Assembly: GCA_005862285.1 (NCBI GenBank)
Contig: SZXW01000014.1
Span: forward strand, 186,001 to 250,000
From: Chlorobium sp.
GTDB taxonomy: Bacteria > Bacteroidota > Chlorobiia > Chlorobiales > Chlorobiaceae
Length of the DNA stretch: 64,000 bases
Reading direction: 5' to 3'
Shown: positions 1 through 64,000 of the stretch, piece after piece
How positions within the stretch are numbered: the first letter of the stretch is position 1
Layout of the letters: each line of letters opens with the position of its first letter
Notes under the pieces: model-generated
The model's input: the letters and a program-made list of their open reading frames with translations, nothing else
Database searches by the model: none
Told to the model about the DNA's origin: nothing
Position numbers and translations under genes: made by a program

Positions 1-191
1 GTCGGGTTCGTGATGCGGGTATAATCGAAACCGAACTCTTCCACGGAACTGATGGCCTTTGCCTGTTCGAAATTTTTGAAGACGAATGACGTCGTCTGAT
101 ATATCGGCACTGCGCAGGCCCCGGTTGTGGGGTCAGGAAACTGCCCGGCATGGACCTGGAGTGTATCGAAATGGAACTCTCTTTCGCTCAT
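1..191 (-). CDS. O-acetylhomoserine sulfhydrylase-like PLP enzyme, N-terminal fragment
   Basis: Partial gene; only the first 63 codons lie in the window and the 3' end is beyond base 1. The translation begins [16 protein letters not shown] and continues with [16 protein letters not shown], the N-terminal signature of the Cys/Met metabolism PLP-enzyme family, closest to MetY-type O-acetylhomoserine (thiol) lyases that make homocysteine from O-acetylhomoserine and sulfide. The catalytic lysine lies outside the window, so function rests on the N-terminus. The ATG overlaps the stop of the upstream AhpD-like gene by 4 bases (ATGA), so the two are translationally coupled in an operon. Confidence 0.8.
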
Positions 192-772
192 GCCAGATCC
201 TCCGCTTTAAAAGCCCGGTAACGGGCGGAAGATGCAAAAGCGATATCCGGGTCGACCCTGAAATCTTTCAGCACATCATCGAGATCGATACGCAGTGCGT
301 TGTTGAAAACATTGTTGACAATCATCATCGCACCGAAAGCAGTAAGCTCCACGATTTCCGTTTCAGAAAGGTAATCGCCGAGTTTCGCGAACTCTTCGTC
401 CGATATCCTGTTCGGGTCCGCAGCGAGTTTCCGGCCGAATTCGACAATGATCCTGTCGCGATCGGAAAGGACCAGGTCATCGGGGTCATCGCCACCCTGG
501 ACAATGCCTTTGCGCATGTAGGACGAGCAGAGCCTGCATGCGTTTTCCCTCGATATCGCATCGCAGAAGAGGACTGTCAATCTTCCGCCAAGCACGGGTT
601 TCACCTTTTCATAGAGGCTGTACCACTCGAGCACGGCATTGAGGGCTGTCGGGGAATGAAGAAGCACGGCTTTCATGTTCGATACAGAACCGTGATTTTC
701 AACCACCCTGTCCCAGGCTGCGCGTATTTCCGGCGAGGCTTCATCATAAACGACATGGGATATTCTTGACAT
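188..772 (-). CDS. carboxymuconolactone decarboxylase/AhpD-like protein
   Basis: 194 residues. The core region around residues 66-90 carries ENACRLC, the CxxC redox pair (C79, C82) typical of the AhpD/carboxymuconolactone decarboxylase fold, and the helical pattern fits that family. In AhpD the second cysteine is followed four residues later by a histidine; here that position is methionine (M86), so AhpD-type peroxidase chemistry may be altered. The gene sits between a class III aminotransferase and a MetY-like gene, all on the minus strand with short spacing, which suggests a redox or detoxification role linked to amino-acid or thiol metabolism. Substrate unknown. Confidence 0.75.
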
Positions 773-814
773 ACTGGTTATCTCTTTTTTATTGAAATTT
801 CTTTGTTGTTTGTT

Positions 815-2209
815 TCACCGGCCGGTTTCGGTCACCTCGACGATCGCTTCACCGACAATGTCGACAATGCGGTCGATATCGTCGTCGCCGATTACCAGCG
901 GAGGCGCGAGGCAGATAGTCTCGTCGATCAGACGGGTAAGAAGTCCGCGGGAGAAGAGTGCGTTGCGGACTTTTTTTCCGATCCCCGAATCCGGCGGATA
1001 GCGCTCCCCTGTTGCCTTGTCGGCTACGAGCTCGATCCCTGCCAGGAGCCCGAGCCCCCTCACATCTCCGACATGCGGCCGGTCCCCCAGAAGCTTGAGT
1101 TTCCCGAGAAGCCTTTTTCCCTGACGGGCGGCCCATTCGACAAGTTTTTCTTCCTCGAGTATCCTGATGTTGGCAAGCGCAACGGCGCATCCCGCGGGAT
1201 GCGCCGAGCAGGTGTAACCGTGCATCCAACGGCGTTCAGCTGGTACCGAGTCCATGACCTGTTTGATGGCGCCTGAAACACCCACGCCGCCCAGCGGAAA
1301 GTAGCCGCTTGTAATACCCTTTGCGAACTGCAGGATATCGGGTGTGACACCCCAGTGTTCCAGTGCGAACCAGTGTCCTGTTCTGCCGAACCCGGTAATG
1401 ACCTCGTCGCTGATAAAAAGGACCTCGTAACGGTCACAGATCTCCCTGATCCTGGGAAAATAATCGGCCGGAGGCACGATGACACCACCGCCGCCTCCCT
1501 GTACCGGCTCCGCGATGAACGCCGCCACCGTCTCCGGACCTTCACGGAGAATAACCTCCTCGAGCAAGTCTGCAGCCGCCACCCCGGGCGACACGTCCTT
1601 CCGTTCCGTCCTGAAACGGTAAGGATACGGAGTGTCGATCTGCAGAAAACCGTTTGCCCGGGGCCCGAAAACCGACGAAAATTCCTCGACGCCGGTTGCC
1701 GCAGCAGCGCCGACCGTCGAGCCGTGGTAACTCAGCCGCCTCGAGATGATCTTGAATTTTTCCGGACGCCCCTGCGCGCTCCAGAAGAAACGGGCGGTAC
1801 GAATCGACGTATCGGTTGCATCGGAACCGCCGAGCGTGAAATAAAACGCCTCGATGTCAGGGTAAACAAGAAGTTTCAGCTTCTCCGCCAGTTCAACGGC
1901 AGGTTTGTGGGTCGAACCGGCATAAGCCGTGGCGAACGACAATTCCGTAAGCTGTCTCCAGGCCGCTGCTGCCAGTTCCCGTCTCCCATGGCCGACATAG
2001 ACGTTCCACATCCCGCTGAGACCGTCGATATAGCTCTTTCCATCGAGACTGGTAAGTGTCACTCCATCTCCGCCAACCCAGACATGCGGGTTCAGATGTT
2101 CGCTCGGATGATGCTGCGGATGGATCAGATGCCTCTGGTCAATCCGGACGATTTCAGCCTTTTCGAGCCCGTTTGTTTCCAACGTTTCAACTTTCGACTG
2201 TAAACTCAT
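815..2209 (-). CDS. class III aminotransferase (omega-amino acid/polyamine type)
   Basis: 464 residues, normal length for fold-type I class III transaminases that move an amino group from an omega-amino acid or amine to a keto acid using PLP. Seen: a glycine-rich GGSDATDTSIRTARFFW segment that binds the cofactor phosphate, FISDEVITGFGRTG with the PLP-pyridine aspartate (about residues 255-268), and the Schiff-base lysine in QFAKGITSGY (about K297). It overlaps no neighbour but lies 38 bases after the amino-acid permease and 42 bases before the AhpD-like gene. The context suggests catabolism of an imported amino acid or amine. The exact donor (putrescine, beta-alanine, taurine or other) cannot be read from the sequence. 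Confidence 0.88.
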   Translation of the reverse strand: MSLQSKVETLETNGLEKAEIVRIDQRHLIHPQHHPSEHLNPHVWVGGDGVTLTSLDGKSYIDGLSGMWNVYVGHGRRELAAAAWRQLTELSFATAYAGSTHKPAVELAEKLKLLVYPDIEAFYFTLGGSDATDTSIRTARFFWSAQGRPEKFKIISRRLSYHGSTVGAAAATGVEEFSSVFGPRANGFLQIDTPYPYRFRTERKDVSPGVAAADLLEEVILREGPETVAAFIAEPVQGGGGGVIVPPADYFPRIREICDRYEVLFISDEVITGFGRTGHWFALEHWGVTPDILQFAKGITSGYFPLGGVGVSGAIKQVMDSVPAERRWMHGYTCSAHPAGCAVALANIRILEEEKLVEWAARQGKRLLGKLKLLGDRPHVGDVRGLGLLAGIELVADKATGERYPPDSGIGKKVRNALFSRGLLTRLIDETICLAPPLVIGDDDIDRIVDIVGEAIVEVTETGR

Positions 2210-2247
2210 GACAATACTTATTTTCGTTATCCCTCAGACATACATTT

Positions 2248-3699
2248 TCATGCCTGTGTTGGCGTAGTGAACCGCGAGCTGTTCTCGCTTGTTTCCCTGT
2301 GGATCTCGTCCACGACATGAGGATGGTAGTTATGGATAATGGTAATCCATGCCACACCGGCAAGAAGCAGCGCGAAAAAGATATACGGCAGATAGTTGTA
2401 AGGGAACGGCGGTACGGGGTAGAGGTTGCCGATGATTGCCAGAACAAGCACGAAAACCGATATCACCGCGGTTACGATATGCGGCCACTTCAGTTCGTTG
2501 CGCTTTTTGAGGTAGAGCGGAGCAGCAACCGAAATGATACCGTAGGTAACGATGAACCCGAGTGTCGCGACTGTACCGACCCAGCCATAGATGTCGAAAT
2601 CGCCTGTACCTGCAAGGGAAAGGATCGCCGCCGGGAAGAACGCGATGACAGAGGCGATCGTGACTGCCGCATGCGGAGTCGAGTTAGTCTCATGGGCGCT
2701 TCCGGCAAGCGAGTGGAAGATGCCGTGACGGCTCATGAGAAAAAGAATGCGTGCCGCGGCATTGACGCTTGCCAGCGTGCAGGCGAAAAAGCTGACGATT
2801 GCGCCGATGTCGATAAGGATACCAATGGAAGAAAGCCCTGCGCGGTCTGCAAGGACGTTGAGTGGGGCGGTGCTCTTATCGAGCGTTTCGGTGTAACCCT
2901 GGAAGCCGATCACCTGCGCATAGGAAGAAAAGACGAAGATTGCGCCGACAATGATGGCACTCCTGATGATCGCCCTTGGAATGCTCTGGAGAGGATTTTT
3001 TGCTTCCGAACCGAGCGTACTCGCACTTTCAAACCCCACGAAACTGAAAATGGCAAGCACAAGACCACCCTTTAGGGCATCGAGCGAGGTGTTCTTCAGG
3101 AGAAGCTGGTCCAGGTCGAGTCTGAACCCGAAATTGAAAATCGTTACACCGACAAGTAAGAGAATCAGGGAGACCGATGCGAACTCGAGACCAAGCATGA
3201 GGCGTGTCGAAAGCTGGATGTCCTTCCAGGCCACATACCAGGAAACAAGAATGCTGAGCCCGATAAGAAAAACCGCCGGGATTTTGAAGCCTCCGAGATG
3301 CTCGAGAAGCACGTTGAAGTAATTCGAAAAGCCTGATGTGACTGCCGATGCGCAGCCGATATAGGCAATCAGCAGGGCCCAGCCGGCTATGGCGCCCCAG
3401 AAGGAGCCAAGTCCTTCGATGGTATAGGAATAGAACGAACCAGGGGATGCTGACCGCTTTGCAAACTGGTTGATGCTTGAGGATACAAGCAGGATGCTGA
3501 ACGTTGCGATCAGGTAGGCAAGCCAGGTACCTCCGCCGGATACGGCGTAAACGAGCGGAATAACGACGGTCGGAGTCGCCGTAGGCGCAATGTTTGCGAT
3601 GGACTGTCCGAGTGTCTCGAGCGGCGAAAGTGCCGCATGCTTCAATCCGTATGCATTGTTGACAGATTCAGCGGTCTTTATATGTCCTTTGTGACTCAT
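2248..3699 (-). CDS. APC-family amino acid/amine permease
   Basis: 483 residues from the chosen ATG, with about twelve hydrophobic segments. The N-terminal region has PTATPTVVIPLVY and SSSINQFAKRSASPGSFYSY, the first helices of APC-superfamily (amino acid-polyamine-organocation) transporters. It would import an amino acid or amine across the inner membrane by proton or exchange coupling. The reading frame stays open upstream to 3798, but the ATG at 3699 has a GGGAG about nine bases before it and places the protein start just ahead of the conserved region. It is the first gene of the operon that also holds the aminotransferase, AhpD-like and MetY-like genes. Confidence 0.85.
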   Translation of the reverse strand: MSHKGHIKTAESVNNAYGLKHAALSPLETLGQSIANIAPTATPTVVIPLVYAVSGGGTWLAYLIATFSILLVSSSINQFAKRSASPGSFYSYTIEGLGSFWGAIAGWALLIAYIGCASAVTSGFSNYFNVLLEHLGGFKIPAVFLIGLSILVSWYVAWKDIQLSTRLMLGLEFASVSLILLLVGVTIFNFGFRLDLDQLLLKNTSLDALKGGLVLAIFSFVGFESASTLGSEAKNPLQSIPRAIIRSAIIVGAIFVFSSYAQVIGFQGYTETLDKSTAPLNVLADRAGLSSIGILIDIGAIVSFFACTLASVNAAARILFLMSRHGIFHSLAGSAHETNSTPHAAVTIASVIAFFPAAILSLAGTGDFDIYGWVGTVATLGFIVTYGIISVAAPLYLKKRNELKWPHIVTAVISVFVLVLAIIGNLYPVPPFPYNYLPYIFFALLLAGVAWITIIHNYHPHVVDEIHRETSENSSRFTTPTQA

Positions 3700-3915
3700 G
3701 GGGCTGCTCCCGTTTAAACATGAATGATTGTAATGGTCAATAGCTGTTACCGTTGCCATACAATATCCATTCTCAGCAGCTCTGCCGAAATCCCGCAATT
3801 ACGGTATTTTCCATACCATGAGGCAGGCAAATAATCGCGGACTGATTTACTCTTCTTTATTGAACTTTCTGCAGGAAGAGTGATAAAATTTATGAAACAC
3901 AAAGGATGAGAAAGA

Positions 3916-3950
3916 GCCGGCCGGAAAATGAAATAACCGGCCAGCTAAAG
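3916..3950 (-). terminator. rho-independent terminator after ribH
   Basis: Inverted repeat GCCGGCCGG / CCGGCCAGC around a 12-base loop, followed on the minus strand by a pyrimidine tract (TCTTTCTC). It lies about 45 bases downstream of the ribH stop. Confidence 0.6.
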
Positions 3951-3990
3951 TTTAGAAGAGAGGAAAGAAAAAGATCAAAGAAAAACTTTC

Positions 3991-4458
3991 TCAGATCTGA
4001 CGGTAGAGGTTCACCATTTCGATCGCTGTCATGGCTGCATCGAACCCCTTGTTGCCGGCTTTCGTCCCGGCGCGTTCGATAGCCTGTTCGAGGTTCTCCG
4101 TTGTAAGAACGCCGAAAGCGACAGGGACCATGGTATCGAGGGAAACCTGGGCGATCCCTTTCGTGGCTTCAGCGGCAATGACATCGAAGTGCGGCGTCGA
4201 TCCCCTGATGATGACACCGAGAGCGATGACGGCATCGAAGCTGCCGCTCACGGCAACCTTCCTGCAGACCATCGGCAGCTCGAAAGCTCCCGGACAGCGA
4301 TAGATCGCGATGTTTTCGTCCGAACCTCCATGTCTGCGGATACAGTCAATGGCTCCTTCAACAAGTTTCTGTCCGATAAAATCATTGAACCTTGAAACAA
4401 CCAGTGCGAACCTCGAATCCTTCGCGCTCAGCGTCCCTTCAATCTGTTTGATCTGCAT
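3991..4458 (-). CDS. ribH: 6,7-dimethyl-8-ribityllumazine synthase
   Basis: 155 residues, the usual length. It condenses 5-amino-6-ribitylamino-uracil with 3,4-dihydroxy-2-butanone 4-phosphate to give the riboflavin precursor lumazine, and normally assembles as an icosahedral or pentameric shell in the cytoplasm. Seen: VVSRFND near the N-terminus (substrate-stacking Phe), GAFELP at about residues 58-63, the catalytic-histidine segment [16 protein letters not shown] near residues 87-102, and [13 protein letters not shown] at the C-terminus. Its start overlaps the end of the preceding phosphoheptose isomerase-like gene by 20 bases, which indicates translational coupling of two otherwise unrelated pathways. 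Confidence 0.97.
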
Positions 4459-5119
4459 TGCATTGTTCGTTTAGAGTTTTTTTCGATGACCGGTAATACC
4501 CGAGCAACCGCTCCACAAGGTCTATGATCACATGACCAACGGTGATATGGCACTCCTGTACACGGTCTGCGGAACCTGAATGGGGTACAACGATCTCAAG
4601 GTCCGACTTCCTTTTCAGCAAACCACCGTCACCACCGAGAAGTGCGAGTGTTTTCATCCCTCTCTGCCGGGCTGCTTCGACTGCATTCACAATACTCGGG
4701 CTGTTGCCGCTTGTGGAAAGCACGAGCAAAAGGTCACCGTCCCTGCCGTATGCTTCAACAAGCCTTGCAAAGACCGCATCATAGCCAAGATCGTTCGCAC
4801 CCGCCGTAAGGGCTGAGGTATCTGTAGTGAGTGCGATAGCCGGTAATGCAGGGCGTTCGACGCTGCCGCGGTAGCGGATGGTCAGTTCCGTCGCGAGATG
4901 CTGGGCGTCGGCAGCACTGCCGCCATTGCCGCAGATCAGCAGTTTACCGCCGGCTTCAAAAGTCCCGGCTATCATGCGCGCCATCGCTACAATGACGGCA
5001 CTGTTCTGACGGGCTACCGTTTCCTTGAGCCTTGCACTGTAAAGCATGATGTCAAGGACAATTTCTTCATATGGAGTGCGGTCCGTAAGCCCCCCGGAAC
5101 ACCTGCAGGAATCGGTCAT
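4439..5119 (-). CDS. gmhA: phosphoheptose isomerase-type SIS protein
   Basis: About 226 residues from the ATG at 5119. Seen: the SIS-domain phosphosugar signature [31 protein letters not shown] for phosphate binding, and a [16 protein letters not shown] helix with the metal-binding His and Glu typical of GmhA. It likely isomerises sedoheptulose 7-phosphate to D-glycero-D-manno-heptose 7-phosphate for lipopolysaccharide core synthesis. The start is uncertain: the frame is open to 5143 (TTG), the ATG at 5119 lacks a clear Shine-Dalgarno, and the ATG at 5047 would give 202 residues, close to the normal family length. The N-terminal 24 residues before that point contain two unusual cysteines. DiaA-like SIS proteins are a less likely alternative. 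Confidence 0.85.
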
Positions 5120-5229
5120 GGAAATGGCAATAAATTGATTCAATGTAAAATATAATGAAAAACAGTGTGCCTCTAAAGCTCAATGCCGGAGAAGCGCACG
5201 AAACATGATACACACCCGGAGACCGGAAT

Positions 5230-5264
5230 AAAAAACTCCGCCTGATCACAGAAACCAGGCGGAG
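5230..5264 (-). terminator. rho-independent terminator of hemE
   Basis: Perfect 9-bp stem CTCCGCCTG / CAGGCGGAG with an 11-base loop; on the minus strand it is followed immediately by six T. It starts 30 bases after the hemE stop and separates hemE from gmhA-ribH. Confidence 0.9.
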
Positions 5265-5293
5265 CGGAAATATTTCAGAAAGTGAAAAAGAGC

Positions 5294-6349
5294 TCAGTGG
5301 TACTTCACACTTTCTTCCTTGACGAACTCGATCAAAAGCTTCAGGTTCGCCGGATCGACATCGGGCAGAATGCCGTGACCGAGGTTGAACACGTGGCCTG
5401 AATGCTCGGTATGCTGACCGAACTGCTTGAGAATCTTGGCCGCTTCGGCTTTGATCTTTTCAGGAGTCCCGTAAAGTACTGTAGGATCCATGTTGCCCTG
5501 GAGACAGACGCGGTCCTTAAGCTCGGCACGGGCTTTCGCGATATCGATGCCCCATCCGAGGCCCATGGCATCGCAGCCGGTATCGGCAATGTCGTTGAGG
5601 ATGGTGTTGCAGTCCTTCGAGAAGACAATGACCGGTGTTTCGGGGTGTTTGATCTTGATGGCCTGAACCGTCTCCTTGATGTAGGGAAGGGCGAATTCGC
5701 GGTAGTCATCCTCGGAAAGCGCGCTTGCCCAGGAGTCGAAGATCTGGATTGCATCCGCACCTGCCTCGATCTGGCGAAGCGTGTACTCGGTGATGACGGT
5801 CGAGATCTTGCTGAGCAGCATGTGGGCCATTTTCGGCTCACGGTACATCATCTTCTTGGCATGCGCATAGTTTTTCGAGCCGCCGCCTTCAACCGCGTAG
5901 GTGAAGAGCGTCCATGCCGCACCGGAAAAGCCGATAAGCGGAACACGGTTGTCGAGCTCTTTCTTGGTCATACGGATAGCATCGAGCACATAGCCGAGCT
6001 TTTCGTCGATATCCGGAATGATCAGCCTGTCGATATCGGCCTGGCTGCGGATATGGGGGGTGAGCCTGATACCCTTTGTTTCGATGATTTCGACATCCAT
6101 CCCCATCGCTTCATTGACGACAAGGATATCGGAGAAAATAATGGCAGCATCCACGCCCATCAGTTCAACTGGCTGAATGGTCACCTCGGTAGCCAGCTCC
6201 GGGGTCTTGCAGAGAGTTAAAAAATCGGTTTTTTCTCTGACGGCACGGTACTCCGGCAGGTAACGGCCTGCCTGCCGCATCACCCAGATCGGTGTCCGGG
6301 AACATGGCTGACGCCTCAATGCCCGGAGAAAAAGATCATTTTTGAGCAT
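5294..6349 (-). CDS. hemE: uroporphyrinogen decarboxylase
   Basis: 351 residues, normal length. It decarboxylates the four acetate side chains of uroporphyrinogen III to give coproporphyrinogen III, on the shared path to heme and bacteriochlorophyll. Seen: the family signature VMRQAGRYLPEYR near residues 23-35, IIFSDILV with the catalytic aspartate, and IGFSGAAWTLFTYAVEGGGSK. The frame continues to a TTG at 6358, but the ATG at 6349 starts the conserved MLKNDLFLRAL sequence. It appears to be a single-gene transcription unit ending at a strong terminator. Heavy tetrapyrrole demand is expected in a chlorosome-bearing phototroph. Confidence 0.97.
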   Translation of the reverse strand: MLKNDLFLRALRRQPCSRTPIWVMRQAGRYLPEYRAVREKTDFLTLCKTPELATEVTIQPVELMGVDAAIIFSDILVVNEAMGMDVEIIETKGIRLTPHIRSQADIDRLIIPDIDEKLGYVLDAIRMTKKELDNRVPLIGFSGAAWTLFTYAVEGGGSKNYAHAKKMMYREPKMAHMLLSKISTVITEYTLRQIEAGADAIQIFDSWASALSEDDYREFALPYIKETVQAIKIKHPETPVIVFSKDCNTILNDIADTGCDAMGLGWGIDIAKARAELKDRVCLQGNMDPTVLYGTPEKIKAEAAKILKQFGQHTEHSGHVFNLGHGILPDVDPANLKLLIEFVKEESVKYH

Positions 6350-6521
6350 GCAATGCAATAATTAGAAGGGTTAATAAAAAAATGCAAGTCAGAAACTCCG
6401 GCAATACCGGCAAAACCTGCAATAATAAAAGTGCAAAGATACGCTTTTTCAGCCTTTTTTAAAATTTGCCGGGAAAACAGCAGATAGAAAAGAGTTCGCT
6501 GCCTTGAAACACGGCGTTTCG

Positions 6522-7373
6522 TCAGGTAACGATATGCCGTTTGATGCCAAGCTGTTTTGCACTGTACCCGAGGGCCAGCCCGACCATCTCGGAAATATGG
6601 AAAACCGGAATGGATTTTTTATCATCGCCGGCCTGTTTGAGCGCTTTCGACTGGTAACCGTCGAGAACGGTATGACAGAGCGGGCAGGGTGTCACTATAA
6701 AGTCGGCTTTTTCCTGTATCGCTTCCTCGAGCGCTTCCGCGGCAACATTCAGCGATTCCTCTTCGGCTACCAGAAGGGTATGGAACCCGCAGCACCGGTT
6801 CTTGTGCTCGTATGGAATCGACTGTCCGCCCAGAGCTTCGATAAGCTGGTCGAGGGAGCTCGGTTCGACCGGATTGTCATGCCCGAGCACCTTCGAAGGC
6901 CGGAGAATATGACAGCCGTAGAAAGGTGCAATCCTGTAATTGGTCAAAGGCACTTTCACCTTCGCCTTTATGGCGTCGATACCGACATCGTCGATCAGGA
7001 CCCAGAGCAGGTGACGAACATCTGAAGTTCCTCGGTACTGCAGCCCTTCTTTTTTCAGGATGTCGTTGACTTCCTGTTTAAGCGCCGGAGTTTCATCGAG
7101 CTTTTTCTTCGCTGTACGTATCGTCATGAGGCAGGTATTGCAGGAAACCACAAGGTCGAGACCCATTTTTTCCGCAATGGCGATATTGCGCGCATTCACA
7201 AGTGCAAAATGCTTGGGGCTGACGTAGTCGAGGTTGCTCCCGCCGCAGCAAGTGCTTTCGTGCATTTTAACCAGCTCGATTCCAAGATCCTTCTGCCACA
7301 GATCGATCGAGCGGTCAACCTCTTTGGTCATCGACTCGTTGATACAGCTCAGATAATATGCATAACGCTTCAT
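6522..7373 (-). CDS. HdrB-like (CCG-domain) subunit of succinate dehydrogenase/fumarate reductase
   Basis: 283 residues with two cysteine-rich CCG domains: first C10, CCGGSNLD and CNTC; second CHIL, CCGF and CPLC. These are the CX(n)CCG-X(n)-CxxC motifs of HdrB and of the non-classical membrane-associated subunit (SdhE/SdhC type) found with succinate:quinone reductases in archaea, some epsilonproteobacteria and green sulfur bacteria. No transmembrane helix is apparent, so membrane binding would be through amphipathic helices. It follows the iron-sulfur subunit by 15 bases and probably passes electrons between the flavoprotein complex and quinone or another carrier. It replaces the ordinary cytochrome b558 anchor, which is absent here. 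Confidence 0.85.
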   Translation of the reverse strand: MKRYAYYLSCINESMTKEVDRSIDLWQKDLGIELVKMHESTCCGGSNLDYVSPKHFALVNARNIAIAEKMGLDLVVSCNTCLMTIRTAKKKLDETPALKQEVNDILKKEGLQYRGTSDVRHLLWVLIDDVGIDAIKAKVKVPLTNYRIAPFYGCHILRPSKVLGHDNPVEPSSLDQLIEALGGQSIPYEHKNRCCGFHTLLVAEEESLNVAAEALEEAIQEKADFIVTPCPLCHTVLDGYQSKALKQAGDDKKSIPVFHISEMVGLALGYSAKQLGIKRHIVT

Positions 7374-7388
7374 CCTGCAGTCCCCTTG

Positions 7389-8426
7389 TTATTTTTTATG
7401 AGATTTCTGATCCTGCCTGACATGTTCGGTCATTTCCCTGAACATCTCCCTGAACACCTTGATACCCTTTGATGGCTTCACCAGAGGCGGTGGAGGCGGG
7501 GTACGCCGCTTCACGATCATTTTCATCGCCATGGGCAGAAGGTTTTTCATGGTCCAGGCCATACCGTTGGTGCGGATCGGCAGAGTAGACTCGACAAGCT
7601 TGCCTTTCTTTTCGATATCGGACATGAACGCTTCGGCATGTTTCGAACCGCTCGAGTCTTTCATTCCCCTGCACTCGATAGCATCTTCACGGATACCATG
7701 GATGGCGTCCATGATAGGAATGCTTTTCACGCAGGTCTCCTGGCAGCGGTAACAGTGCGTGCAGTCCCATACACCATGGTCTTTCACCAGCTCGGCAAGG
7801 CGTAGGTCATGAATGGAATCGCGGCTGTCGACATTCATCCGGTAGGACTTCAGAAGCACCGCGGGAGAAACATAATCCTTGTTCGCCCTGAGGATACTGC
7901 ACTCGGAAACGCACGAAGCGCAGAGAATACAGTCGGTAGCCTTGTCATAGCGAAGGAATTCCTCTTCTGAAATCAGGAACTCTTTCCTGCCCATCTGTTC
8001 TTCGGGCATGGTCGACTCCACCCAGTTCGAATAATTCTTCATCTTGTCGACCAGCGGGTCCATATCGACGATGAGGTCCTTGACAAGGGGCAGATTGCGC
8101 AGCGGCTCGACCTTGATGACGTTGGGCTCCTTGCATTTCTCGAGCACCTCCCATACCTGGGTCGTGCATGCAAGCATGGAAAGCCCGTTCACCCTCATGG
8201 CGCAGGAACCGCAGATACCTGCCTGGCAGAAAGCCCTGAAGCTGACCGTGGCATCGAGATGCTCCTTTATGTAGTTCAGGGACCTGAGCACCGTGATACC
8301 CCGCTCGACCTTGATGGTGTAATCGTCGAAGTACGACTTGCTGTCAACCTGTGGATTGAAGCGAAACACCCTGAAGGTGATATCTTTTTTCACTTCTTCT
8401 ATGTGCGTATCTGTTGATACCGTCAT
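7389..8426 (-). CDS. sdhB: succinate dehydrogenase/fumarate reductase iron-sulfur subunit
   Basis: 345 residues from the ATG at 8426 (the frame opens with a TTG six bases earlier). Seen: plant-type [2Fe-2S] ligands in FCQAGICGSCAMRVNG and a later MLAC, then two bacterial ferredoxin clusters CILCASCVSEC and CTHCYRCQETC. It wires the flavin subunit to the CCG-domain subunit. It is about 100 residues longer than typical SdhB: the C-terminus adds a positively charged, proline-rich tail (RRTPPPPPLVKP) and an amphipathic end that could help membrane attachment in the absence of a heme anchor; that role is inferred. In a green sulfur bacterium the complex is needed for fumarate to succinate in the reverse TCA cycle. 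Confidence 0.92.
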   Translation of the reverse strand: MTVSTDTHIEEVKKDITFRVFRFNPQVDSKSYFDDYTIKVERGITVLRSLNYIKEHLDATVSFRAFCQAGICGSCAMRVNGLSMLACTTQVWEVLEKCKEPNVIKVEPLRNLPLVKDLIVDMDPLVDKMKNYSNWVESTMPEEQMGRKEFLISEEEFLRYDKATDCILCASCVSECSILRANKDYVSPAVLLKSYRMNVDSRDSIHDLRLAELVKDHGVWDCTHCYRCQETCVKSIPIMDAIHGIREDAIECRGMKDSSGSKHAEAFMSDIEKKGKLVESTLPIRTNGMAWTMKNLLPMAMKMIVKRRTPPPPPLVKPSKGIKVFREMFREMTEHVRQDQKSHKK

Positions 8427-8437
8427 GAGCAATATGG

Positions 8438-10141
8438 TTAATAAGTTCTTTCCTGAAGTTCGTAGCGTCCCATGACAACAGGCTTCTCACCGAGAACGAC
8501 CTTGCCGTCTTCCAGAGTGGCCATGGTATGCCTGTGCCATTTTTCATCATCCCTTACGGGAAAATCCACCCTGGTATGGGACCCCCGGCTCTCTTCGCGC
8601 GCATAGGCACCGGCAGCGACTGCCCCGGCGAGGTCGAGCATGTTTTTCAGCTCGAGGACCTGGATGAGGTTGGTATTGTATACGTCGCTGGTATCGAACA
8701 CACGGACATGCTGGTAACGGTCCTGGAGCCCTTCGATGTCCTCGATGCCTTTCTGCAGAAGCGATGCTTCCCTGAAGATACCTACGTTCACGGCAAGTGT
8801 CTGTCCGAGTTCCTCGCGCAGCGCTCCGTAGCGTTCGTAATGACCTGATGGTTTCATGTAGCTTCTCAATTCTTCGGTCTTCTCCCTGATCTCGGACTCC
8901 GGTATGGCTCCCGGAGCGAATTTGCCGGCCTCTTCCGCAGCCGTATGGCCGGCAATGCGGCCAAAAACGAGAATATCGAGCAGTGAATTGCCTCCGAGGC
9001 GGTTTGCGCCATGTACTGAAACACAGCCGCATTCACCGGCAGCATATACACCCTGCATGACGGTGCGACCGAAATTGTCGGTATCGATGCCGCCCATGGA
9101 ATAATGAGCGGTCGGCCTGACCGGGATCGGCTCTTCAATGGGATCGACACCTTCGAACTGCATCGACATTTCGCGGATCTGAGGCAGTCGGGATTTGATG
9201 AGGTCAGCACCGAGATGCGTGAGGTCAAGGTGAATATACTTTCCTGCCGGGCTGTCGAATCCTCTTCCCTCGAGAATTTCCGTCTCGATCGAACGTGCCA
9301 CGAGGTCCCTCGGACCGAGCTCCATTTTCTCCTTCGCATATCTTGCCATGAAACGCTCCCCGTCCATGTTTGTAAGGTAACCACCTTCACCTCTTGCACC
9401 CTCGGTGACAAGCAGGCCGCTTTTGCGCAACCCGGTAGGGTGAAACTGGACGAACTCCATGTCCTTGAGCGGAATTCCCGCCCGGAACGCTATTGCCTGG
9501 CCGTCGCCGGTATTGCCCGCTGCATTGCTCGAACGGTTCCAGTACATCTTGGCATAGCCGCCGGTAGCGAAAATCACCGTCTTTGCCGGAAATGCCTCTA
9601 TTTTGCCGGTCTTGATATTCAGCGCAAGCAGTCCCCTCATTCGGCTTCCGTTGACCGAAAGATTCAGGGCGAAATATTCATTGAAAAAGTAAACGCCCTT
9701 CTTCAGGCACTGTTCATAAAGTGTCTGCAGGATGGTATGTCCGGTTTTGTCGGCACAGTAACAGCAGCGTGGACGGCCGGCACCGCCGAATGGCCGCTGT
9801 GCGATGGTGTTGTCATCCATGCGCGACCACGGGGTGCCCATGTTGTCGAGTTCGCGGATGATCTTCGGTGCTTCTGAACAGAGCACATCGACGGCATCCT
9901 GATCGGCAAGATAATCGCTGCCTTTGATGGTATCGAAAATATGCATTTCGACCGTGTCGTCCTTGGCCTTGTTGCCAAGTGCGGCATTCGCGCCTCCCTG
10001 TGCAGCCGATGTATGTGAACGGTTCGGATATACCTTGGACAGCACGGCGATATTGAGAGACGGATTTGTTTTCATCGCCTCCATTGCCGCGTACAAACCG
10101 GCCCCGCCGCCGCCTACAATTACAATATCGAATGGTTTCAT
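8438..10141 (-). CDS. sdhA: succinate dehydrogenase/fumarate reductase flavoprotein subunit
   Basis: 567 residues. The N-terminus [19 protein letters not shown] is the Rossmann FAD site; [14 protein letters not shown] contains the covalent-flavin histidine region; FVQFHPTGL, the active-site stretch [12 protein letters not shown], and HYSMGGI are all as in the family. The frame is open to 10180, but the ATG at 10141 has a strong AAGGAGAT six to seven bases upstream and starts exactly at the conserved sequence. It interconverts succinate and fumarate at the cytoplasmic face. First gene of a three-gene unit with sdhB and the HdrB-like subunit. Confidence 0.95.
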
Positions 10142-10344
10142 ACGCTCAAATCTCCTTATGAGGCCTCGGACAAGCCTCACGTTTAAATGGCTGGGAACTG
10201 CAACGGCAGAACCCTGCCCGTTGAATATGATCTTTCTGGTATTGCTGAGGAATGCAGTGTGAGAAAACCTGCTTACCGGCGATCTCTCTGAAAACTCTTC
10301 GAACGGTCCTTAAGGAAGAGGGTGACGTTACGCATTCCTCATGG

Positions 10345-10368
10345 GTCCAGGCGGTTTTCAGCCTGGAC
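10345..10368. terminator. stem-loop between CBS gene and sdhA
   Basis: Perfect 8-bp inverted repeat GTCCAGGC / GCCTGGAC with an 8-base loop, 31 bases past the stop of the CBS-domain gene. A T-rich run (TCTTTTC) follows only on the plus strand, so it may be a weak terminator or a 5' leader hairpin of the sdh operon. Confidence 0.35.
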
Positions 10369-10398
10369 TCTTTTCAACTGTGCTCAGTGCTGCCTTTT

Positions 10399-10845
10399 TT
10401 ACAAGGCGATATGATCGTCATGAATGGGTAGTTCCTCGACTGCCTGGAGTACATCGGTCATATTCAGCACACCGATAACCTTGTTCCCTTCCATGACGGT
10501 AAGACGCCTGACATTGGTGCGTTTCATGAGCCTGAGTGCGTATTTGACCCTGAGAGCAGGATTGACACTTATAACAGGCTTGCTCATGATCTGGAAAACG
10601 GGAGTGTTCCAGGGATCACGATGAATGTCTTCACCCGGATCGATCACTTTTTCAAGAATATCTTTCTCGGTGACGATACCGTAGCAGTCATCTTCATTCC
10701 TCGGTTCGATGACAAGACCGCTTTCATGGCTTTTTTTCATGATCTGGAGCGCCTCGGCGACAGTACAGCTTCCCTTGATGACCTGAAAATTTTTCTGCAT
10801 GAGAGCAGATACCGGTAGCGTGCGTAATGTTATAAGCTGATCCAT
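10399..10845 (-). CDS. tandem CBS-domain protein
   Basis: 148 residues made almost entirely of two CBS motifs (about residues 8-75 and 80-140), seen in [21 protein letters not shown] and [12 protein letters not shown], then [13 protein letters not shown] and [16 protein letters not shown] pairs (Bateman modules) bind adenine nucleotides such as AMP, ATP or SAM and regulate partner proteins. No catalytic domain is attached, so this is a stand-alone sensor. Neighbours (sdh operon on one side, efflux operon on the other) do not reveal the partner. Confidence 0.85.
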
Positions 10846-10957
10846 AAGTGTCAGGTTACTTGAATATTGAAAAGATGAATGCCGCTAATTATTATCGGGC
10901 GATAAATAACTGAGCGCCGGGTTTTTGAAAACAGAAAAGGCAGGTTACCGTCTCTAT

Positions 10958-10969
10958 AACTATATAGTT
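10958..10969. promoter_or_regulatory. 12-bp palindrome upstream of CBS gene
   Basis: Perfect palindrome AACTATATAGTT about 110 bases upstream of the CBS-gene start. Possible regulator site; no matching regulator is identified. Confidence 0.25.
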
Positions 10970-11034
10970 TACGGAAGCCTTTAATTTATAAAATAATTGA
11001 CCACAAAAGCAATAATGCACCGATTAAAAAAGCA

Positions 11035-11676
11035 TCAAACTATACCATGAGCTTTTTTATAAGCCGCCCAGTTCTGTTTGAGATACAGGAAATCGCTGAA
11101 ATCTTTTGTCAGAAGAAACGGATTGGTATTGATTTCATGCCCGATGGTGGAAACAGGTGAAACTCCATAATCATGCCCTGGATAGACTTTTGTCCAGGGA
11201 GGAAGGGTCATGAGTTTCAAATGGAGTGAATCATACTCGGCCTTTGCCTGTTCATCAGTATAGGTTCCTCCTATTTTCCCGGTAAACAGCGTGTCTCCGG
11301 TAAAAACAGCGTCACCCGCAAGCAGGCAGATGGAATCATCGGTATGGCCGGGAGTATGGATGATCTGGATTTCAAGGGCGCCGATATGAAAAACCGCTCC
11401 ATCATCAATCTTTATACCTGTTATGGAGCAGGTGTCGCCGAAAAGCAACGGCCTGATACCGGTCTGATACTCCATTTTGCTGTTTCCGTTGGTATGGTCC
11501 GCATGCCCGTGAGTCGAAAAGACATAACGGATGGACAGACTGTTTTCTTTTGCATACCGCACGATCTTCGCCGGGTCGAAGGAAGCGTCGATAACGACCG
11601 CCTCCCCTGCTGTTTCATCAGCGACAAGGTAACCGAAGTTCCTGTCGCCTCCCATTCTGAACTGTTCGACAATCAT
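11035..11676 (-). CDS. metallo-beta-lactamase-fold hydrolase (glyoxalase II/persulfide dioxygenase-like)
   Basis: 213 residues. Zinc or iron ligands are clear: STHGHADHT (HxHxDH), HTPGHTDDSICLL, GDTLFTGKIGGT and VYPGHDYG. This arrangement is shared by glyoxalase II hydrolases and ETHE1/CstB-type persulfide dioxygenases. The in-frame ATG at 11682 sits only two bases after the AGGAGG; the ATG at 11676 has the ideal eight-base spacing and is preferred. It is the last gene of the operon headed by a CsoR-family repressor. In other bacteria CstR/BigR-type regulators control MBL-fold sulfur enzymes, but an oxygen-using dioxygenase would be odd in an anaerobe, so a thioester or persulfide hydrolase is equally possible. 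Confidence 0.85.
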   Translation of the reverse strand: MIVEQFRMGGDRNFGYLVADETAGEAVVIDASFDPAKIVRYAKENSLSIRYVFSTHGHADHTNGNSKMEYQTGIRPLLFGDTCSITGIKIDDGAVFHIGALEIQIIHTPGHTDDSICLLAGDAVFTGDTLFTGKIGGTYTDEQAKAEYDSLHLKLMTLPPWTKVYPGHDYGVSPVSTIGHEINTNPFLLTKDFSDFLYLKQNWAAYKKAHGIV

Positions 11677-11690
11677 GAGCATATCCTCCT

Positions 11691-11999
11691 TCAGACTGTT
11701 TTTTCAACGTTCATTAGAAAGGCCCTTGCAGGAAAATCACCGTCAACGGTTATCGGGCTTTGTTCAAGTTCGAGCATGATCGCGTCAGCCTTGTGGTCAT
11801 CCACAATGGCGAAACAGAGTGACGAGTAGACACCGAGCATCTGGTCCGCCGGCCACCAGGAAAGTGCGTCAATGCCCTTCTTGTCGCAGTTGCATCCCCT
11901 GATGTCCATGCTGCTGAACATGCTGACCTGATATTTCCTGAAAAGGTCCCGCACTTTCGGGCGGGTCTCTCCGTGTCCCATTATAGCAAGAAATTTCAT
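11691..11999 (-). CDS. small conserved hypothetical protein in efflux operon
   Basis: 102 residues from the ATG at 11999; an in-frame ATG at 12014 would add five residues, but GAGGG then lies inside the coding region and suits the later start. The alternating beta/alpha pattern and length suggest a ferredoxin-like alpha/beta fold, but no family is recognised. A GCNCDKKG segment around residues 35-42 holds two cysteines two residues apart that could bind a metal or react with sulfane sulfur. It lies between the RND pump (18 bases upstream) and the MBL-fold hydrolase (14 bases downstream), so it probably serves the same stress response. Confidence 0.7.
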   Translation of the reverse strand: MKFLAIMGHGETRPKVRDLFRKYQVSMFSSMDIRGCNCDKKGIDALSWWPADQMLGVYSSLCFAIVDDHKADAIMLELEQSPITVDGDFPARAFLMNVEKTV

Positions 12000-12017
12000 A
12001 TGGTTTGCCCTCATCCG

Positions 12018-15000
12018 TTATGTTGATTTCTTTTCTGCGATATAATAAACAAGCGGCACAACCACAAGTGTCAGCACCGTTGAAAGCACCCCGCCCCATA
12101 TCATGGAGATGGCGAGGCCCTGGAAAATCGGGTCGAACAGCATGATGACCGACCCGATAACAACCGCACCCGATGTAAGGATGATGGGCCGGGTTCTCAC
12201 AGCAGCCGATTCGATGATCGCCTGTTTCAGCTCAACCCCCTCCTCGCGCCTGATCTGGATGAAATCGATGAGCAGCACCGAGTTTCGCACCATGATGCCG
12301 GCAAGAGCTATCATGCCGATCATGCTGGTCGCCGTGAAAAACGCTCCGTGAATCCAGTGGCCCGGAATAATGCCTACAAGGCTGAGCGGAATGGAGATCA
12401 TCATGATAAGCGGAGTCTTGAAAGACTGGAACCATCCCACGATCAGAAGATAGATGATGACAAGCACGACGGCGAATGCCGTACCGAGGTCCCTGAAGAC
12501 CTCGAAGGTGATCTGCCACTCACCATCCCATTTCATGGAGGGCTTTTTCTCAGAAGAGGGCGGTGCTGTATAGAGCGGATTGACGGTATAGCCGCCGGGC
12601 AGCTTGAGCTGACTGATTTTTTTATCCATCTCCAGCATCGCATAGACCGGACTTTCCGTTGCCCCGGCAACATCTGCCGTTACGTAGACCACTCTGCGCA
12701 GATCCTTGCGGTAGATGCTCTTGTCCTGGATTTTATCCTCGATTTTGACCAGCTCCGAAAGCGGAATCATCTCACCGGCACGCAACCGCGTCGTAAGGGA
12801 GCCCATACCCTGGGATTGGACAAAAATACCAGAGAGATCCTTCAGGGAAGTCCTGTCGGACTGCGGCAGGCGCACCTGTATCATAACCGGCTCCTTCTCG
12901 TTTCCTGTATGCAGCACCCCCACATCCATGCCGCTGAGTGAAATCCTGAGGGTCTGGGCAATCTGTTCGGCGCTCACACCGCGAAAAGCCGCGCGTTCCT
13001 TGTTGATGACAAGATTGACGACTTTCTGGTCATCCTCAAGCATCCAGTCTACATCGACAACACCGGGAGTCTCCTGAAAAACCTTTTTCACCTGTTTTGC
13101 AAGCGCAATCTGCTCTTCCTGTGACGGACCGTAGATTTCGGCAACAATAGTCGAAAGGACCGGAGGGCCGGGAGGTATCTCGACGATCTTGGCATTACCG
13201 TTATACTTCATGGCAATCTTCTGAACTTCTGCACGTACCCGCTTTGCAATATCGTGGCTCTGATCCTTCCTCTCGCCTTTCAGCACGAGATTGACCTGGA
13301 TATCTCCCATGTTGGGAGCCTGACGAAGATAGTAATGACGGACAAGGCCGTTGAAGTTGATCGGCGCATTGGTGCCGGCATAGTACTGATAGCTCTTCAC
13401 TTCAGGCACCGTCTTCAGATAGGAGGCTATCTCCTTGGTCACCCTTGCGGTCTGCTCGAGAGCTGTACCTTCCGGCATATCCAGAATAACCTGGAATTCA
13501 TTCTTGTTGTCGAAAGGCAGCATTTTCATCTGGACGGCTTTCAGCGGTATCAGGATAATCGCTCCGGCAAGCAGAAGACCTACAACTCCAAATGCAAGGA
13601 GTCGCATGAACCCGTTGTCAAAAAGCGGGGAAAGCACGTTTCTGAACATCCGGTAGTAGACGGTTTTTGTAATATCGTACTCGTCGTGACCACCGCCCTC
13701 AACTTTGAGCAGCCTGTATGACAACCATGGCGTTACGATCAGGGCGATCAGGAGCGAAAATATCATGGCAAGCGAGGCGCCGATCGGCATCGGGCTCATA
13801 TACGGGCCCATGAGACCGGAAACGAATACCATCGGCAAGACGGCCGCAATGACCGTGAAGGTTGCAAGGATAGTCGGGTTGCCCACTTCGCTGACCGCTG
13901 TAATGGCCGCCTGTAGCCTGGGCTGCCTTTTCATGGCGAAATGGCGGTGGATATTTTCGGCAATGATGATCGAGTCATCGACGACAATACCCGTCACAAA
14001 AATCAAAGCAAACAGCGTGACCCTGTTGAGTGAGTAGTGAAGCAGGTAATAGACCAGAAGGGTAAGCGCGAAGGTAATGGGAACGGAAATAAAGTTCACC
14101 AGCGCACCTCTCCATCCGAGGAAAAGACCGACAACGATCGTAACGGCGACAATGGCGATGAATAAATGCTCCAGAAGGGTAGAGACCTTTTCGGTAGCGG
14201 TCTCGCCGTAGTTCCTTGTTTCCGTGACCGTAATGCCTGCAGGTATAACCGAGCCCTTCAGCTGATCGACTTTTTCGATCACTTTTCCTGCGAGCACTGA
14301 AGCATCGGCACCTTTGCGCTTAGCAACCGTCAGGGTCACCGCCGGGTACTCCCCTTGATCTTTCGAGTTAGAAGCTGCCCCCCATCCGAAAAAGTTATAG
14401 TTATTGACCTCTTCAGGACCGTCGACAATCGTGGCAACATCCCGGAGATAGACCGGAGCCGCCCCGTTGACTCCGACAACAACACTGCCGACATCACCCG
14501 CACTCTCTAAAAAGCTGCCGGACTTGACGATAATTTCACCGTTCTGCTGCCTGAAATTGCCTGATGTCATCTGGCTGTTCGCCATCTGCACCTGCCGGGC
14601 AATCTGCAGTGCGCTGACGTTGTTTCCGAGAAGCTTCTCCTTGTCCAGCAGAATACGCACCTGACGTTTCAGCCCCCCCTTGATTTCAACATCACCGATA
14701 TTCGGTATTTTCTTGAGTTCATCTGCTGCATCGAGCGCTGCCTTTCTGAGCTGATAGGGATCCTTGCTCTTGCTCCAGAAGGTAAGGTTCAGCACCGGCA
14801 CATCATCGATAGCAACCTTTTTCATAAGCGGCATCTGAATGCCCTGGGGCATCTTGTCCATATTCTTCATGAGTGTCGCCCAGAGCTTGACCATGCTCGC
14901 TTCGGTATCCTCGCCGACTTTGTAACGGACCGTCACGAGAGCGAAATCAGGCATCGACGTCGAATAGACATAATCGACGCCGGGAATTTCAGTGAGCGTC

Positions 15001-15221
15001 CGTTCGAATGGTTTTGCCACTCTTTCCTCGACTTCTGCTGGAACGGCCCCGGGATACGGAATGTAGATATCCACCATGGGAACCACGATCTGCGGTTCCT
15101 CCTCTCTCGGCGTCATGAAGGTCGCGATGATGCCGACCAGGATCGCTGCCAGCATCAGGAGCGGCGTGATCTTGGAATTGATGAACTGTTTTGCGAGCCT
15201 GCCTGCTATACCTTCATTCAT
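12018..15221 (-). CDS. RND-family efflux pump, inner-membrane transporter
   Basis: 1067 residues, full length for an AcrB/CzcA-superfamily pump. Seen: the TM1 end GIIATFMTPREEEPQIVVP and the porter-domain entry PGAVPAEVEERVAKPFE, the TM4 proton-relay motif FVTGIVVDDSIIIAENIHRH with paired aspartates, and a second set of six helices near the C-terminus (GIMVRNSVLLIDFIQ). The EEEPQ segment and VxD pair are common to the AcrB/HME-like group often annotated as acriflavin resistance. It would expel a small molecule or metal driven by protons together with the short adaptor and TolC-like protein upstream. The start overlaps the adaptor stop by 8 bases. Confidence 0.93.
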   Translation of the reverse strand: MNEGIAGRLAKQFINSKITPLLMLAAILVGIIATFMTPREEEPQIVVPMVDIYIPYPGAVPAEVEERVAKPFERTLTEIPGVDYVYSTSMPDFALVTVRYKVGEDTEASMVKLWATLMKNMDKMPQGIQMPLMKKVAIDDVPVLNLTFWSKSKDPYQLRKAALDAADELKKIPNIGDVEIKGGLKRQVRILLDKEKLLGNNVSALQIARQVQMANSQMTSGNFRQQNGEIIVKSGSFLESAGDVGSVVVGVNGAAPVYLRDVATIVDGPEEVNNYNFFGWGAASNSKDQGEYPAVTLTVAKRKGADASVLAGKVIEKVDQLKGSVIPAGITVTETRNYGETATEKVSTLLEHLFIAIVAVTIVVGLFLGWRGALVNFISVPITFALTLLVYYLLHYSLNRVTLFALIFVTGIVVDDSIIIAENIHRHFAMKRQPRLQAAITAVSEVGNPTILATFTVIAAVLPMVFVSGLMGPYMSPMPIGASLAMIFSLLIALIVTPWLSYRLLKVEGGGHDEYDITKTVYYRMFRNVLSPLFDNGFMRLLAFGVVGLLLAGAIILIPLKAVQMKMLPFDNKNEFQVILDMPEGTALEQTARVTKEIASYLKTVPEVKSYQYYAGTNAPINFNGLVRHYYLRQAPNMGDIQVNLVLKGERKDQSHDIAKRVRAEVQKIAMKYNGNAKIVEIPPGPPVLSTIVAEIYGPSQEEQIALAKQVKKVFQETPGVVDVDWMLEDDQKVVNLVINKERAAFRGVSAEQIAQTLRISLSGMDVGVLHTGNEKEPVMIQVRLPQSDRTSLKDLSGIFVQSQGMGSLTTRLRAGEMIPLSELVKIEDKIQDKSIYRKDLRRVVYVTADVAGATESPVYAMLEMDKKISQLKLPGGYTVNPLYTAPPSSEKKPSMKWDGEWQITFEVFRDLGTAFAVVLVIIYLLIVGWFQSFKTPLIMMISIPLSLVGIIPGHWIHGAFFTATSMIGMIALAGIMVRNSVLLIDFIQIRREEGVELKQAIIESAAVRTRPIILTSGAVVIGSVIMLFDPIFQGLAISMIWGGVLSTVLTLVVVPLVYYIAEKKST

Positions 15222-15624
15222 GGGACTGTACCTCTTTTGTTTCCGAAACCTGCTCCTTTACCACCATACCCTCTTCAAGCCGGGTTGTATATTTTCCGAC
15301 TATCCGTTCTCCGGCATCGAGACCCCCGAGAACAATCAGACGGCCGTTATCCTCATGACCGCGGCTTATCCAGCGAACAGCAATCCTGCCGTCACTTCCG
15401 ACGACATATACCCCGCTGAGCGGCCCTCTGCTTAATATCGATTCCAGGGGAACGAGAAGTTCCACTGTACCTGATGAACCGGTCCGCTTTTCGACCGTTG
15501 CAATCTGTTCAACAGCAACCGCAGTTTCAGGTTTCGTGCCACCGACAGATTTTACCTCTTTACCTCCACACGATGTCAATACCGCAGAAAACGCGGTTAT
15601 GAGGATCAATATGATTTTTTTCAC
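15214..15624 (-). CDS. minimal RND adaptor (membrane fusion) lipoprotein
   Basis: 136 residues, less than half the normal 350-400 of periplasmic adaptors. The N-terminus is a lipoprotein signal ending in LTSCGGK. After about 35 residues comes VPLESILSRGPLSGVYVV...RWISRGHEDNGRLIVLGGLDAGERIV, which matches only the C-terminal beta-barrel and membrane-proximal domains of HlyD/AcrA-type adaptors. The lipoyl and alpha-hairpin domains that normally meet TolC are missing. The reading frame is continuous and no hairpin remnant is seen in other frames, so this is a real mini-adaptor or an old internal deletion, not a frameshift. It sits between TolC-like and RND genes in the expected order. Confidence 0.75.
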   Translation of the reverse strand: MKKIILILITAFSAVLTSCGGKEVKSVGGTKPETAVAVEQIATVEKRTGSSGTVELLVPLESILSRGPLSGVYVVGSDGRIAVRWISRGHEDNGRLIVLGGLDAGERIVGKYTTRLEEGMVVKEQVSETKEVQSHE

Positions 15625-15682
15625 ACCTGTAATGGTTAATGATTGTTCGTGTCCGTTGCTCTAATCCCTTTCACGACCACGG

Positions 15683-17011
15683 TCATTTGCCCGAGTAGTA
15701 TTCAAGCTCGCTTCTCGCAACACAGTAATCATGCCTGGCCTGGTTGAGCCGGAGTTTCGCGAAGGTGTATGCCCCTTCACGCATAAGCAGTTCGAACGTC
15801 ATCGCCATTCCGCTCCTGAACTGACTGCCTATATAATCGAGGCTGACCTTCGCTTCGTCGAGGGCCTCCTGGGCTACGGCAATCCTGGCCTTCGCTGTAT
15901 TCATATCGCGAATGGTTTTTCTGATTTCGGCAAGACTGCCGTTTTTTGCCGCCTCATAATTGTACAAGGCCTCGAGTTCCTGAGCCTTTGCTTCCTGTAT
16001 CCTGCCGTCGGACGTATACGCGTCGAACAGCTCCCACTGAACGTTGACACCCATCATCCAGCCCGATCCGCCATTGAAAATCGCATTGCTGTGCAGATCG
16101 GTACGGAGGAATCCGTTCACTCTCGGAAGCCTGGCCGCTTTCGCCATCTCTCCCTGTTTGACAGCAACATCGCGATAGGTCATCATTGCCATGAGATCAT
16201 TCCGTTTTTCGGGAACACGCTCATCATCGATCGACGAGACTCCCCTGCCGATGACGAAATCACCTGTCGGTACGATAGTGACAGCCGGATCAAGGTTGAG
16301 CAGAGCTTTCAGTGCGTCGGAAGCGTTCCTGACCGCATCATGCAGCATGAGTTTCTGCTCGTTCAGTTCGGCAAGCCTCACCTCCGTTGAAAGTTTGTCC
16401 GATTTCGACATGAGTCCGGCACTGAAAGCCTTCCCGGCCTCTCGGCTGTGCGCCTGCATGGTGATAATGGACTGATCGATCGCTTCTATATTTTTCCTGG
16501 CAAGGATCAGACTGTAGTAAAGCTTTGCAACCTGAAGTTCTATCGCTTCTACCGTCCTTCCTGAGATGTATTCCTGGGCCTTTTTTGCCGTTTTCGCCAT
16601 CGACCGTCCGATTGCCGCATCGGCATTGTATATCGGCTGCATAACCTGCAGCGAGGTGTTGAAATCATTGATGACAGCCGGACTGTTCAATTTCACAGGA
16701 TCGAAATCAGCTTGTTTGACGATGGACTGCTGCAGCTTGAAAACCAGTGCCGCACCTGGATCGTTGGTAGCTACAGCGTTTTCCGAAAGCGTGACTTTCG
16801 GCAATGTGCTCTGGCGGGTCTGCACGATTCTCGCTTCGGCCTGATCAACCCTGCTTCGCGCTGCCTTGATGGTGAAATTGTTTTCCCTGGCCAACGAGAG
16901 CGCTTCCTGAAGTGAAAGCCTGATCATTCTCCCGGCGGCTGTCGCCTGCTCTCCACTGAATAACAAAGTGACAGACAGAGAGACAACTGCCATAAGCTTG
17001 CTTACTTTCAT
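15683..17011 (-). CDS. TolC-family outer membrane efflux protein
   Basis: 442 residues with a signal peptide ending near ATAAG. The body has the two homologous TolC repeats: ALSLARENNFTIKAARSRVDQAEARIVQTRQ near the N-terminus and ARLPRVNGFLRTDLH plus EAKVSLDYIGSQFRSG near the C-terminus, long helices with regular heptads. It forms the outer-membrane channel for the RND pump encoded downstream. The gene begins five bases after the CsoR-family repressor stop and is followed by the mini-adaptor after 58 bases, making it part of the same transcript. Confidence 0.92.
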   Translation of the reverse strand: MKVSKLMAVVSLSVTLLFSGEQATAAGRMIRLSLQEALSLARENNFTIKAARSRVDQAEARIVQTRQSTLPKVTLSENAVATNDPGAALVFKLQQSIVKQADFDPVKLNSPAVINDFNTSLQVMQPIYNADAAIGRSMAKTAKKAQEYISGRTVEAIELQVAKLYYSLILARKNIEAIDQSIITMQAHSREAGKAFSAGLMSKSDKLSTEVRLAELNEQKLMLHDAVRNASDALKALLNLDPAVTIVPTGDFVIGRGVSSIDDERVPEKRNDLMAMMTYRDVAVKQGEMAKAARLPRVNGFLRTDLHSNAIFNGGSGWMMGVNVQWELFDAYTSDGRIQEAKAQELEALYNYEAAKNGSLAEIRKTIRDMNTAKARIAVAQEALDEAKVSLDYIGSQFRSGMAMTFELLMREGAYTFAKLRLNQARHDYCVARSELEYYSGK

Positions 17012-17016
17012 GATTT

Positions 17017-17247
17017 TTACTTTCTCGCAATAAGTTTGATAATCGTTTCAATGCTTTTCGAATCATTCCTGCTCATGCACTCCCTGAGGTTCCGGTCAAG
17101 CACCAGGGAAAAAGTATTGTCGAGCGCAGCTTTGGCCGCCTGAAACTGGGTGATGATCTTGCTGCACTCTTCACCTTTTTCAATCATCCTGATCAGCCCC
17201 TCCACCTGTCCGCCGACCTTCTTCAATCTGAGGATCACATCTTCCAT
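17017..17247 (-). CDS. CsoR/FrmR-family transcriptional repressor (persulfide-sensor-like ligand set)
   Basis: 76 residues, all-helical DUF156 family. The pattern RLKKVGGQVEGLIRMIE is the usual N-terminal helix. The two conserved cysteines are present (C28 in EECSKI and C57 in LRECM). In copper-sensing CsoR the residue four before the second cysteine is histidine; here it is asparagine (N53 in RNLREC). Loss of that histidine is typical of members that do not sense Cu(I), including persulfide-sensing CstR-type proteins. It is the first gene of the efflux/MBL operon and a 23-base inverted-repeat operator lies 56 bases upstream, so autoregulated derepression is likely. The ligand is inferred, not proven. 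Confidence 0.9.
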   Translation of the reverse strand: MEDVILRLKKVGGQVEGLIRMIEKGEECSKIITQFQAAKAALDNTFSLVLDRNLRECMSRNDSKSIETIIKLIARK

Positions 17248-17302
17248 GATTTTTTCCTGTTTTTTTTTAAAAGGCTGTTGTCAAAGTATTAACAATCATC
17301 AA

Positions 17303-17325
17303 ATACCTATACCCAGTATAGGTAT
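17303..17325. promoter_or_regulatory. CsoR-family operator
   Basis: Inverted repeat with perfect 10-base arms, ATACCTATAC / GTATAGGTAT, around CCA. CsoR-family operators are typically ATACC...GGTAT palindromes, which this matches. It is placed just upstream of the repressor gene, where it could cover the operon promoter. Confidence 0.75.
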
Positions 17326-17401
17326 AATTTATAAAAAAAATTGAATTAATGCAAGTGCATCGTAAAGGTGCAACGGGAAGGGGGGAATTTATGGAATCGG
17401 C

Positions 17402-18019
17402 TTACTTGCCGGAAGCCGCTATTTCAAGATCGGAACAGCAGATATCGGACTGAACGCGGCAGAGCATGCTTTCGGTTGCCTGCTGCATGATCTGCGACAT
17501 GATAGCTTCACTCATGTACTTGAGAATGCCTTCCGGCATGAGGTTCAATGGAAAAGTCAACTGGAAGTCGAGCGTTATGCTGGTATCGAAGAAAACGGAT
17601 GTCCGGTTGTCTTTCTGATGGAGCAGGAAAATTTCGGAATTGGCTTTTCCGACAAACGTATGAGGATTGATAATCTCGAATTCCGGCGTATCGGAAACAT
17701 GATCCCACCTGATCCTTTTGACGGAACTGTTGAAATGCTCCTTGTTCTTCAACTTCGGAAGCAGGATGCTGCTCTGGTGATCATCGAGAGAAAATATCTC
17801 TTCGAACTGTTTTACGAAAAATACGGCGGTGATAGGATGATCGCGGGGATCTTTCACTTCGAATACCCACTGGAACACGTCATGATCCACATGATACCTT
17901 ACGTTGGTACAATAAGGATTGCACTTGAGAATTCTTTCGTGATTGGAAAAATAAACGGTTGATTCATGAAGACATGAGTCAAGAACTATATGTGCATTAC
18001 TTTTACCGACAACTTCCAT
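17402..18019 (-). CDS. conserved protein of unknown function (DUF1997-like)
   Basis: 205 residues from the ATG at 18019. The frame continues to a TTG at 18100 preceded by AAAGGA, which would give 232 residues; the true start is unsettled. No signal peptide or transmembrane helix. Alternating beta strands with a C-terminal helix (MLPEGILKYMSEAIMSQIMQQATESML) resemble the DUF1997 proteins of cyanobacteria, plants and green sulfur bacteria, a START/SRPBCC-like fold of unknown role in phototrophs; this assignment is from memory of the pattern only. The last residues hold three cysteines (CRVQSDICC). Its neighbours are chlorosome-type genes. Confidence 0.7.
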   Translation of the reverse strand: MEVVGKSNAHIVLDSCLHESTVYFSNHERILKCNPYCTNVRYHVDHDVFQWVFEVKDPRDHPITAVFFVKQFEEIFSLDDHQSSILLPKLKNKEHFNSSVKRIRWDHVSDTPEFEIINPHTFVGKANSEIFLLHQKDNRTSVFFDTSITLDFQLTFPLNLMPEGILKYMSEAIMSQIMQQATESMLCRVQSDICCSDLEIAASGK

Positions 18020-18257
18020 GATAGTAGCAGAATTATTGAGTGCACTTGGCAAGAGTTTCGGATTCTGTAAACGCGTCTCAGGGATTGAGAGTTCCTGCAA
18101 TCAATCCTTTTGGAAGAAAAACAACAACTCTTCAAGACAATGCCGATCCTTGTCTGCATGAAAGGATGGCCGGCCGCTCTCCGTCAAAGAAAGCGGCAGT
18201 ATGCAGAAAAAACAATACGCAGAAAACAACCCTGTTCGTTTGTCAAAGAATCACAAT

Positions 18258-18308
18258 AAACCCTGAAGACTGACTGCTGTTGCAGAATGCTGTATCTTCA
18301 GGGTTTTT
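18258..18308. terminator. stem-loop terminator between chlorosome-type gene and DUF1997-like gene
   Basis: Inverted repeat ACCCTGAAGA / TCTTCAGGGT separated by about 25 bases, with TTTTT after it on the plus strand and TTTATTG on the minus strand. It lies 11 bases past the stop of the minus-strand gene at 18319. Confidence 0.6.
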
Positions 18309-18318
18309 CAATGATAAC

Positions 18319-18702
18319 TCATTTCTTGATGCCGGTATTGATACCATCAGCAATTTTCTGGATCGAGTGTGCAATCATGGTCAGCACCATGTTGGCAATC
18401 TTGATCTGGGATTTGTTGATTTCAATCAGCGCCTGGCACATCTGATTGAATGCCTCTACAGTATCGATGCCCTTGCCCGATGCCGCCTGCGGAGCGGATG
18501 GTGCCGGTTCAGATGGTGAAAACGGATTTTTCTGGGCGGGTACCGGAACCTTGCTTTCTACCCTTTCCGGAACACGTGCCGGAGACTCGGCTTTTGGTGC
18601 GGGTGGCTGAGGTTTCGGAGCCGGGCTTGCCGGAGTGCTTGCGGCCGGAGTGCTTTTTCTGAATCTGTCAAAAAAACCGCGTTTTTTTTCTTCCTGGGCC
18701 AT
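18319..18702 (-). CDS. probable chlorosome envelope protein (CsmC/CsmD-like)
   Basis: 127 residues in two parts. Residues 1-75 start MAQEEKKRGFFDRFRKS and continue as a Pro/Ala/Ser/Lys-rich low-complexity stretch. Residues 80-127 form an amphipathic region (VEAFNQMCQALIEINKSQ and IANMVLTMIAHSIQKIADG) that could insert in the lipid monolayer of the chlorosome. Size, layout and closeness to the CsmB-like gene fit the CsmC/CsmD group of envelope proteins, but the match is by general resemblance and could be wrong. It is followed by a terminator and preceded on the same strand by the flavodoxin-PCP_red fusion after 145 bases. Confidence 0.5.
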   Translation of the reverse strand: MAQEEKKRGFFDRFRKSTPAASTPASPAPKPQPPAPKAESPARVPERVESKVPVPAQKNPFSPSEPAPSAPQAASGKGIDTVEAFNQMCQALIEINKSQIKIANMVLTMIAHSIQKIADGINTGIKK

Positions 18703-18847
18703 AATGATAACGGTTTAATATTTGAATATTTTTTCTATTCAACTGCTTTCGGGTTAAGATCCTGCCTGTTATTGCCTGTGAATGACATCAGGCAGAACCG
18801 GAACCCGGAAATATCCCTGGATAACTGATGCTTCAGCTCGGAAGCCG

Positions 18848-19480
18848 CTATTTCCCCTGTTCGCTCCGGGCCTGTTCAACAATTTCACGGGTAATGGTCT
18901 TGTAACCATACTCCTCGGCAAAATCCTCCACCAACCCTCTTATGCCGCCCTGCATGAATGGTGGCAGGGTTTCGAGCAATTCCTGAGCGTCCTCGGTCCA
19001 TTGCAATTTGGTTCTCGACCTCATGGCTCTATCGTACTCTTCAAGAACATCGTATACGAAATCGTCGATTGCGTCCTCTGTGGTGAGCATGGCTGGAGAA
19101 AATATTTTCTCGGCAAGTATCCTGTTGCCGACAAGATTGATCTTCAACTGAGGCAGGTAAAGAACTGCCGCCATTGTTCCCGGAGTTCCGCAAATAAGAA
19201 AAAGCGCGATTTTCTTTCTTTTCAGGTTTTTTTTCAGGTTTCCCTGAACCAGGGCACCTAGTAGCTGCGAAGCGACAACGAAATAATAAACTGGCGCACC
19301 GAGCAGGATGATATCGAAATCCCTTACAAAACTGTAATCAGCATTGGCTTTGCATTTTGCTTTCTCAACGTACAAGCCCTCTTCCGCCAGTTTCATGCCG
19401 ATGGAATTGATGGCGGATTCGGTGGAACCGCCTTTGGACATGCTATCATATAAAATAACAGCCTTCAGTGTTTCTGACAT
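18848..19480 (-). CDS. flavodoxin-like protein fused to protochlorophyllide reductase C-terminal domain
   Basis: 210 residues. Residues 1-150 look like a flavodoxin/multimeric flavodoxin fold (KAVILYDSMSKGGSTESA for the FMN phosphate loop, IILLGAPVYYFV and LFLICGTPGT for the flavin edge). Residues 160-206, WTEDAQELLETLPPFMQ then EDFAEEYGYKTITREIVEQA, match the small PCP_red domain at the C-terminus of BchB/ChlB, where it helps shape the substrate site of dark protochlorophyllide reductase. The fusion suggests a flavin redox protein that docks on or acts with tetrapyrrole enzymes. Location between two chlorosome-type genes supports a photosynthetic role. I know of no assigned function for this architecture. 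Confidence 0.75.
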   Translation of the reverse strand: MSETLKAVILYDSMSKGGSTESAINSIGMKLAEEGLYVEKAKCKANADYSFVRDFDIILLGAPVYYFVVASQLLGALVQGNLKKNLKRKKIALFLICGTPGTMAAVLYLPQLKINLVGNRILAEKIFSPAMLTTEDAIDDFVYDVLEEYDRAMRSRTKLQWTEDAQELLETLPPFMQGGIRGLVEDFAEEYGYKTITREIVEQARSEQGK

Positions 19481-19919
19481 ATCTCCAGAAAAGTTAATGC
19501 ATTACTGTGAAATGCGTTCCTGCGGCAACGGCCGGAACAGAAAAACCACCATGTAACAAAGAATAACAATTTTCCCGATAATTGAAGGTAAAGGTACAGA
19601 ATTTATTTGCTTAATGGAACCGGTCAAAGCAAAAGGGAATAAAAACGTATATCATCAGGAAGCAAATATCAGTGTCATGATTACGGGAAAAAAGCCGTGA
19701 AAAAATAGTTTGTCGATACCCTGGAAATAATGATCGCGATATCCCCACAGATTCGCGCCGGAACTGTATCTCCTTATGAATAAATATAACTATCAGGAAG
19801 CGACGGGTCTTTTTCCATTTGTTCTATTATTTAAAATGTTTTAACTTGTTGTAAAAGTGGTATGGGAAATACCGTAACAATTTTATCTCTCTCTTCATTT
19901 AACCTAAACAACAAAAACT
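19481..19919. other. intergenic region upstream of csmB-like gene
   Basis: 439 bases between divergent genes. No credible ORF. A short inverted repeat GGTAT / ATACC lies at about 19859-19873, some 50 bases before the csmB-like start. The region must hold the promoters for both directions, but I cannot place -10/-35 elements with confidence. Confidence 0.4.
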
Positions 19920-20144
19920 ATGTCAAACGGAACAAGCGATGTAGGCAGTGCAGTCAGCAACCTGATTGACACCTTTGGCAAACTTGCACAGCAGCAGGTT
20001 GAAATTCTCAACAATGGTATCAAAACCGTTTCTTCACTGGTCGAACCTCTGACCAAAACCGCAACCGATCTTGCCGGTACTCTTCTGAATACCTGCAATC
20101 AGGTTCTCCAGAGCGTTTCTGCAGCTATTGCTCCTAAAAAATAA
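19920..20144 (+). CDS. csmB: chlorosome envelope protein B-like
   Basis: 74 residues, MSNGTSDVGSAVSNLIDTFG... ending SVSAAIAPKK. The MSNGT start, the amphipathic hydrophobic body with repeated DLAGTLLNT-type segments and the SAAIAPKK end agree with CsmB/CsmF-family envelope proteins of Chlorobium chlorosomes (about 75 residues), which sit in the monolayer membrane enclosing aggregated bacteriochlorophyll c/d/e. No Shine-Dalgarno is visible before the ATG (AACAACAAAAACT), which is notable for an abundant protein. It is a single-gene unit with its own terminator. Confidence 0.8.
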   Translation: MSNGTSDVGSAVSNLIDTFGKLAQQQVEILNNGIKTVSSLVEPLTKTATDLAGTLLNTCNQVLQSVSAAIAPKK

Positions 20145-20164
20145 GCTGTAGCATCTTTTTGAGG

Positions 20165-20202
20165 AAGCACCTTGTACTGTTGTATAGGGTGCTTTTTTTT
20201 TG
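20165..20202 (+). terminator. rho-independent terminator of csmB-like gene
   Basis: Stem AAGCACC / GGGTGCTT with an intervening TTGTACTGTTGTATA, then eight or more T. It begins 20 bases after the stop codon. Confidence 0.85.
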
Positions 20203-20285
20203 CTTTTTAGAGAGGGTTTTCCATGGTTTACAATAAATCTTTCCGTAATACCTCCTTTGACATCACTCTTGCAGCATAGTATCAT

Positions 20286-21290
20286 ATGACCTATCCGGAA
20301 AGCATTGCGGGCCTTTTCAGTCCGGAAAGCCGAAAAAGCCTCGATATCGTCAAAATCCAGGGAGATGCCTCGACCCGCCAGTACTTCAGGGTAATCAACC
20401 CTGAAGGATCTTTTATTGTCTGTTACGATCCAGCTTTTGAAGCTCTGCAGGAAGGGGAATATCCCTATCTTGTGCTTCAGGCACTTCTGAGCGACCACGG
20501 CATTCCGGTGCCCGGAATAATAGCGGCTGATGGCGCAACAGGAATGCTGCTTATTGAAGACTGCGGGGATATACTGCTCCAGAATATATTCGGTTCCTCC
20601 CGGCATGGCGATATTCCCCGGCTGTACCGGGAAATCATCGATATACTTGCAGAAATTCAGAATATCCGGGGAAACAATGACAGAATCCCCTTCAGTCTGA
20701 GCTTCGACCGGGAAAAGCTCATGTTCGAATTCGATTTCTTCATCCGGCACGGACTGCTTGACTATTTTGCACCGATTTTAAGTAAAAATTCCATCTCGCA
20801 ACTGAGAAATGAATTCGAGTCCATTACCGGTATCTTGCTGAAACCTGACAGATTTGTCCTGAACCACCGGGATTTCCATAGCCGGAATATCCTGATCCAT
20901 CAAGACAAACCGGTAATCATCGATTTTCAGGATGCCCGTATGGGCCTTCCCCAGTATGACGCCGTTTCGCTGATACGGGATTCCTATGTGCATCTTGGCC
21001 CGGTGCTCACCGAAGAGCTGAAAAAATTCCATTACGATGCGCTCCGCGGCAACGGCATTATCACGACAGGATTTGACGAATACCTCCATTATTTCGATAT
21101 CATGGCATTCCAGCGGAACATCAAGGCGATAGGAACCTTCTGTTTCCAGACCAGGATCAGAAACAACAACACGTTCGAACGTTCCATTGCCCCCACGCTC
21201 GCTTATCTTCCTGATTATATCTATGCCCGGAGCGAGCTGGCAAAAGCGGGGGCACTGCTGAAACCAATCATTGAAAGGTATACGGAATGA
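20286..21290 (+). CDS. amgK: AmgK-like cell-wall sugar kinase (APH fold)
   Basis: 334 residues of the aminoglycoside phosphotransferase fold. Seen: QGDASTRQYFRV near residues 24-35, MLLIEDCGD, the catalytic loop LNHRDFHSRNIL at about residue 197 and the metal-binding IIDFQDARMG at about 218. This set, especially GDAS.R.YFRV and HRDFHSRN, is characteristic of AmgK, which phosphorylates N-acetylmuramate or N-acetylglucosamine at the anomeric carbon in peptidoglycan recycling. Its stop overlaps the start of a MurU-like nucleotidyltransferase (ATGA), its usual partner. Substrate is inferred from family and neighbour. Confidence 0.82.
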   Translation: MTYPESIAGLFSPESRKSLDIVKIQGDASTRQYFRVINPEGSFIVCYDPAFEALQEGEYPYLVLQALLSDHGIPVPGIIAADGATGMLLIEDCGDILLQNIFGSSRHGDIPRLYREIIDILAEIQNIRGNNDRIPFSLSFDREKLMFEFDFFIRHGLLDYFAPILSKNSISQLRNEFESITGILLKPDRFVLNHRDFHSRNILIHQDKPVIIDFQDARMGLPQYDAVSLIRDSYVHLGPVLTEELKKFHYDALRGNGIITTGFDEYLHYFDIMAFQRNIKAIGTFCFQTRIRNNNTFERSIAPTLAYLPDYIYARSELAKAGALLKPIIERYTE

Positions 21291-22228
21291 AAGCGTTTGT
21301 ACTCGCTGCCGGATTCGGCACCCGCCTGCGCCCCTTGACCGACCATACTCCGAAACCGCTGATCCCGGTTCTGAACGTCCCAACCATCTTTTACACCTTT
21401 TTCCAGCTGAAAGAGGCCGGCATTACCGACATTATCTGCAATACCCATTACCATGCCGATGCGTTGAGGCACTTTGTCGAATCGAGCAGCCTGCAAGGTC
21501 TCGATATAGCGTTTTCCGAAGAAAAGGAGATCCTCGGCACCGGCGGAGGCCTGAAAAAATGCGAACGGCTGATTGGCCAGAGCGATTTTCTGCTGGTCAA
21601 CAGCGATATTATTACCGATATTGATTTCGAGGCCCTCATCTGCTTTCACCGCAATTCCGGCAGGCCGGGAACGCTCGTGCTCCATGAAACGCCGGAAGCG
21701 GCTTCAATCGGATATGTCGGCGTCGAAGACCGCCTTGTGAAGGATTTCAGGGACCTGCGGGGCACCGGCCTTGTTTCATCGCTGATTTATACGGGCACGG
21801 CCGTGCTTGGGCCCGAAATTTTCCGCTATCTGGAAACAGGGTTCTCAAGTATCGTCGACACCGGTTTTACCGGACTTATCGACAATGGGGGGCTCGGCTG
21901 TTTCACGCATGAAGGGATATGGTGCGATATCGGCACTTTTCAGAATTACAGAAAAGCGAACTTCGAAATAACGGCAGGACTCACCGGCCTCGGTGATCGT
22001 ATGGAGCACCTGATCGGCATGAGGCCGCACATGGTTTCTCCGGAGGCCGACATCAGCCCGGACGCCATTGTTCGGAACTCTGTGATCGGCAGGAATTGTC
22101 ATATCGGCCGGGGAGCTTCGGTAAGCGGTTCGATACTGCTTCCCGGCACCACGGTCCGGACGAACGGTATTATCAGTGATTCTGTTGCGGATCCATACGG
22201 CATCATACCGTTTCAACCGGCAAACTGA
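21287..22228 (+). CDS. murU: MurU-like sugar-1-phosphate nucleotidyltransferase
   Basis: 313 residues. N-terminal NTP-transferase domain with LAAGFGTRLRPLTDHTPKPL (nucleotide loop), VNSDI (metal-binding Asp) and GTGGGLKKCE; residues after about 240 form hexapeptide-like repeats (AIVRNSVIGRNCHIG and GASVSGSILLPGTTV), a left-handed beta helix. MurU converts MurNAc-1-phosphate plus UTP to UDP-MurNAc. MurU of Pseudomonas is shorter and lacks the helix, so this protein is an extended relative; a mannose/glucose-1-phosphate nucleotidyltransferase is possible. Coupling to the AmgK-like kinase by a 4-base overlap favours the recycling role. Confidence 0.78.
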   Translation: MKAFVLAAGFGTRLRPLTDHTPKPLIPVLNVPTIFYTFFQLKEAGITDIICNTHYHADALRHFVESSSLQGLDIAFSEEKEILGTGGGLKKCERLIGQSDFLLVNSDIITDIDFEALICFHRNSGRPGTLVLHETPEAASIGYVGVEDRLVKDFRDLRGTGLVSSLIYTGTAVLGPEIFRYLETGFSSIVDTGFTGLIDNGGLGCFTHEGIWCDIGTFQNYRKANFEITAGLTGLGDRMEHLIGMRPHMVSPEADISPDAIVRNSVIGRNCHIGRGASVSGSILLPGTTVRTNGIISDSVADPYGIIPFQPAN

Positions 22229-22244
22229 TTAAAAAAACACAACC

Positions 22245-23411
22245 ATGACAGTATCCGGCCTCGACATTCTGCTCAGAGACACCTCTTCCATTAATAAAAA
22301 GAAGATCGGACTGATCGTCAATCAGACATCGGTCACCCATGATCTGAGGTACTCATGGGAAGTCCTGAAAAAGCAGGGGCTCAGCCTCGGGAAAATCTTT
22401 TCTCCCGAACACGGGCTGTTCGCAACCGAACAGGACCAGATCGCCGTCACCCGCCAGCCGGAACTCGGCTGTGACATCGTCAGCCTGTATGGCAATTCCG
22501 CCGAAACACTCCTGCCTCAGCGCGAACTGCTCGAAGGCCTCGATCTTGTGCTGTTTGACATCCAGGACGTAGGGTCCCGCTACTACACTTACGTTAATAC
22601 CCTTGCGCTTTTCATGGAAGCGGTTTCCGGCATGGATATCGAAATCATGGTGCTCGACAGGCCGAACCCTCTTGGAGGACGTATCGTTGAAGGACCGATG
22701 CTCGATATGGCGTTCAAATCTTTCGTAGGCATTTTCCCGATACCGGTGCGCCATGCATTGACTGCCGGTGAACTTGCATTCCTTTACCGTGATTTCAAAA
22801 AGCTCGACCTGAAGCTCAGTGTCGTGAAAATGGAGGGTTGGCGAAGGTCGATGCTCTACCCGGAAACAGGACTCCCCTGGATTCCTCCCTCACCGAACAT
22901 GCCGACGTTCGATACCGCCGAAGTCTACCCGGGCATGTGCCTCTTCGAGGGACTGAATGTATCGGAAGGAAGGGGATCGACCACACCTTTCCAGCTTTCG
23001 GGAGCCCCCTTCATCCATCCCGGCGAGCTTTCCCGGCAATGCACTTCGTACGGCCTTGAAGGGGTCACCTTCAGGTCGCTCTGGTTCAAACCGACTTTTC
23101 ACAAATTCTCCGGCGAAGTGATCGGAGGAATCTGGCTGCATGTCACCGACCATGAACGGTTCAGGCCTTTCGCTACAGGGGTGGCAATGACCGCCGCGCT
23201 CCGGAAGCTCTATCCCGGGAACCTGCAGTTCCTCAGCGGCGTGTATGAATTCAACGACACCATACCGGCGTTCGACCTGCTTGCCGGAAACGCCGACGTT
23301 CGGACATCGATTATGGAAGGAAAGGATACCGGCTCTATCCTGTCATCATGGCTCGAGGACGAAATTGAATTTTCCTCCTTTAAATCCCGGTATCACCTTT
23401 ATGAAGCATGA
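22245..23411 (+). CDS. DUF1343 protein, NamZ-like exo-beta-N-acetylmuramidase
   Basis: 388 residues. Family motifs are clear: IGLIVNQTSVT, IFSPEHGLFATEQDQI, FDIQDVGSRYYTYVNTLALFME, VLDRPNPLGG and the C-terminal MEGKDTGSILSSWLEDEIEFSSF. NamZ of Bacillus subtilis, the characterised member, releases terminal MurNAc from peptidoglycan fragments. Unlike secreted NamZ, no signal peptide is visible: the protein starts MTVSGLDILLRDTSSINKKK at the only nearby ATG. It would therefore act in the cytoplasm on imported fragments, or be exported another way. It follows the MurU-like gene by 16 bases and precedes a solute symporter. Confidence 0.85.
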   Translation: MTVSGLDILLRDTSSINKKKIGLIVNQTSVTHDLRYSWEVLKKQGLSLGKIFSPEHGLFATEQDQIAVTRQPELGCDIVSLYGNSAETLLPQRELLEGLDLVLFDIQDVGSRYYTYVNTLALFMEAVSGMDIEIMVLDRPNPLGGRIVEGPMLDMAFKSFVGIFPIPVRHALTAGELAFLYRDFKKLDLKLSVVKMEGWRRSMLYPETGLPWIPPSPNMPTFDTAEVYPGMCLFEGLNVSEGRGSTTPFQLSGAPFIHPGELSRQCTSYGLEGVTFRSLWFKPTFHKFSGEVIGGIWLHVTDHERFRPFATGVAMTAALRKLYPGNLQFLSGVYEFNDTIPAFDLLAGNADVRTSIMEGKDTGSILSSWLEDEIEFSSFKSRYHLYEA

Positions 23412-23463
23412 GGCAACTGAAAAAAGGCGAATCAACCTGTAATCCGGTTTAAAACTGACAAAC

Positions 23464-24885
23464 ATGCAGCCGATCGACATAACCATTGTCTTTCTTTTTC
23501 TTCTTGGAAATACCCTTTTCGGCCTCTGGCATGGAAAAAGCAATAAAACCACCGGAGATTATTTCCTTGGAGCTCACAAACTGCCATGGGTTGTCGCCAT
23601 GCTCTCGATTGTCGCATCCGAAACCTCGGTACTTACCTTCGTGAGCGTTCCGGGACTTGCGTACCGTGGTGACTGGACTTTCCTCCAGCTCCCGCTGGGC
23701 TATATCATCGGCAGGATCATCGTCAGCATGATACTGCTTCCGCTCTACTTTGAACACGGGGTAAGTTCCATCTATGAAGTGATCGGCATCCGTTTCGGAA
23801 AAGGGATGCAGAAACTCGCATCGGTTATCTTTCTCGTCACAAGAACCCTCGGCGACGCCATCAGGTTCCTTGCCGCCGGAGTGGTTGTGCAGGTTGTAAC
23901 CAGCTGGTCGCTTCCCATGTCGGTCCTCATCATCGGTTTAGTCACGCTGGTTTACACCCTGTCAGGCGGCATAAAGGCCGTGGTATGGCTGGAAAGTTTC
24001 CAGTTCGGACTCTATCTGCTTGGAGGCATCGCTTCGATAGTTTTCATTCTCGGAAGCCTCGGGACACCCGTTCCCGATATTCTTGCTACCCTTTCCGGAA
24101 GCGGCAAACTGCAGGTTATCAGTCCCGACCTGCATCTGCTCACCAACCCGCTCACCTTTCCCGGTGCTGTGCTTGGAGGCATTTTTCTTTCGCTTTCATC
24201 ACATGGTGTCGATTACATGATGGTGCAGCGCGTGCTCGGGTGCAAAGACCTCGGTTCGGCCAGAAAGGCCATGATCGGAAGCGGATTTTTCGTGCTATTC
24301 CAGTTTTCGGTCTTCCTGCTCGCAGGCTCCCTCATCTACCTCTACATGCACGGGGCCCCGCTTGAAAAAGATCGCGAGTTCGCATTTTTCATCGTCCATC
24401 ACCTTCCTGCCGGACTGAAAGGACTGCTGATAGCCGGTGTACTTTCCGCGGCGATGTCCACGCACAGTTCAGCCATCAACTCCCTCGCATCGTCAACGGT
24501 GAACGACCTGCTCGGCGGAAAGCCGACGCTCGGCATGTCGAGGCTGATCAGTTTCGGCTGGGCGGTTCTGCTTATCATCATCGCCCTGATGTTCGATGAA
24601 AGCAACAAGGCGATCGTGATGGTCGGTCTCGAAATCGCATCCTTTACTTACGGAGGCCTGCTGGGCCTCTTCCTGCTGTCAAAAAGCAAACGCGATCTGC
24701 ACTCTGCAAGCCTCGGTGCAGGCTTGGTAGCCAGTCTCGGCATCGTATTCGTCCTGAAATTTTTCGGGCTTGCCTGGACATGGTACATCCTTATTTCCGT
24801 AACCCTGAACATCATCGTGGTATTCGTTTCGGAAATGCTTTTCAAAGCCCTTGGCAAAGGAAACTTAAGCAAGGATAAATCCTGA
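23464..24885 (+). CDS. sodium/solute symporter (SSS family), possible MurNAc transporter
   Basis: 473 residues with about thirteen hydrophobic segments. Seen: LGAHKLPWVVAMLSIVASE near the N-terminus (SSS TM1-2 pattern), VTLVYTLSGGIKAVVWLE, and AAMSTHSSAINSLASS, the conserved sodium-site helix of the family. SSS proteins carry sugars, amino acids or organic acids with Na+. The gene ends the kinase/nucleotidyltransferase/muramidase operon, 52 bases downstream of DUF1343, and a MurT-type SSS transporter for MurNAc accompanies similar genes in Bacteroidetes. The substrate is therefore probably MurNAc or a related sugar; this is inference from context. Confidence 0.85.
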   Translation: MQPIDITIVFLFLLGNTLFGLWHGKSNKTTGDYFLGAHKLPWVVAMLSIVASETSVLTFVSVPGLAYRGDWTFLQLPLGYIIGRIIVSMILLPLYFEHGVSSIYEVIGIRFGKGMQKLASVIFLVTRTLGDAIRFLAAGVVVQVVTSWSLPMSVLIIGLVTLVYTLSGGIKAVVWLESFQFGLYLLGGIASIVFILGSLGTPVPDILATLSGSGKLQVISPDLHLLTNPLTFPGAVLGGIFLSLSSHGVDYMMVQRVLGCKDLGSARKAMIGSGFFVLFQFSVFLLAGSLIYLYMHGAPLEKDREFAFFIVHHLPAGLKGLLIAGVLSAAMSTHSSAINSLASSTVNDLLGGKPTLGMSRLISFGWAVLLIIIALMFDESNKAIVMVGLEIASFTYGGLLGLFLLSKSKRDLHSASLGAGLVASLGIVFVLKFFGLAWTWYILISVTLNIIVVFVSEMLFKALGKGNLSKDKS

Positions 24886-24898
24886 ATGTTGAAATGAC

Positions 24899-24933
24899 CC
24901 GTCCAGCCGCAGATACCATCTGCCGCCGGACGG
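24899..24933. terminator. hairpin between convergent genes
   Basis: Imperfect stem CCGTCC-GC-GCAG / CTGC-GC-GGACGG with a 7-base loop, located between the convergent symporter and SDR genes. No T tract on either side, so a bidirectional terminator is plausible but not proven. Confidence 0.5.
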
Positions 24934-24949
24934 AGTTCAAAACCGGAAA

Positions 24950-25648
24950 TCAGGAAAGTTTGTCGTAATAAAGCTCCAGGCTCTCCTGCTTTTCTTCCGT
25001 CTCGTTGACGACCTCGAACGTCATGTTCCTTGCCTTCGTTGCCCACAGTGAAACGACAAGCAGTTCGGCAACATCTGAACGGTTGATCCATCCGCTCCAC
25101 ATCCTGTCCCCGGTATCTACATGGAGCCTGTTCTGCAACGGCTCGCCATCCTTCAGTCCCCCCGGCCTGACAATGGTATACGATTTTCCTCCACCTGAAA
25201 AAACAGACCTCAGGTGCTGCTCGGCTTCCCACTTTTTCGTGAGCACGCCCGCAAAAAGGTTGAGGGGATGGTACCACTTCGTAACCGCCATGGAACTGAC
25301 GAGGCCGAAATGTTTCACTCCTGCTTTTGCCGCTTCATCGACCAGCCGCTTCACTCCGTTCAAATCGACCTCCTCGGGAGACGACTCCCCCGAAGGGGAA
25401 TTTGAGCCGAGCGCAGAAATGACCGCATCACAACCCTTTACAGCATTCGCGACATCCTCGCTGCTCTGGATCTTGCCCGTTGCGATCTCGACCGTATCAC
25501 CGAAAATGGCCAGAGCCTTTTCGCGGTCCCTTGAAAATACCCTTGTCTGTATTCCGTAATGAAGAAGGCGTTTAACCACCCATTGGCCGGTCCTTCCCGT
25601 TGCACCGGCAACAAGTACTTTCCCTGTATATTTTGATCCGCTGTTCAT
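24950..25648 (-). CDS. NAD(P)-binding atypical short-chain dehydrogenase (NmrA/SDR5-like)
   Basis: 232 residues. The N-terminus KVLVAGATGRTGQWVVKRLL is a GxxGxxG Rossmann motif of the atypical SDR group; DAVISALGS and FGLVSSMAVTKWYHP follow, and TIVRPGGLKDGEP is the usual post-active-site segment. The classic YxxxK is replaced, as in NmrA-like and SDR5 proteins that may be epimerases, reductases or sensors. It stands alone, convergent with the symporter gene. In phototrophs related proteins act in pigment or quinone metabolism, but nothing local proves that here. Confidence 0.8.
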   Translation of the reverse strand: MNSGSKYTGKVLVAGATGRTGQWVVKRLLHYGIQTRVFSRDREKALAIFGDTVEIATGKIQSSEDVANAVKGCDAVISALGSNSPSGESSPEEVDLNGVKRLVDEAAKAGVKHFGLVSSMAVTKWYHPLNLFAGVLTKKWEAEQHLRSVFSGGGKSYTIVRPGGLKDGEPLQNRLHVDTGDRMWSGWINRSDVAELLVVSLWATKARNMTFEVVNETEEKQESLELYYDKLS

Positions 25649-25839
25649 GATTAGTTGATTCTACAGTTATAAAAACCGATGATTATCTGATATAATCCTA
25701 TAGAATAAACCGCCGGTCGTTCTAATAAAGTTTCTCTCCGACGCCTTAATTTCATTACTTTTCAGTAAACGATGCCGGAATTTTCACTTGCCGTGCAAGG
25801 AGTTACATTTTCTGAATGCAGCTATAAAAGCAATCACTT

Positions 25840-27219
25840 ATGAAAAACCGCCACTATCCAGCGATCCTTTTTCTTGGTATGATGTTTGTCATGCATGGCT
25901 CTGCTTCGGCATACGATCCAGAAGTCCTCAGTCTGCTGAAAAAAAACGTTCGCGAATGGAATGCGATGCGCAAGGCACAACCGGATAAAAGCATAGACCT
26001 GCTGAAGGCAAATCTCGAAGATGCGAAACTGAACGGGGCAAACCTGAGCAAGGCACTGCTTTTGAGGTCCGAGCTCAGCGGCGCTTCGCTTGACAAGGCC
26101 GACCTGACATCATCGAACCTCTCGATGGCATTTATGAAAAAAGCAGATATGAAGGATGCCGATCTTTCCGGGGCCTATGTTGTCAAGGCAAACCTCAAAG
26201 GCGCGTTCATGAAAAACGCGAAGGCAAGGGGCGCCAACTTCAAGGGTGCCAACTTGAGGTGGGTCAGGATGGAAAACGGCGATCTGAGCATGGCGAATCT
26301 TGAAAACACCGTTTTATTTGAAGCCAATCTCGAAAAAGCAAACCTGAAAGGGGCAAACCTTAAAAACGCAACATTTGTCGATCAGGCAAACCTGAACGGA
26401 GCAACGCTCTCGAACAACACCATTCTTCCCTCGGGCAAGAAAGCCACATCATCATGGTGCGGCCAGCACAACGCCTTTTTCGAACGAGAACCGGATGCGG
26501 TATCCGTAACCTTCGATACACCGCCTTCCGTTACGGAAGAAACGGTACAGTTCACTGAAACTCCACCTGCCGACAAAACCGTAAAATCACATGACAATAA
26601 CGGCAAAAACTCAGCGCTACCCAGGGAGAAAGCGGTAACCGAGAGCAAAAAACAGCAGGAAATGATCCTTGATGACGTTGAAACATGGAATGCCATGCGC
26701 AAAAAGAACCCGGACATCCCCGTGTCTATGAAGGAAGAAACATTTTCCGATTCACATCTGAAGGAAGTCAATTTGCAGAAGGCTGTCCTTTCAGGGTCCC
26801 GTTTCGATAATGCAACACTGGACAAAGCCAACCTTGCCGGTGCCGATCTGCGCAACGCAAACTTCCATAAAGCTGATATGAAAGCAGCAAAACTGCATGG
26901 TGCCAATCTTGAAAACGCGAACTTCGACCGGGCATTTTTAAAAGGTGCGGACTTCAGCGATGCCAATCTGACGAAAGCCATGTTGTTCGGCGCAATGCTC
27001 GAGGGCGCCGATTTAAGGGGTGCCAATCTTGAAGAAGCGTCCCTTTTCGAAGCGGATCTTGAAAACGCGCATCTCGAAGGGGCAAACATGAAAGGTGCCA
27101 ATATCATCGATGCCAATTTCAATAACGCAACACTGTCGCCGCTGACCATTCTGCCGTCCGGAAAGCCGGCGACATCGGATTGGGCAATTCTCAGAAGAGC
27201 TATCTTTATTAACAAATAA
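25840..27219 (+). CDS. exported pentapeptide-repeat protein with duplicated module
   Basis: 459 residues with a signal peptide (hydrophobic segment ending GSASA, about residue 24). Two homologous halves: each begins with a WNAMRK motif (residues about 38 and 286), continues with 15-20 A(D/N)LxxA pentapeptides and ends TILPSGK.ATS.W. A 100-residue acidic, Thr-rich linker joins them. Pentapeptide repeats fold as a right-handed quadrilateral helix, usually for protein binding. Export suggests a periplasmic or surface role. The next gene starts 14 bases later and is probably cotranscribed. Function unknown. Confidence 0.85.
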   Translation: MKNRHYPAILFLGMMFVMHGSASAYDPEVLSLLKKNVREWNAMRKAQPDKSIDLLKANLEDAKLNGANLSKALLLRSELSGASLDKADLTSSNLSMAFMKKADMKDADLSGAYVVKANLKGAFMKNAKARGANFKGANLRWVRMENGDLSMANLENTVLFEANLEKANLKGANLKNATFVDQANLNGATLSNNTILPSGKKATSSWCGQHNAFFEREPDAVSVTFDTPPSVTEETVQFTETPPADKTVKSHDNNGKNSALPREKAVTESKKQQEMILDDVETWNAMRKKNPDIPVSMKEETFSDSHLKEVNLQKAVLSGSRFDNATLDKANLAGADLRNANFHKADMKAAKLHGANLENANFDRAFLKGADFSDANLTKAMLFGAMLEGADLRGANLEEASLFEADLENAHLEGANMKGANIIDANFNNATLSPLTILPSGKPATSDWAILRRAIFINK

Positions 27220-27232
27220 AAAAGCCGGAACC

Positions 27233-27457
27233 ATGGCAAATATACTTGTAGCCGGTTATTACAGCCGATGGGACATTCACCGCCACACCGGCAGAATAGC
27301 CCTTTATGACTCAAATAACCAGCTCATCGAAAACCATGCATTTATCGACCCTGCAGAGTTTCAGGTTGTCGTCAGCATGCTGCGTCATGAAAAACATGTC
27401 TGGTACGAGACGGAAGCTCATTACCTGCGTACCGGCAATGAACCTGCGGGAGAATAA
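27233..27457 (+). CDS. small conserved hypothetical protein
   Basis: 74 residues, MANILVAGYYSRWDIHRHTG at the start and WYETEAHYLRTGNEPAGE at the end. No signal peptide, membrane helix or recognised domain; rich in aromatic residues and histidine. It begins 14 bases after the pentapeptide gene with a GCCGGA before the ATG, so it is probably in the same operon. Confidence 0.6.
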   Translation: MANILVAGYYSRWDIHRHTGRIALYDSNNQLIENHAFIDPAEFQVVVSMLRHEKHVWYETEAHYLRTGNEPAGE

Positions 27458-27491
27458 GTAAGAGAAATATTCTGGAAGAACGGAACAACAG

Positions 27492-27788
27492 CTATGACTG
27501 GACTGCATCGAGTTTAGGAAACCGTTTTCCATAGAGGAAATGGTGTAACAGTCCTGCTTTGGTTATATTCGGGTCATTTGCACGTATCGTGTGTTTTTTA
27601 CCTTTGCGGGTAACCACTTCTATTGTGCCATCCTCTTTGACTTTGGTAACTTTCCAGAATTTGTCAACCACATAGTGATACGCCTCCCCATGCTCGAGAG
27701 GATAAACCTGCCTTGCCCTCGGTCCAGGGCTGAAGGAACTTTTTGGCTTATGGTAGACGATGGGATCACCGACTCTTAACCGTATCAT
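27492..27788 (-). CDS. small basic hypothetical protein
   Basis: 98 residues, basic, beta-rich (IRLRVGDPIVYHKPKSS, YVVDKFWKVTKVKEDGTIEV, TRKGKKHTIRANDPNI). The RLRVGDPIVY...KVTKVKEDGTIEVVTRKGKKH pattern suggests a small SH3-like or KOW-like barrel that might bind nucleic acid, but no family is recognised. The start is secure: AAAGGAGGT lies five bases before the ATG, one of the strongest ribosome sites in the window. Convergent with the gene at 27233. Confidence 0.75.
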   Translation of the reverse strand: MIRLRVGDPIVYHKPKSSFSPGPRARQVYPLEHGEAYHYVVDKFWKVTKVKEDGTIEVVTRKGKKHTIRANDPNITKAGLLHHFLYGKRFPKLDAVQS

Positions 27789-27898
27789 CTCGACCTCCTT
27801 TACCGTAGAATAACGGACATGTTATTTTTAATTCAATACAAACTTTTGAATTTAAAAAAATAATATTACTAAACATCTTTTTTTTACGTTATCCCGAC

Positions 27899-29074
27899 TT
27901 ATTCGACGAAACGGATGACAAGGCTGTCATCAAGCATTTCCGCACCGGTTGTTTTCAGTGTTGCAAGTACCTGTGGCAGTACCATATTACGGCGGTGGTT
28001 TCCGATCCTTATATTTAACTCGTCGCCGTTTTTACTGAGCTGGATCTGTTCTTTCGGTATTCCGGGAACACTCAGCTCAAGCGTGAATCCTTCCTTTGTC
28101 TGCTGGATATTGAACGTGTTCTTGCTGAAGTAAACCTGAGCGGGGTCCTCTGTACCGTACAGAAGTTCTTTCAGTTTCTCGAGTGCTGCCATACCGCATA
28201 TTTCACGGGAGTACAGGGGAACTTCCTTGACCGGCAACGGAGCGAAGTTGTCGATGATCTCCTTCCTGTAAGTGATCTGGTTTTCTTTCCAGTACTGGAA
28301 ATAGGGATCGGTCACCTCGTCAGGGATGATCCTGTTCGATATGACAAGGTCAACCGAGATATCATACAGACTGAGATATGCATGTGCACGCAATGATTCC
28401 TTGATCACCATTTTTTCCGGATTGGTGACCAGCCTCACCGATGTCACCATATGATCTGTCAGGATTTTGCCGAGCGCATCGATTTTTTCATAGAATTCAT
28501 ACGGCACATCCATCATTTTTTTATCCGGCAGGGAAAATCCTGCAATTGGCCTGAATATGGGCTCCACAAACGGCCGAAGGTACATCGCCACCTTTTCAAG
28601 GGGTTTGTACAACCGTCTCATATACCAGCCTGCTACTTCCGGTATGCTCAACAGTCGCAGAGCCGTACCCGTTGGTGCCGAATCGATGATCAGTACATCG
28701 AAATCCCCTTCCTTGTGATGCCTGAAAACTCGCACAAGGCCGAAAATTTCATCCATACCCGGCAGGATCGCAAGTTCTTCGGCCTGGACACCGTCAAGTC
28801 CCCGAGCCTGAAGCACTTCCGTAATGTACCGCTTGACCATTCCCCAGTTCTGTTCAAGCTCCTGAAGAGCATCAAGTTCAGCTCCCCAGAGGTTATCGCA
28901 TACCTCTTTCGGTTCGTGGCCCAGCGCGATATCGAAGCTGTCCGCCAGAGAATGGGCCGGATCGGTGCTTAAAACAAGCGTTTTATAACCAAGTTCAGCG
29001 CAGCGAAGCCCTGTGGCTGCAGCCATCGATGTTTTACCGACACCGCCTTTTCCAGTCATGAGAATCAGCCGCAT
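27899..29074 (-). CDS. ArsA/GET3-family ATPase with HSP20-like C-terminal domain
   Basis: 391 residues. Deviant Walker [18 protein letters not shown] at residues 6-22, switch regions [13 protein letters not shown] and [17 protein letters not shown] identify the ArsA/Get3 family. Residues about 320-391 ([29 protein letters not shown]) form the HSP20-like extension seen in bacterial ArsA-like proteins, notably of green sulfur bacteria. No arsB, arsC or arsR is nearby, so arsenite transport is doubtful; a chaperone role in membrane-protein or envelope targeting, as for Get3, is more likely. Single-gene unit. Confidence 0.85.
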
Positions 29075-29240
29075 ATCCTGTCGATCTTTTATTTTAAGGG
29101 AAATATACCTGGCGTTTCCTGTTATAACCCGTTACCGGTAAAATAAGTTTTGTTCAAACGATAATCGCAGAATCCGCCGGATTGCATACCGACATAGGGC
29201 TTTTATCTGTATTCGTTTACATCAGCAGGATGACGATCTC

Positions 29241-30014
29241 TCAGAGATTCTTTTTTGAGGGGAAGTTGAACAGAAGTCTGGTTACAATGGGAAGCAGGAA
29301 AACTGCAACGGTAACACCCGAGGTAATGATGTCCGCTTCATTACCCTCGATGAACCTGAAGAAGGGAGCATCCGGAAGCAGATGTTCCGCTGCCGAAAGG
29401 GAAAGTTTGATTCCGAGCAGACCGATAACGATAAATGCACTGCTTTGCAGAAAAGGATAGCTCTCCATGAGCCTGATGAACCCCCTGGCGACAAAACGCA
29501 TGGCGAGGATCCCGATGAAAACCCCTGTGTAAATAAGCAGGATGTTATCGGTAAAAGCAACAGCAGCGAAAATATTGTCTATCGAAAAAGCAAGGTCCAT
29601 CAGCTCGACAAGAATGATGGTCGAAACAAAAGGACTAAACCTGCCGGATATCCAGCGGTAAAAGCGGCTGTCTTTCTTGTCGAAGTAATCATCACTTTTT
29701 TCAGGGGTTTTCCTGCCTTTGTACCAGTTCAGGAATAAATACAGAAGGTATAGCCCGCCTAAGCATTTGAGCCACCAGATCTTTGCCAGGTATGCTGCAA
29801 AAAAAAGGCAGATACCCCTGAAAATGTATGCACCGATGATTCCGTACTGCAGTGCCGCATAACGCTGCCTGACCGGCAGGTCCATAACCATTGCGGCAAG
29901 CACGGCGGCGTTATCGACAGAAAGCAGGCTTTCAATAAGGACCAGGTTGCCGATAACAAGCAGTGAAGCAAGCGGATGATTGACAATATGCTGTAAAAGT
30001 TCGACTATAAGCAA
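29241..30014 (-). CDS. TerC-family integral membrane protein
   Basis: 257 residues, seven or more transmembrane segments. Seen: the two TerC hallmarks, ESLLSVDNAAVLAAMV near the N-terminus and ELMDLAFSIDNIFAAVAF in the middle, each with an acidic pair in the membrane, as expected for metal-ion (often manganese) exporters of the TerC/Alx type. The reading frame has no ATG before the first helix, so a TTG start at 30014 is taken, without a visible Shine-Dalgarno. It follows the Kup gene by 89 bases on the same strand. Confidence 0.85.
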   Translation of the reverse strand: MLIVELLQHIVNHPLASLLVIGNLVLIESLLSVDNAAVLAAMVMDLPVRQRYAALQYGIIGAYIFRGICLFFAAYLAKIWWLKCLGGLYLLYLFLNWYKGRKTPEKSDDYFDKKDSRFYRWISGRFSPFVSTIILVELMDLAFSIDNIFAAVAFTDNILLIYTGVFIGILAMRFVARGFIRLMESYPFLQSSAFIVIGLLGIKLSLSAAEHLLPDAPFFRFIEGNEADIITSGVTVAVFLLPIVTRLLFNFPSKKNL

Positions 30015-30103
30015 TAAAACCGTAATATAGCGGTATTGATGAAATTATGGTATACCTTTACAGAAGATGCAATAAAACAACCCGCCGCATCCTTATGAAC
30101 ATT

Positions 30104-32017
30104 TCATATCTGGACAAGGAGGCCTATTTCGATAACCTGGCCTGAAGGAAGATCGTAATATGCTGTAGCGCTTAAAGCATTGCGAGCCATAAGTGCATAG
30201 AGCTTTTTACGCCAGAGGGCCATCTTGGATTTCATGCCGGTCACGATTTTTTCACGGCTGAGGAAAAAGCTGATCGCCTCCGGCTTGAAATGCAATCCCT
30301 GATGATTGGCCAACGCTATAACCTGCCTGATATTGGGATATTCAAGAAAACCATACCGGGCCACAACTTTGAAAAAACCGTCTCCAAGCCTGGTCACTTC
30401 AACTTTTCGGCTGTTTGGCACCCTCGGTACGCGTTCCGTAGAGAAATGAAAAAACGCCACATTTGAATGCATGATCTTGTTATGTCTCAGATTATGCAGC
30501 ATCGCGAGAGGCACTACCTCAGGATTTGCCGTCAGGTAAACCGCCTGTCCGGCAACACGCTGCGGCTCCTGAAGAGCGAGGCTCTGCAGGAACTCATCGA
30601 CGGTGAGCGTGCGGTTTTTCAACTGCTGCAGCAGAAGAGAGCGACCCTGGTTCCAGGTAACCATAACGGTAAAAACGCCAAACCCGATAACCAGAGGAAA
30701 CCAGGCCCCGTGCAGGAGTTTTGTTATACTTGCCCCGAAAAATGAAATATCGATAATCATGAAAACACTGATCAAGCCGTTGAGAGCGAGCATGTTCCAT
30801 TTCCAGAGATCACGTGCAACATAATAAAAGAGAACCGTCGATATCAGCATGGTGGCGGTAACGGCCACACCATAAGCCGCAGCCAGACGGCTGGATGACT
30901 CAAAGCCGATAACAAGTCCGATGGTGGCAACCATGAGAACCCAGTTCGCTGCCGGAACATAGATCTGCCCGATATGTTTCGCTGAGGTGTGTGTTACGGT
31001 GAGCCTCGGAAGGTAGCCAAGCTGTATGGCCTGCTGGGTAAGCGAATAGACACCGGTGATAAGCGCCTGCGATGCGATGATCGTTGCCGATGTGGAAAGC
31101 AAAACCATAGGTATCATTGCCCAGGAAGGCACAAGCCCGTAAAACGGATTGTGCGATTCGGATGGATGGGAGAGCAGAAGCGCTCCCTGTCCGAAATAGT
31201 TCAGAAGCAATGCAGGAAACACCAGAACTATCCAGGTTAGCCTGATGGGGCTTTTACCGAAATGCCCCATATCGGCATAAAGGGCTTCTGCACCGGTCAC
31301 GGAAAGAAATACCGCTCCGAGCACCATGAAACCCTGGGTATGATTGCTGATAAGAAAAGAGATGCCGTACCAGGGGAAAATTGCCTGAAGAATCTGGGGA
31401 TACTGGATAACTTCCACAAGGCCAAGAATACCGATAACGGCAAACCAGATGAAAATAACCGGCCCGAAAAAAGCACCGACCTTCGCTGTTCCATGGTGCT
31501 GAAAAAGAAAAAGCGTGGCGAGAATGACAATGGTCACCGGGATGACGAGGTCCCTGAAGGAGGGCGCGATGATCTGTACCCCTTCAACAGCGCTGAGAAC
31601 CGAGATAGCAGGGGTAATCATGCCGTCGCCATACAACAGGGCTGCGCCGAACAGTCCTATGGCGATGAGAAACCACCGTTCATTCCCTTTCTTTCGACTG
31701 TTCGATATGATCAGTGACGTCAAAGCCAGAATACCACCTTCTCCCTGGTTATCGGCTTTCATGACGAAAGTTAGATATTTGATGCTCACGATCATGATCA
31801 GAGCCCATATGAGAAGGGAGAGTACTCCAAGAATATTTCCCTGGGTTAGCGGAATGCTGAAATCTCCATGAAAACACTCCCGGACAGCATAGAGGGGGCT
31901 GGTGCCGATATCTCCAAAAACGACACCGAGAGCCGCAAGAGAGAGGCTGACATGCTTTTTAATATTCGACTGACCGCCTGATATGGACAAATGGTCTTCT
32001 TCGGTTACAGTTGACAT
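30104..32017 (-). CDS. kup: Kup-type low-affinity potassium transporter
   Basis: 637 residues, normal length. N-terminal LAALGVVFGDIGTSPLYAVRE is the KUP/HAK/KT signature; twelve hydrophobic segments follow up to about residue 460, then a cytoplasmic C-terminal domain. Conserved GDGMITPAISVLSAVEG and FQHHGTAKVG are present. It takes up K+ with protons across the inner membrane. A small hairpin, TTTCGAT / ATCGAAA, lies in the leader at 32045-32066. Confidence 0.95.
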   Translation of the reverse strand: MSTVTEEDHLSISGGQSNIKKHVSLSLAALGVVFGDIGTSPLYAVRECFHGDFSIPLTQGNILGVLSLLIWALIMIVSIKYLTFVMKADNQGEGGILALTSLIISNSRKKGNERWFLIAIGLFGAALLYGDGMITPAISVLSAVEGVQIIAPSFRDLVIPVTIVILATLFLFQHHGTAKVGAFFGPVIFIWFAVIGILGLVEVIQYPQILQAIFPWYGISFLISNHTQGFMVLGAVFLSVTGAEALYADMGHFGKSPIRLTWIVLVFPALLLNYFGQGALLLSHPSESHNPFYGLVPSWAMIPMVLLSTSATIIASQALITGVYSLTQQAIQLGYLPRLTVTHTSAKHIGQIYVPAANWVLMVATIGLVIGFESSSRLAAAYGVAVTATMLISTVLFYYVARDLWKWNMLALNGLISVFMIIDISFFGASITKLLHGAWFPLVIGFGVFTVMVTWNQGRSLLLQQLKNRTLTVDEFLQSLALQEPQRVAGQAVYLTANPEVVPLAMLHNLRHNKIMHSNVAFFHFSTERVPRVPNSRKVEVTRLGDGFFKVVARYGFLEYPNIRQVIALANHQGLHFKPEAISFFLSREKIVTGMKSKMALWRKKLYALMARNALSATAYYDLPSGQVIEIGLLVQI

Positions 32018-32736
32018 ATTCAGATGAAAAGATGAAAGAAAAACTTTCGATAATAATCAATCGAAAACTCAAATCACAGCCAAAACAGTAGCAATTCATT
32101 AATAATGCAAGAAATTGACCGATAAAGCAAAAGATATTTAAGAAAAACAATACATTTACGTAGAAATATTTTGCCCATCAAACAACATTCTTTACTGGCA
32201 AAATATAATAATAGTTCTTAAATCAATAATTCTGCCCGTGGGACATGGCCCGTGGAGTGTTTAAATCTGACCTTCAGGACAAACAATGCTGCCGCGCATA
32301 TCACGATTTGCCGTTTCAAGGACATATAATTCTGACGTATTGCCACACTCTTAAACCGGCCCTATGCGTGACAGAAATCGATTACAATACAATAAAATCG
32401 CACGCAGTGAATTAAATGTATTGCCAGGATAAACGAGCAATGGAATTAATTCAAAAATAAATGAATAAACAGCCTTTTGAGCTATACACATACACAGAAC
32501 CCGCAGAATGATTATACTTTTATTATAATCTTATATATCTTTTTTTATACTTCATTTCTGACAATAAAAGCGGAAATTTTGACCAATCGCAAAAAAATCC
32601 TTTTTTCTGGATATTTTTTTATATTGAACAAGGAATAAAAATTGAATTGATTTTTGATTTTTATTCATTTTGACCGTTTCTCCAGACTTTATCCACCGGG
32701 AAAGCTGCCGGAACGGCTAATCAAAATCCTGAGTTT
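32018..32736. other. AT-rich intergenic region without a gene
   Basis: 719 bases between the divergent kup and RlpA-like genes. No ORF with a convincing start was found. Seen: an inverted repeat TTTCGAT / ATCGAAA (32045-32066) in the kup leader, a direct repeat of GCCCGTGG near 32235-32257, and a small AT hairpin GATTATA / TATAATC near 32510. The 3' half is very A+T rich with T runs near 32530-32640. Confidence 0.5.
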
Positions 32737-33204
32737 ATGACGCATGAAAAAAACATTCTCAACCGATCTCTTCTTGCTATTCTGATAATTTTCAGTTTTA
32801 TCGCAAGCATTTCATTCCTTTCTCTATATACATCAGGGAATGAAACCGCCCTTTCCAGAATTTCTCCTGTTAATATCGATACCAAAAAAGCGGAAAATCC
32901 ATTTTTTGTAACCCGCGGCACCGCGTCCTACTATGCTGACGATTTCCATGGACACAAAACGGCAAACGGTGAAACCTTCGATATGCATGAATTGACGGCA
33001 GCCCACCGCTTCCTTCCGTTCGGCACCAGTGTAAAGGTTACAAATCTTATGAACGGAAAGGGTGTCATCGTTCGCATAAACGATCGCGGGCCTTACATCA
33101 AGGGGCGGATTATCGACCTTTCGGCAGGAGCCGCAAAACGGCTCGGCATCATGCAAAACGGAATCGTCAAGGTCAAGCTCGAAGCATATACGCCCAAATC
33201 CTGA
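32737..33204 (+). CDS. RlpA-like double-psi beta-barrel protein (copy 1)
   Basis: 155 residues: an N-terminal signal or anchor helix (residues 9-31) then the RlpA double-psi barrel, [54 protein letters not shown]. The catalytic-type His and Asp residues of RlpA lytic transglycosylases are present. RlpA proteins cleave denuded glycan strands during cell separation. No SPOR domain is attached. A second, similar gene follows at 33521. Confidence 0.88.
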
Positions 33205-33219
33205 ACATGAAGATCAGTG

Positions 33220-33249
33220 TCTCCCGTTCAGAAACGTTCGGGAGATTTT
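33220..33249 (+). terminator. rho-independent terminator between rlpA-like copies
   Basis: Stem TCTCCCG / CGGGAGA with a 12-base loop followed by TTTT, starting 16 bases after the stop of RlpA-like copy 1. Confidence 0.65.
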
Positions 33250-33520
33250 GTAAATGTGATTTAGTTTTGTAGCTTCTTTAATTGTTTTTTCTAATAAATC
33301 AAGTGTCGGCTCAGGGTACGAAACACTGTACTTTGCCTCCCGGGCAATAAAACGCCGCACTTTTCTGACGCTGCATCACCCTTCATGGCGGGCAAGTGTA
33401 ATCCGGTACGGATCGCACCTGGCAGCATTGATGACTTTTCATCAATACGACAATTAATACCTTGCGATAGATCTCAAGGAAGACACGTTCTGATAAAACG
33501 CATGCAAACCTTTGGAAATT
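33250..33520. promoter_or_regulatory. leader region of second rlpA-like gene
   Basis: About 270 bases with no gene. A perfect 8-bp hairpin ATTGATGA / TCATCAAT with a CTTT loop lies at 33427-33446, roughly 75 bases before the start codon. It could be a leader element; the promoter could not be placed. Confidence 0.3.
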
Positions 33521-34027
33521 ATGACGCAAAGCAAACGATTTTCTTCTCTTTCTTCGCTTTTTGCCTTTATGGCGGTACTTTTCGTTTCATTCTCATACTC
33601 CTCCCTGTCAGCCGCTGAATCAAGTGACTTTCCCGACCCGGCAACCCCGAATATGTCATGGTTTCCTGAAAACAGCAGCGTCAACCATGCCGCCTCAACC
33701 AGCCCTGACGTTCTGATGGATACGAAAAATCGTTTCCATGTCGCAGAAGGAAAAGCTTCCTACTACGGAAAAGAATTCCATGGCAGAAAAACTGCCAGTG
33801 GAGAACACTTCAATCGCTTTAACTTTACCGCCGCACACCGTTCACTCGCATTCGGCACCAACGTCAAAGTGACCAATCTTGACAATGGAAAAAATGTCAT
33901 GGTAAGGATCAATGACCGGGGTCCTTTCATGAAAGGAAGAATTATCGATGTATCCCCTGCTGCAGCGAGGGAAATCGGGCTCTACGGAACTGGAACAGCC
34001 AACGTCCGGATTGAAGCTTACAACTGA
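33521..34027 (+). CDS. RlpA-like double-psi beta-barrel protein (copy 2)
   Basis: 168 residues from the ATG at 33521 (a TTG nine bases earlier is also in frame). A signal peptide ends near SLSAAES; a 40-residue linker leads to the barrel: [54 protein letters not shown]. It is a diverged paralog of the gene at 32737 with the same motif order and probably the same periplasmic glycan-cleaving role. The stop lies three bases from the convergent methyltransferase stop. Confidence 0.88.
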
Positions 34028-34030
34028 GCC

Positions 34031-34744
34031 TCAGCTTTTTGAAAAGATCATGACGAGACCTGAATTACGGTCTTTCCTGAAAGTAGCCTTGTCGTAACCG
34101 GCATAGATACCCGCGAGTGAAAACCCTGCATTTTCATGAAGCTGAACATATTGTTCCGATGAAACCGGGTACAGCACGGAGCTCTCCCGAAAAACCGTAG
34201 TGCCTCCTGAAACAAGTTTCACCTCAAAGATCACATTACTCGATGAAATGAAGGAATAGGAACGGTAAAACGATGTTTCTCCGCTCCCGATATGTTTTAC
34301 CGGAAATGAATATTCGGCAAGGGTAACGAGAAAATCCCAGTTCACAACCTGAACTATCCAGTATCCCCCTCTTTCAAGAGAAGCATGGATGTCATGAAAA
34401 AATGCCGGAAGTCTGTTCTGAGGAAGATGCGAAAGCACATTGCCGATTGAGTAGACAAGATCGAACGATCCTTGCAGTGATCCAATCAAGGCTATATCCA
34501 TGCACCTGAACATGGCTCCTGAATATGCCGCTGCGGCTGCTTCGATCATCCTGCCGTCGAGATCGATCCCGGTCACCTGGTATCCATCCTGAAAAAACCT
34601 TCCGCAGTAATGGCCGGGGCCACAGCCGGCATCGAGAATAGTTCCGCCATTCACTCCGGCATACCCACGGAGAAAACCATAGACTTCCTCCCTGAAGGGA
34701 AATACCTGCTCGTAATATGGTGCGAAATCTGAATAAAATGACAT
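34031..34744 (-). CDS. class I SAM-dependent methyltransferase
   Basis: 237 residues. Motif I TILDAGCGPGHYCGRF at about residues 35-50, GIDLDGRMIEAA (acidic residue for the SAM ribose) and FDLVYSIGNVLSHLP identify a Rossmann-fold methyltransferase. Substrate not predictable. It lies 54 bases downstream of dsbD on the same strand and could be the last gene of the TlpA/DUF4266/DUF3570/ApbE/DsbD operon. Confidence 0.85.
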   Translation of the reverse strand: MSFYSDFAPYYEQVFPFREEVYGFLRGYAGVNGGTILDAGCGPGHYCGRFFQDGYQVTGIDLDGRMIEAAAAAYSGAMFRCMDIALIGSLQGSFDLVYSIGNVLSHLPQNRLPAFFHDIHASLERGGYWIVQVVNWDFLVTLAEYSFPVKHIGSGETSFYRSYSFISSSNVIFEVKLVSGGTTVFRESSVLYPVSSEQYVQLHENAGFSLAGIYAGYDKATFRKDRNSGLVMIFSKS

Positions 34745-34798
34745 GGCACAGATCGCCGGATTATTATTTATATAAGGAACAGCTGATGCCCCCCGGAG

Positions 34799-36691
34799 TC
34801 AATGTATCAACAGTTTTTTTATATGATCGTAAAATGCCGGCGCCTCCATAACGCCTATTACCCTGCTGTCGGGGATTTCCCTGCCCGTCCTGTCAAAGAA
34901 TATGATGCCCGGAGGCCCGAACAGCCCGAACCGTTTCATCAGCGCCCGCGCGTCTTCGCTGTTCGACGTCACATCGACCTGCAGCAGCGTCAGCTTGCCG
35001 AGCTCCTCTTTCACCTTCGGATCATGCAGCGTGAATTTCTCCATCTCCTTGCAAGCCACACACCAGTCCGCATAGAAGTCCAGCATCACCGGCCTGTCAG
35101 ACGACTGGAGCGCCTTGTCGAGCTCTGCCGGGGTGCTGATCCTTTTGAACGCGATCTTTTCGCCTTGCGCCTTATCACCGGCCGATCCTCTGCCCGCCTG
35201 CAGATGGCCGAGCGGTTCCAGGGCATTGCTTCCGCCTGATGCAGCCCCAACCAGTTCCGCTATGCCGATCACAAACAGCACCAGCCCGAATGCCTTGCCG
35301 AAACGCTGCCCGATCGTGGTCTTGCCCGTATGGGTTTCGAACACATTGAGAAATACCGCGCACAGTATCGCAAATGCTCCCCACGCCAGCATCACGCCCT
35401 GCACAGGCAGCACCGGTGATACCATCCAGACCGCAACCGCTATCAGCAGCAGGCCAAACACATATTTCACCCCGATCATCCAGCCTCCGGCTTTCGGCAG
35501 GAGGCTCCCGGCAGAAAGTCCCACCAGAAGAAGCGGCACGCTCATACCCAACGCCATCGAAAACAGGGCCAGCCCGCCGATCAGCACATCTTTCGTCTGG
35601 CTGATATAGACAAGCGTCCCGGCAAGCGGCGCCGCGACACAAGGTCCAACGATCAGGGCCGAAAGCGAACCCATCACGAACACTCCCAGGAATTTGCCAC
35701 CCTTCTGTTTGCCCGATGCCTGGTTCAGCCTGTTCTGGATCGCTGCAGGCATCTGCAGCTGGTAGACATCGAACATCGAGAGCGAAAGCAGCACGAGCAG
35801 CAGGGCAAACAGCACAAGCACCCAGGGTTTCTGCAGCGCGCCGGACAGCCCCTCCCCGGCAAGGCCCGCCGCAACGCCAAGCGACGTATAGACCAGCGAC
35901 ATGCCGAGGCAGTATGCAACGGCCATCAGAAAACTGCGCCTGCGGGTGACCTCACCCTCGCCAACGATGATCGACGAGAGGATCGGGATCATCGGAAGAA
36001 CACACGGGGTGAACGACAGCAGCAGACCGAAGAACAGGAACGCTATCGAGATTTTCCATAGGCTCCCACCAGCGAGCGTCGCTTTCGCCAGGGAGAGATC
36101 GTTTTCTCCTCCGGCTTTTACATTTGTATTACCGCTCGATACCGCTGCCGATGGAGTGGACGGTTTTGCCGCACCCGCGACACCCGCCGCCGGGGCTGGG
36201 TTCTGTTCGCCAGCCGCGGCAAGCACTCCCGGAACGCCGGGATCGATTTCGTACGACTTCGTTATCGGAGGATAGCAGAGCCCGTCCTCAGCACACCCCT
36301 GATATTCCACCTGCATGGTGAACCTGCCATCAGCTTTTGACACCGGAACAGCGACATCGAGACGGTCGTGATAGATCTCGAGTTTTTCATTCGTTGACGG
36401 GTCCGTTATCGTGATGCCTTTCGGCAATACCGGCTGCTGCACGTTCGCGCTGCCCTTCTCGACACTCACCTTCACCCGGTCACGGTAAAGCTTGTACCCC
36501 TTGGCGATGTCCCAGTGCAGCGAAACAGAGCGGTTCGCGCCCAGTTCCGCCTTAACCTTGAACGCCTGTTCCGGATCGAGAAAGTCCGCTCCGAACGCGC
36601 TGCCGAACCGCAGCAGCAGGATCATGATCATAACGGCTATAGTCATCACCGTTCCCCTGCAATACCTCTCCTTCTTCATCATGGTTGTCAT
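34799..36691 (-). CDS. dsbD: thiol:disulfide interchange protein DsbD
   Basis: 630 residues in three parts. A signal peptide and N-terminal immunoglobulin-like domain with the cysteine pair CAEDGLCYPP (about residue 145); a transmembrane core with redox cysteines in FTPCVLPMIP and VGPCVAAP; and a C-terminal thioredoxin domain with YADWCVACKEME. It carries electrons from cytoplasmic thioredoxin through the membrane to periplasmic thiol proteins. The ATG used has only a weak upstream GAG. Cotranscribed with ApbE six bases upstream and, further up, with a TlpA-like thioredoxin that may be its partner. It may also supply reductant for cytochrome c assembly. Confidence 0.95.
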   Translation of the reverse strand: MTTMMKKERYCRGTVMTIAVMIMILLLRFGSAFGADFLDPEQAFKVKAELGANRSVSLHWDIAKGYKLYRDRVKVSVEKGSANVQQPVLPKGITITDPSTNEKLEIYHDRLDVAVPVSKADGRFTMQVEYQGCAEDGLCYPPITKSYEIDPGVPGVLAAAGEQNPAPAAGVAGAAKPSTPSAAVSSGNTNVKAGGENDLSLAKATLAGGSLWKISIAFLFFGLLLSFTPCVLPMIPILSSIIVGEGEVTRRRSFLMAVAYCLGMSLVYTSLGVAAGLAGEGLSGALQKPWVLVLFALLLVLLSLSMFDVYQLQMPAAIQNRLNQASGKQKGGKFLGVFVMGSLSALIVGPCVAAPLAGTLVYISQTKDVLIGGLALFSMALGMSVPLLLVGLSAGSLLPKAGGWMIGVKYVFGLLLIAVAVWMVSPVLPVQGVMLAWGAFAILCAVFLNVFETHTGKTTIGQRFGKAFGLVLFVIGIAELVGAASGGSNALEPLGHLQAGRGSAGDKAQGEKIAFKRISTPAELDKALQSSDRPVMLDFYADWCVACKEMEKFTLHDPKVKEELGKLTLLQVDVTSNSEDARALMKRFGLFGPPGIIFFDRTGREIPDSRVIGVMEAPAFYDHIKKLLIH

Positions 36692-36697
36692 GGTTGC

Positions 36698-37585
36698 TCA
36701 GTTTCTGTGATGAATGGCTCCCGTAATGTCCACTGCAAGATATTTCATTCCCGTATGAGACAGATAATGAAGCCCTTCCTCCTCCTTCAGCATCGCAATC
36801 GTCGACCGGCTGCCCGCCAGCAGTGTCGTGGCGGCAAGTATGGTGACCGACTGCCAGGAGCTAACCGGCATACCCGTCCCCGGATTGAGTATGTGGCAAT
36901 AGCGCCGACCTTCCGATTCAAAATACCGTTCATAATCTCCGCTGGTGGCAAGTGCACCGGAGTAGAGAGGAATTGAGGCAATTGTGCGTTTTTCATGCCG
37001 CGGGTCCTGGATACCGATCACCCACGGGCTCCCGTCCGGTCTTGGCCCGACAACACGAATATCTCCTCCAAGGTTGACATAACCCGAGCGGACACCATGA
37101 TTCAACAGAACAGCCGCACTGCAATCCGCAGCATACTCTTTTCCGAAGCCTCCGAAATCGAGCTGCATGCCGGTTACAGGAAGATAAACGGTTTTATCTT
37201 GACGTTCCACAGATTCCCATCCTACAAGTCCAAGGAAAGGAGCAAGCACCTCCGGACCGGGAACCGATGCCTTTTTGAAATCCCATGCCTGACGCAAAAC
37301 TCCCGAAGTGATATCGAACAAGCCGCCGCTGCTCTTGTAAAATGCATCGGCATAACGTAAAAGTGTTAACGTCTCTTCATCGCACTCGACTCTTTCAATG
37401 CCGGCAGCGGCATTGATTTTAGATACCACGCTGTCAGAAAGGTATCTGGAATATTTCTTCTCGATTCTTGCTATTTCATGAACTGCAAATTCCGCAACTG
37501 CCTCGGCACCCTTTTTACTTTCATAAGCCATGACCACCTCGCAGCTGCTCGACATGGCTTCAAATCCGAAACGAAAAATATTCAT
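36698..37585 (-). CDS. apbE: ApbE family FAD:protein FMN transferase
   Basis: 295 residues. Family motifs: MQLDFGGFGKEYAAD (Mg and FAD binding), VNLGGDIRV, SGALATSGDYERYF, HILNPGTGMPV and LLAGSRSTIAML. ApbE attaches FMN to Ser/Thr of exported redox proteins. The usual lipoprotein signal is absent: the protein starts MNIFRFGFEAMSSSCEVV directly in the mature fold, so it is probably cytoplasmic or its export signal is lost. No protein with an obvious DxxTS(T)-type flavinylation motif is encoded in this operon; the target is unknown. Confidence 0.9.
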   Translation of the reverse strand: MNIFRFGFEAMSSSCEVVMAYESKKGAEAVAEFAVHEIARIEKKYSRYLSDSVVSKINAAAGIERVECDEETLTLLRYADAFYKSSGGLFDITSGVLRQAWDFKKASVPGPEVLAPFLGLVGWESVERQDKTVYLPVTGMQLDFGGFGKEYAADCSAAVLLNHGVRSGYVNLGGDIRVVGPRPDGSPWVIGIQDPRHEKRTIASIPLYSGALATSGDYERYFESEGRRYCHILNPGTGMPVSSWQSVTILAATTLLAGSRSTIAMLKEEEGLHYLSHTGMKYLAVDITGAIHHRN

Positions 37586-37617
37586 TATCTCTTGCTGATT
37601 ACAGACATGGCGGTCGC

Positions 37618-38817
37618 TTAAAACGTCCTCGACACACCGATTTGAACGTCTCTGGCATTGAATGAAGCCACTCCCGGATCACCTTTTCCGGAAAGGCTCC
37701 ATTCCCCGCGTTGTTCATACCTCTCATACTTCACATCGACCAGCCAGTGGGCGGACAGCTGCTTGCTGAGCTTGAGGCCAAGAGCTACCGCACCGAAAGC
37801 GGACAGACGCTGGTCCTCCGAATAGTAAACGGCACCGGCCGGTGGCGGAACAGGCTTTGAAGGATCGGAGCCGGTTGCGATATAAAAATCGGCCTCGCTC
37901 TGTGAATAGAACCTGACTTGCGGCGTAAGCGCCCAACCTTTCGGGAGCGGCTGAACATATTCCGCGCCAAGCGTGTGCGCCCTGACACCCCAGGTATCCT
38001 GGTAGTACCTGTATGAAAGGTGCATGGTGCCGTCAGTACTTTCGAAATGGTGATTCCACCTGGTCATGAATGTTGCGCTGTTACGTCCTCGCGGCCGGAT
38101 GTCCGGGTCCTTGAAAGGATCGGTATAATAACCGTTTCCAATGGAGTACCCGAAATTGAACTGCATGATATCGGTTTTCGCAAGCACTTTTGTCAGACCG
38201 AAAAGACCGGCATAAACCATCTTTTTTTCAGGATCTTTCTGTTTTTTCGATGCGATGACATTGTCCCCGCTCAGGTCGATGCTGTCGTCATTGACGCTTG
38301 CACCGATCGTACAGGTCGTATTCCTGTCTTCGGTCGACCAGCTTCCCTGAAGCGAGATACCACGGGAAATGTAATCATTCTCCTTTGAATAACTGAGACC
38401 GCCGGTCACGGAACCTCTCGAAAAATATCGGGTAAGCTCCACATCTCCCGCATGCCGGTGATCGAGGGCCGAAGCACCGGATACAGCCGATGGGAAACCA
38501 GCCGAATGATAAGCCGGAGAGGCTCCGGTTACAGTATCATCAAGCAGGCTGACATTCAGCGACCACTCTCCTGCTACAGGTACCATACTCATGAGTGACA
38601 AAGCCTGAACCCCGATTCTCTCTCTCGACATTCCGGCAGTCAGGGCGGTATCGCCTGTCTGCCAGTCCCTGTAATTTAGATATTTCAGGCTGACGATCCC
38701 ATTTTCAGGGGGTGTATCACCATAAACGGGGCGTATCGCAGGGAATGCCAGTGTCACGCCGATAATCGCCGTACAAAAAAGAGTGGATTTCGTTTTCAAT
38801 GCTGGTATATTCATCAT
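37618..38817 (-). CDS. DUF3570 outer-membrane beta-barrel protein
   Basis: 399 residues with a signal peptide (MMNIPALKTKSTLF..., cleaved near PVYGD). The rest alternates polar and hydrophobic residues and ends in aromatic DVQIGVSRTF, the C-terminal Phe signature of outer-membrane barrels. DUF3570 proteins are found beside DUF4266, ApbE and thioredoxin genes in many bacteria, as here. ATG at 38817 chosen over an upstream TTG at 38838. Role unknown; may be the surface element of the system. Confidence 0.78.
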   Translation of the reverse strand: MMNIPALKTKSTLFCTAIIGVTLAFPAIRPVYGDTPPENGIVSLKYLNYRDWQTGDTALTAGMSRERIGVQALSLMSMVPVAGEWSLNVSLLDDTVTGASPAYHSAGFPSAVSGASALDHRHAGDVELTRYFSRGSVTGGLSYSKENDYISRGISLQGSWSTEDRNTTCTIGASVNDDSIDLSGDNVIASKKQKDPEKKMVYAGLFGLTKVLAKTDIMQFNFGYSIGNGYYTDPFKDPDIRPRGRNSATFMTRWNHHFESTDGTMHLSYRYYQDTWGVRAHTLGAEYVQPLPKGWALTPQVRFYSQSEADFYIATGSDPSKPVPPPAGAVYYSEDQRLSAFGAVALGLKLSKQLSAHWLVDVKYERYEQRGEWSLSGKGDPGVASFNARDVQIGVSRTF

Positions 38818-38838
38818 GTGTCGGGTGTTAACATACAA

Positions 38839-39078
38839 TCAGTTGCAACCGCATCCGCCCCCTCCAACGCCTGCGCCGCCGGATGCCGCTTCCTTGCTGC
38901 TGTAGATATGCTCTGTATATTTCTTTTCGAGCCTGTCACCCTCGAATGTCATTTCAGGCCGGGCAAGTGTGCCTTTTTCCCAGGGCTGGACAGATTGTCC
39001 GATGGAACAACCCGATAAAGCGAGCGTGATTGCCAGCAATAAAAGGTGAAACGTGTTCTGTAACAGGCGTCTTTTCAT
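38839..39078 (-). CDS. DUF4266 lipoprotein with Gly-rich CGCN tail
   Basis: 79 residues. Lipobox LALSGC with the acylated Cys at 24; then the family motif QPWEKGTLARPEMTFEGD (residues 31-48) and YTEHIYSSKEAA, and a striking C-terminus of glycines ending GGGGCGCN (Cys76, Cys78). The two exposed cysteines at the tip look like a metal-binding or redox-active tail, or a modified-peptide site. It overlaps the TlpA-like gene by four bases (ATGA) and precedes DUF3570. Partner thioredoxin and DsbD suggest that the cysteines must be kept reduced. Chemistry unknown. Confidence 0.8.
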   Translation of the reverse strand: MKRRLLQNTFHLLLLAITLALSGCSIGQSVQPWEKGTLARPEMTFEGDRLEKKYTEHIYSSKEAASGGAGVGGGGCGCN

Positions 39079-39590
39079 CCCTTCGACTCCAATGCCGCCT
39101 GAATCTGCTTTTCAAGCATTCCCTGATCAGCATCCTTGAATCCCGTATGCTGCAGGATAATCTTTCCATCCCTGCCGACAAGAAAACTGGTCGGCATCCC
39201 CTTGACACCGTAACTCCGGGGCGTAACGCCTTTGTCATCAAATGCGATAGCGAATTTTGCAGGAACCTGCGACAGGAATTTTCTTGCATCGTCACTTTTT
39301 GCATCAAGATTGACCCCTATGACCTTGAAGGCCCTGGCTTTATATTTTTCCTGCATGGAGTTCAGCCAGGGAAAGGACTGCTTGCAAGGCCCGCACCAGG
39401 ATGCCCAGAAATCGAGGTAAACCACCGAACCAGCCGAATCCGAAAGTCTGACCGATCCCTGAGTCCCCGGCAGTTCAAAATCCGGGGCATGATTGCCGGT
39501 ATCGATGGCCGATGCACTTCCGGAAAATCCAAGACAAATGAGAGCTGCAAGGAAAAATCCTTTGACTGTTTTGCGATGAACAGTTTCCAT
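39075..39590 (-). CDS. TlpA/ResA-like periplasmic thioredoxin
   Basis: 171 residues from the ATG at 39590 (the longer frame lacks a good start). Signal peptide to about SGSASA, then a thioredoxin fold with WASWCGPCKQSF active site (WCxxC) and the cis-proline VKGMPTSFLVGRDG. First gene of the DUF4266/DUF3570/ApbE/DsbD operon. It likely reduces disulfides of the DUF4266 tail or of apocytochromes c, receiving electrons from DsbD. Confidence 0.9.
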   Translation of the reverse strand: METVHRKTVKGFFLAALICLGFSGSASAIDTGNHAPDFELPGTQGSVRLSDSAGSVVYLDFWASWCGPCKQSFPWLNSMQEKYKARAFKVIGVNLDAKSDDARKFLSQVPAKFAIAFDDKGVTPRSYGVKGMPTSFLVGRDGKIILQHTGFKDADQGMLEKQIQAALESKG

Positions 39591-39962
39591 AGTCAGTCGC
39601 GTCCTGTTATAAAGTTGAAACCGCAATACATACGAACCTGTTTACCAAAAGCCGTCATCCTTTCACACAGGCATCATCCTGCCTGCTGAAAATCTATAAA
39701 TAGTCGTTGAGAGCGATTTGAGGGAAAGCGCCAATCCAGACGGCAATCAAATTGCCACCGGGAAAATAGTACTTATAGTTGTAAAGAACGATCGTTCAAC
39801 ATGAATGAGGGATGCTATGCGGTAAAAAGCATTTTATATTTTAACAATTGTTATTTTTGATTCCAAATACAAAATCAACAGGGTTGATCAAACTTTACCG
39901 AGCCAGCTGTTGACTTATTCAATATCGTGAGCTGATGATGTAAAAGATCCCTGATTAAAAGC
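39591..39962. promoter_or_regulatory. operon upstream region with 12-bp palindrome
   Basis: 372 bases without a gene, upstream of the TlpA-like gene. A perfect palindrome GAACGATCGTTC lies at 39786-39797. Its 10-base core AACGATCGTT recurs at 60394-60403, upstream of the Cyc2-like and ccs genes. This is a candidate regulator site. Confidence 0.35.
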
Positions 39963-40373
39963 TTATCCGTTGCCTGAACGTGAAAAGAACGAAAGCCTTG
40001 CCGCATTGATAAAATCTCCAATTGCTCCGGTTATATCGCCAACCGTAAATCTGGCAGCACCACGTCCGGAATGAGCAGTGATAGAGTTCGGATCGATTTG
40101 AATCGCTTTCGTGAAATCTTCGATTGCACCTTGTTTATCCCCTTTTGCGTATTTAAATGCACCTCGGCCGGAATAGGCTTGCGCTGATTTCGGATTCAAT
40201 GCTATCTCCTTGTTCCATTGTGCGATAGAACTATCCACTATGGCTGCCCCTAACTTAGAGCCATTCTCGAGTACTGCTTTTTGTGCATCATTCTGGTTAT
40301 TACCACAAGATGAAATTCCTGCGGTCATGATTACGAAGCAGAAAAAGATAAATAATCGGCACAAATGTTTCAT
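39963..40373 (-). CDS. TPR-repeat lipoprotein
   Basis: 136 residues. A lipoprotein signal ends in GISSCGNN. Two tetratricopeptide repeats follow: AQAYSGRGAFKYAKGDKQGAIEDFTKAIQIDPNS and AHSGRGAARFTVGDITGAIGDF (each written only in part). TPR pairs mediate protein contacts at the envelope. No clear operon partner; about 50 bases separate it from the CDF gene on the same strand. Confidence 0.82.
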   Translation of the reverse strand: MKHLCRLFIFFCFVIMTAGISSCGNNQNDAQKAVLENGSKLGAAIVDSSIAQWNKEIALNPKSAQAYSGRGAFKYAKGDKQGAIEDFTKAIQIDPNSITAHSGRGAARFTVGDITGAIGDFINAARLSFFSRSGNG

Positions 40374-40426
40374 TGTAAATTCAGTTTAATTATGGTGCTA
40401 AATAAATATATAAAAAGGACATAGCG

Positions 40427-41413
40427 CTATGACAACCTGTGTTTCTGATCATCTGAAATATTTTTTACAGTCCATTGTATTGATCTTCTGAAATCCGTTT
40501 GCCTTTCAGGACAACCCTTCTTGCTGCAAATCTCACAGGAATAATCAAGACAGCCATCAGTATGCACTGACAATTCAATAGCGTTGCCGAAGTTCTCCCT
40601 GACCATCCTGGTGAGTGTGTCAATTTCATTATGAGCTTCATGAACATTGAGATACCATGGAACAGTCAAATGACAGTCGATATGTAAGGTACTTCCATAC
40701 TTTATGATTCTGGTGTTGTGAAGATCAATCCAGTTTTCACCTCTCTTTTCCTGTAATGTCTCAACCATCTTTTTCAGCAGTTCTTCATCAGCCTCGTCCA
40801 TGATCCCTTTGAGTGAATCCCTGATAATTTTGAAACCCGTATAAACAATCAGCAATGCAAACAGGAGGGCGACTGCGCTGTCAAGCCATGCCAATTTTGT
40901 CACTAACAATAGTATGAGGCCAACAATGATACCGATGGTCGAATAGGTATCCGATTGGAGGTGCTTTCCGCTGGCGACAAGTGCGAGAGAGCTGTTATTC
41001 CTCCCTTTTCTCACGGCGATTTCTCCGATAACGTAATTGACAATTGCCGTCAGGCTGATCAGAATGATACCATAATCAAGTTTTGCTATCGGATGGGGAT
41101 TACCAATATTTTTTACAGCCTCGACAATAATCAGCACCCCTGCTCCGGATATCATCGTTCCCTCGATTGCCGCCGATATGAACTCGACCTTCCCGTGCCC
41201 ATAGGGATGGCTGGTATCTTTCGGCTTAGCCGAAACATAAAGACTGTAAAGACCGATAAAAGCGCTGGTGACATTTACAGTACTTTCAAGAGCATCGGTA
41301 AGAATTGCCACTGAATGGGTGATATACCAAGCAACGAGCTTAACGATGAAAAGAAGTACGCCTGTTATTGCAATCGTTTTTTGATAATTGAAGTTCTGTT
41401 TTGCGGTTTTCAT
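40427..41413 (-). CDS. cation diffusion facilitator transporter
   Basis: 328 residues: six transmembrane helices then a cytoplasmic C-terminal domain. Seen: ALESTVNVTSAFIGLYSLYVS and HPYGHGKVEFISAAIEG, the HxxxH/D-type metal sites of TM2 and TM5-adjacent loop, and DSLKGIMDEAD. A C-terminal cysteine run (CLDYSCEICSKKGC) may bind metal. It would export zinc, cobalt, iron or manganese by proton antiport. Confidence 0.9.
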   Translation of the reverse strand: MKTAKQNFNYQKTIAITGVLLFIVKLVAWYITHSVAILTDALESTVNVTSAFIGLYSLYVSAKPKDTSHPYGHGKVEFISAAIEGTMISGAGVLIIVEAVKNIGNPHPIAKLDYGIILISLTAIVNYVIGEIAVRKGRNNSSLALVASGKHLQSDTYSTIGIIVGLILLLVTKLAWLDSAVALLFALLIVYTGFKIIRDSLKGIMDEADEELLKKMVETLQEKRGENWIDLHNTRIIKYGSTLHIDCHLTVPWYLNVHEAHNEIDTLTRMVRENFGNAIELSVHTDGCLDYSCEICSKKGCPERQTDFRRSIQWTVKNISDDQKHRLS

Positions 41414-41735
41414 GATACCGATAAAATTTTTTTATAATGAGTCAGGTATTTTTATTCCGGTTTTATCTTTCCGGCCAACTTTAATCCTTCAAACCAGAGA
41501 ACACTTCCAACTCCGGCTGCAAGGCACACAAATAGTTCTTCGGGTAATAATGGGTTAAGTCTGAAGAGGTTACCCAAAAAAGGGATGTGTCCAGGATTGA
41601 TTGGTAAGAAGCTTTCAGTAGAAAAGCAGCTACGGTGTCTGAAAGACCTGTAAAGCTTTCATATTTCAATTTGCTTTTCATGTACTCTCGACTGATGTAC
41701 CCCTGTGGTTTGTTTTTGCTTTTACTTGCACAGGG
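41414..41735. other. intergenic region, doubtful 66-residue ORF
   Basis: 322 bases. A 66-codon frame on the minus strand (41481-41681) begins with an ATG that has GAGAG upstream, but its composition shows no domain and it lacks support; it may be chance. No repeats of note. Confidence 0.3.
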
Positions 41736-42860
41736 TTATTGAGATGCTTGATGGGTTTCCTGTTTTGCCTCTTTTATCTCAGCCAGATTACCTTTGAAGG
41801 TCTCTCCGAACATTTCCCATGCAGTCATGAAAAGTGCTGCAATGATTGGCCCGATAAAAATACCGAATATTCCGAATAAGCCTATTCCTCCAAGAGTGCC
41901 AAAAAAAATAAGCAGTTCATGAAGTTGTGTGTCACGACCTACAAGAATAGGACGGAAAATATTGTCGATAGGATGTACAACAACGCTGAGAAAGAGAAAA
42001 ACACCGATAGCCTGAAAGTATTGGCCACCAGCAGCAAGGAAAATGATGCTGGGTATCCAAACGAATACCCATGTCAACGGTGGTCCGAGAATGGGAAACA
42101 TCAAGAGTACTGACATGATAGCTCCCAGGAATATGGCATTATCAATGCCTGCAAAACGGAAAGCAATTCCAGCCAAGGTTCCCTGCAGAATTCCCAACAC
42201 GACACAACCTTTCAAGGTAGCCCGTGTTACTGACAGAAATTTATCAAGAAGGCGCTGCAAATCAGAGTCCGGCATAGGTAAATAACTGAGGATATTTTCC
42301 AAAATCTGTTTACCATCCCGAATAAAAAAGAACATAGCGTAGAGAAACACAAAAAGAAGAAAAAGATCATTGACAGCAGAAACGGTAAAAGACGAAATAT
42401 ATTTTAATAGCACTGAACCCGTCTGACTTGCAAATTCCCCTGACTTCTGCAAAATATTTTCCCTATAAAGTTCAAGATTGCTGGAATAAGGAAGAGAGCG
42501 AAACAGTTTATCAAAGGTCGTCGGCTCAAGCATCTGTTGCTGAACCCATGGCGCCGCGATACTGCTCATCCTGATTGCCTCCTGAGCAACAATACCAAGG
42601 AGAAATGCAAGAGGAAGGAAAACTATCACCAGAAGTGTGAGCATGGTCAAAGCAGCCGATAGACTTTTCTTCTCTTTGAACCAGCAGGAAAATCTGTGGA
42701 ATATTGGAGCAGCGAGCGCTGAAAAAATGGCAGCAAGAAATATAGCCAGGAAAAAATAGCGGATCATGGCCAGAAAAATTGCTGATATAAACAAAACAAC
42801 AAGCAATATTATTACCTTGTTTGCCCTGATGATATTTATTTTTATTTCATTCTGAGGCAT
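41736..42860 (-). CDS. AI-2E family transporter (YdiK/PerM-type permease)
   Basis: 374 residues from ATG 42860 (a TTG at 42887 is in frame). About eight hydrophobic segments. The N-terminal ILGIVAQEAIRMSS-type region and C-terminal VLLMFPILGPPLTWVFVWIPS then IDNIFRPILVGRDTQLHELLIFFGTLGGIGLFGIFGIFIGP belong to the UPF0118/AI-2E exporter family. Substrates in the family range from autoinducer-2 to Na+/Li+; none can be assigned. It is upstream of the CDF gene on the same strand. Confidence 0.85.
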   Translation of the reverse strand: MPQNEIKINIIRANKVIILLVVLFISAIFLAMIRYFFLAIFLAAIFSALAAPIFHRFSCWFKEKKSLSAALTMLTLLVIVFLPLAFLLGIVAQEAIRMSSIAAPWVQQQMLEPTTFDKLFRSLPYSSNLELYRENILQKSGEFASQTGSVLLKYISSFTVSAVNDLFLLFVFLYAMFFFIRDGKQILENILSYLPMPDSDLQRLLDKFLSVTRATLKGCVVLGILQGTLAGIAFRFAGIDNAIFLGAIMSVLLMFPILGPPLTWVFVWIPSIIFLAAGGQYFQAIGVFLFLSVVVHPIDNIFRPILVGRDTQLHELLIFFGTLGGIGLFGIFGIFIGPIIAALFMTAWEMFGETFKGNLAEIKEAKQETHQASQ

Positions 42861-43032
42861 TTGTTCATTTGTTACTATTGCAAACAAGGTAATAACTATT
42901 GACTTAACAGGATTAATTGCGATTTAATAGCATGGTTATTCCAGATAAATATCTTGATCAATTTTTTCTCTTCTATATCATTGCGAACATTGATCTGAAA
43001 AAATGAATATTCTATTCTTCAACAAAGAAGTT

Positions 43033-43335
43033 TTAATCGAACAATTCTCCTAAAAATCCCAAAGGGCCGCCCCTTCTTTTTCTCTTTCCGGTTTTAGGAT
43101 CATAGTAATAGTCGTGGTCATCGTTATGGTGATCATAGTGACGATCCTGGTGAGAAGATTCATAACGGTGATCGGCAGGGTACTCGACGGTATTTGGCAC
43201 ATTCATCGACCGTTCGATGATCTTGTCCAGCTCTCCCCTGTCAAGCCAGACTCCCCTGCATTGAGGACAGTAATCAATTTCAATACTCTGACGTTCTGTG
43301 ATAAGAAGGTCGACATTGCATACAGGACATTTCAT
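43033..43335 (-). CDS. zinc-ribbon protein with His/Asp-rich tail
   Basis: 100 residues from the ATG at 43335, which has GGAGAG five bases upstream. Two CxxC knuckles (MKCPVCN and DYCPQCRGVWLDRGELDKII) form a TFIIB-type zinc ribbon (zf-TFIIB family). A linker of His, Asp and Tyr (HQDRHYDHHNDDHDYYYD) may bind metal. The C-terminus is Gly/Leu-rich (PLGFLGELFD). Function unknown. Confidence 0.78.
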   Translation of the reverse strand: MKCPVCNVDLLITERQSIEIDYCPQCRGVWLDRGELDKIIERSMNVPNTVEYPADHRYESSHQDRHYDHHNDDHDYYYDPKTGKRKRRGGPLGFLGELFD

Positions 43336-43759
43336 GGAACTCTCCGTTGATTTCATTTATCAGAAAAGGCTGATTTGTACAATCAACCTTACCCATTCTG
43401 TTCAAAAAGAATAATACATGAGACATCCTTAAAGCAACATGAAAGCCAGCTTAAAAGACAGTTAAAAGACAACGCTGTTTTTAGAGTATAAAAAGACATA
43501 TAAAAGGCTGAATAAATCTTTAATTCACTTTACTAAAGTCAGTAAATCAATAACTGAGGCAATCGGTAAAAGTTATCTCGCGGTTTGGTTTCATCATTTT
43601 CAATAACAACAAGACACTTAAAAATTACTGTTAATTTTTAAGCAATATTTAACTCAGACCTCAGAAGCTTTTAAGAATCGATACCATACATTTATACCTG
43701 AATAGCGATATGGATTCACTGATTTTTCTGATTTTTCCATTCACATAATCTGTACAACC
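43336..43759. other. intergenic region with AT-rich inverted repeat
   Basis: 424 bases between divergent genes. A perfect 10-bp inverted repeat CTTAAAAATT / AATTTTTAAG around ACTGTT lies at 43617-43642, about 120 bases before the cytochrome operon, and a direct repeat of TTAAAAGACA lies near 43450-43470. No gene seen. Confidence 0.4.
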
Positions 43760-44299
43760 ATGAAAGCAGTAATTAAAACTCTGGCAACGCCTCTCGCTTC
43801 AGCAGCATTTTTCATTTCAGCTGTTACAGGAGTTCTTCTTTTTTTTGAAATCGAAATCGGTCTTGTTGAACCTGCCCACAAATGGCTCAGCTGGTTATTG
43901 TTGTCCGGAATTCTGGTGCATATCCTTCTTCACTGGAAACAATTTACCGGATATTTATCAAGCAAGCCAGCTTTGGCTGTTATTGGTGGAGGCATGCTCA
44001 TGACGGTTCTGGCTCTTTATCCGGGGTTTGGTGAGAAAGAAGAGGAAGGAAGAGAAAACCTCGGAAAAATAACCTCACATGCACTTACTTCATCTTCACT
44101 TGAAACCGTGGCTCTTGTTGTCAATAAAAGTCCGGAAAATCTTATTGACAACCTTGCAGGAAAGGGAATTACTGTTAAAAATCAATCTTTGACGATACAG
44201 GAAATAGCAAGGCAAAATGGTAAAAGTGACAAGGCTCTTCTCGGAGAGTTGCTTGCTGAGGTAAAAGGAGCCGAAAAAACCGGGAAAGACCGGGATTGA
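43760..44299 (+). CDS. DUF4405-type membrane protein with soluble tail
   Basis: 179 residues. Three hydrophobic segments (residues 12-30, 42-58, 73-90) with histidines in EPAHKWLSW and GILVHILLHWKQF that could be heme b ligands, followed by a soluble C-terminal half of about 85 residues (ENLIDNLAGKGITVKN and LTIQEIARQNGKSDKALLGELLAEV). The membrane part resembles DUF4405 (flavocytochrome/hydrogenase-b-like) proteins. First gene of a three-gene unit with a b-type membrane cytochrome and a decaheme cytochrome. Likely a membrane electron-transfer subunit. Confidence 0.7.
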   Translation: MKAVIKTLATPLASAAFFISAVTGVLLFFEIEIGLVEPAHKWLSWLLLSGILVHILLHWKQFTGYLSSKPALAVIGGGMLMTVLALYPGFGEKEEEGRENLGKITSHALTSSSLETVALVVNKSPENLIDNLAGKGITVKNQSLTIQEIARQNGKSDKALLGELLAEVKGAEKTGKDRD

Positions 44300-44393
44300 G
44301 TTTCGGCTGATCCGTTATGTATTGAAAACTGCCGGATCAGACAGGATTCTGGCAGTTTTCAAATAGTACAACTCTTTCAAAACATTATTCACG

Positions 44394-44969
44394 ATGTGGA
44401 ATTCAGTCCTGGTTCAAAGAGCTTTACCTCTTACCATTTCATACCTCCTGCTGATTCTCGCGGCTATTGCTCTTGACGCGATCCTTCATGTCGCTCACAT
44501 GGCATGGATTGGAAGATACCTCGGTGTTCCAGGCACACTGTTCTTTATCCTCTCATTCGGGTATTCGGCCCGTAAAAAAAAGATGATAAAAAACGGAGCT
44601 CTTGGTATCTTTCTGAGGCTCCACTGCAATGCCGGATGGATAGGAACCCTTATGATCCTTATTCATTCCGGAATCCATTTCAATGCCCTCCTTCCATGGG
44701 CAGCTACAGCATTCATGCTGGTCGTAACAGGCAGCGGGCACATTGGTCAGTATCTGCTTAAAAAGGTGAAAGCCGAGGTGAAAATGAAACTGCAATCCGC
44801 TGGAGCCGTCGTGAATGATGACGATCTGGAACAGCAACGCTACTGGGATACCCTGACGGTCAAAACGCTTGAAAAATGGAGAGCCGTGCACATGCCTCTT
44901 GTAGCCGTTCTGCTTGCTCTGACCATGTTACATATTCTCAGTATTGCATACTTCTTAAACTGGAGTTGA
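44394..44969 (+). CDS. b-type membrane cytochrome (ferric reductase-like)
   Basis: 191 residues with about five transmembrane helices. Histidines are placed in pairs in the membrane: HVAHMAW, RLHCNAGW, LIHSGIHF, GHIGQYL, RAVHMPLV and MLHILSIAYF. This matches a diheme b-type cytochrome of the ferric-reductase-like or cytochrome b561-like kind. It starts 94 bases after the DUF4405-type gene and ends three bases before the decaheme gene, so it is probably the quinone-side partner of that cytochrome. Confidence 0.75.
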   Translation: MWNSVLVQRALPLTISYLLLILAAIALDAILHVAHMAWIGRYLGVPGTLFFILSFGYSARKKKMIKNGALGIFLRLHCNAGWIGTLMILIHSGIHFNALLPWAATAFMLVVTGSGHIGQYLLKKVKAEVKMKLQSAGAVVNDDDLEQQRYWDTLTVKTLEKWRAVHMPLVAVLLALTMLHILSIAYFLNWS

Positions 44970-44972
44970 ACC

Positions 44973-45848
44973 TTGAAACCTCTGATTGTCTTCATCGTAT
45001 CGGTACTGATCCTTGCAGCGCTTGTCCTGACGGCTCCTGATTTTCTACTCAGTCCGGGACCGTTAATGAAAGGGCACCAGTCGCTGAAAAACAATTGCCT
45101 GAGCTGCCACCAGCCCTTGAAAGGAGCTGCTTCGGTTCAATGTCTCTCATGCCATAAGCCATCGGATATCGGCTTTAAAAGCGTTTCGGGAAAGCTGATT
45201 ACGAAAAATGACGGCAAAGTGCAGTTTCACAAAGGTCTGCCTGAAAAAACATGTATAGAATGCCACACCGACCATAAAGGGATAGCCGCGGCAAAAGCTA
45301 TCAGGTCTTTTCGTCATGAACTGATTTCAAAGGAACTGCTGAACAATTGTTCCAACTGCCATGCACAGAAAAAGCCAGCTGATGAGGTTCACCGTTTTAC
45401 CAGGGGCAACTGCGGCCAATGCCATAACACATCGCGTTGGAAACCTGCAACCTTCGATCACAAACAGTTGCCCGGTATTTCAGACAAATCATGCATAAAG
45501 TGCCACAAAGCCGATCAGCCTAAGGACAGTATGCACCGTTTATCCCAGGCTTCATGCGCAGATTGTCACAACACAAATAAATGGAAACCAGCCACATTCA
45601 ATCATGATCGATATTTCAGACTTGATGGAGATCACCGGGCAAGTTGCAGAACGTGCCATACCAATCCGGGCAACTACAAAATCTATACCTGTTATGGATG
45701 TCATGAACATTCAGAAGCAAAAATTGCTTCCGAACATCGCGAAGAAGGGATTTATAACTATCAGAACTGTATGAAATGCCACCGGAATGGAGGTGGAGAA
45801 AATCGCGGTAAAGAAGGCTATTGGCACAAAGGAAGTAATGATGATTAA
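44973..45848 (+). CDS. periplasmic decaheme c-type cytochrome
   Basis: 291 residues with ten CxxCH motifs (for example CLSCH, CIECH, CSNCH, CGQCH, CIKCH, CADCH, CRTCH, CYGCH, CMKCH). The N-terminal helix (residues 4-24) is a signal anchor or cleavable signal. Repeats of 'NC..CHNT.RWKPATFDH' type suggest tandem duplication of a heme pair. The start codon is TTG at 44973, seven bases after a GGAG; no ATG lies before the first heme. Genes just upstream give a membrane cytochrome b, so electrons likely pass between quinone and this periplasmic wire. Confidence 0.9.
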   Translation: MKPLIVFIVSVLILAALVLTAPDFLLSPGPLMKGHQSLKNNCLSCHQPLKGAASVQCLSCHKPSDIGFKSVSGKLITKNDGKVQFHKGLPEKTCIECHTDHKGIAAAKAIRSFRHELISKELLNNCSNCHAQKKPADEVHRFTRGNCGQCHNTSRWKPATFDHKQLPGISDKSCIKCHKADQPKDSMHRLSQASCADCHNTNKWKPATFNHDRYFRLDGDHRASCRTCHTNPGNYKIYTCYGCHEHSEAKIASEHREEGIYNYQNCMKCHRNGGGENRGKEGYWHKGSNDD

Positions 45849-45990
45849 ATCCTGTTAAAAATAGCATGAGAAGCAAAAAAACTTTTTATATGGACAAACG
45901 GATGAAAATATTATATCTTCAACGGTCGGTTTCCGGTATGCATTTTATTGCAAAAGGAACACGGCATTTCTCAACATTCAGGAGCAATCT
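45849..45990. promoter_or_regulatory. leader upstream of small ORFs and magnesium ATPase
   Basis: Gap between the decaheme stop and the first small ORF. No clear terminator was seen after the cytochrome gene, so readthrough into the magnesium set cannot be excluded. Confidence 0.3.
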
Positions 45991-46092
45991 ATGAACGATC
46001 CAGACAGTTGCGGCGACAAATGCATCTATAGCAAACAAAATAATGTAAAAAATTCCGGTACTTGCATATTTCCGGGTTTCTGTCGTCTGTAA
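45991..46092 (+). CDS. 33-residue cysteine-rich peptide
   Basis: Short ORF MNDPDSCGDKCIYSKQNN... to ...FPGFCRL with four cysteines in a CxxxC...C...C pattern (C7, C11, C25, C31). AGGAGC stands five bases before the ATG, a good ribosome site. No signal peptide. The length and cysteines suggest metal binding or a regulatory leader peptide for the downstream transporter. Not recognised; could be chance despite the ribosome site. Confidence 0.4.
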   Translation: MNDPDSCGDKCIYSKQNNVKNSGTCIFPGFCRL

Positions 46093-46164
46093 CCCTTCTC
46101 CCTTTTTTAATTGAAGGTTCTCTCCCGGCACGAATCAGCCATGCAACCGGAAAGGAAGTGAACC

Positions 46165-46317
46165 ATGAAATATTATGCCTCCCAATCCGAATTTCGGACT
46201 CCTTATTTTCTGAATAACGACAATATTTCCTCCGAAAGCTTCGAAGGAAAACTGTTTACTATATTGTCAGAAGGCTTCCAGTACCTTCGACATCACGTCA
46301 TGTATTCAACTTCCTGA
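46165..46317 (+). CDS. 50-residue ORF upstream of magnesium ATPase
   Basis: MKYYASQSEFRTPYFLNNDN at the start, ending RHHVMYSTS. AAGGAAG is seven bases before the ATG. It lies 121 bases upstream of the P-type ATPase gene, a place where leader peptides such as MgtL control magnesium transporters in enterobacteria. The peptide itself is rich in Tyr, Phe and Ser, not proline, so the analogy is only positional. Confidence 0.4.
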   Translation: MKYYASQSEFRTPYFLNNDNISSESFEGKLFTILSEGFQYLRHHVMYSTS

Positions 46318-46438
46318 AGAAAAAAAAGTATTTCTGAATTTGCTTTTTTCCGGCAGTACCAGAACGCAATGTTCATCCTGCCGATGGTTGACAGGTGTAT
46401 CTGCATGCAGTAAATAGAACTCAGGAGGAGATATAACC

Positions 46439-49099
46439 ATGTTCAGAACATTATACAGCAAGCTTTCGTCAGCTAAAATACGGCAGGAAGCTGCCACAAC
46501 CCACACAAGGACTGAAAGCGAACAGCTGCTGCTCCAACTCTGCAGCATTCCGGTAAACCAGGTTTTGCAAGCATTGGATTCAAGAACCGAAGGACTTCAG
46601 GAACAGGAAGTTTCGAGATTGGCGGCAAAGTTTGGCAAGAACGAAATAGCGCATGCAAAAAAACTGCCATTCCTGCAGGATATTCTTCACCGGCTTTCAA
46701 GCCCTCTGGTTATCCAGCTTCTTTTGATTGCATTGGTGTCAGGTATCATTGGAGAGTTCCGCTCGACTGCTATTGTTGGTATGATGGTCGTTCTGAGCGT
46801 TGGTATTTCCTATGTGCTTGACAGACGTTCAGGCAGAGCAGTAGAAGCACTTGGAAAACGGGTTCAATCACGGGCAATTGTTATCCGTAACGGGGAGGAG
46901 CTTGAAATACCTCTTGCGAACCTTGTACCGGGTGATATTGTAAAGCTTCAGGCTGGCTCGATCATCCCTGCAGACCTTCGTTTGATAGCAGCGAAAGATT
47001 TTTTCGTCAGTCAGGCCTCCCTGACAGGTGAAACCATGCCTGTGGAGAAAAATGCACAGCCCTGTCAAAACGATAATGTTGCCATCCTTGACCTGAAAAA
47101 CGCCTGTTTTCAGGGTAGCAGCGTCAGTAGCGGTTCAGCTCGCGCGATCGTCGTCAATACCGGAAGCAGTACCTTTTTTGGTTCCATTGCAGAACGGCTC
47201 AACAGTCAGAGGGAAGAAACAAGTTTCGACAAGGGTATCCGCTCATTCACCTGGCTGATGATCAGGTTCATGCTGGTTATGGTGTCTGCTGTTTTCCTGA
47301 TTGTTGGCATCAGTAAAGGTAATTGGCTTGAGTCCTTGTTTTTCAGCCTTTCTGTTGCTGTTGGCCTCACTCCGGAAATGCTTCCTATGATCGTGACAGT
47401 GAACCTTGCCAAAGGCGCATTGACCATGGCAGGCAAAAAGGTGATCGTGAAACACCTCTCATCGATCCAGAACTTTGGGGCCATCGACATTCTTTGTACC
47501 GACAAGACAGGTACTCTCACCCAGGACCGAGTGCTGCTCGAACTTGCCGTTGATGTCATGGGAGAGGAAAGTGACAATGTCCTGAGATATGCATATCTGA
47601 ACAGTTTTTTCCAGACAGGTCTTCGCAATCTGCTCGACAGGGCTGTCCTCGAGCACCAGGAATTCGCCGTTAACGGAAACTGCAAGCTGATCGACGAACT
47701 TCCCTTCGATTTCCAGAGACGCCGCATGTCCGTTGTGGTTGCCTATGAAGAAGACCATGTGCTTATTTGCAAGGGTGCTGTCGAGGAGATTTATACCTGT
47801 TGCGATCGTTATCAGATCGATGACGAGATTTACCCTCTTGTAGGCATGATCAAGGATGATCTCTTTGAAGAGGTAGCAGACTTGAACAGCAATGGTTACC
47901 GTGTCCTTGCAATAGCTTACAATGAGTTTCCGAAAAACAAGAATCGTTTTTCTGCAGAGGACGAGCAAGACCTCATTCTGCTTGGCTATATCGCGTTCCT
48001 TGATCCGCCGAAAGACTCGACACATCAGGCCCTTGTCTGTCTTAAGGAAGCCGGGGTAAGCGTCAAGATCCTGACTGGTGATAATGCACTGGTCACTCGC
48101 AAGATTTGCAAAGATGTCGGGTTGACCGTCAATAAAGTTGCTACGGGTGACGAACTTGCCAGGATGAACTCCCGGGAATTCGACCAGACAGTCAATGAAG
48201 CGGAAATTCTTGCAAAACTGTCTCCGATGCAGAAAGAACAGGTTGTTCAGTCCTTGAGGAAACAGGGACATGTGATTGGCTATATGGGAGATGGTATCAA
48301 TGACGCCCCAGCACTAAGGGCTGCAGATGTCGGCATTTCCGTTGACTCGGCCGTCGATGTGGCCAAAGAATCCGCAGACATCGTTCTGCTTGAAAAAAGC
48401 CTCATGGTATTAGATGATGGTATAATGGAAGGACGAAGAGTATTCGCCAACATTATCAAGTATATCCGCATGGGCGCCAGCTCGAATTTCGGCAACATGT
48501 TCAGTGTTGTCGGTGCGAGTTACCTCCTCCCATTCCTTCCTATGCAGCCCATACAGATCCTTTTGAACAACCTGCTGTACGATTTTTCCCAGACAGGTAT
48601 TCCGGCAGACAGGGTTGACGATGAACAGATAGCCAAACCTCGCAAATGGGATATCAGCAATATTAAATGGTTCATGACCGTCGTTGGCCCCATCAGTTCA
48701 ATATTCGACTATGCTACATTCGCACTGATGTGGTTTGTTTTCAACTGCCAGACGTTCCTCAATCCAACGACAAGCGAGACGGGAAAGAACTATGCCGTTC
48801 AATTGTTCCAGACGGGGTGGTTCGTCGAATCATTATTGACGCAAACGCTTATCGTCCATATCATCAGGACAGCAAAGGTACCATTTCTGCAGAGCAGAGC
48901 TTCCCTGCCAATGCTATTGACTACATGTGCAGTCATTGCCGTGGCCATATGGCTGCCCTACTCCCCTTTTGCAGCAATGTTTGGCATGGTGCCACTTCCG
49001 GCAAGCTACTTTGTCTGGATAGCAGCATTCCTGATTTCCTATGGTATAATCGGACATTTTGTTAAAACATGGTTCTTCAAACGATTTGGAGGAAACTGA
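46439..49099 (+). CDS. mgtA: MgtA-type magnesium-importing P-type ATPase
   Basis: 886 residues, normal for type IIIB P-ATPases. Seen: DILCTDKTGTLTQDRV with the phosphorylated aspartate, LTGE in the actuator domain, KILTGDNALVTRKICKDVGL, and MGDGINDAPALRAADVGISV in the hinge. The membrane part includes LNNLLYDFSQTGIPADRVDDE, diagnostic of MgtA/MgtB, which import Mg2+. CAGGAGGAG precedes the ATG. The next gene begins one base after the stop. Together with the Nramp-related transporter downstream it forms a magnesium-uptake set. Confidence 0.93.
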   Translation: MFRTLYSKLSSAKIRQEAATTHTRTESEQLLLQLCSIPVNQVLQALDSRTEGLQEQEVSRLAAKFGKNEIAHAKKLPFLQDILHRLSSPLVIQLLLIALVSGIIGEFRSTAIVGMMVVLSVGISYVLDRRSGRAVEALGKRVQSRAIVIRNGEELEIPLANLVPGDIVKLQAGSIIPADLRLIAAKDFFVSQASLTGETMPVEKNAQPCQNDNVAILDLKNACFQGSSVSSGSARAIVVNTGSSTFFGSIAERLNSQREETSFDKGIRSFTWLMIRFMLVMVSAVFLIVGISKGNWLESLFFSLSVAVGLTPEMLPMIVTVNLAKGALTMAGKKVIVKHLSSIQNFGAIDILCTDKTGTLTQDRVLLELAVDVMGEESDNVLRYAYLNSFFQTGLRNLLDRAVLEHQEFAVNGNCKLIDELPFDFQRRRMSVVVAYEEDHVLICKGAVEEIYTCCDRYQIDDEIYPLVGMIKDDLFEEVADLNSNGYRVLAIAYNEFPKNKNRFSAEDEQDLILLGYIAFLDPPKDSTHQALVCLKEAGVSVKILTGDNALVTRKICKDVGLTVNKVATGDELARMNSREFDQTVNEAEILAKLSPMQKEQVVQSLRKQGHVIGYMGDGINDAPALRAADVGISVDSAVDVAKESADIVLLEKSLMVLDDGIMEGRRVFANIIKYIRMGASSNFGNMFSVVGASYLLPFLPMQPIQILLNNLLYDFSQTGIPADRVDDEQIAKPRKWDISNIKWFMTVVGPISSIFDYATFALMWFVFNCQTFLNPTTSETGKNYAVQLFQTGWFVESLLTQTLIVHIIRTAKVPFLQSRASLPMLLTTCAVIAVAIWLPYSPFAAMFGMVPLPASYFVWIAAFLISYGIIGHFVKTWFFKRFGGN

Positions 49100-49100
49100 T

Positions 49101-49892
49101 ATGATGAACAGTATTTTCGATGCCCTCGAGCATGGCCGCCTGATAGAACTTCCAGGAACAGATAAAGATGATGCGCTTGAATTCCTTGGAACGATGCTTG
49201 AGGCGATACCTGAAGTACCCTCGGGAATAAACATTGTCGAAATTGTCCTCGAACATGAAAAAACATCCAACACATCACTCGGAGTAGGGTGGGCATGTCC
49301 TCATGCAAGGGTTAATTTCGACGGTGATCTGTGCTGTGCAATTGGTTGGAGCCCTGATGGTATTGACTATGGCATACCTGGTGAACCCCTTGTAAACATG
49401 ATTGTCATGTTTTTTGTGCCAGATAACCAGCGAAACACCTACCTCAAGGAAGTCTCCTCACTTGCGCGTGTCCTGAAAAACCATCCTCAGTATCAAAAAC
49501 TCGAGGACGCTGAAGACCTCAATGGCATTCGCAACAGATTCCTTGATATGATGCATCATGCATTACAGGGAGATGAAAAGATCTACCGGGCAAGAATGAT
49601 CAGGCTGGATAGTCAGGCTAAAACAGCTGAAAAGAAGCGCATACAGCTCGAAGGCATGCAGATCGAAGCTCTGTCAGTTATTACTGGTCCAGGGATTCTG
49701 CCTGTAACCTTGACCCAAAATGCTGAACTAGCCTCTCTCATCGAATCAGATAGCAACTGGATAAGCGTCATAGCAACAGGTAATAACTATCAACTTCGAA
49801 AGTGGTATATAATCAGACGAAATGAAACCTTGTACGCTGGAGACCGGGTGGTTTATGATTGTATTGCTATAAAAGAAGATGCGAAGTCCTGA
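49101..49892 (+). CDS. PTS EIIA-like regulatory protein with TrkA_C-like tail
   Basis: 263 residues from the ATG at 49101, preceded by TTGGAGGA; upstream in-frame codons lie inside mgtA and are ignored. N-terminal domain resembles PTS EIIA type 2 (fructose/nitrogen class) with the phosphohistidine candidate in GWACPHARV (His68). A helical linker follows (about 150-185) and the C-terminal 75 residues (LPVTLTQNAELASLIESD, IRRNETLYAGDRVVYDC) look like the TrkA_C/RCK-C ligand domain. Since it is translated directly after mgtA, it probably modulates Mg2+ uptake. No EI, HPr or sugar EII genes are in the window. Confidence 0.75.
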   Translation: MMNSIFDALEHGRLIELPGTDKDDALEFLGTMLEAIPEVPSGINIVEIVLEHEKTSNTSLGVGWACPHARVNFDGDLCCAIGWSPDGIDYGIPGEPLVNMIVMFFVPDNQRNTYLKEVSSLARVLKNHPQYQKLEDAEDLNGIRNRFLDMMHHALQGDEKIYRARMIRLDSQAKTAEKKRIQLEGMQIEALSVITGPGILPVTLTQNAELASLIESDSNWISVIATGNNYQLRKWYIIRRNETLYAGDRVVYDCIAIKEDAKS

Positions 49893-50139
49893 ACATCGCG
49901 AAGAACAATAAATACTGCTGAACGAATTTATAAACTCTAAATTTTACATTTTCTTTTTTTTCCAACCTATCTTTTTTCCAAATCACAGCGTAAGCCATAA
50001 TATTAATACCTAAACAGACAATAGATAAAAACAGATTTATCATATTACCCGAGTACATATTTCAAGTTATAAATATTTGTTATAAGTAATTCAGTTTGTG
50101 CGAAAACAATACTCTCAGGATATATGCAATAATCAAGAA

Positions 50140-51417
50140 TTACATCGGAAATAATAATCGCATAGCTGCTATTCCCATAACAATTGTCGCAATCCATCCT
50201 ATTACAATAATAGTCCGGTTTGCTGTATACTCTCCCATTACTGATTTATTTGATGCAAGCATGATAATAACAACCATGAGCGGAACGGCAACAACACCAT
50301 TGATCACCGCACTCCAGAACAAGGCTTTCATTGGACTGATCGGAGAATACTGAATAACCAGTCCAAGTAGTACGCTGAATGCGATGATAGCATAAAACCT
50401 CCGGGCATCAACGAGATTGCGCTCCAATCCCTCAGTCCAGTTCATTGCCTCGGAAAGAGCGTATGCCCCTGATCCAGCCAGGACGGGCACTCCGATCAAA
50501 CCGACACCCAGAATACCAACGGCAAAGAGTAAATAGGCAAAATCTCCAGCTAACGGTCTGAGTGCACTTGCTGCCGCTGCTGCAGTATTGATATCGGTAA
50601 TGCCTGCCACATTGAGAGTCACGGCAGTAGCCAGGATAATAAAGTATGCTGAAATATTGGAATAAAACATTCCGCTCCAGGTATCCCAGCTTATCCGTCG
50701 CAGTTCATCCTTAGCCGCACTCCGATTATCGAGGAGAGGAAGCGCACCCTTTTTCTTGTACATTTCTTCAACTTCTTCCGAAGCCTGCCAGAAAAAGAGA
50801 TACGGGCTTATCGTCGTTCCAAATACACCGACAATCACTGCTGCAGCATCAGCCGTAACTTTTAATCTGGGCCACAACGTTCTCTGCAACACCTGATCCC
50901 AGGGCACATGAACAGTAAAAAGGACCGCTGCATAAGAAAGCAGGCTGATTGTCAGCCACTTTAAAAATTTAACATATCGATGATAAGGAATAAATATCTG
51001 GAGGATTACGGTTCCAAAAACAAAAGCGGCTGTCATAACATGACGATTAACACCGGTAATCAATTCAGCAACCTCACCCATTGCTGCTACGTCTGCAGCT
51101 ATATTGAGAATGTTGGCAATCAGTAAAAGCAAAACGACACCGAAAAGTACTATCGGAGGATAAGTGGTTTTAATATTCGCGGCCAATCCCTTGCCTGTAA
51201 CACGGCCAATTCTTGCACACATAGACTGGATCGCAGCCATCATGGGAAAAGATAATGGCATGGTCCAAAGCATGTTAAGGCCAAATTGAGCTCCCGCCTG
51301 TGAATACGTAGCTATACCGCTTGGATCGTCATCAGCAACACCGGTTATAAGGCCAGGTCCAACCCGCGATAACGGATGTACTTTCAACCTGTCCCTGATA
51401 TGCTGTAAAACCTTCAT
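50140..51417 (-). CDS. Nramp-related magnesium transporter (NRMT-like)
   Basis: 425 residues, about eleven transmembrane helices. Canonical Nramp proteins have DPGN in TM1 and an MPH metal site in TM6. Here TM1 reads VADDDPSGIATYSQ and TM6 region GTTISPYLFFWQASEEV, so the metal-binding methionine is absent and extra acids are present. This is the pattern of Nramp-related magnesium transporters, which carry hydrated Mg2+ instead of Mn2+/Fe2+. ATG at 51417 chosen; a TTG precedes it. It is convergent with the mgtA operon, supporting magnesium as the substrate. Confidence 0.85.
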   Translation of the reverse strand: MKVLQHIRDRLKVHPLSRVGPGLITGVADDDPSGIATYSQAGAQFGLNMLWTMPLSFPMMAAIQSMCARIGRVTGKGLAANIKTTYPPIVLFGVVLLLLIANILNIAADVAAMGEVAELITGVNRHVMTAAFVFGTVILQIFIPYHRYVKFLKWLTISLLSYAAVLFTVHVPWDQVLQRTLWPRLKVTADAAAVIVGVFGTTISPYLFFWQASEEVEEMYKKKGALPLLDNRSAAKDELRRISWDTWSGMFYSNISAYFIILATAVTLNVAGITDINTAAAAASALRPLAGDFAYLLFAVGILGVGLIGVPVLAGSGAYALSEAMNWTEGLERNLVDARRFYAIIAFSVLLGLVIQYSPISPMKALFWSAVINGVVAVPLMVVIIMLASNKSVMGEYTANRTIIVIGWIATIVMGIAAMRLLFPM

Positions 51418-51551
51418 GCTCAAAAACGATTTAAATCGGTTACAAGGATCTGTTCAAGAGGAGAATGATTATCGATATAAAATCTGCTGTTCAGTCTTGT
51501 CAGACGTGAGTAAAAAATACTCTTGATTTCAGAACGTAACAGGCTGTGAAC

Positions 51552-51689
51552 ATGAACAGAAAATTGGCTCTCGGCGTTCTCGTGGTTCTTTTGATGTGTG
51601 ATGTATTTGTTGGTGTTTCATTCGCCACTGATAAAGCAGCAGATGCAAATCCTGCAGTAACAAATGAAGCAAAGCCTTCCTGTCGCTAA
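51552..51689 (+). CDS. 45-residue putative secreted peptide
   Basis: MNRKLALGVLVVLLMCDVFV then GVSFATDKAADANP and ending KPSCR. A classical signal peptide (basic start, hydrophobic core, VSFA cleavage) leaves about 21 residues with one cysteine. Ribosome site is weak (AACAGG). It lies in a 403-base region between the minus-strand Nramp-type and cupredoxin genes and just before a terminator, which favours a real small gene. Confidence 0.4.
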   Translation: MNRKLALGVLVVLLMCDVFVGVSFATDKAADANPAVTNEAKPSCR

Positions 51690-51763
51690 TAAAAAAGAAA
51701 CTCGTCAGGAATACGAAAACGGCTGAATCCAGGATGGATACCTGAGCATCAAAAGCCGACAAT

Positions 51764-51795
51764 AAAAAAGCCCCGTCAAACGACAGGGCTTTTTT
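51764..51795. terminator. strong bidirectional terminator
   Basis: Stem AAAAAAGCCC / GGGCTTTTTT with inner GTC/GAC pairs and an AAAC loop. It works in both directions: after the minus-strand cupredoxin gene (stop at 51821) and after the 45-residue ORF on the plus strand. Confidence 0.9.
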
Positions 51796-51820
51796 ACTGA
51801 TCGGATAGTAAGGAGGCACA

Positions 51821-52420
51821 TTACTTGGTAAGTGCGATCGCAACTGTCGAAGCCTGTCCGTCCTTTACGGTAACCGTCGTTTTCGCTGCTTTCAGCTTTT
51901 CGTTCCAGACGCCGACTTCATAAGTACCGGCAGGAACGTTCGCAATGGAGAATTTGCCATCCGCACCGGTGACAGCAAAGTAGTTACTGTCAACAGCAAC
52001 GACATAACCGGACATTTCGGAATGGACGTTACAGAGCAGGTTTACCACGCATGGTTTGCCAAAAACAATGGCTTTTGACTGGCCGGGATTGTAGGTGCCA
52101 AGATTGAATTTATTGCAGGCATCACCAGAGAAGATATTGTGATTGACCTTGTCGCTGTTCTTGAACTCGACACTGGTACCGGTCGGCACCGCAAGCACAT
52201 GAGGAACGAACACAAGATTTTTCTGATCGACTTCGCCCTTGCCGGCTTTGACAGGACCGGCTACGCCCTTGATATAGACCACCGTATCCTTCTTGTATTT
52301 TGCTGGCGTGGCATCGACGGTGCCGGAAACAGTGCCGGCAGAAAATGCATTGGAACTGATGAAGCCGAAAGCAGCTGCCAACAGGGTGGTTTTCAATAAC
52401 GAGCTTTTGTTTTTTAACAT
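51821..52420 (-). CDS. periplasmic cupredoxin with carboxypeptidase-regulatory-like domain
   Basis: 199 residues from the ATG at 52420 (GGAG six bases upstream). Signal peptide to SNAFSA. Residues about 55-130 form a plastocyanin-like domain with type 1 copper ligands: His in KVNHNIFSGD, then LLCNVHSEMSGYV giving Cys, His and Met in the C-x2-H-x2-M spacing. Residues 140-199 (GADGKFSIANVPAGTYEVGVWN and TVTVKDGQASTVAI) match the beta-sandwich carboxypeptidase regulatory-like domain. The gene follows the Rieske/cytochrome b operon on the same strand with 83 bases between. It could be a copper electron shuttle to the complex. Confidence 0.82.
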   Translation of the reverse strand: MLKNKSSLLKTTLLAAAFGFISSNAFSAGTVSGTVDATPAKYKKDTVVYIKGVAGPVKAGKGEVDQKNLVFVPHVLAVPTGTSVEFKNSDKVNHNIFSGDACNKFNLGTYNPGQSKAIVFGKPCVVNLLCNVHSEMSGYVVAVDSNYFAVTGADGKFSIANVPAGTYEVGVWNEKLKAAKTTVTVKDGQASTVAIALTK

Positions 52421-52503
52421 TGCAGACTCCAATTATTTGTTAGACGAAAAAAAGCGAAACAGATATTTAACATATATACTACGCAAAATAACCAGGAGAA
52501 ATT

Positions 52504-52944
52504 TCAGCTTCCTGAAAAAGTTTTAATGTAGATTACAATGAACTCGATTTCCTCCGGATTGAACGAGTTAGCCCAGGGAGGGCACATATTCGATTTGCCG
52601 ACCGATGCCGAACCTTCATTGATAGACTTGAACAGCACCTCGTCTGGGAGGGTTTTCATGAAAGCCTTGTCAGTGAAATTGGCCGGGCTCGGAGTGAGGC
52701 CGTAATACTGGCCCGCGCCATCACCTGTCTCTCCATGACATACGCCGCAGTAATGGTCGTAAAGCCGTTTGCCCTCCTTCAGTGCATATGGCTTTTTCGA
52801 TGCAGCTGCCGCCGAATCGGCGGCAGATACTGCATTGTTCGGGGCTTTCGCCCCTTTTTCCTGTTTTTTGCCGCACCCCGTAACGACAATTACGGAAAGT
52901 GCTGCGAATAAAGCGATATTTCTGATTCTCATAGTTTTTTGCAT
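52504..52944 (-). CDS. lipoprotein monoheme cytochrome c
   Basis: 146 residues from the ATG at 52944, overlapping the stop of the octaheme gene by ATGA. Lipoprotein signal ends VVTGCGKK; an Ala/Ser/Lys-rich linker leads to one heme site in YDHYCGVCHGETGDG, with a methionine candidate in KSNMCPPW. This is a cytochrome c class I domain tethered by lipid to the membrane. As last gene of the Rieske/cytochrome b operon it is probably the electron carrier or docking subunit of the complex. Confidence 0.88.
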   Translation of the reverse strand: MQKTMRIRNIALFAALSVIVVTGCGKKQEKGAKAPNNAVSAADSAAAASKKPYALKEGKRLYDHYCGVCHGETGDGAGQYYGLTPSPANFTDKAFMKTLPDEVLFKSINEGSASVGKSNMCPPWANSFNPEEIEFIVIYIKTFSGS

Positions 52945-55559
52945 CACTTTGCGTTCAGTTTCAGGGTCATCAAATAGTTTGTCAGATAAATTCGTTCCCG
53001 TTCCGAGAACCCGTAATTCGGTTCGACAATATCCGGCTTGAACTTGCGGGCATTTTCAAGATGTTTGAAAATAAACCCTGGATTCAGCCTGTTACCGACA
53101 TTCGACAAGTTCGGCCCGAGAGCACCACCTTCAGTACCTACCTGGTGACACGCTTTACACCCTTTCAGATCATACAGCTCCTTGCCCTTGGCAACCTGCT
53201 CTTCCGGAGACAGGGTCGTGATAACCGGAATCTGTTTCGGTATATCGGTCGTCACCAGTTCCTGCTGGAAGTAATTGATGATGACATCGACATCCGACCT
53301 GTTTGTATCCTCAACTTTCTGTGTACCGAGATTGAACTTCGGCATGGTCACTTTCTGAGGCGTTTGACCGGCACTCAGGCCAAACTTCGGCATCTGCTGC
53401 AGGAGCGGACGGATAACATCCGGGTTTGCAAGGAACTTGCGTATCCAGGATTCCTGCAGTTTGCTGCCTGCGACTGTAAGATCCGGAGCATAATCCGCGC
53501 CGATACCCTTGATCGAATGGCAGTTCGTACACTTAACATCACCTATAACCTTTGCAAAATCACCTGTGAACTTGTACGACGGCACACCGGCAATTTTGTC
53601 AAGCTGCTGGCGGGATGGCACCATATATCTGGACGGAATGTTGTTGTCGGTAAATCCGTACAGCACCGATGCCAGGCCGTTGATCTCGCTTTCCGTCAGG
53701 CGGAAGTTAGGCATCCTGAGACCAAGACGATATCCCCTCGGATCTCTCAGCTTCTGCTTGATATAGCTGAGCCTGTCATTCGGTATCGATTTCTTGAGTT
53801 TTCCGAAATCGAGCATATCTACCGGTTTGCTGCCGATCGAGGAAAGTTCCGCCCCGATTTTCTCCTTCATTTCCTCGCCTTTCAGGAAGGTGACGCCCTG
53901 GCTCAGGAGCGATGGAGCAACCTGGACCATCTCCTCCATACCCTGAAGCTTGTGGCAGCCATAGCAGCCATACTTGAGGATAAGGTCCTTACCTTTCCGG
54001 ATGGATTCAGCCTTTATCTCGACCGGTGTGGTATACTTCATCTCCGCGTCATCATCCTTGTACTCGTTGACGATATATTCGACAAGCGCGTTGATTTCCT
54101 GGTCGGTAAAGCGGAACCTCGGCATCTTTGTACCAGGGAAGTAGGCATTCGGGTTCTTGATCCACTTGAACATCCACTCCTTGCTGACTTTGCTGCCGAT
54201 TTTGCTCAGATCGGGAGCATATACCTTCACGTTGTTGCCGCCTTTGCCGTTGGTGACATGACAGAGATTACACCTGGCCTGGCTCCAGAGCTGTTTTCCC
54301 TGATCGACCAGCTTTTCGTCGGGCTTTGCACTTGCATAATCAACATCATGCCGTGTGTTGCCAGACATGCTGAAAAGATAGTCTGCAATAGCTTCAGCCT
54401 CGTCCTGCTTGAAGTAGAACTTCGGCATCCTTGCCTTTGAAAAATATTTCTTCGGATCGAGAAGCCAGTTTATAGCCCAGCTGTAATTGACCTTGGTGCC
54501 CACCTCTGTAAGTACCGGTCCGACATCGCCGAAACCATCGTATCCGGGAATCTTGTGGCAGCTGTAGCATCCGTATTTCCTGACCAGCTCTGTATTCTGA
54601 GCGATATATTCAGCTCCGCGAAGCTGCTTGACGTCACCATGGCAGTTCAGGCATGATGTCTGAGTCATATCACCCTCGAGCATGGGCTCATCCCAATGCT
54701 TCTCGTTTCCATGAGCTTTTACAACAGAAGTAGTGGCCCTGCCTTGACCGCGGTGACAGAACGTACAACCGAATTTCTCGGGATCGTGGTTCTTCAGGAA
54801 AACGAAACTTGCAGGATGCCTGGTAAACGGCTGTTTCATTGAAATCTGTTTCGAACCGTCTATACCGATATGGCATGACTGACAGCGGTCTGCCTTGTCG
54901 ATATCCTTGATATAGACCTGCTTGATCTCTACCGGAACCTTGTCGCTTGTGCCGATCCTCTCCTTTTTTTCATCGAGCACGCTTTCAAGCTTTGAAATTT
55001 CAGCTTGCAGGTCAGCAATACCTGCCGTATATGGTGCTAATGAGCTTTTAAGTCCATCCCCCTGCTTCTGCAGCACCGTCGCCCTGGAGGCAATGGTATC
55101 GATCTGCTTCTGCAACTCGTCCATTTTTTTCTTGTACTCGGGCTTCTGCGTCTTCGTAAAGTAATACTCCGTTTCGAGATACTGTCCGCGGGCTGTCTGC
55201 AGTTCCTTCGTATTTTTTACACTATGCTCATGATTTTCAACCCACTGTGCATTCAGCTTTTTGTACTTCTCCTGCACATCATTGCTGTTAAAAAGATCCT
55301 CGGCTTTCTTGAGCTGTGCCTTCAGTGCTGCAAGTTTCTGCGCGTCTCCGGACTTCTGGAAATCGCTCGCTGCCTTGCTGTACTCTTTCTCAAGCTGGGC
55401 ATGCTTCAGAGTCTTGAATTCCTGCTGGTAATTCTTCCAAGGCCTCAGTCCAAACTCGTCGTCCCATACGATCCAGAGCGTAAGGGCCAGCAAGACCACA
55501 CTGAAAAACACAAAGAGATAAGCTCTGTAGTTTGAATTATTTTTATTCTCATTCGCCAT
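52944..55559 (-). CDS. octaheme c-type cytochrome on a long coiled coil
   Basis: 871 residues. One transmembrane anchor near residues 12-32, then about 165 residues of heptad-rich helix (roughly 45-208, QLKKAEDLFNSND and IADLQAEISKLESVLDEKK), then eight CxxCH sites (CQSCH, CTFCH, CLNCH, CYSCH, CNLCH, CYGCH, CTNCH, CKACH). Later hemes lie in repeated class I modules with MPKF/MPRF/MPNF methionine ligands. The coil would hold the heme string away from the membrane. It lies 61 bases after the subunit IV gene in the Rieske/cytochrome b operon and probably takes the place of cytochrome c1. The architecture is unusual. Confidence 0.9.
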   Translation of the reverse strand: MANENKNNSNYRAYLFVFFSVVLLALTLWIVWDDEFGLRPWKNYQQEFKTLKHAQLEKEYSKAASDFQKSGDAQKLAALKAQLKKAEDLFNSNDVQEKYKKLNAQWVENHEHSVKNTKELQTARGQYLETEYYFTKTQKPEYKKKMDELQKQIDTIASRATVLQKQGDGLKSSLAPYTAGIADLQAEISKLESVLDEKKERIGTSDKVPVEIKQVYIKDIDKADRCQSCHIGIDGSKQISMKQPFTRHPASFVFLKNHDPEKFGCTFCHRGQGRATTSVVKAHGNEKHWDEPMLEGDMTQTSCLNCHGDVKQLRGAEYIAQNTELVRKYGCYSCHKIPGYDGFGDVGPVLTEVGTKVNYSWAINWLLDPKKYFSKARMPKFYFKQDEAEAIADYLFSMSGNTRHDVDYASAKPDEKLVDQGKQLWSQARCNLCHVTNGKGGNNVKVYAPDLSKIGSKVSKEWMFKWIKNPNAYFPGTKMPRFRFTDQEINALVEYIVNEYKDDDAEMKYTTPVEIKAESIRKGKDLILKYGCYGCHKLQGMEEMVQVAPSLLSQGVTFLKGEEMKEKIGAELSSIGSKPVDMLDFGKLKKSIPNDRLSYIKQKLRDPRGYRLGLRMPNFRLTESEINGLASVLYGFTDNNIPSRYMVPSRQQLDKIAGVPSYKFTGDFAKVIGDVKCTNCHSIKGIGADYAPDLTVAGSKLQESWIRKFLANPDVIRPLLQQMPKFGLSAGQTPQKVTMPKFNLGTQKVEDTNRSDVDVIINYFQQELVTTDIPKQIPVITTLSPEEQVAKGKELYDLKGCKACHQVGTEGGALGPNLSNVGNRLNPGFIFKHLENARKFKPDIVEPNYGFSERERIYLTNYLMTLKLNAK

Positions 55560-55626
55560 TTTCAACTGTTTTTTTTGGACTTATTGAATGACCTGTTACT
55601 GTATTCCGGAACCAGACCCCCTCTCT

Positions 55627-56511
55627 TCACACGTTGAACCAGGGGGTAATCCATATGTACTTGATAAGAAAGACAAGTCTCAGCACCATCTTGATCGGTA
55701 TGGACATCATGGTGATGAAAAGAGATGTCGTAACGATATAACGGATCATTCCGAACTCTTTCAGGAACTCCGGCATTTTCTTTTTCAGGTATTTGTATGG
55801 AGCTATCATTCCGCCGATCAGATAACCGTTTACTACGATCGCTCCCAGGATGAACCCCGGCAGCGAACGGGAATCGATGCCAAAAACTGTCGAGAAGTCA
55901 CGTGTCGGCTCAAAAACAACCCTTGCATGATCCCACTCCTGCCATGGCCAGTACCACAGCCAGCCCGGACCGCGGAAAAACACCCCAATCACGATAAGCA
56001 GCAGCCAGAGAATGAAGAAACCGAAAGAAAACGTGATGATGGCAAATTTTCTTTCCTCAAAACTGTAGTAGCCGTTCCCTTTGGGATTGATATCGATATA
56101 GGGAATAGCCATAAGCCCGACAATGATCAATGACGGCAGAACAACGCCTGCAAGCCAGGGATCGAAATAAACGAGAAGTTCCTGAAGCCCGAGGAAATAC
56201 CAGGGTGCCTTGGCAGGGTTCGGCGTCAAGGTCGGGTTCGCTATCTCCTCGAGAGGCGCATCGACCACGATCGACCAGAAGGTGAGAAACACCATAACTG
56301 CAAGTGCGATGATCAGCTCGATTCGCACAAGCGGCTTGAACGTATCGACAAGTCCTTCATTCTCACCGTCGACCGGCTGGCCCACAGCTATGAGCTTGTC
56401 GTTCTGAAAAGCCTGCTGGAACGCCCACACCGTGAAAAAGCTCACCAGGATGACCATGATCACGATGGCGATATTATCAGGCTGGGTAATGATTTCAATA
56501 AAAGGATTCAT
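55627..56511 (-). CDS. cytochrome b subunit IV-like protein
   Basis: 294 residues with about six to seven transmembrane segments. Region PNPAKAPWYFLGLQELLVYF contains the Qo-site equivalent of the PEWY motif, here APWY. Downstream helices match the C-terminal half of cytochrome b/subunit IV. It is separate from the b6-like gene 21 bases upstream, whereas Chlorobium tepidum-type cytochrome b is one protein. Forms the quinone-binding half of the Rieske/cytochrome b complex. Confidence 0.85.
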   Translation of the reverse strand: MNPFIEIITQPDNIAIVIMVILVSFFTVWAFQQAFQNDKLIAVGQPVDGENEGLVDTFKPLVRIELIIALAVMVFLTFWSIVVDAPLEEIANPTLTPNPAKAPWYFLGLQELLVYFDPWLAGVVLPSLIIVGLMAIPYIDINPKGNGYYSFEERKFAIITFSFGFFILWLLLIVIGVFFRGPGWLWYWPWQEWDHARVVFEPTRDFSTVFGIDSRSLPGFILGAIVVNGYLIGGMIAPYKYLKKKMPEFLKEFGMIRYIVTTSLFITMMSIPIKMVLRLVFLIKYIWITPWFNV

Positions 56512-56532
56512 AATTTACTGCGCCCGGTCTGA

Positions 56533-57306
56533 TTATTTATGAGGTTTTGAAATACCGCCGTCCTTTCTGACACGCCAGAAATGAACGAACATCAATATCA
56601 CCGAAACAAGCGGAATTGCCACGCAATGCCAGATGTATGCCCTGAGGAGGGCGTTGTCGGCAACACGGGAACCGCCGAGAAGCGCGAAACGCACATCGTT
56701 GAAGGGTGTGATATGAAGAAACTCACTGAAGGGCCCCTGGTAGCCGAGCAACGGCGTTGCAGCGCCCATGTTGGTACCAACGGTAATAGCCCAGAAACCA
56801 AGCTGGTCCCATGGCGTCAGATAACCAGTAAAACTGAGCATGAAGGTCAGCACCAGCAGGATCACGCCGACACCCCAGTTGAACTGGCGGGGAGCCTTGT
56901 AGGAACCGGTCATGAAAACCCGGAACATGTGAATCATCACGACAATGACCATGAAATGCGCACCCCACCGGTGCAGGTTCCTGAGGATAACACCGAATGG
57001 AACCTGGAACTCGAGATCCTTGATATCCGAATAAGCCTGGCTGACTGAAGGATGATAGTAAAACATCAGTACGACCCCGGTAATAACGAGGATTATGAAG
57101 GCAAAAAAGGTAATGCCGCCCATGCCCCAGGTAAAGCGCAGTTTGACCGCGCCTTCCCTTACCTGTACGGGGTGCAGGTGAAGGAAGACGTTGCCGAAAA
57201 TAGCCTGGGCCCTGTCCCTGACCGTGTTCCGGTAATCCCTTCTGAAAATGGATTTCCAGATAATATTCTTCTTTACCCTCTCTTTGATGTCCGTTGGGTT
57301 ATTCAT
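56533..57306 (-). CDS. cytochrome b6-like subunit
   Basis: 257 residues, four transmembrane helices plus an N-terminal amphipathic region. The two heme b ligand pairs are visible: [20 protein letters not shown] (about residues 108-127) and [20 protein letters not shown] (about 224-243). [13 protein letters not shown] is the conserved loop after helix C. Carries two heme b groups and the Qi site of the complex. Follows the ferredoxin gene by 30 bases. Confidence 0.9.
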
Positions 57307-57336
57307 TGTGCCGTATCATTTTATTTACTGAACAGA

Positions 57337-57663
57337 TTACTGGTAACCGCGAAGCCTTTTAAGCTGTTTTTCGTACTGGACCTGGTCCCTTTTCGATCCA
57401 TCCGGATTGAACATTTCGACGCTGGTCCATGGACAGTCGATGGCGCAGATATTGCAGCCGGTGCAGTGCTGCAAATCGACAACCGCAATACCGTTGAAGT
57501 TCAGCTCGGATTCGATAATCGATATGCAGTGCGTCGGACAGGACTGAACACAGATCCTGCAGCCGGTGCACCATTCGGAACGGATTTGCGCAAGACCGCG
57601 CTTGCGCGCTCCTTTCGGGGTCGAATGTTCCGAAGACTCGACTCTTGTTTCATCGATGCTCAT
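57337..57663 (-). CDS. 2[4Fe-4S] ferredoxin in cytochrome bc operon
   Basis: 108 residues with two complete clusters: CTGCRICVQSCP and CTGCNICAIDCP. An N-terminal extension of about 30 residues is polar; the C-terminus is basic. No signal peptide, so it should be cytoplasmic. A ferredoxin inside a Rieske/cytochrome b operon is unusual and suggests that the complex exchanges electrons with a cytoplasmic low-potential carrier, or that the protein is a bound subunit. Confidence 0.88.
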   Translation of the reverse strand: MSIDETRVESSEHSTPKGARKRGLAQIRSEWCTGCRICVQSCPTHCISIIESELNFNGIAVVDLQHCTGCNICAIDCPWTSVEMFNPDGSKRDQVQYEKQLKRLRGYQ

Positions 57664-57697
57664 ATACTTACAGCTATTAGGTAATTAACTTTATCGA

Positions 57698-58252
57698 TCA
57701 TACCCTGAGCAGGCTCTGGGGATAGACCTCACCTGATTCCTTGCCGGGAATGCCCGGGTATTTTATGGTCTTGTCGACCTGAAGCTGGCCGTCTTCAGCG
57801 ATACTGAGCTTGAAGCGGTCCATCGGTCTGGGAGCGGGCCCCTCGAAGTTCAGACCGGTAATGTAGTATCCGCTGCCATGGCAGGGACACTTGAATTTTT
57901 TCTGAGCCTCCATCCAGCTCGGTGTACATCCCAGATGAGTACACCTCGACTCCATGGCAAAAAAGCTGCCATCCTGAAGCCTGATGATCCAGGTACCGAA
58001 TTCACGCTGGTATTGGGAATTGACTGTACCCGGAGGATAGTCGGCCGGAAACCCCACCTTGAATAAAGATGCCGGCTCGAACAGCACGCGCGGGTAAAAG
58101 AACCGTAAAAATGCCGCCGAGTTGATGGCAAGGAACCCCACGAGGCTGCCCCACCCGACACGGGTGAGAAATTTCCTTCTGCTGTCGGATTCGGCCTGGC
58201 CTGAACCTCTTTCTTCGTGATACTGCGTCACGAAATCACTGTCACCCTGCAT
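57698..58252 (-). CDS. petC: Rieske iron-sulfur protein
   Basis: 184 residues. A membrane anchor follows SRRKFLTRVGWGSLVGF, with a twin-arginine-like motif (SRRKF) consistent with Tat export. Cluster ligands: CTHLGC (Cys104, His106, disulfide Cys109) and CPCHGSG (Cys122, His125, disulfide Cys124). It takes an electron from quinol at the Qo site and passes it to a cytochrome. First gene of the operon petC-ferredoxin-b6-subunit IV-octaheme-lipocytochrome. Confidence 0.93.
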   Translation of the reverse strand: MQGDSDFVTQYHEERGSGQAESDSRRKFLTRVGWGSLVGFLAINSAAFLRFFYPRVLFEPASLFKVGFPADYPPGTVNSQYQREFGTWIIRLQDGSFFAMESRCTHLGCTPSWMEAQKKFKCPCHGSGYYITGLNFEGPAPRPMDRFKLSIAEDGQLQVDKTIKYPGIPGKESGEVYPQSLLRV

Positions 58253-58458
58253 AGCGGATTGATTTTTCTTTCAATGAAACCTTTTCTTTTTCCTGATAAA
58301 ACCGGAAGGGGAGGAACGATAAAAAACACGTTCCGTCAAGATATAAAAAAGGTGTGTTACAAACGTCCTTTACAGGAACTATTTTTTATTAACACACCTC
58401 CCAACACACAACCAACGAAACTTAAATCACACTAACACACGTCAAAAATCCCGTGCGA

Positions 58459-58490
58459 GAGAAAGGCGCGTAAAAAACGCGCCTTTTCTC
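58459..58490. terminator. terminator between Cyc2-like and Rieske genes
   Basis: Stem GAGAAAGGCGCGT / ACGCGCCTTTTCTC with an AAAA loop and one bulged base, 36 bases after the stop of the Cyc2-like gene. It shows that the Cyc2-like gene and the Rieske operon have separate transcripts on the minus strand. The 58253-58458 remainder must hold the Rieske promoter. Confidence 0.75.
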
Positions 58491-58525
58491 ATGCCTGTCA
58501 GACGATTACAACACCGTCCCTGCTC

Positions 58526-59857
58526 TTAGAAAGCAAGAGCTGTGGTGAACTTGAAGGTATTCGCATTGTTAAAAATGCCATTAGCATCAGCCACAGGGTT
58601 GTTGCCCTTTTCGAACAGGACATAGGCCGCTGCGAACGACACGTTAGCCCTCGGCCATGCGGTCACGGTAAACGTATAGGTCGGGTTGGTTATATTAGAG
58701 TTACCTGCATGCACCCCGTCAGAACCCCAAGTCTCGACACTCTTGTAGGTGACGGCCGCCTTCAGCCAGGGATAGACGAAATAACCCGCATCGACCTGAT
58801 AGTTGTTCAGATCGTTGTCAACACCCCGGCTCCAGGCTGCACCGCCGGTGAAGCTGCCGTAGTTTCCGGCAATATCGACACCGTAAACGGTCCGGTTGTT
58901 CTTGTACCCGTAAGAGGAGGAGCTGAAGATTCCGGGCAGCGCATTGACTACGCTCGCACCGATCTCAAGAGAATTGTCGAGGCCGATATACTCGTTGCCG
59001 TAGGTTCCGCCTGCACCGCTCAGCACGCCTGCACCGCCGATTTTGAATTCTGCGCGGGCATATTTGATGTCATCGAGACCATTTGTCGTACTGGAATTCA
59101 ACGCCTGGTCCGTGCCATTGCTGACTGCTCCGGCATAGAATCGGAAGCCTCCCGATTTTTCGCCTGTAGCATAGGCAAGCTCGACACCGGCACCATTTGA
59201 CGGAGGAAGAATAGCTGACCAGGTAGCCTCGTCTTCACCGCTCGACATGAAGCTGAACTGATTACCTACGCTGAGCATGAGTCCCGGAGTGAATGTCCAT
59301 GTACCGCGGAAACGGGCCACGATATTGTTGGCGCTCACCTTGTTATTATTACCGGCCGCAAATCCTTCGAACGAGCCGAAAAAGCCGATATTGCTGCCGA
59401 TCGTTCCACCGTAAAGGATACGGGCATCGAAAGGACCTGCCCAGTCTGCAACCTGGCCCGTTTTTACCTGACCATTTTTAGCTCCACTCTTGTACTTTAT
59501 CTCATCGGCATAGTTGAAGAGCGGACCGGTTACGAAGATTGCGACCGGCGCAAAACCAGGGATGTCGGTAGGCCAGGGTGAGCTTGGAAAGGATTTTTTC
59601 CAGCCGTCAGACCCCATTTTTGTCTGCTCCTGTTTTGCATGATCCTCATCCTCTCCACCCGGCCAGCGATAGCCGTTTGCCTTGAAAGCTTCACCGAAAG
59701 CGTTCCTTGCTGGGAAACCTGCGTGACAGGTGTAACATGAGGTCTGGTATTTTCTTGCAAAGGCAGGTATTGCCTGGCTGTCCTGGCTCCAGAACAGCAT
59801 AGGCACCATACCGAGCGTAGCGAGTGATGCAATTTTAACGACGGACTGTCTCTTCAT
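58526..59857 (-). CDS. Cyc2-like monoheme cytochrome-porin fusion
   Basis: 443 residues from the ATG at 59857, with GGAGAGG just upstream. Signal peptide to about residue 29; then FARKYQTSCYTCH (heme Cys41, Cys44, His45) and FGEAFKANGYRWPGG. Residues about 95-443 alternate like an outer-membrane barrel and end in FKFTTALAF with a terminal Phe. The order short heme domain plus porin is that of Cyc2, the outer-membrane Fe(II) oxidase of iron-oxidising bacteria including some Chlorobium. The FARKYxTS variant also occurs in other, uncharacterised porin-cytochromes, so iron oxidation is a hypothesis. Confidence 0.8.
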   Translation of the reverse strand: MKRQSVVKIASLATLGMVPMLFWSQDSQAIPAFARKYQTSCYTCHAGFPARNAFGEAFKANGYRWPGGEDEDHAKQEQTKMGSDGWKKSFPSSPWPTDIPGFAPVAIFVTGPLFNYADEIKYKSGAKNGQVKTGQVADWAGPFDARILYGGTIGSNIGFFGSFEGFAAGNNNKVSANNIVARFRGTWTFTPGLMLSVGNQFSFMSSGEDEATWSAILPPSNGAGVELAYATGEKSGGFRFYAGAVSNGTDQALNSSTTNGLDDIKYARAEFKIGGAGVLSGAGGTYGNEYIGLDNSLEIGASVVNALPGIFSSSSYGYKNNRTVYGVDIAGNYGSFTGGAAWSRGVDNDLNNYQVDAGYFVYPWLKAAVTYKSVETWGSDGVHAGNSNITNPTYTFTVTAWPRANVSFAAAYVLFEKGNNPVADANGIFNNANTFKFTTALAF

Positions 59858-60375
59858 AAACCTCTCCACATTTAGACTTTTTATTGTTTGTTGTTGTTTT
59901 TACTTAACCGCTTTACTACTGAAAAGACGCATACAATTCCCTCGGGTAACACATGGCACCGAAAAAGCGCAACCCGGATGAAACCCGTTCTGGATCGAGC
60001 GAAACCGGACACTCAACCAGGCCGGCGGATATTTGATATAGAGACCCTTGAACTATCAGGATATGCGGGATGAAAGACGACACGAGCGTTAACAACCGCC
60101 ACCATACTTCCTTATCAACAGAAACCGCAACGTGGAACTTGCAATCGGAACGATAACAATCAAACAGCAGAAACAACCAAAAACCAGATCAATCGATAAC
60201 AATCAGGACAAAAAAAAGTTGGAGTCAGACCGGAAACCATCACTAATCACAATAAAAGACGACACAATAAAATCGCCGTTTTTCAGGCGAACGTAAGATT
60301 GCCGAGAGGTACGTTTTGCTCAAGCAATCTGTCTTAACTTAAACCTTGGGGTCAATTAAACGAGGAGTTCAACTT

Positions 60376-60405
60376 ATGCCACAACAGAATTATAACGATC
60401 GTTAA
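60376..60405 (+). other. 9-codon ORF with strong ribosome site
   Basis: MPQQNYNDR then stop, preceded by GAGGAG eight bases before the ATG. Its end overlaps the TAACGATCGTTA palindrome. It might be a leader peptide; chance is possible. Confidence 0.2.
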
Positions 60406-60460
60406 TATTCTTTGCAAAAAAAAAATTGAACTCAATAAAAAAAACTCAAATTTTCTTAAA

Positions 60461-60548
60461 TCAACTGCCCCGCAGCAAGTTTTGGGGTGTTGATTAATAT
60501 TTGATTGATGCTTTCAGAAAGCATAACTTCGGGTAATGCACCCGAAGA
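60461..60548 (+). ncRNA. candidate structured RNA (three consecutive hairpins)
   Basis: Three stem-loops within 90 bases: an imperfect 9-bp stem, a perfect 7-bp stem with CAG loop, and a perfect 8-bp stem with AATGC loop. No poly-T follows, so it is not a simple terminator. Strand is assumed; no homology is known to me. Confidence 0.3.
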
Positions 60549-61092
60549 GAATTCAAACAAATCTCAATCACTTCGGAAGAATATTAAACAATTGTTAAAA
60601 ACTTCCAAATTTTTCCAAAAAATAATTTAATCCCGTTATCCTGGGGTCAGGAAATTGGGCAGCTTCAATCTTCTGCTGAAATATCGAAAAGCTGCCGGTA
60701 TCATCACACTTCACATACCTAACCAAAAGATCAGTATAATAAAAAAAGGTTACAATTGTTATTTGCTAAACGCTGCCGACACTGTTATATTTCTTTGCTG
60801 CAAAAAGCGAATGTTATCACTATCTTCTTTTTAAAAAATAACTTGTGCGCATTCCCGCTCTTTGCAGACAAAGCCTTTTTCCCTCCCATCCTGGCTATGG
60901 GACCTGGATACGAAAATTCTTCTCACTCATCGTGATGAATAAAAGTCCATTTGACAAACCGGATATCCCCGGTATGTCAGCATTTTGTCTTTAAGAAAAA
61001 ACTTTTCGAGCCGGAGAGCGGTTCATAACCCAAAATTCCGGGTTCTCTGGTGAACTTTCTAATTGCACTCAAGGTACAGGAACAATTCTATT

Positions 61093-62310
61093 ATGGCAGA
61101 TGTCAGTCGTCCGTGGTTCAAGGAACCATGGAAATTCAAAGAGTCCATCGTTGTATCGGCAGCAACCGTTCTTGCCGGTTTTATCATTCAGTTTGCAGCT
61201 GGCGGACACGGCATACCGCAGCCGCACCTGCCGGTCAACGCCATTGCACTCGCGGTGTTTGCCGCAGCCGTTATCGGTACGGGAATCGCATTGAAAAGCA
61301 ATCCGCTCGTAAAATGGCTCGGGAGCATCCCGCTCGGTCTCTGCCTGATCCTCGCGGTTGCCATACTTTCACTCATCGGCGGCGTTGTCCCTCAGGATAC
61401 AGCACCGGCCGGATCACTCGCAGCAGGCTTCGGCTTCAACCGTATTTTTTCAAGCTGGCCTTTTGCCCTGACCGTGCTTTTCTTCCTCCTGAACCTCGGG
61501 CTCGGGCTCTCATGGAAACTCGTTCCTTTCAAAATGCAGAACCTGCAGTTCATCCTCTTCCATGCAGGGTTCTGGATCGCTCTTGGCTGCGGCATATTCG
61601 GCAGCACCGACCTTCAGCGCCTCGTCGTTCCGATCGACGAAGGCAAGGCAAGCAATGTCGGTTTGACGATGGAGAGCGAAGAGCCGCATCAGCTGCCGTT
61701 TTCAATTTTTCTGCATGATTTCTCTCTCGAGGAGTATACTCCAAACGTCCTGCTCTTCGATCCGGCCACCGAGGAACAGACCAATTTCGAAGCACGTAAA
61801 GGTGCAACGGCAACATGGAAAGGAAACAATGCCGAACTGGTCGACTTCCTTCCATCCGCCCTGCCGACCGAGGACGGAAGCCTGAAGCCGGCAGACCCTT
61901 CCGCCGGAGTGCCATTCGCGAAAGTCAGGATCACTTCTGACGGGCACTCCGAAGAGTCGTGGGTCGGCATCACCAACCCTGCAAGAAAGCCTGAACCTGT
62001 CAAGATCGGCAGACTTTTCGTGCTGCTCTGGCCGGGAAATCCGAAATCTTTCCGCTCGGCCGTAACGGTGCAGGATGACAAAGGACATACCGTCATGGCG
62101 AACCTCGAGGTCAACAAACCGGTAGATTTCAATGGATGGAAACTTTACCAGATGGGATACGATGAAAAAGCCGGAAGGCAATCGAAGCTCAGCCTTATCG
62201 AGGTAATCCATGATCCCTGGCTTCCGGCGGTCTATACCGGCTTTTTCATGATCATGGCTGCAAATGTTCTGTTTTTCTGGAATGGCATCAAACGTTCAAA
62301 GGTCTCATAA
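61093..62310 (+). CDS. ccsB: cytochrome c biogenesis protein CcsB/ResB
   Basis: 405 residues from the ATG at 61093; the frame opens earlier at a TTG. Three N-terminal membrane helices with ILSLIGGVVPQDTAPAGSLAAGFGF between them, a large periplasmic domain and a last helix (YTGFFMIMAANVLFFW) are as in ResB/Ccs1. It works with CcsA to export heme and attach it to CxxCH of apocytochromes. The stop and the next ATG share one base (TAATG), so ccsB-ccsA is a tight pair. Its place beside the cytochrome block matches the large number of c-type hemes encoded in this window. Confidence 0.9.
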   Translation: MADVSRPWFKEPWKFKESIVVSAATVLAGFIIQFAAGGHGIPQPHLPVNAIALAVFAAAVIGTGIALKSNPLVKWLGSIPLGLCLILAVAILSLIGGVVPQDTAPAGSLAAGFGFNRIFSSWPFALTVLFFLLNLGLGLSWKLVPFKMQNLQFILFHAGFWIALGCGIFGSTDLQRLVVPIDEGKASNVGLTMESEEPHQLPFSIFLHDFSLEEYTPNVLLFDPATEEQTNFEARKGATATWKGNNAELVDFLPSALPTEDGSLKPADPSAGVPFAKVRITSDGHSEESWVGITNPARKPEPVKIGRLFVLLWPGNPKSFRSAVTVQDDKGHTVMANLEVNKPVDFNGWKLYQMGYDEKAGRQSKLSLIEVIHDPWLPAVYTGFFMIMAANVLFFWNGIKRSKVS

Positions 62311-63107
62311 TGGCAATAGATTTCAACACAGCGGCAATAGCCGCCATGGCCCTCTGGGCCGCAGGCGCAATACTTGGCATCTTCTCGGTTAAAAACGCCG
62401 GATTGAAGCTCCCCGGAATTATACTCTCTCTGGTCGGCTCGGCAATTATCGCAGGATATATCGCCTTGTACTGGAATTTCCTCGGGCGGCCGCCACTGAG
62501 AACGCTCGGTGAAACGAGGCTCTGGTATGCGGCGCTCATCCCGATTGTCGGTTTCATCGTGGAATTCCGGTGGAAAATCGGATGGCTCAAGTACTACTGC
62601 ATGTCGCTCGCATCGTTTTTCCTCATCATCAACTTGATACACCCGGAGGTGTTCGACAAAACGCTCATGCCAGCCCTGCAGAGCCCATGGTTCGTTCCGC
62701 ATGTCGTCGTTTACCTTGTCGGGTATGTCTTTCTTGCAGCCGCTTCAACCGCCGCCTCGCACAATGTCTATCTCGAATTGCGCTCGAAAAACAACGATGC
62801 CGGAGTAACGGTTGCGCATTACCTCTCCATGCTCGGTTTCGTTTTCCTCACCTTCGGGCTGATTTTCGGAGCGCTCTGGGCGAAAGAAGCCTGGGGACAT
62901 TACTGGACATGGGACCCGAAGGAAACATGGGCGTTCCTTTCATGGCTCGCCTACCTTGCGTACCTGCATGCAAACAGCTACAAGATCGACCGCAGTAAGC
63001 TGCAGTGGTACCTTGCGCTTTCATTCATCGTGCTGCTCGTCTGCTGGTTCGGTGTGAACTACCTGCCATCGTCGCAGAACAGCGTCCATACCTACACAAA
63101 GGGATAA
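62310..63107 (+). CDS. ccsA: cytochrome c biogenesis protein CcsA/ResC
   Basis: 265 residues, about seven transmembrane helices. The tryptophan-rich heme-handling motif WGHYWTWDPKETWAFLSWL lies near residues 195-213, with histidines in FVPHVVVYLVGYV and LAYLHANSYK that flank the heme. This is the WWD-domain heme exporter of system II. With CcsB it forms the heme lyase. Confidence 0.93.
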   Translation: MAIDFNTAAIAAMALWAAGAILGIFSVKNAGLKLPGIILSLVGSAIIAGYIALYWNFLGRPPLRTLGETRLWYAALIPIVGFIVEFRWKIGWLKYYCMSLASFFLIINLIHPEVFDKTLMPALQSPWFVPHVVVYLVGYVFLAAASTAASHNVYLELRSKNNDAGVTVAHYLSMLGFVFLTFGLIFGALWAKEAWGHYWTWDPKETWAFLSWLAYLAYLHANSYKIDRSKLQWYLALSFIVLLVCWFGVNYLPSSQNSVHTYTKG

Positions 63108-63119
63108 CACCTTTTTAAC

Positions 63120-63151
63120 CTGCACGGCTACCAACGGGGAAAGCCGTGCAG
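63120..63151 (+). terminator. hairpin after ccsA
   Basis: Perfect 10-bp inverted repeat CTGCACGGCT / AGCCGTGCAG, starting 12 bases after the ccsA stop. No T tract follows; probably a weak or factor-assisted terminator or mRNA-stability hairpin. Confidence 0.45.
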
Positions 63152-63420
63152 ATTCATACTATCAGGATTACCCAAAAATATTATCTCCTTGATTTTGAAA
63201 AAAAACTGATAACACTTACTCTTTATTAAGAACACTATTACTCTTTACTGAACAACGCCCTCATTTCCTTACCGGACAGGGCTGTTGCCGGTTTTTTTCG
63301 AGTTAAATCTGTCCAGGCTCTTGCCTTTGCAAGCTCTCAGTTCAAGAGACATATCAGTTCACGATGTTTCATACGAACAGAGTCAGATCATCAAAACCAA
63401 GCCGCTGGAGGCATTGCAAA
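63152..63420. promoter_or_regulatory. leader of MORN-repeat gene with attenuator-like hairpin
   Basis: No gene. A short direct repeat (AACACT..TTACTCTTTA) lies near 63208-63247. A hairpin ACCGG / CCGGT followed by seven T lies at 63271-63298, about 120 bases before the next gene; it may stop readthrough from ccsA or act as an attenuator. Confidence 0.4.
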
Positions 63421-64000
63421 TGAAACGATTCTTCAAACATGTTCTGACGGTAATGATGGTGCTCGTTACCTGTGCCGTTTATACCATTCCCGTTCTCGGT
63501 GAAGAACAATGGACCGTGACGAAAGAAGGGGTGAAAATATGGAACCAGACCCACGCATCAGACGCATCGGCAAGCTGGTCGGGCAGCACCGACAAGAACG
63601 GCTATGCTGAAGGTGACGGGCTGTTGCAATGGTTTGTCAAGGATAAACCCGAAGAAAAGTATGAAGGAACGATGCGCAAGGGCAGACAGAACGGTAAAGG
63701 AGTTTACACCTGGCCTAACGGCGACAAATTCGAAGGGAACTTTGACGATGGCAGATTCAAGGGAAAAGGAGTGTATACGTGGTCGAATGGTGAACGGTAC
63801 GAAGGCGACTTTGTCAAAAGCAAATTTCATGGCAAAGGGGTAAAAACCTGGGCGAGCGGTGCACGATATGAAGGAGACTTTGTCAACGGCAAGCGGACCG
63901 GCAAGGCAATTTATATCAACTCCAATGGAGACCGCTACGAAGGTGACTACATCGATGGCAAATTCCATGGAAAAGGAATATTGGCCCTGGCGAACGGTGA
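63421..64000 (+). CDS. exported MORN-repeat protein, 5' part
   Basis: Partial: 193 codons visible, the gene runs past the window. Signal peptide (MKRFFKHVLTVMMVLVTCAV, cleaved near VLGEE). From about residue 82 come at least five MORN repeats of 23 residues, such as YEGTMRKGRQNGKGVYTWPN, FEGNFDDGRFKGKGVYTW and YEGDFVNGKRTGKAIYIN. MORN repeats fold as beta hairpins and bind proteins or lipids. Function unknown; exported, so periplasmic or surface. Confidence 0.85.

Follow-up and report, generated by a model that had tools for sequence, protein, structure and literature searches.

A DUF3570-type protein-flavinylation operon of Chlorobium sp. and its probable role in electron transfer across the cell envelope

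What function unites a thioredoxin, a small lipoprotein ending in a CGCN tail, an outer-membrane barrel, a flavin transferase and a membrane electron shuttle in a compact operon of Chlorobium sp.? The locus lies in a window of 64,000 nucleotides (assembly GCA_005862285.1, contig SZXW01000014.1, positions 186,001 to 250,000), to which all coordinates below refer. The combination of DsbD, ApbE, DUF3570, a thioredoxin and a DUF4266 protein with a CxC tail was described in 2021 by Méheust et al. in eLife (PMC8238504), so this kind of system is not new. We consider it probable that the operon encodes an envelope system of the DUF3570 ("DsbD") type, in which a Gram-negative cell transfers electrons by way of flavinylated protein; the route would run from inside the cell through a thiol relay and the DUF3570 flavins to an external acceptor, with ferric iron as the favoured candidate.

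Composition of the operon

The operon consists of five minus-strand ORFs in the order TlpA, DUF4266, DUF3570, ApbE and DsbD. The first gene encodes a TlpA/ResA-like thioredoxin (183 aa; 39075..39626) with an N-terminal signal, a WCGPC active site and an AhpC-TSA/Redoxin Pfam match (4e-23). Its reading frame overlaps by 4 nt that of the DUF4266 lipoprotein (79 aa; 38839..39078; PF14086, E=1e-23), which carries its lipobox Cys24 in LSGC24S and ends C-terminally in GGAGVGGGGCGCN. The CGCN tail containing the CxC pair (38842..38853) is kept in every listed Chlorobium DUF4266, a few distant copies having CGCG or CACN, and redox cycling of the CxC tail has already been proposed (PMC8238504). The DUF3570 gene (37618..38838; PF12094, 1e-62) is followed after 32 nt by that of the ApbE FMN transferase (295 aa; 36698..37585), and this after 6 nt by that of DsbD (630 aa; 34799..36691), which exhibits DsbD_N, DsbD_TM (1e-94) and C-terminal thioredoxin domains with the expected redox cysteine pairs. 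No other protein of the genome has a DsbD_N domain, so this DsbD must serve housekeeping too. All five proteins passed the Pfam cut-offs in the profile search; the five genes are real and form one set. The ORFs, Pfam matches, lipobox and tail confirm what a sequence-only reading had observed, namely five packed genes with a CGCN-tailed lipoprotein, and its 5' limit of 39590 is corrected to 39626, that of the TlpA ORF. A SAM methyltransferase gene after DsbD (34031..34744, minus strand) is syntenic in some relatives and of uncertain operon membership.

With its two-motif DUF3570, clustered ApbE, CxC-tailed DUF4266, WCGPC TlpA and full DsbD, the operon has the same five components as the published DsbD-type system, in which the tested DUF3570 also came from Chlorobium (PMC8238504). 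It differs in its TlpA, which is of the AhpC-TSA/Redoxin type rather than PF13899. A term search of the main text of that paper found no mention of the barrel, the site topology or the Ig/RTX-repeat protein described below, and the signal-less ApbE of the Chlorobium branch and its Asp-to-Gly change likewise go unmentioned in the text covered.

Flavin transferase, barrel and repeat protein

The ApbE protein (PF02424, 5e-74), the only one of the window genome, retains the SGDYER and HILNPxTG active-site segments and has AGSxxT in place of ADAxxT. In Treponema pallidum ApbE numbering the Mg-binding residues are Asp284 and Thr288 (PMC5655446), a pair common in ApbEs without defining the family; in all Chlorobium operon ApbEs aligned the Asp is replaced by Gly and the Thr is kept. 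The cognate ApbE of Chlorobium luteolum, whose sequence lies outside this alignment, is active (PMC8238504). A signal peptide is absent from the window ApbE, whose ATG stands at the domain start, and a longer start hiding one was ruled out by the non-hydrophobic in-frame residues upstream. Neither a signal peptide nor a lipobox, which are usual but non-defining for ApbE, was found in the Chlorobium operon ApbEs, and the signal-less form recurs in all Chlorobium operon copies examined, in the Bacteroidota L060 to L063 and in Vibrio. The earlier claim of an ApbE without export signal was thus correct, and because it has none the enzyme probably works in the cytosol.

The same reading saw no visible target for ApbE, which is not borne out, since ApbE has been shown experimentally to flavinylate the DUF3570 protein of C. 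luteolum at two [S/T]GA[S/T] sites (PMC8238504). Both acceptor motifs, orthologous to the sites modified there, are present in the window DUF3570, as DTVTGAS (TGAS, residues 104-107; 38518..38529) and SAVSGAS (SGAS, residues 120-123; 38470..38481), both on the minus strand, and the protein is presumed to be flavinylated. Its structure model (pLDDT 81) is a 16-stranded barrel with the even strand number and the alternating short and long turns of an outer-membrane beta-barrel, and its best PDB matches are all outer-membrane barrels, e.g. FadL, OmpG and PelB. In the model, loops average 14 residues after odd strands versus 3.4 after even ones, the orientation being assigned by rule. Strand 3 is followed by the loop that carries both flavin motifs, where pLDDT is low, and the extra motifs of DUF3570 paralogues are likewise in loop 1 or 2. 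What is new here is this model of DUF3570, an outer-membrane barrel of 16 strands in which one long loop holds the two flavin sites and presumably lies outside the cell. Distant DUF3570 families mostly have [ST]SAS, not [ST]GAS.

In many sister genomes a sixth gene encodes a large Ig/RTX-repeat protein without a Sec signal, the N-terminal domain of which adjoins the operon in 38 of 39 cases. This domain contains [ST]GAS in 31 of the 34 copies read, against 7% by chance and none of five remote homologues, and in a second genus, examined afterwards, four of five proteins have the motif. An AlphaFold model of the domain was set aside (pLDDT 54). In the literature available to the search, no paper combined flavinylation with type I secretion. 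As judged from the motif, we regard it as new that an undescribed secreted repeat protein of sister genomes bears the same flavin-attachment signal as DUF3570. The domain was not found in the window genome at E<=1e-3.

Co-occurrence and gene neighborhood

Within the genus, DUF4266 was found in 43 of the 47 DUF3570-bearing genomes versus none of the 14 DUF3570-free ones, and the association of the genes is therefore not due to chance; full-length DUF3570 without DUF4266 occurs in three genomes (G007, G033 and G038). The TlpA-DUF4266-DUF3570 trio stays together, including a second trio within the same genome. A plasmid search yielded three unannotated Vibrio records, for which gene order was read directly from the DNA, and the identical five-gene order stands in a Vibrio replicon. 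Co-occurrence elsewhere had been proposed as a check on the set, and the genes do co-occur strongly.

The operon is also linked to a redox cluster, represented in the window by genes for a cupredoxin, a cytochrome c, an 8-CxxCH cytochrome, a split cytochrome b, a Rieske protein and a monohaem porin (51821..59869, minus strand), part of which lies directly upstream of TlpA in several relatives. A haem-porin gene lies within 12 kb of the operon in 26 of 43 genomes; a Cyc2-like porin directly precedes it in L072, and a VIT1-like transporter adjoins it in L060. VIT1 has been noted in 25 published clusters (PMC8238504). Iron or a mineral is the favoured candidate for the acceptor.

Electron route and competing explanations

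In the proposed mechanism, the probably cytosolic ApbE would load two Ser residues of DUF3570 with FMN, presumably while the barrel protein is being exported or earlier, and the protein would then insert in the outer membrane with its FMN sites on the long-loop, extracellular side of the modelled barrel. Sec passage of an FMN-bearing chain is unusual, which counts against the proposed export order, and the housekeeping duty of DsbD, the three genomes with DUF3570 but no DUF4266 and the missing Mg-binding Asp of ApbE also speak against the mechanism. Thiol electrons would pass from cytosolic thioredoxin through DsbD to TlpA, which may reduce the CxC pair at the end of DUF4266, a lipoprotein of the outer membrane whose Gly-rich tail would in turn pass them to the DUF3570 flavins and on to the external acceptor; this order is deduced from the chemistry of the protein families, the arrangement of the genes and their co-occurrence. 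The weakest step is the acceptor, for which ferric iron or an iron-bearing surface is the favoured candidate, in assimilation or in redox poising near the iron-linked cytochromes of the cell. In many sister genomes the T1SS-type Ig/RTX-repeat protein, with its own [ST]GAS site, would be a sixth member, which the window genome lacks. We tentatively extend this to a full Chlorobiaceae system of six gene kinds, as one possibility, in which cytosolic signal-less ApbE would flavinylate both DUF3570 and the N-terminal [ST]GAS hairpin of the repeat protein before type I secretion, a haem-free flavin/thiol route would cross the outer membrane onto the cell surface, and the window operon would be the version without the secreted protein.

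A rival explanation is that DsbD and TlpA serve CcsBA (ResBC) by holding the cysteines of apocytochrome, and others in the periplasm, in the reduced state, the flavin genes being merely co-located. DsbD is indeed retained in DUF3570-free genomes, beside RlpA and without ApbE, ResB/CcsA-like genes lie at 61063-63107 in the window and near the operons of several relatives, and dsbD loss in Shewanella stops extracellular disulfide reduction via lost cytochromes. However, TlpA stands beside DUF4266-DUF3570 even where DsbD and ApbE sit elsewhere (L003), no part in haem ligation is known for DUF4266 and DUF3570 with their CxC and flavin sites, and published clusters widely unite all five genes (PMC8238504), so that we hold the explanation by cytochrome maturation or thiol housekeeping to be unlikely. 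An inward pathway, with DUF3570 flavins reduced by external Fe(II) or another donor and electrons passing to the periplasm, would suit the linkage to haem-porin, Rieske/cytochrome b and multihaem cytochrome genes and the universality of DUF3570 among dsrA-less relatives, but reducing power is normally carried outward by DsbD and TlpA. The potentials of flavins and thiols are moreover too low for them to take electrons from Fe(II), and the Vibrio and Bacteroidota bearing the gene set are not known to oxidise Fe(II), both of which make this direction quite improbable.

The sequence-only reading had also entertained a peptide-modification system, in which the operon would modify DUF4266 at its CGCN tail with a flavin, a metal or a thioether. 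Its extremely conserved Gly-rich tail does resemble those of modified peptides, but the profile search found among the operon proteins no modifying enzyme such as stands beside a RiPP-like precursor, sequence inspection found no [ST]GA[ST] motif in DUF4266, and the flavin acceptor is DUF3570 (PMC8238504). We give this alternative little credence, the CGCN tail being a fixed family feature. The interpretation in that reading is hence partly supported: a dedicated envelope redox system is borne out, and "unknown purpose" holds for the terminal acceptor. Another conceivable role is to release, by reduction, the elemental sulfur of globules outside the cell, the electron donor that green sulfur bacteria must retake; it would fit surface thiol/flavin chemistry and the dsrA of the window genome. 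Yet DUF3570 is present in 21 of 21 relatives without dsrA versus 26 of 40 with it (raw counts, uncorrected for phylogeny), the opposite of the prediction, and its presence in all dsrA-less relatives therefore argues against a sulfur role, as does the occurrence of the gene set in Vibrio and in some Bacteroidota in which no dsrA match exceeded the cut-off; on this distribution the role was rejected as highly improbable.

For the favoured outward route, the modelled outward position of the flavins, signal-less ApbE, haem-porin linkage, universality in dsrA-less relatives and motif-bearing secreted repeat protein together suggest a definite hypothesis, namely that the system conducts electrons through the outer membrane without haem. 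In the Mtr/Pio porin-cytochrome conduits and the Cyc2 cytochrome-porins, with Cyc2-like porins being neighbors of the Chlorobium operon, an outer-membrane barrel and a redox partner likewise move electrons across the outer membrane, by haem, whereas the DUF3570 system would use covalent flavin and cysteine pairs. The Listeria-type FmnB system is Gram-positive, has no outer-membrane barrel and is fed by other membrane components. Its likeness lies in flavin-based extracellular electron transfer, an ApbE-like enzyme flavinylating exported proteins that feed external acceptors (PMC9973259). A signal-less ApbE acting in the cytosol is found in Klebsiella, where the substrate is a soluble cytosolic enzyme, fumarate reductase, rather than an exported barrel (PMC12052999).

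The operon and its published counterpart

The five ORFs recognized in the sequence-only reading were confirmed on the minus strand, where TlpA (39075-39626), DUF4266 (38839-39078), DUF3570 (37618-38838), ApbE (36698-37585) and DsbD (34799-36691) each produced Pfam matches well over the cut-off. The TlpA and DUF4266 ORFs overlap by four bases, and gaps of 32 and 6 bases separate DUF3570 from ApbE and ApbE from DsbD, respectively. The DUF4266 protein bears a lipobox (LSGC-S) and ends in GGAGVGGGGCGCN, and DsbD comprises an N-terminal, a membrane and a C-terminal thioredoxin domain; its sequence shows the cysteine pairs that such a protein should have. A SAM methyltransferase gene (34031-34744), 54 bases downstream of DsbD and syntenic in some relatives, is an uncertain member of the operon.

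Méheust et al. 2021 (PMC8238504) showed that the ApbE of Chlorobium luteolum flavinylates DUF3570 at two [S/T]GA[S/T] serines, and redox cycling is proposed there for the DUF4266 CxC. Since the window DUF3570 carries both acceptor motifs (DTVTGAS at 104 and SAVSGAS at 120), the ApbE target previously thought not to be visible is the adjoining gene, and the operon is a member of the published system. The idea of a redox system holds; the alternative of peptide modification does not. Beyond that paper, an open-access literature search returned no mention of DUF4266 or DUF3570. The window is part of a Chlorobiaceae genome; the closest named locus is L078, from a Chlorobiaceae MAG (86% identity), and others are from Chlorobium MAGs. 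The operon is real, conserved and of the published kind. New elements are the predicted topology, the branch of signal-less ApbEs and an associated Ig/RTX protein bearing the flavin motif, which is absent from the window.

The expected co-occurrence was borne out: DUF3570 was found in 47 of the 61 genomes of the genus and DUF4266 in 43, every one among those 47 and none among the 14 DUF3570-free genomes. Outside the genus, both were found in the same six genomes, and the gene order is identical in a Vibrio replicon. The window genome encodes one ApbE and one DsbD_N protein; its contig C1 bears a further TlpA-DUF4266-DUF3570 trio (locus L003, 7730-9647), which has neither ApbE nor DsbD and whose DUF3570 retains one GAS motif only. 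In three relatives' loci (L144-L146) DsbD and its RlpA neighbour occur without the flavin genes, which makes the flavin genes accessory to a DsbD core; an ApbE-like fragment of 42 residues lies at a contig end in L144. Two loci look like cases of decay, with DUF3570 gone (L069, genome G028) or reduced to an 81-aa remnant (L070, G034), ApbE and DsbD still present, and ApbE adjoined by an Ig/RTX-repeat ORF that lacks the N-terminal domain.

Predicted flavin-site topology and the ApbE branch

AlphaFold (13 sequences) modelled DUF3570 as a 16-stranded barrel (mean pLDDT 81), whose PDB matches were outer-membrane barrels such as FadL, OmpG and PelB. In mature numbering (minus 40), TGAS occupies 64-67 and SGAS 80-83, and residues 65-84 form the modelled loop that follows strand 3. 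The mean loop length is 14 after odd strands vs 3.4 after even ones; long loops on one side of a barrel are the usual sign of the outside, where the odd loops, including the motif loop, would thus be predicted to lie. Model confidence is low for the motif-bearing loop, which may fold into the barrel. In DUF3570 paralogues, additional or displaced motifs fall in loop 1, on the same side, and distant DUF3570 families mostly read [ST]SAS at both corresponding sites. Some relatives carry a further outer-membrane barrel of ~280 residues (OpcA/OMP_b-brl-like) between DUF3570 genes (L066, 9151-10023; L040, 7030-7824; L076, 7466-8314).

The lack of an export signal on ApbE was upheld, the start codon coinciding with the domain start and no signal peptide being found in any listed Chlorobium operon copy, nor in the Bacteroidota (L060-L063) and Vibrio copies. 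Hydrophobic N-termini occur on ApbE of the same-order loci L058 and L059 and on a second Chlorobium ApbE type. As cytosolic ApbEs are known, e.g. in Klebsiella (PMC12052999), the simplest reading of the signal-less operon ApbE is that flavinylation would precede export and take place in the cytosol. Every aligned Chlorobium operon copy shows AGSxxT instead of the ADAxxT of other ApbEs, placing Gly at the Mg-binding Asp, a Mg ligand in T. pallidum ApbE (PMC5655446); ADAxxT is retained in the other Chlorobium ApbE type.

A candidate second flavinylation substrate

In relatives' loci a sixth gene, mostly between DUF3570 and ApbE, encodes a protein of very variable length with Ig-like (Big_5, Big_12), SWM or RTX repeats and no Sec signal. 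Using a profile (A1) built from its N-terminal domain of ~105 residues, 38 of 39 strong matches in relatives were at most 8 kb away from DUF3570 or ApbE, and the domain was present in 32/47 DUF3570-positive vs 0/14 DUF3570-negative genomes. Its hairpin has [ST]GAS in 31 of the 34 adjacent domains read, the other three reading SGSS, SGTS and AGAT, at a chance by shuffling of 7.4% per domain; five remote, non-adjacent RTX homologues have no [ST]GAS. These sequence patterns make the domain a candidate flavinylation substrate. A second genus of the family, examined later and independently, added five such proteins, all adjoining operon genes; [ST]GAS is present in four of them and SGSS in the fifth. 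Loss of the Asp at -3 of the acceptor motif reportedly has a minor effect only, and Ser is accepted (review, PMC12052999); the full canonical DTLSGAS appears in an RTX protein after ApbE in L086 (6420-7879). The L086 contig, binned as a betaproteobacterium, carries a Chlorobium-like TlpA-DUF4266-DUF3570-ApbE set, through either horizontal transfer or misbinning. In the Ig/RTX domain the codons of the motif vary synonymously, and those for the acceptor Ser are almost only AGY, vs TCN in DUF3570, so that copying from DUF3570 is improbable.

In the nearest sister locus, L068, a gene for a TGAS-bearing Ig-repeat protein and, after it, genes for two ABC transporters, HlyD and TolC (6852-15471) lie between two flavin-operon copies, and other copies of the protein have an RTX-type C-terminus (L067). 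The profile search did not find the N-terminal domain in the window or its genome, and the window has a single operon copy without L068-type secretion genes, consistent with either loss or never having gained them.

Linked cytochromes and the acceptor

DUF3570 was found in 21/21 dsrA-less genomes vs 26/40 with dsrA (p = 0.001, uncorrected for phylogeny; p = 0.02, likewise uncorrected, for genomes at least 90% complete). Together with the photoferrotroph 'Ca. C. masyuteum', which has cyc2 and lacks dsr (PMC8302410), this distribution argues against a role in sulfur globules and is compatible with iron as the acceptor; a strong Cyc2-like protein as such had no significant association (p = 0.11). 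In 26 of 43 genomes, no more than 12 kb separates DUF4266 from a single-haem porin, a Cyc2-like one standing directly upstream in the relative locus L072, and multihaem and cupredoxin genes directly adjoin TlpA in some relatives. In the window, the row of cupredoxin, cytochrome c, 8-CxxCH cytochrome, split cytochrome b, Rieske and monohaem porin genes (51821-59869) resembles an alternative chain for quinol oxidation that would lead to the outer membrane. A 10-CxxCH cytochrome is also encoded at 43760-45848, preceded by two small membrane proteins.
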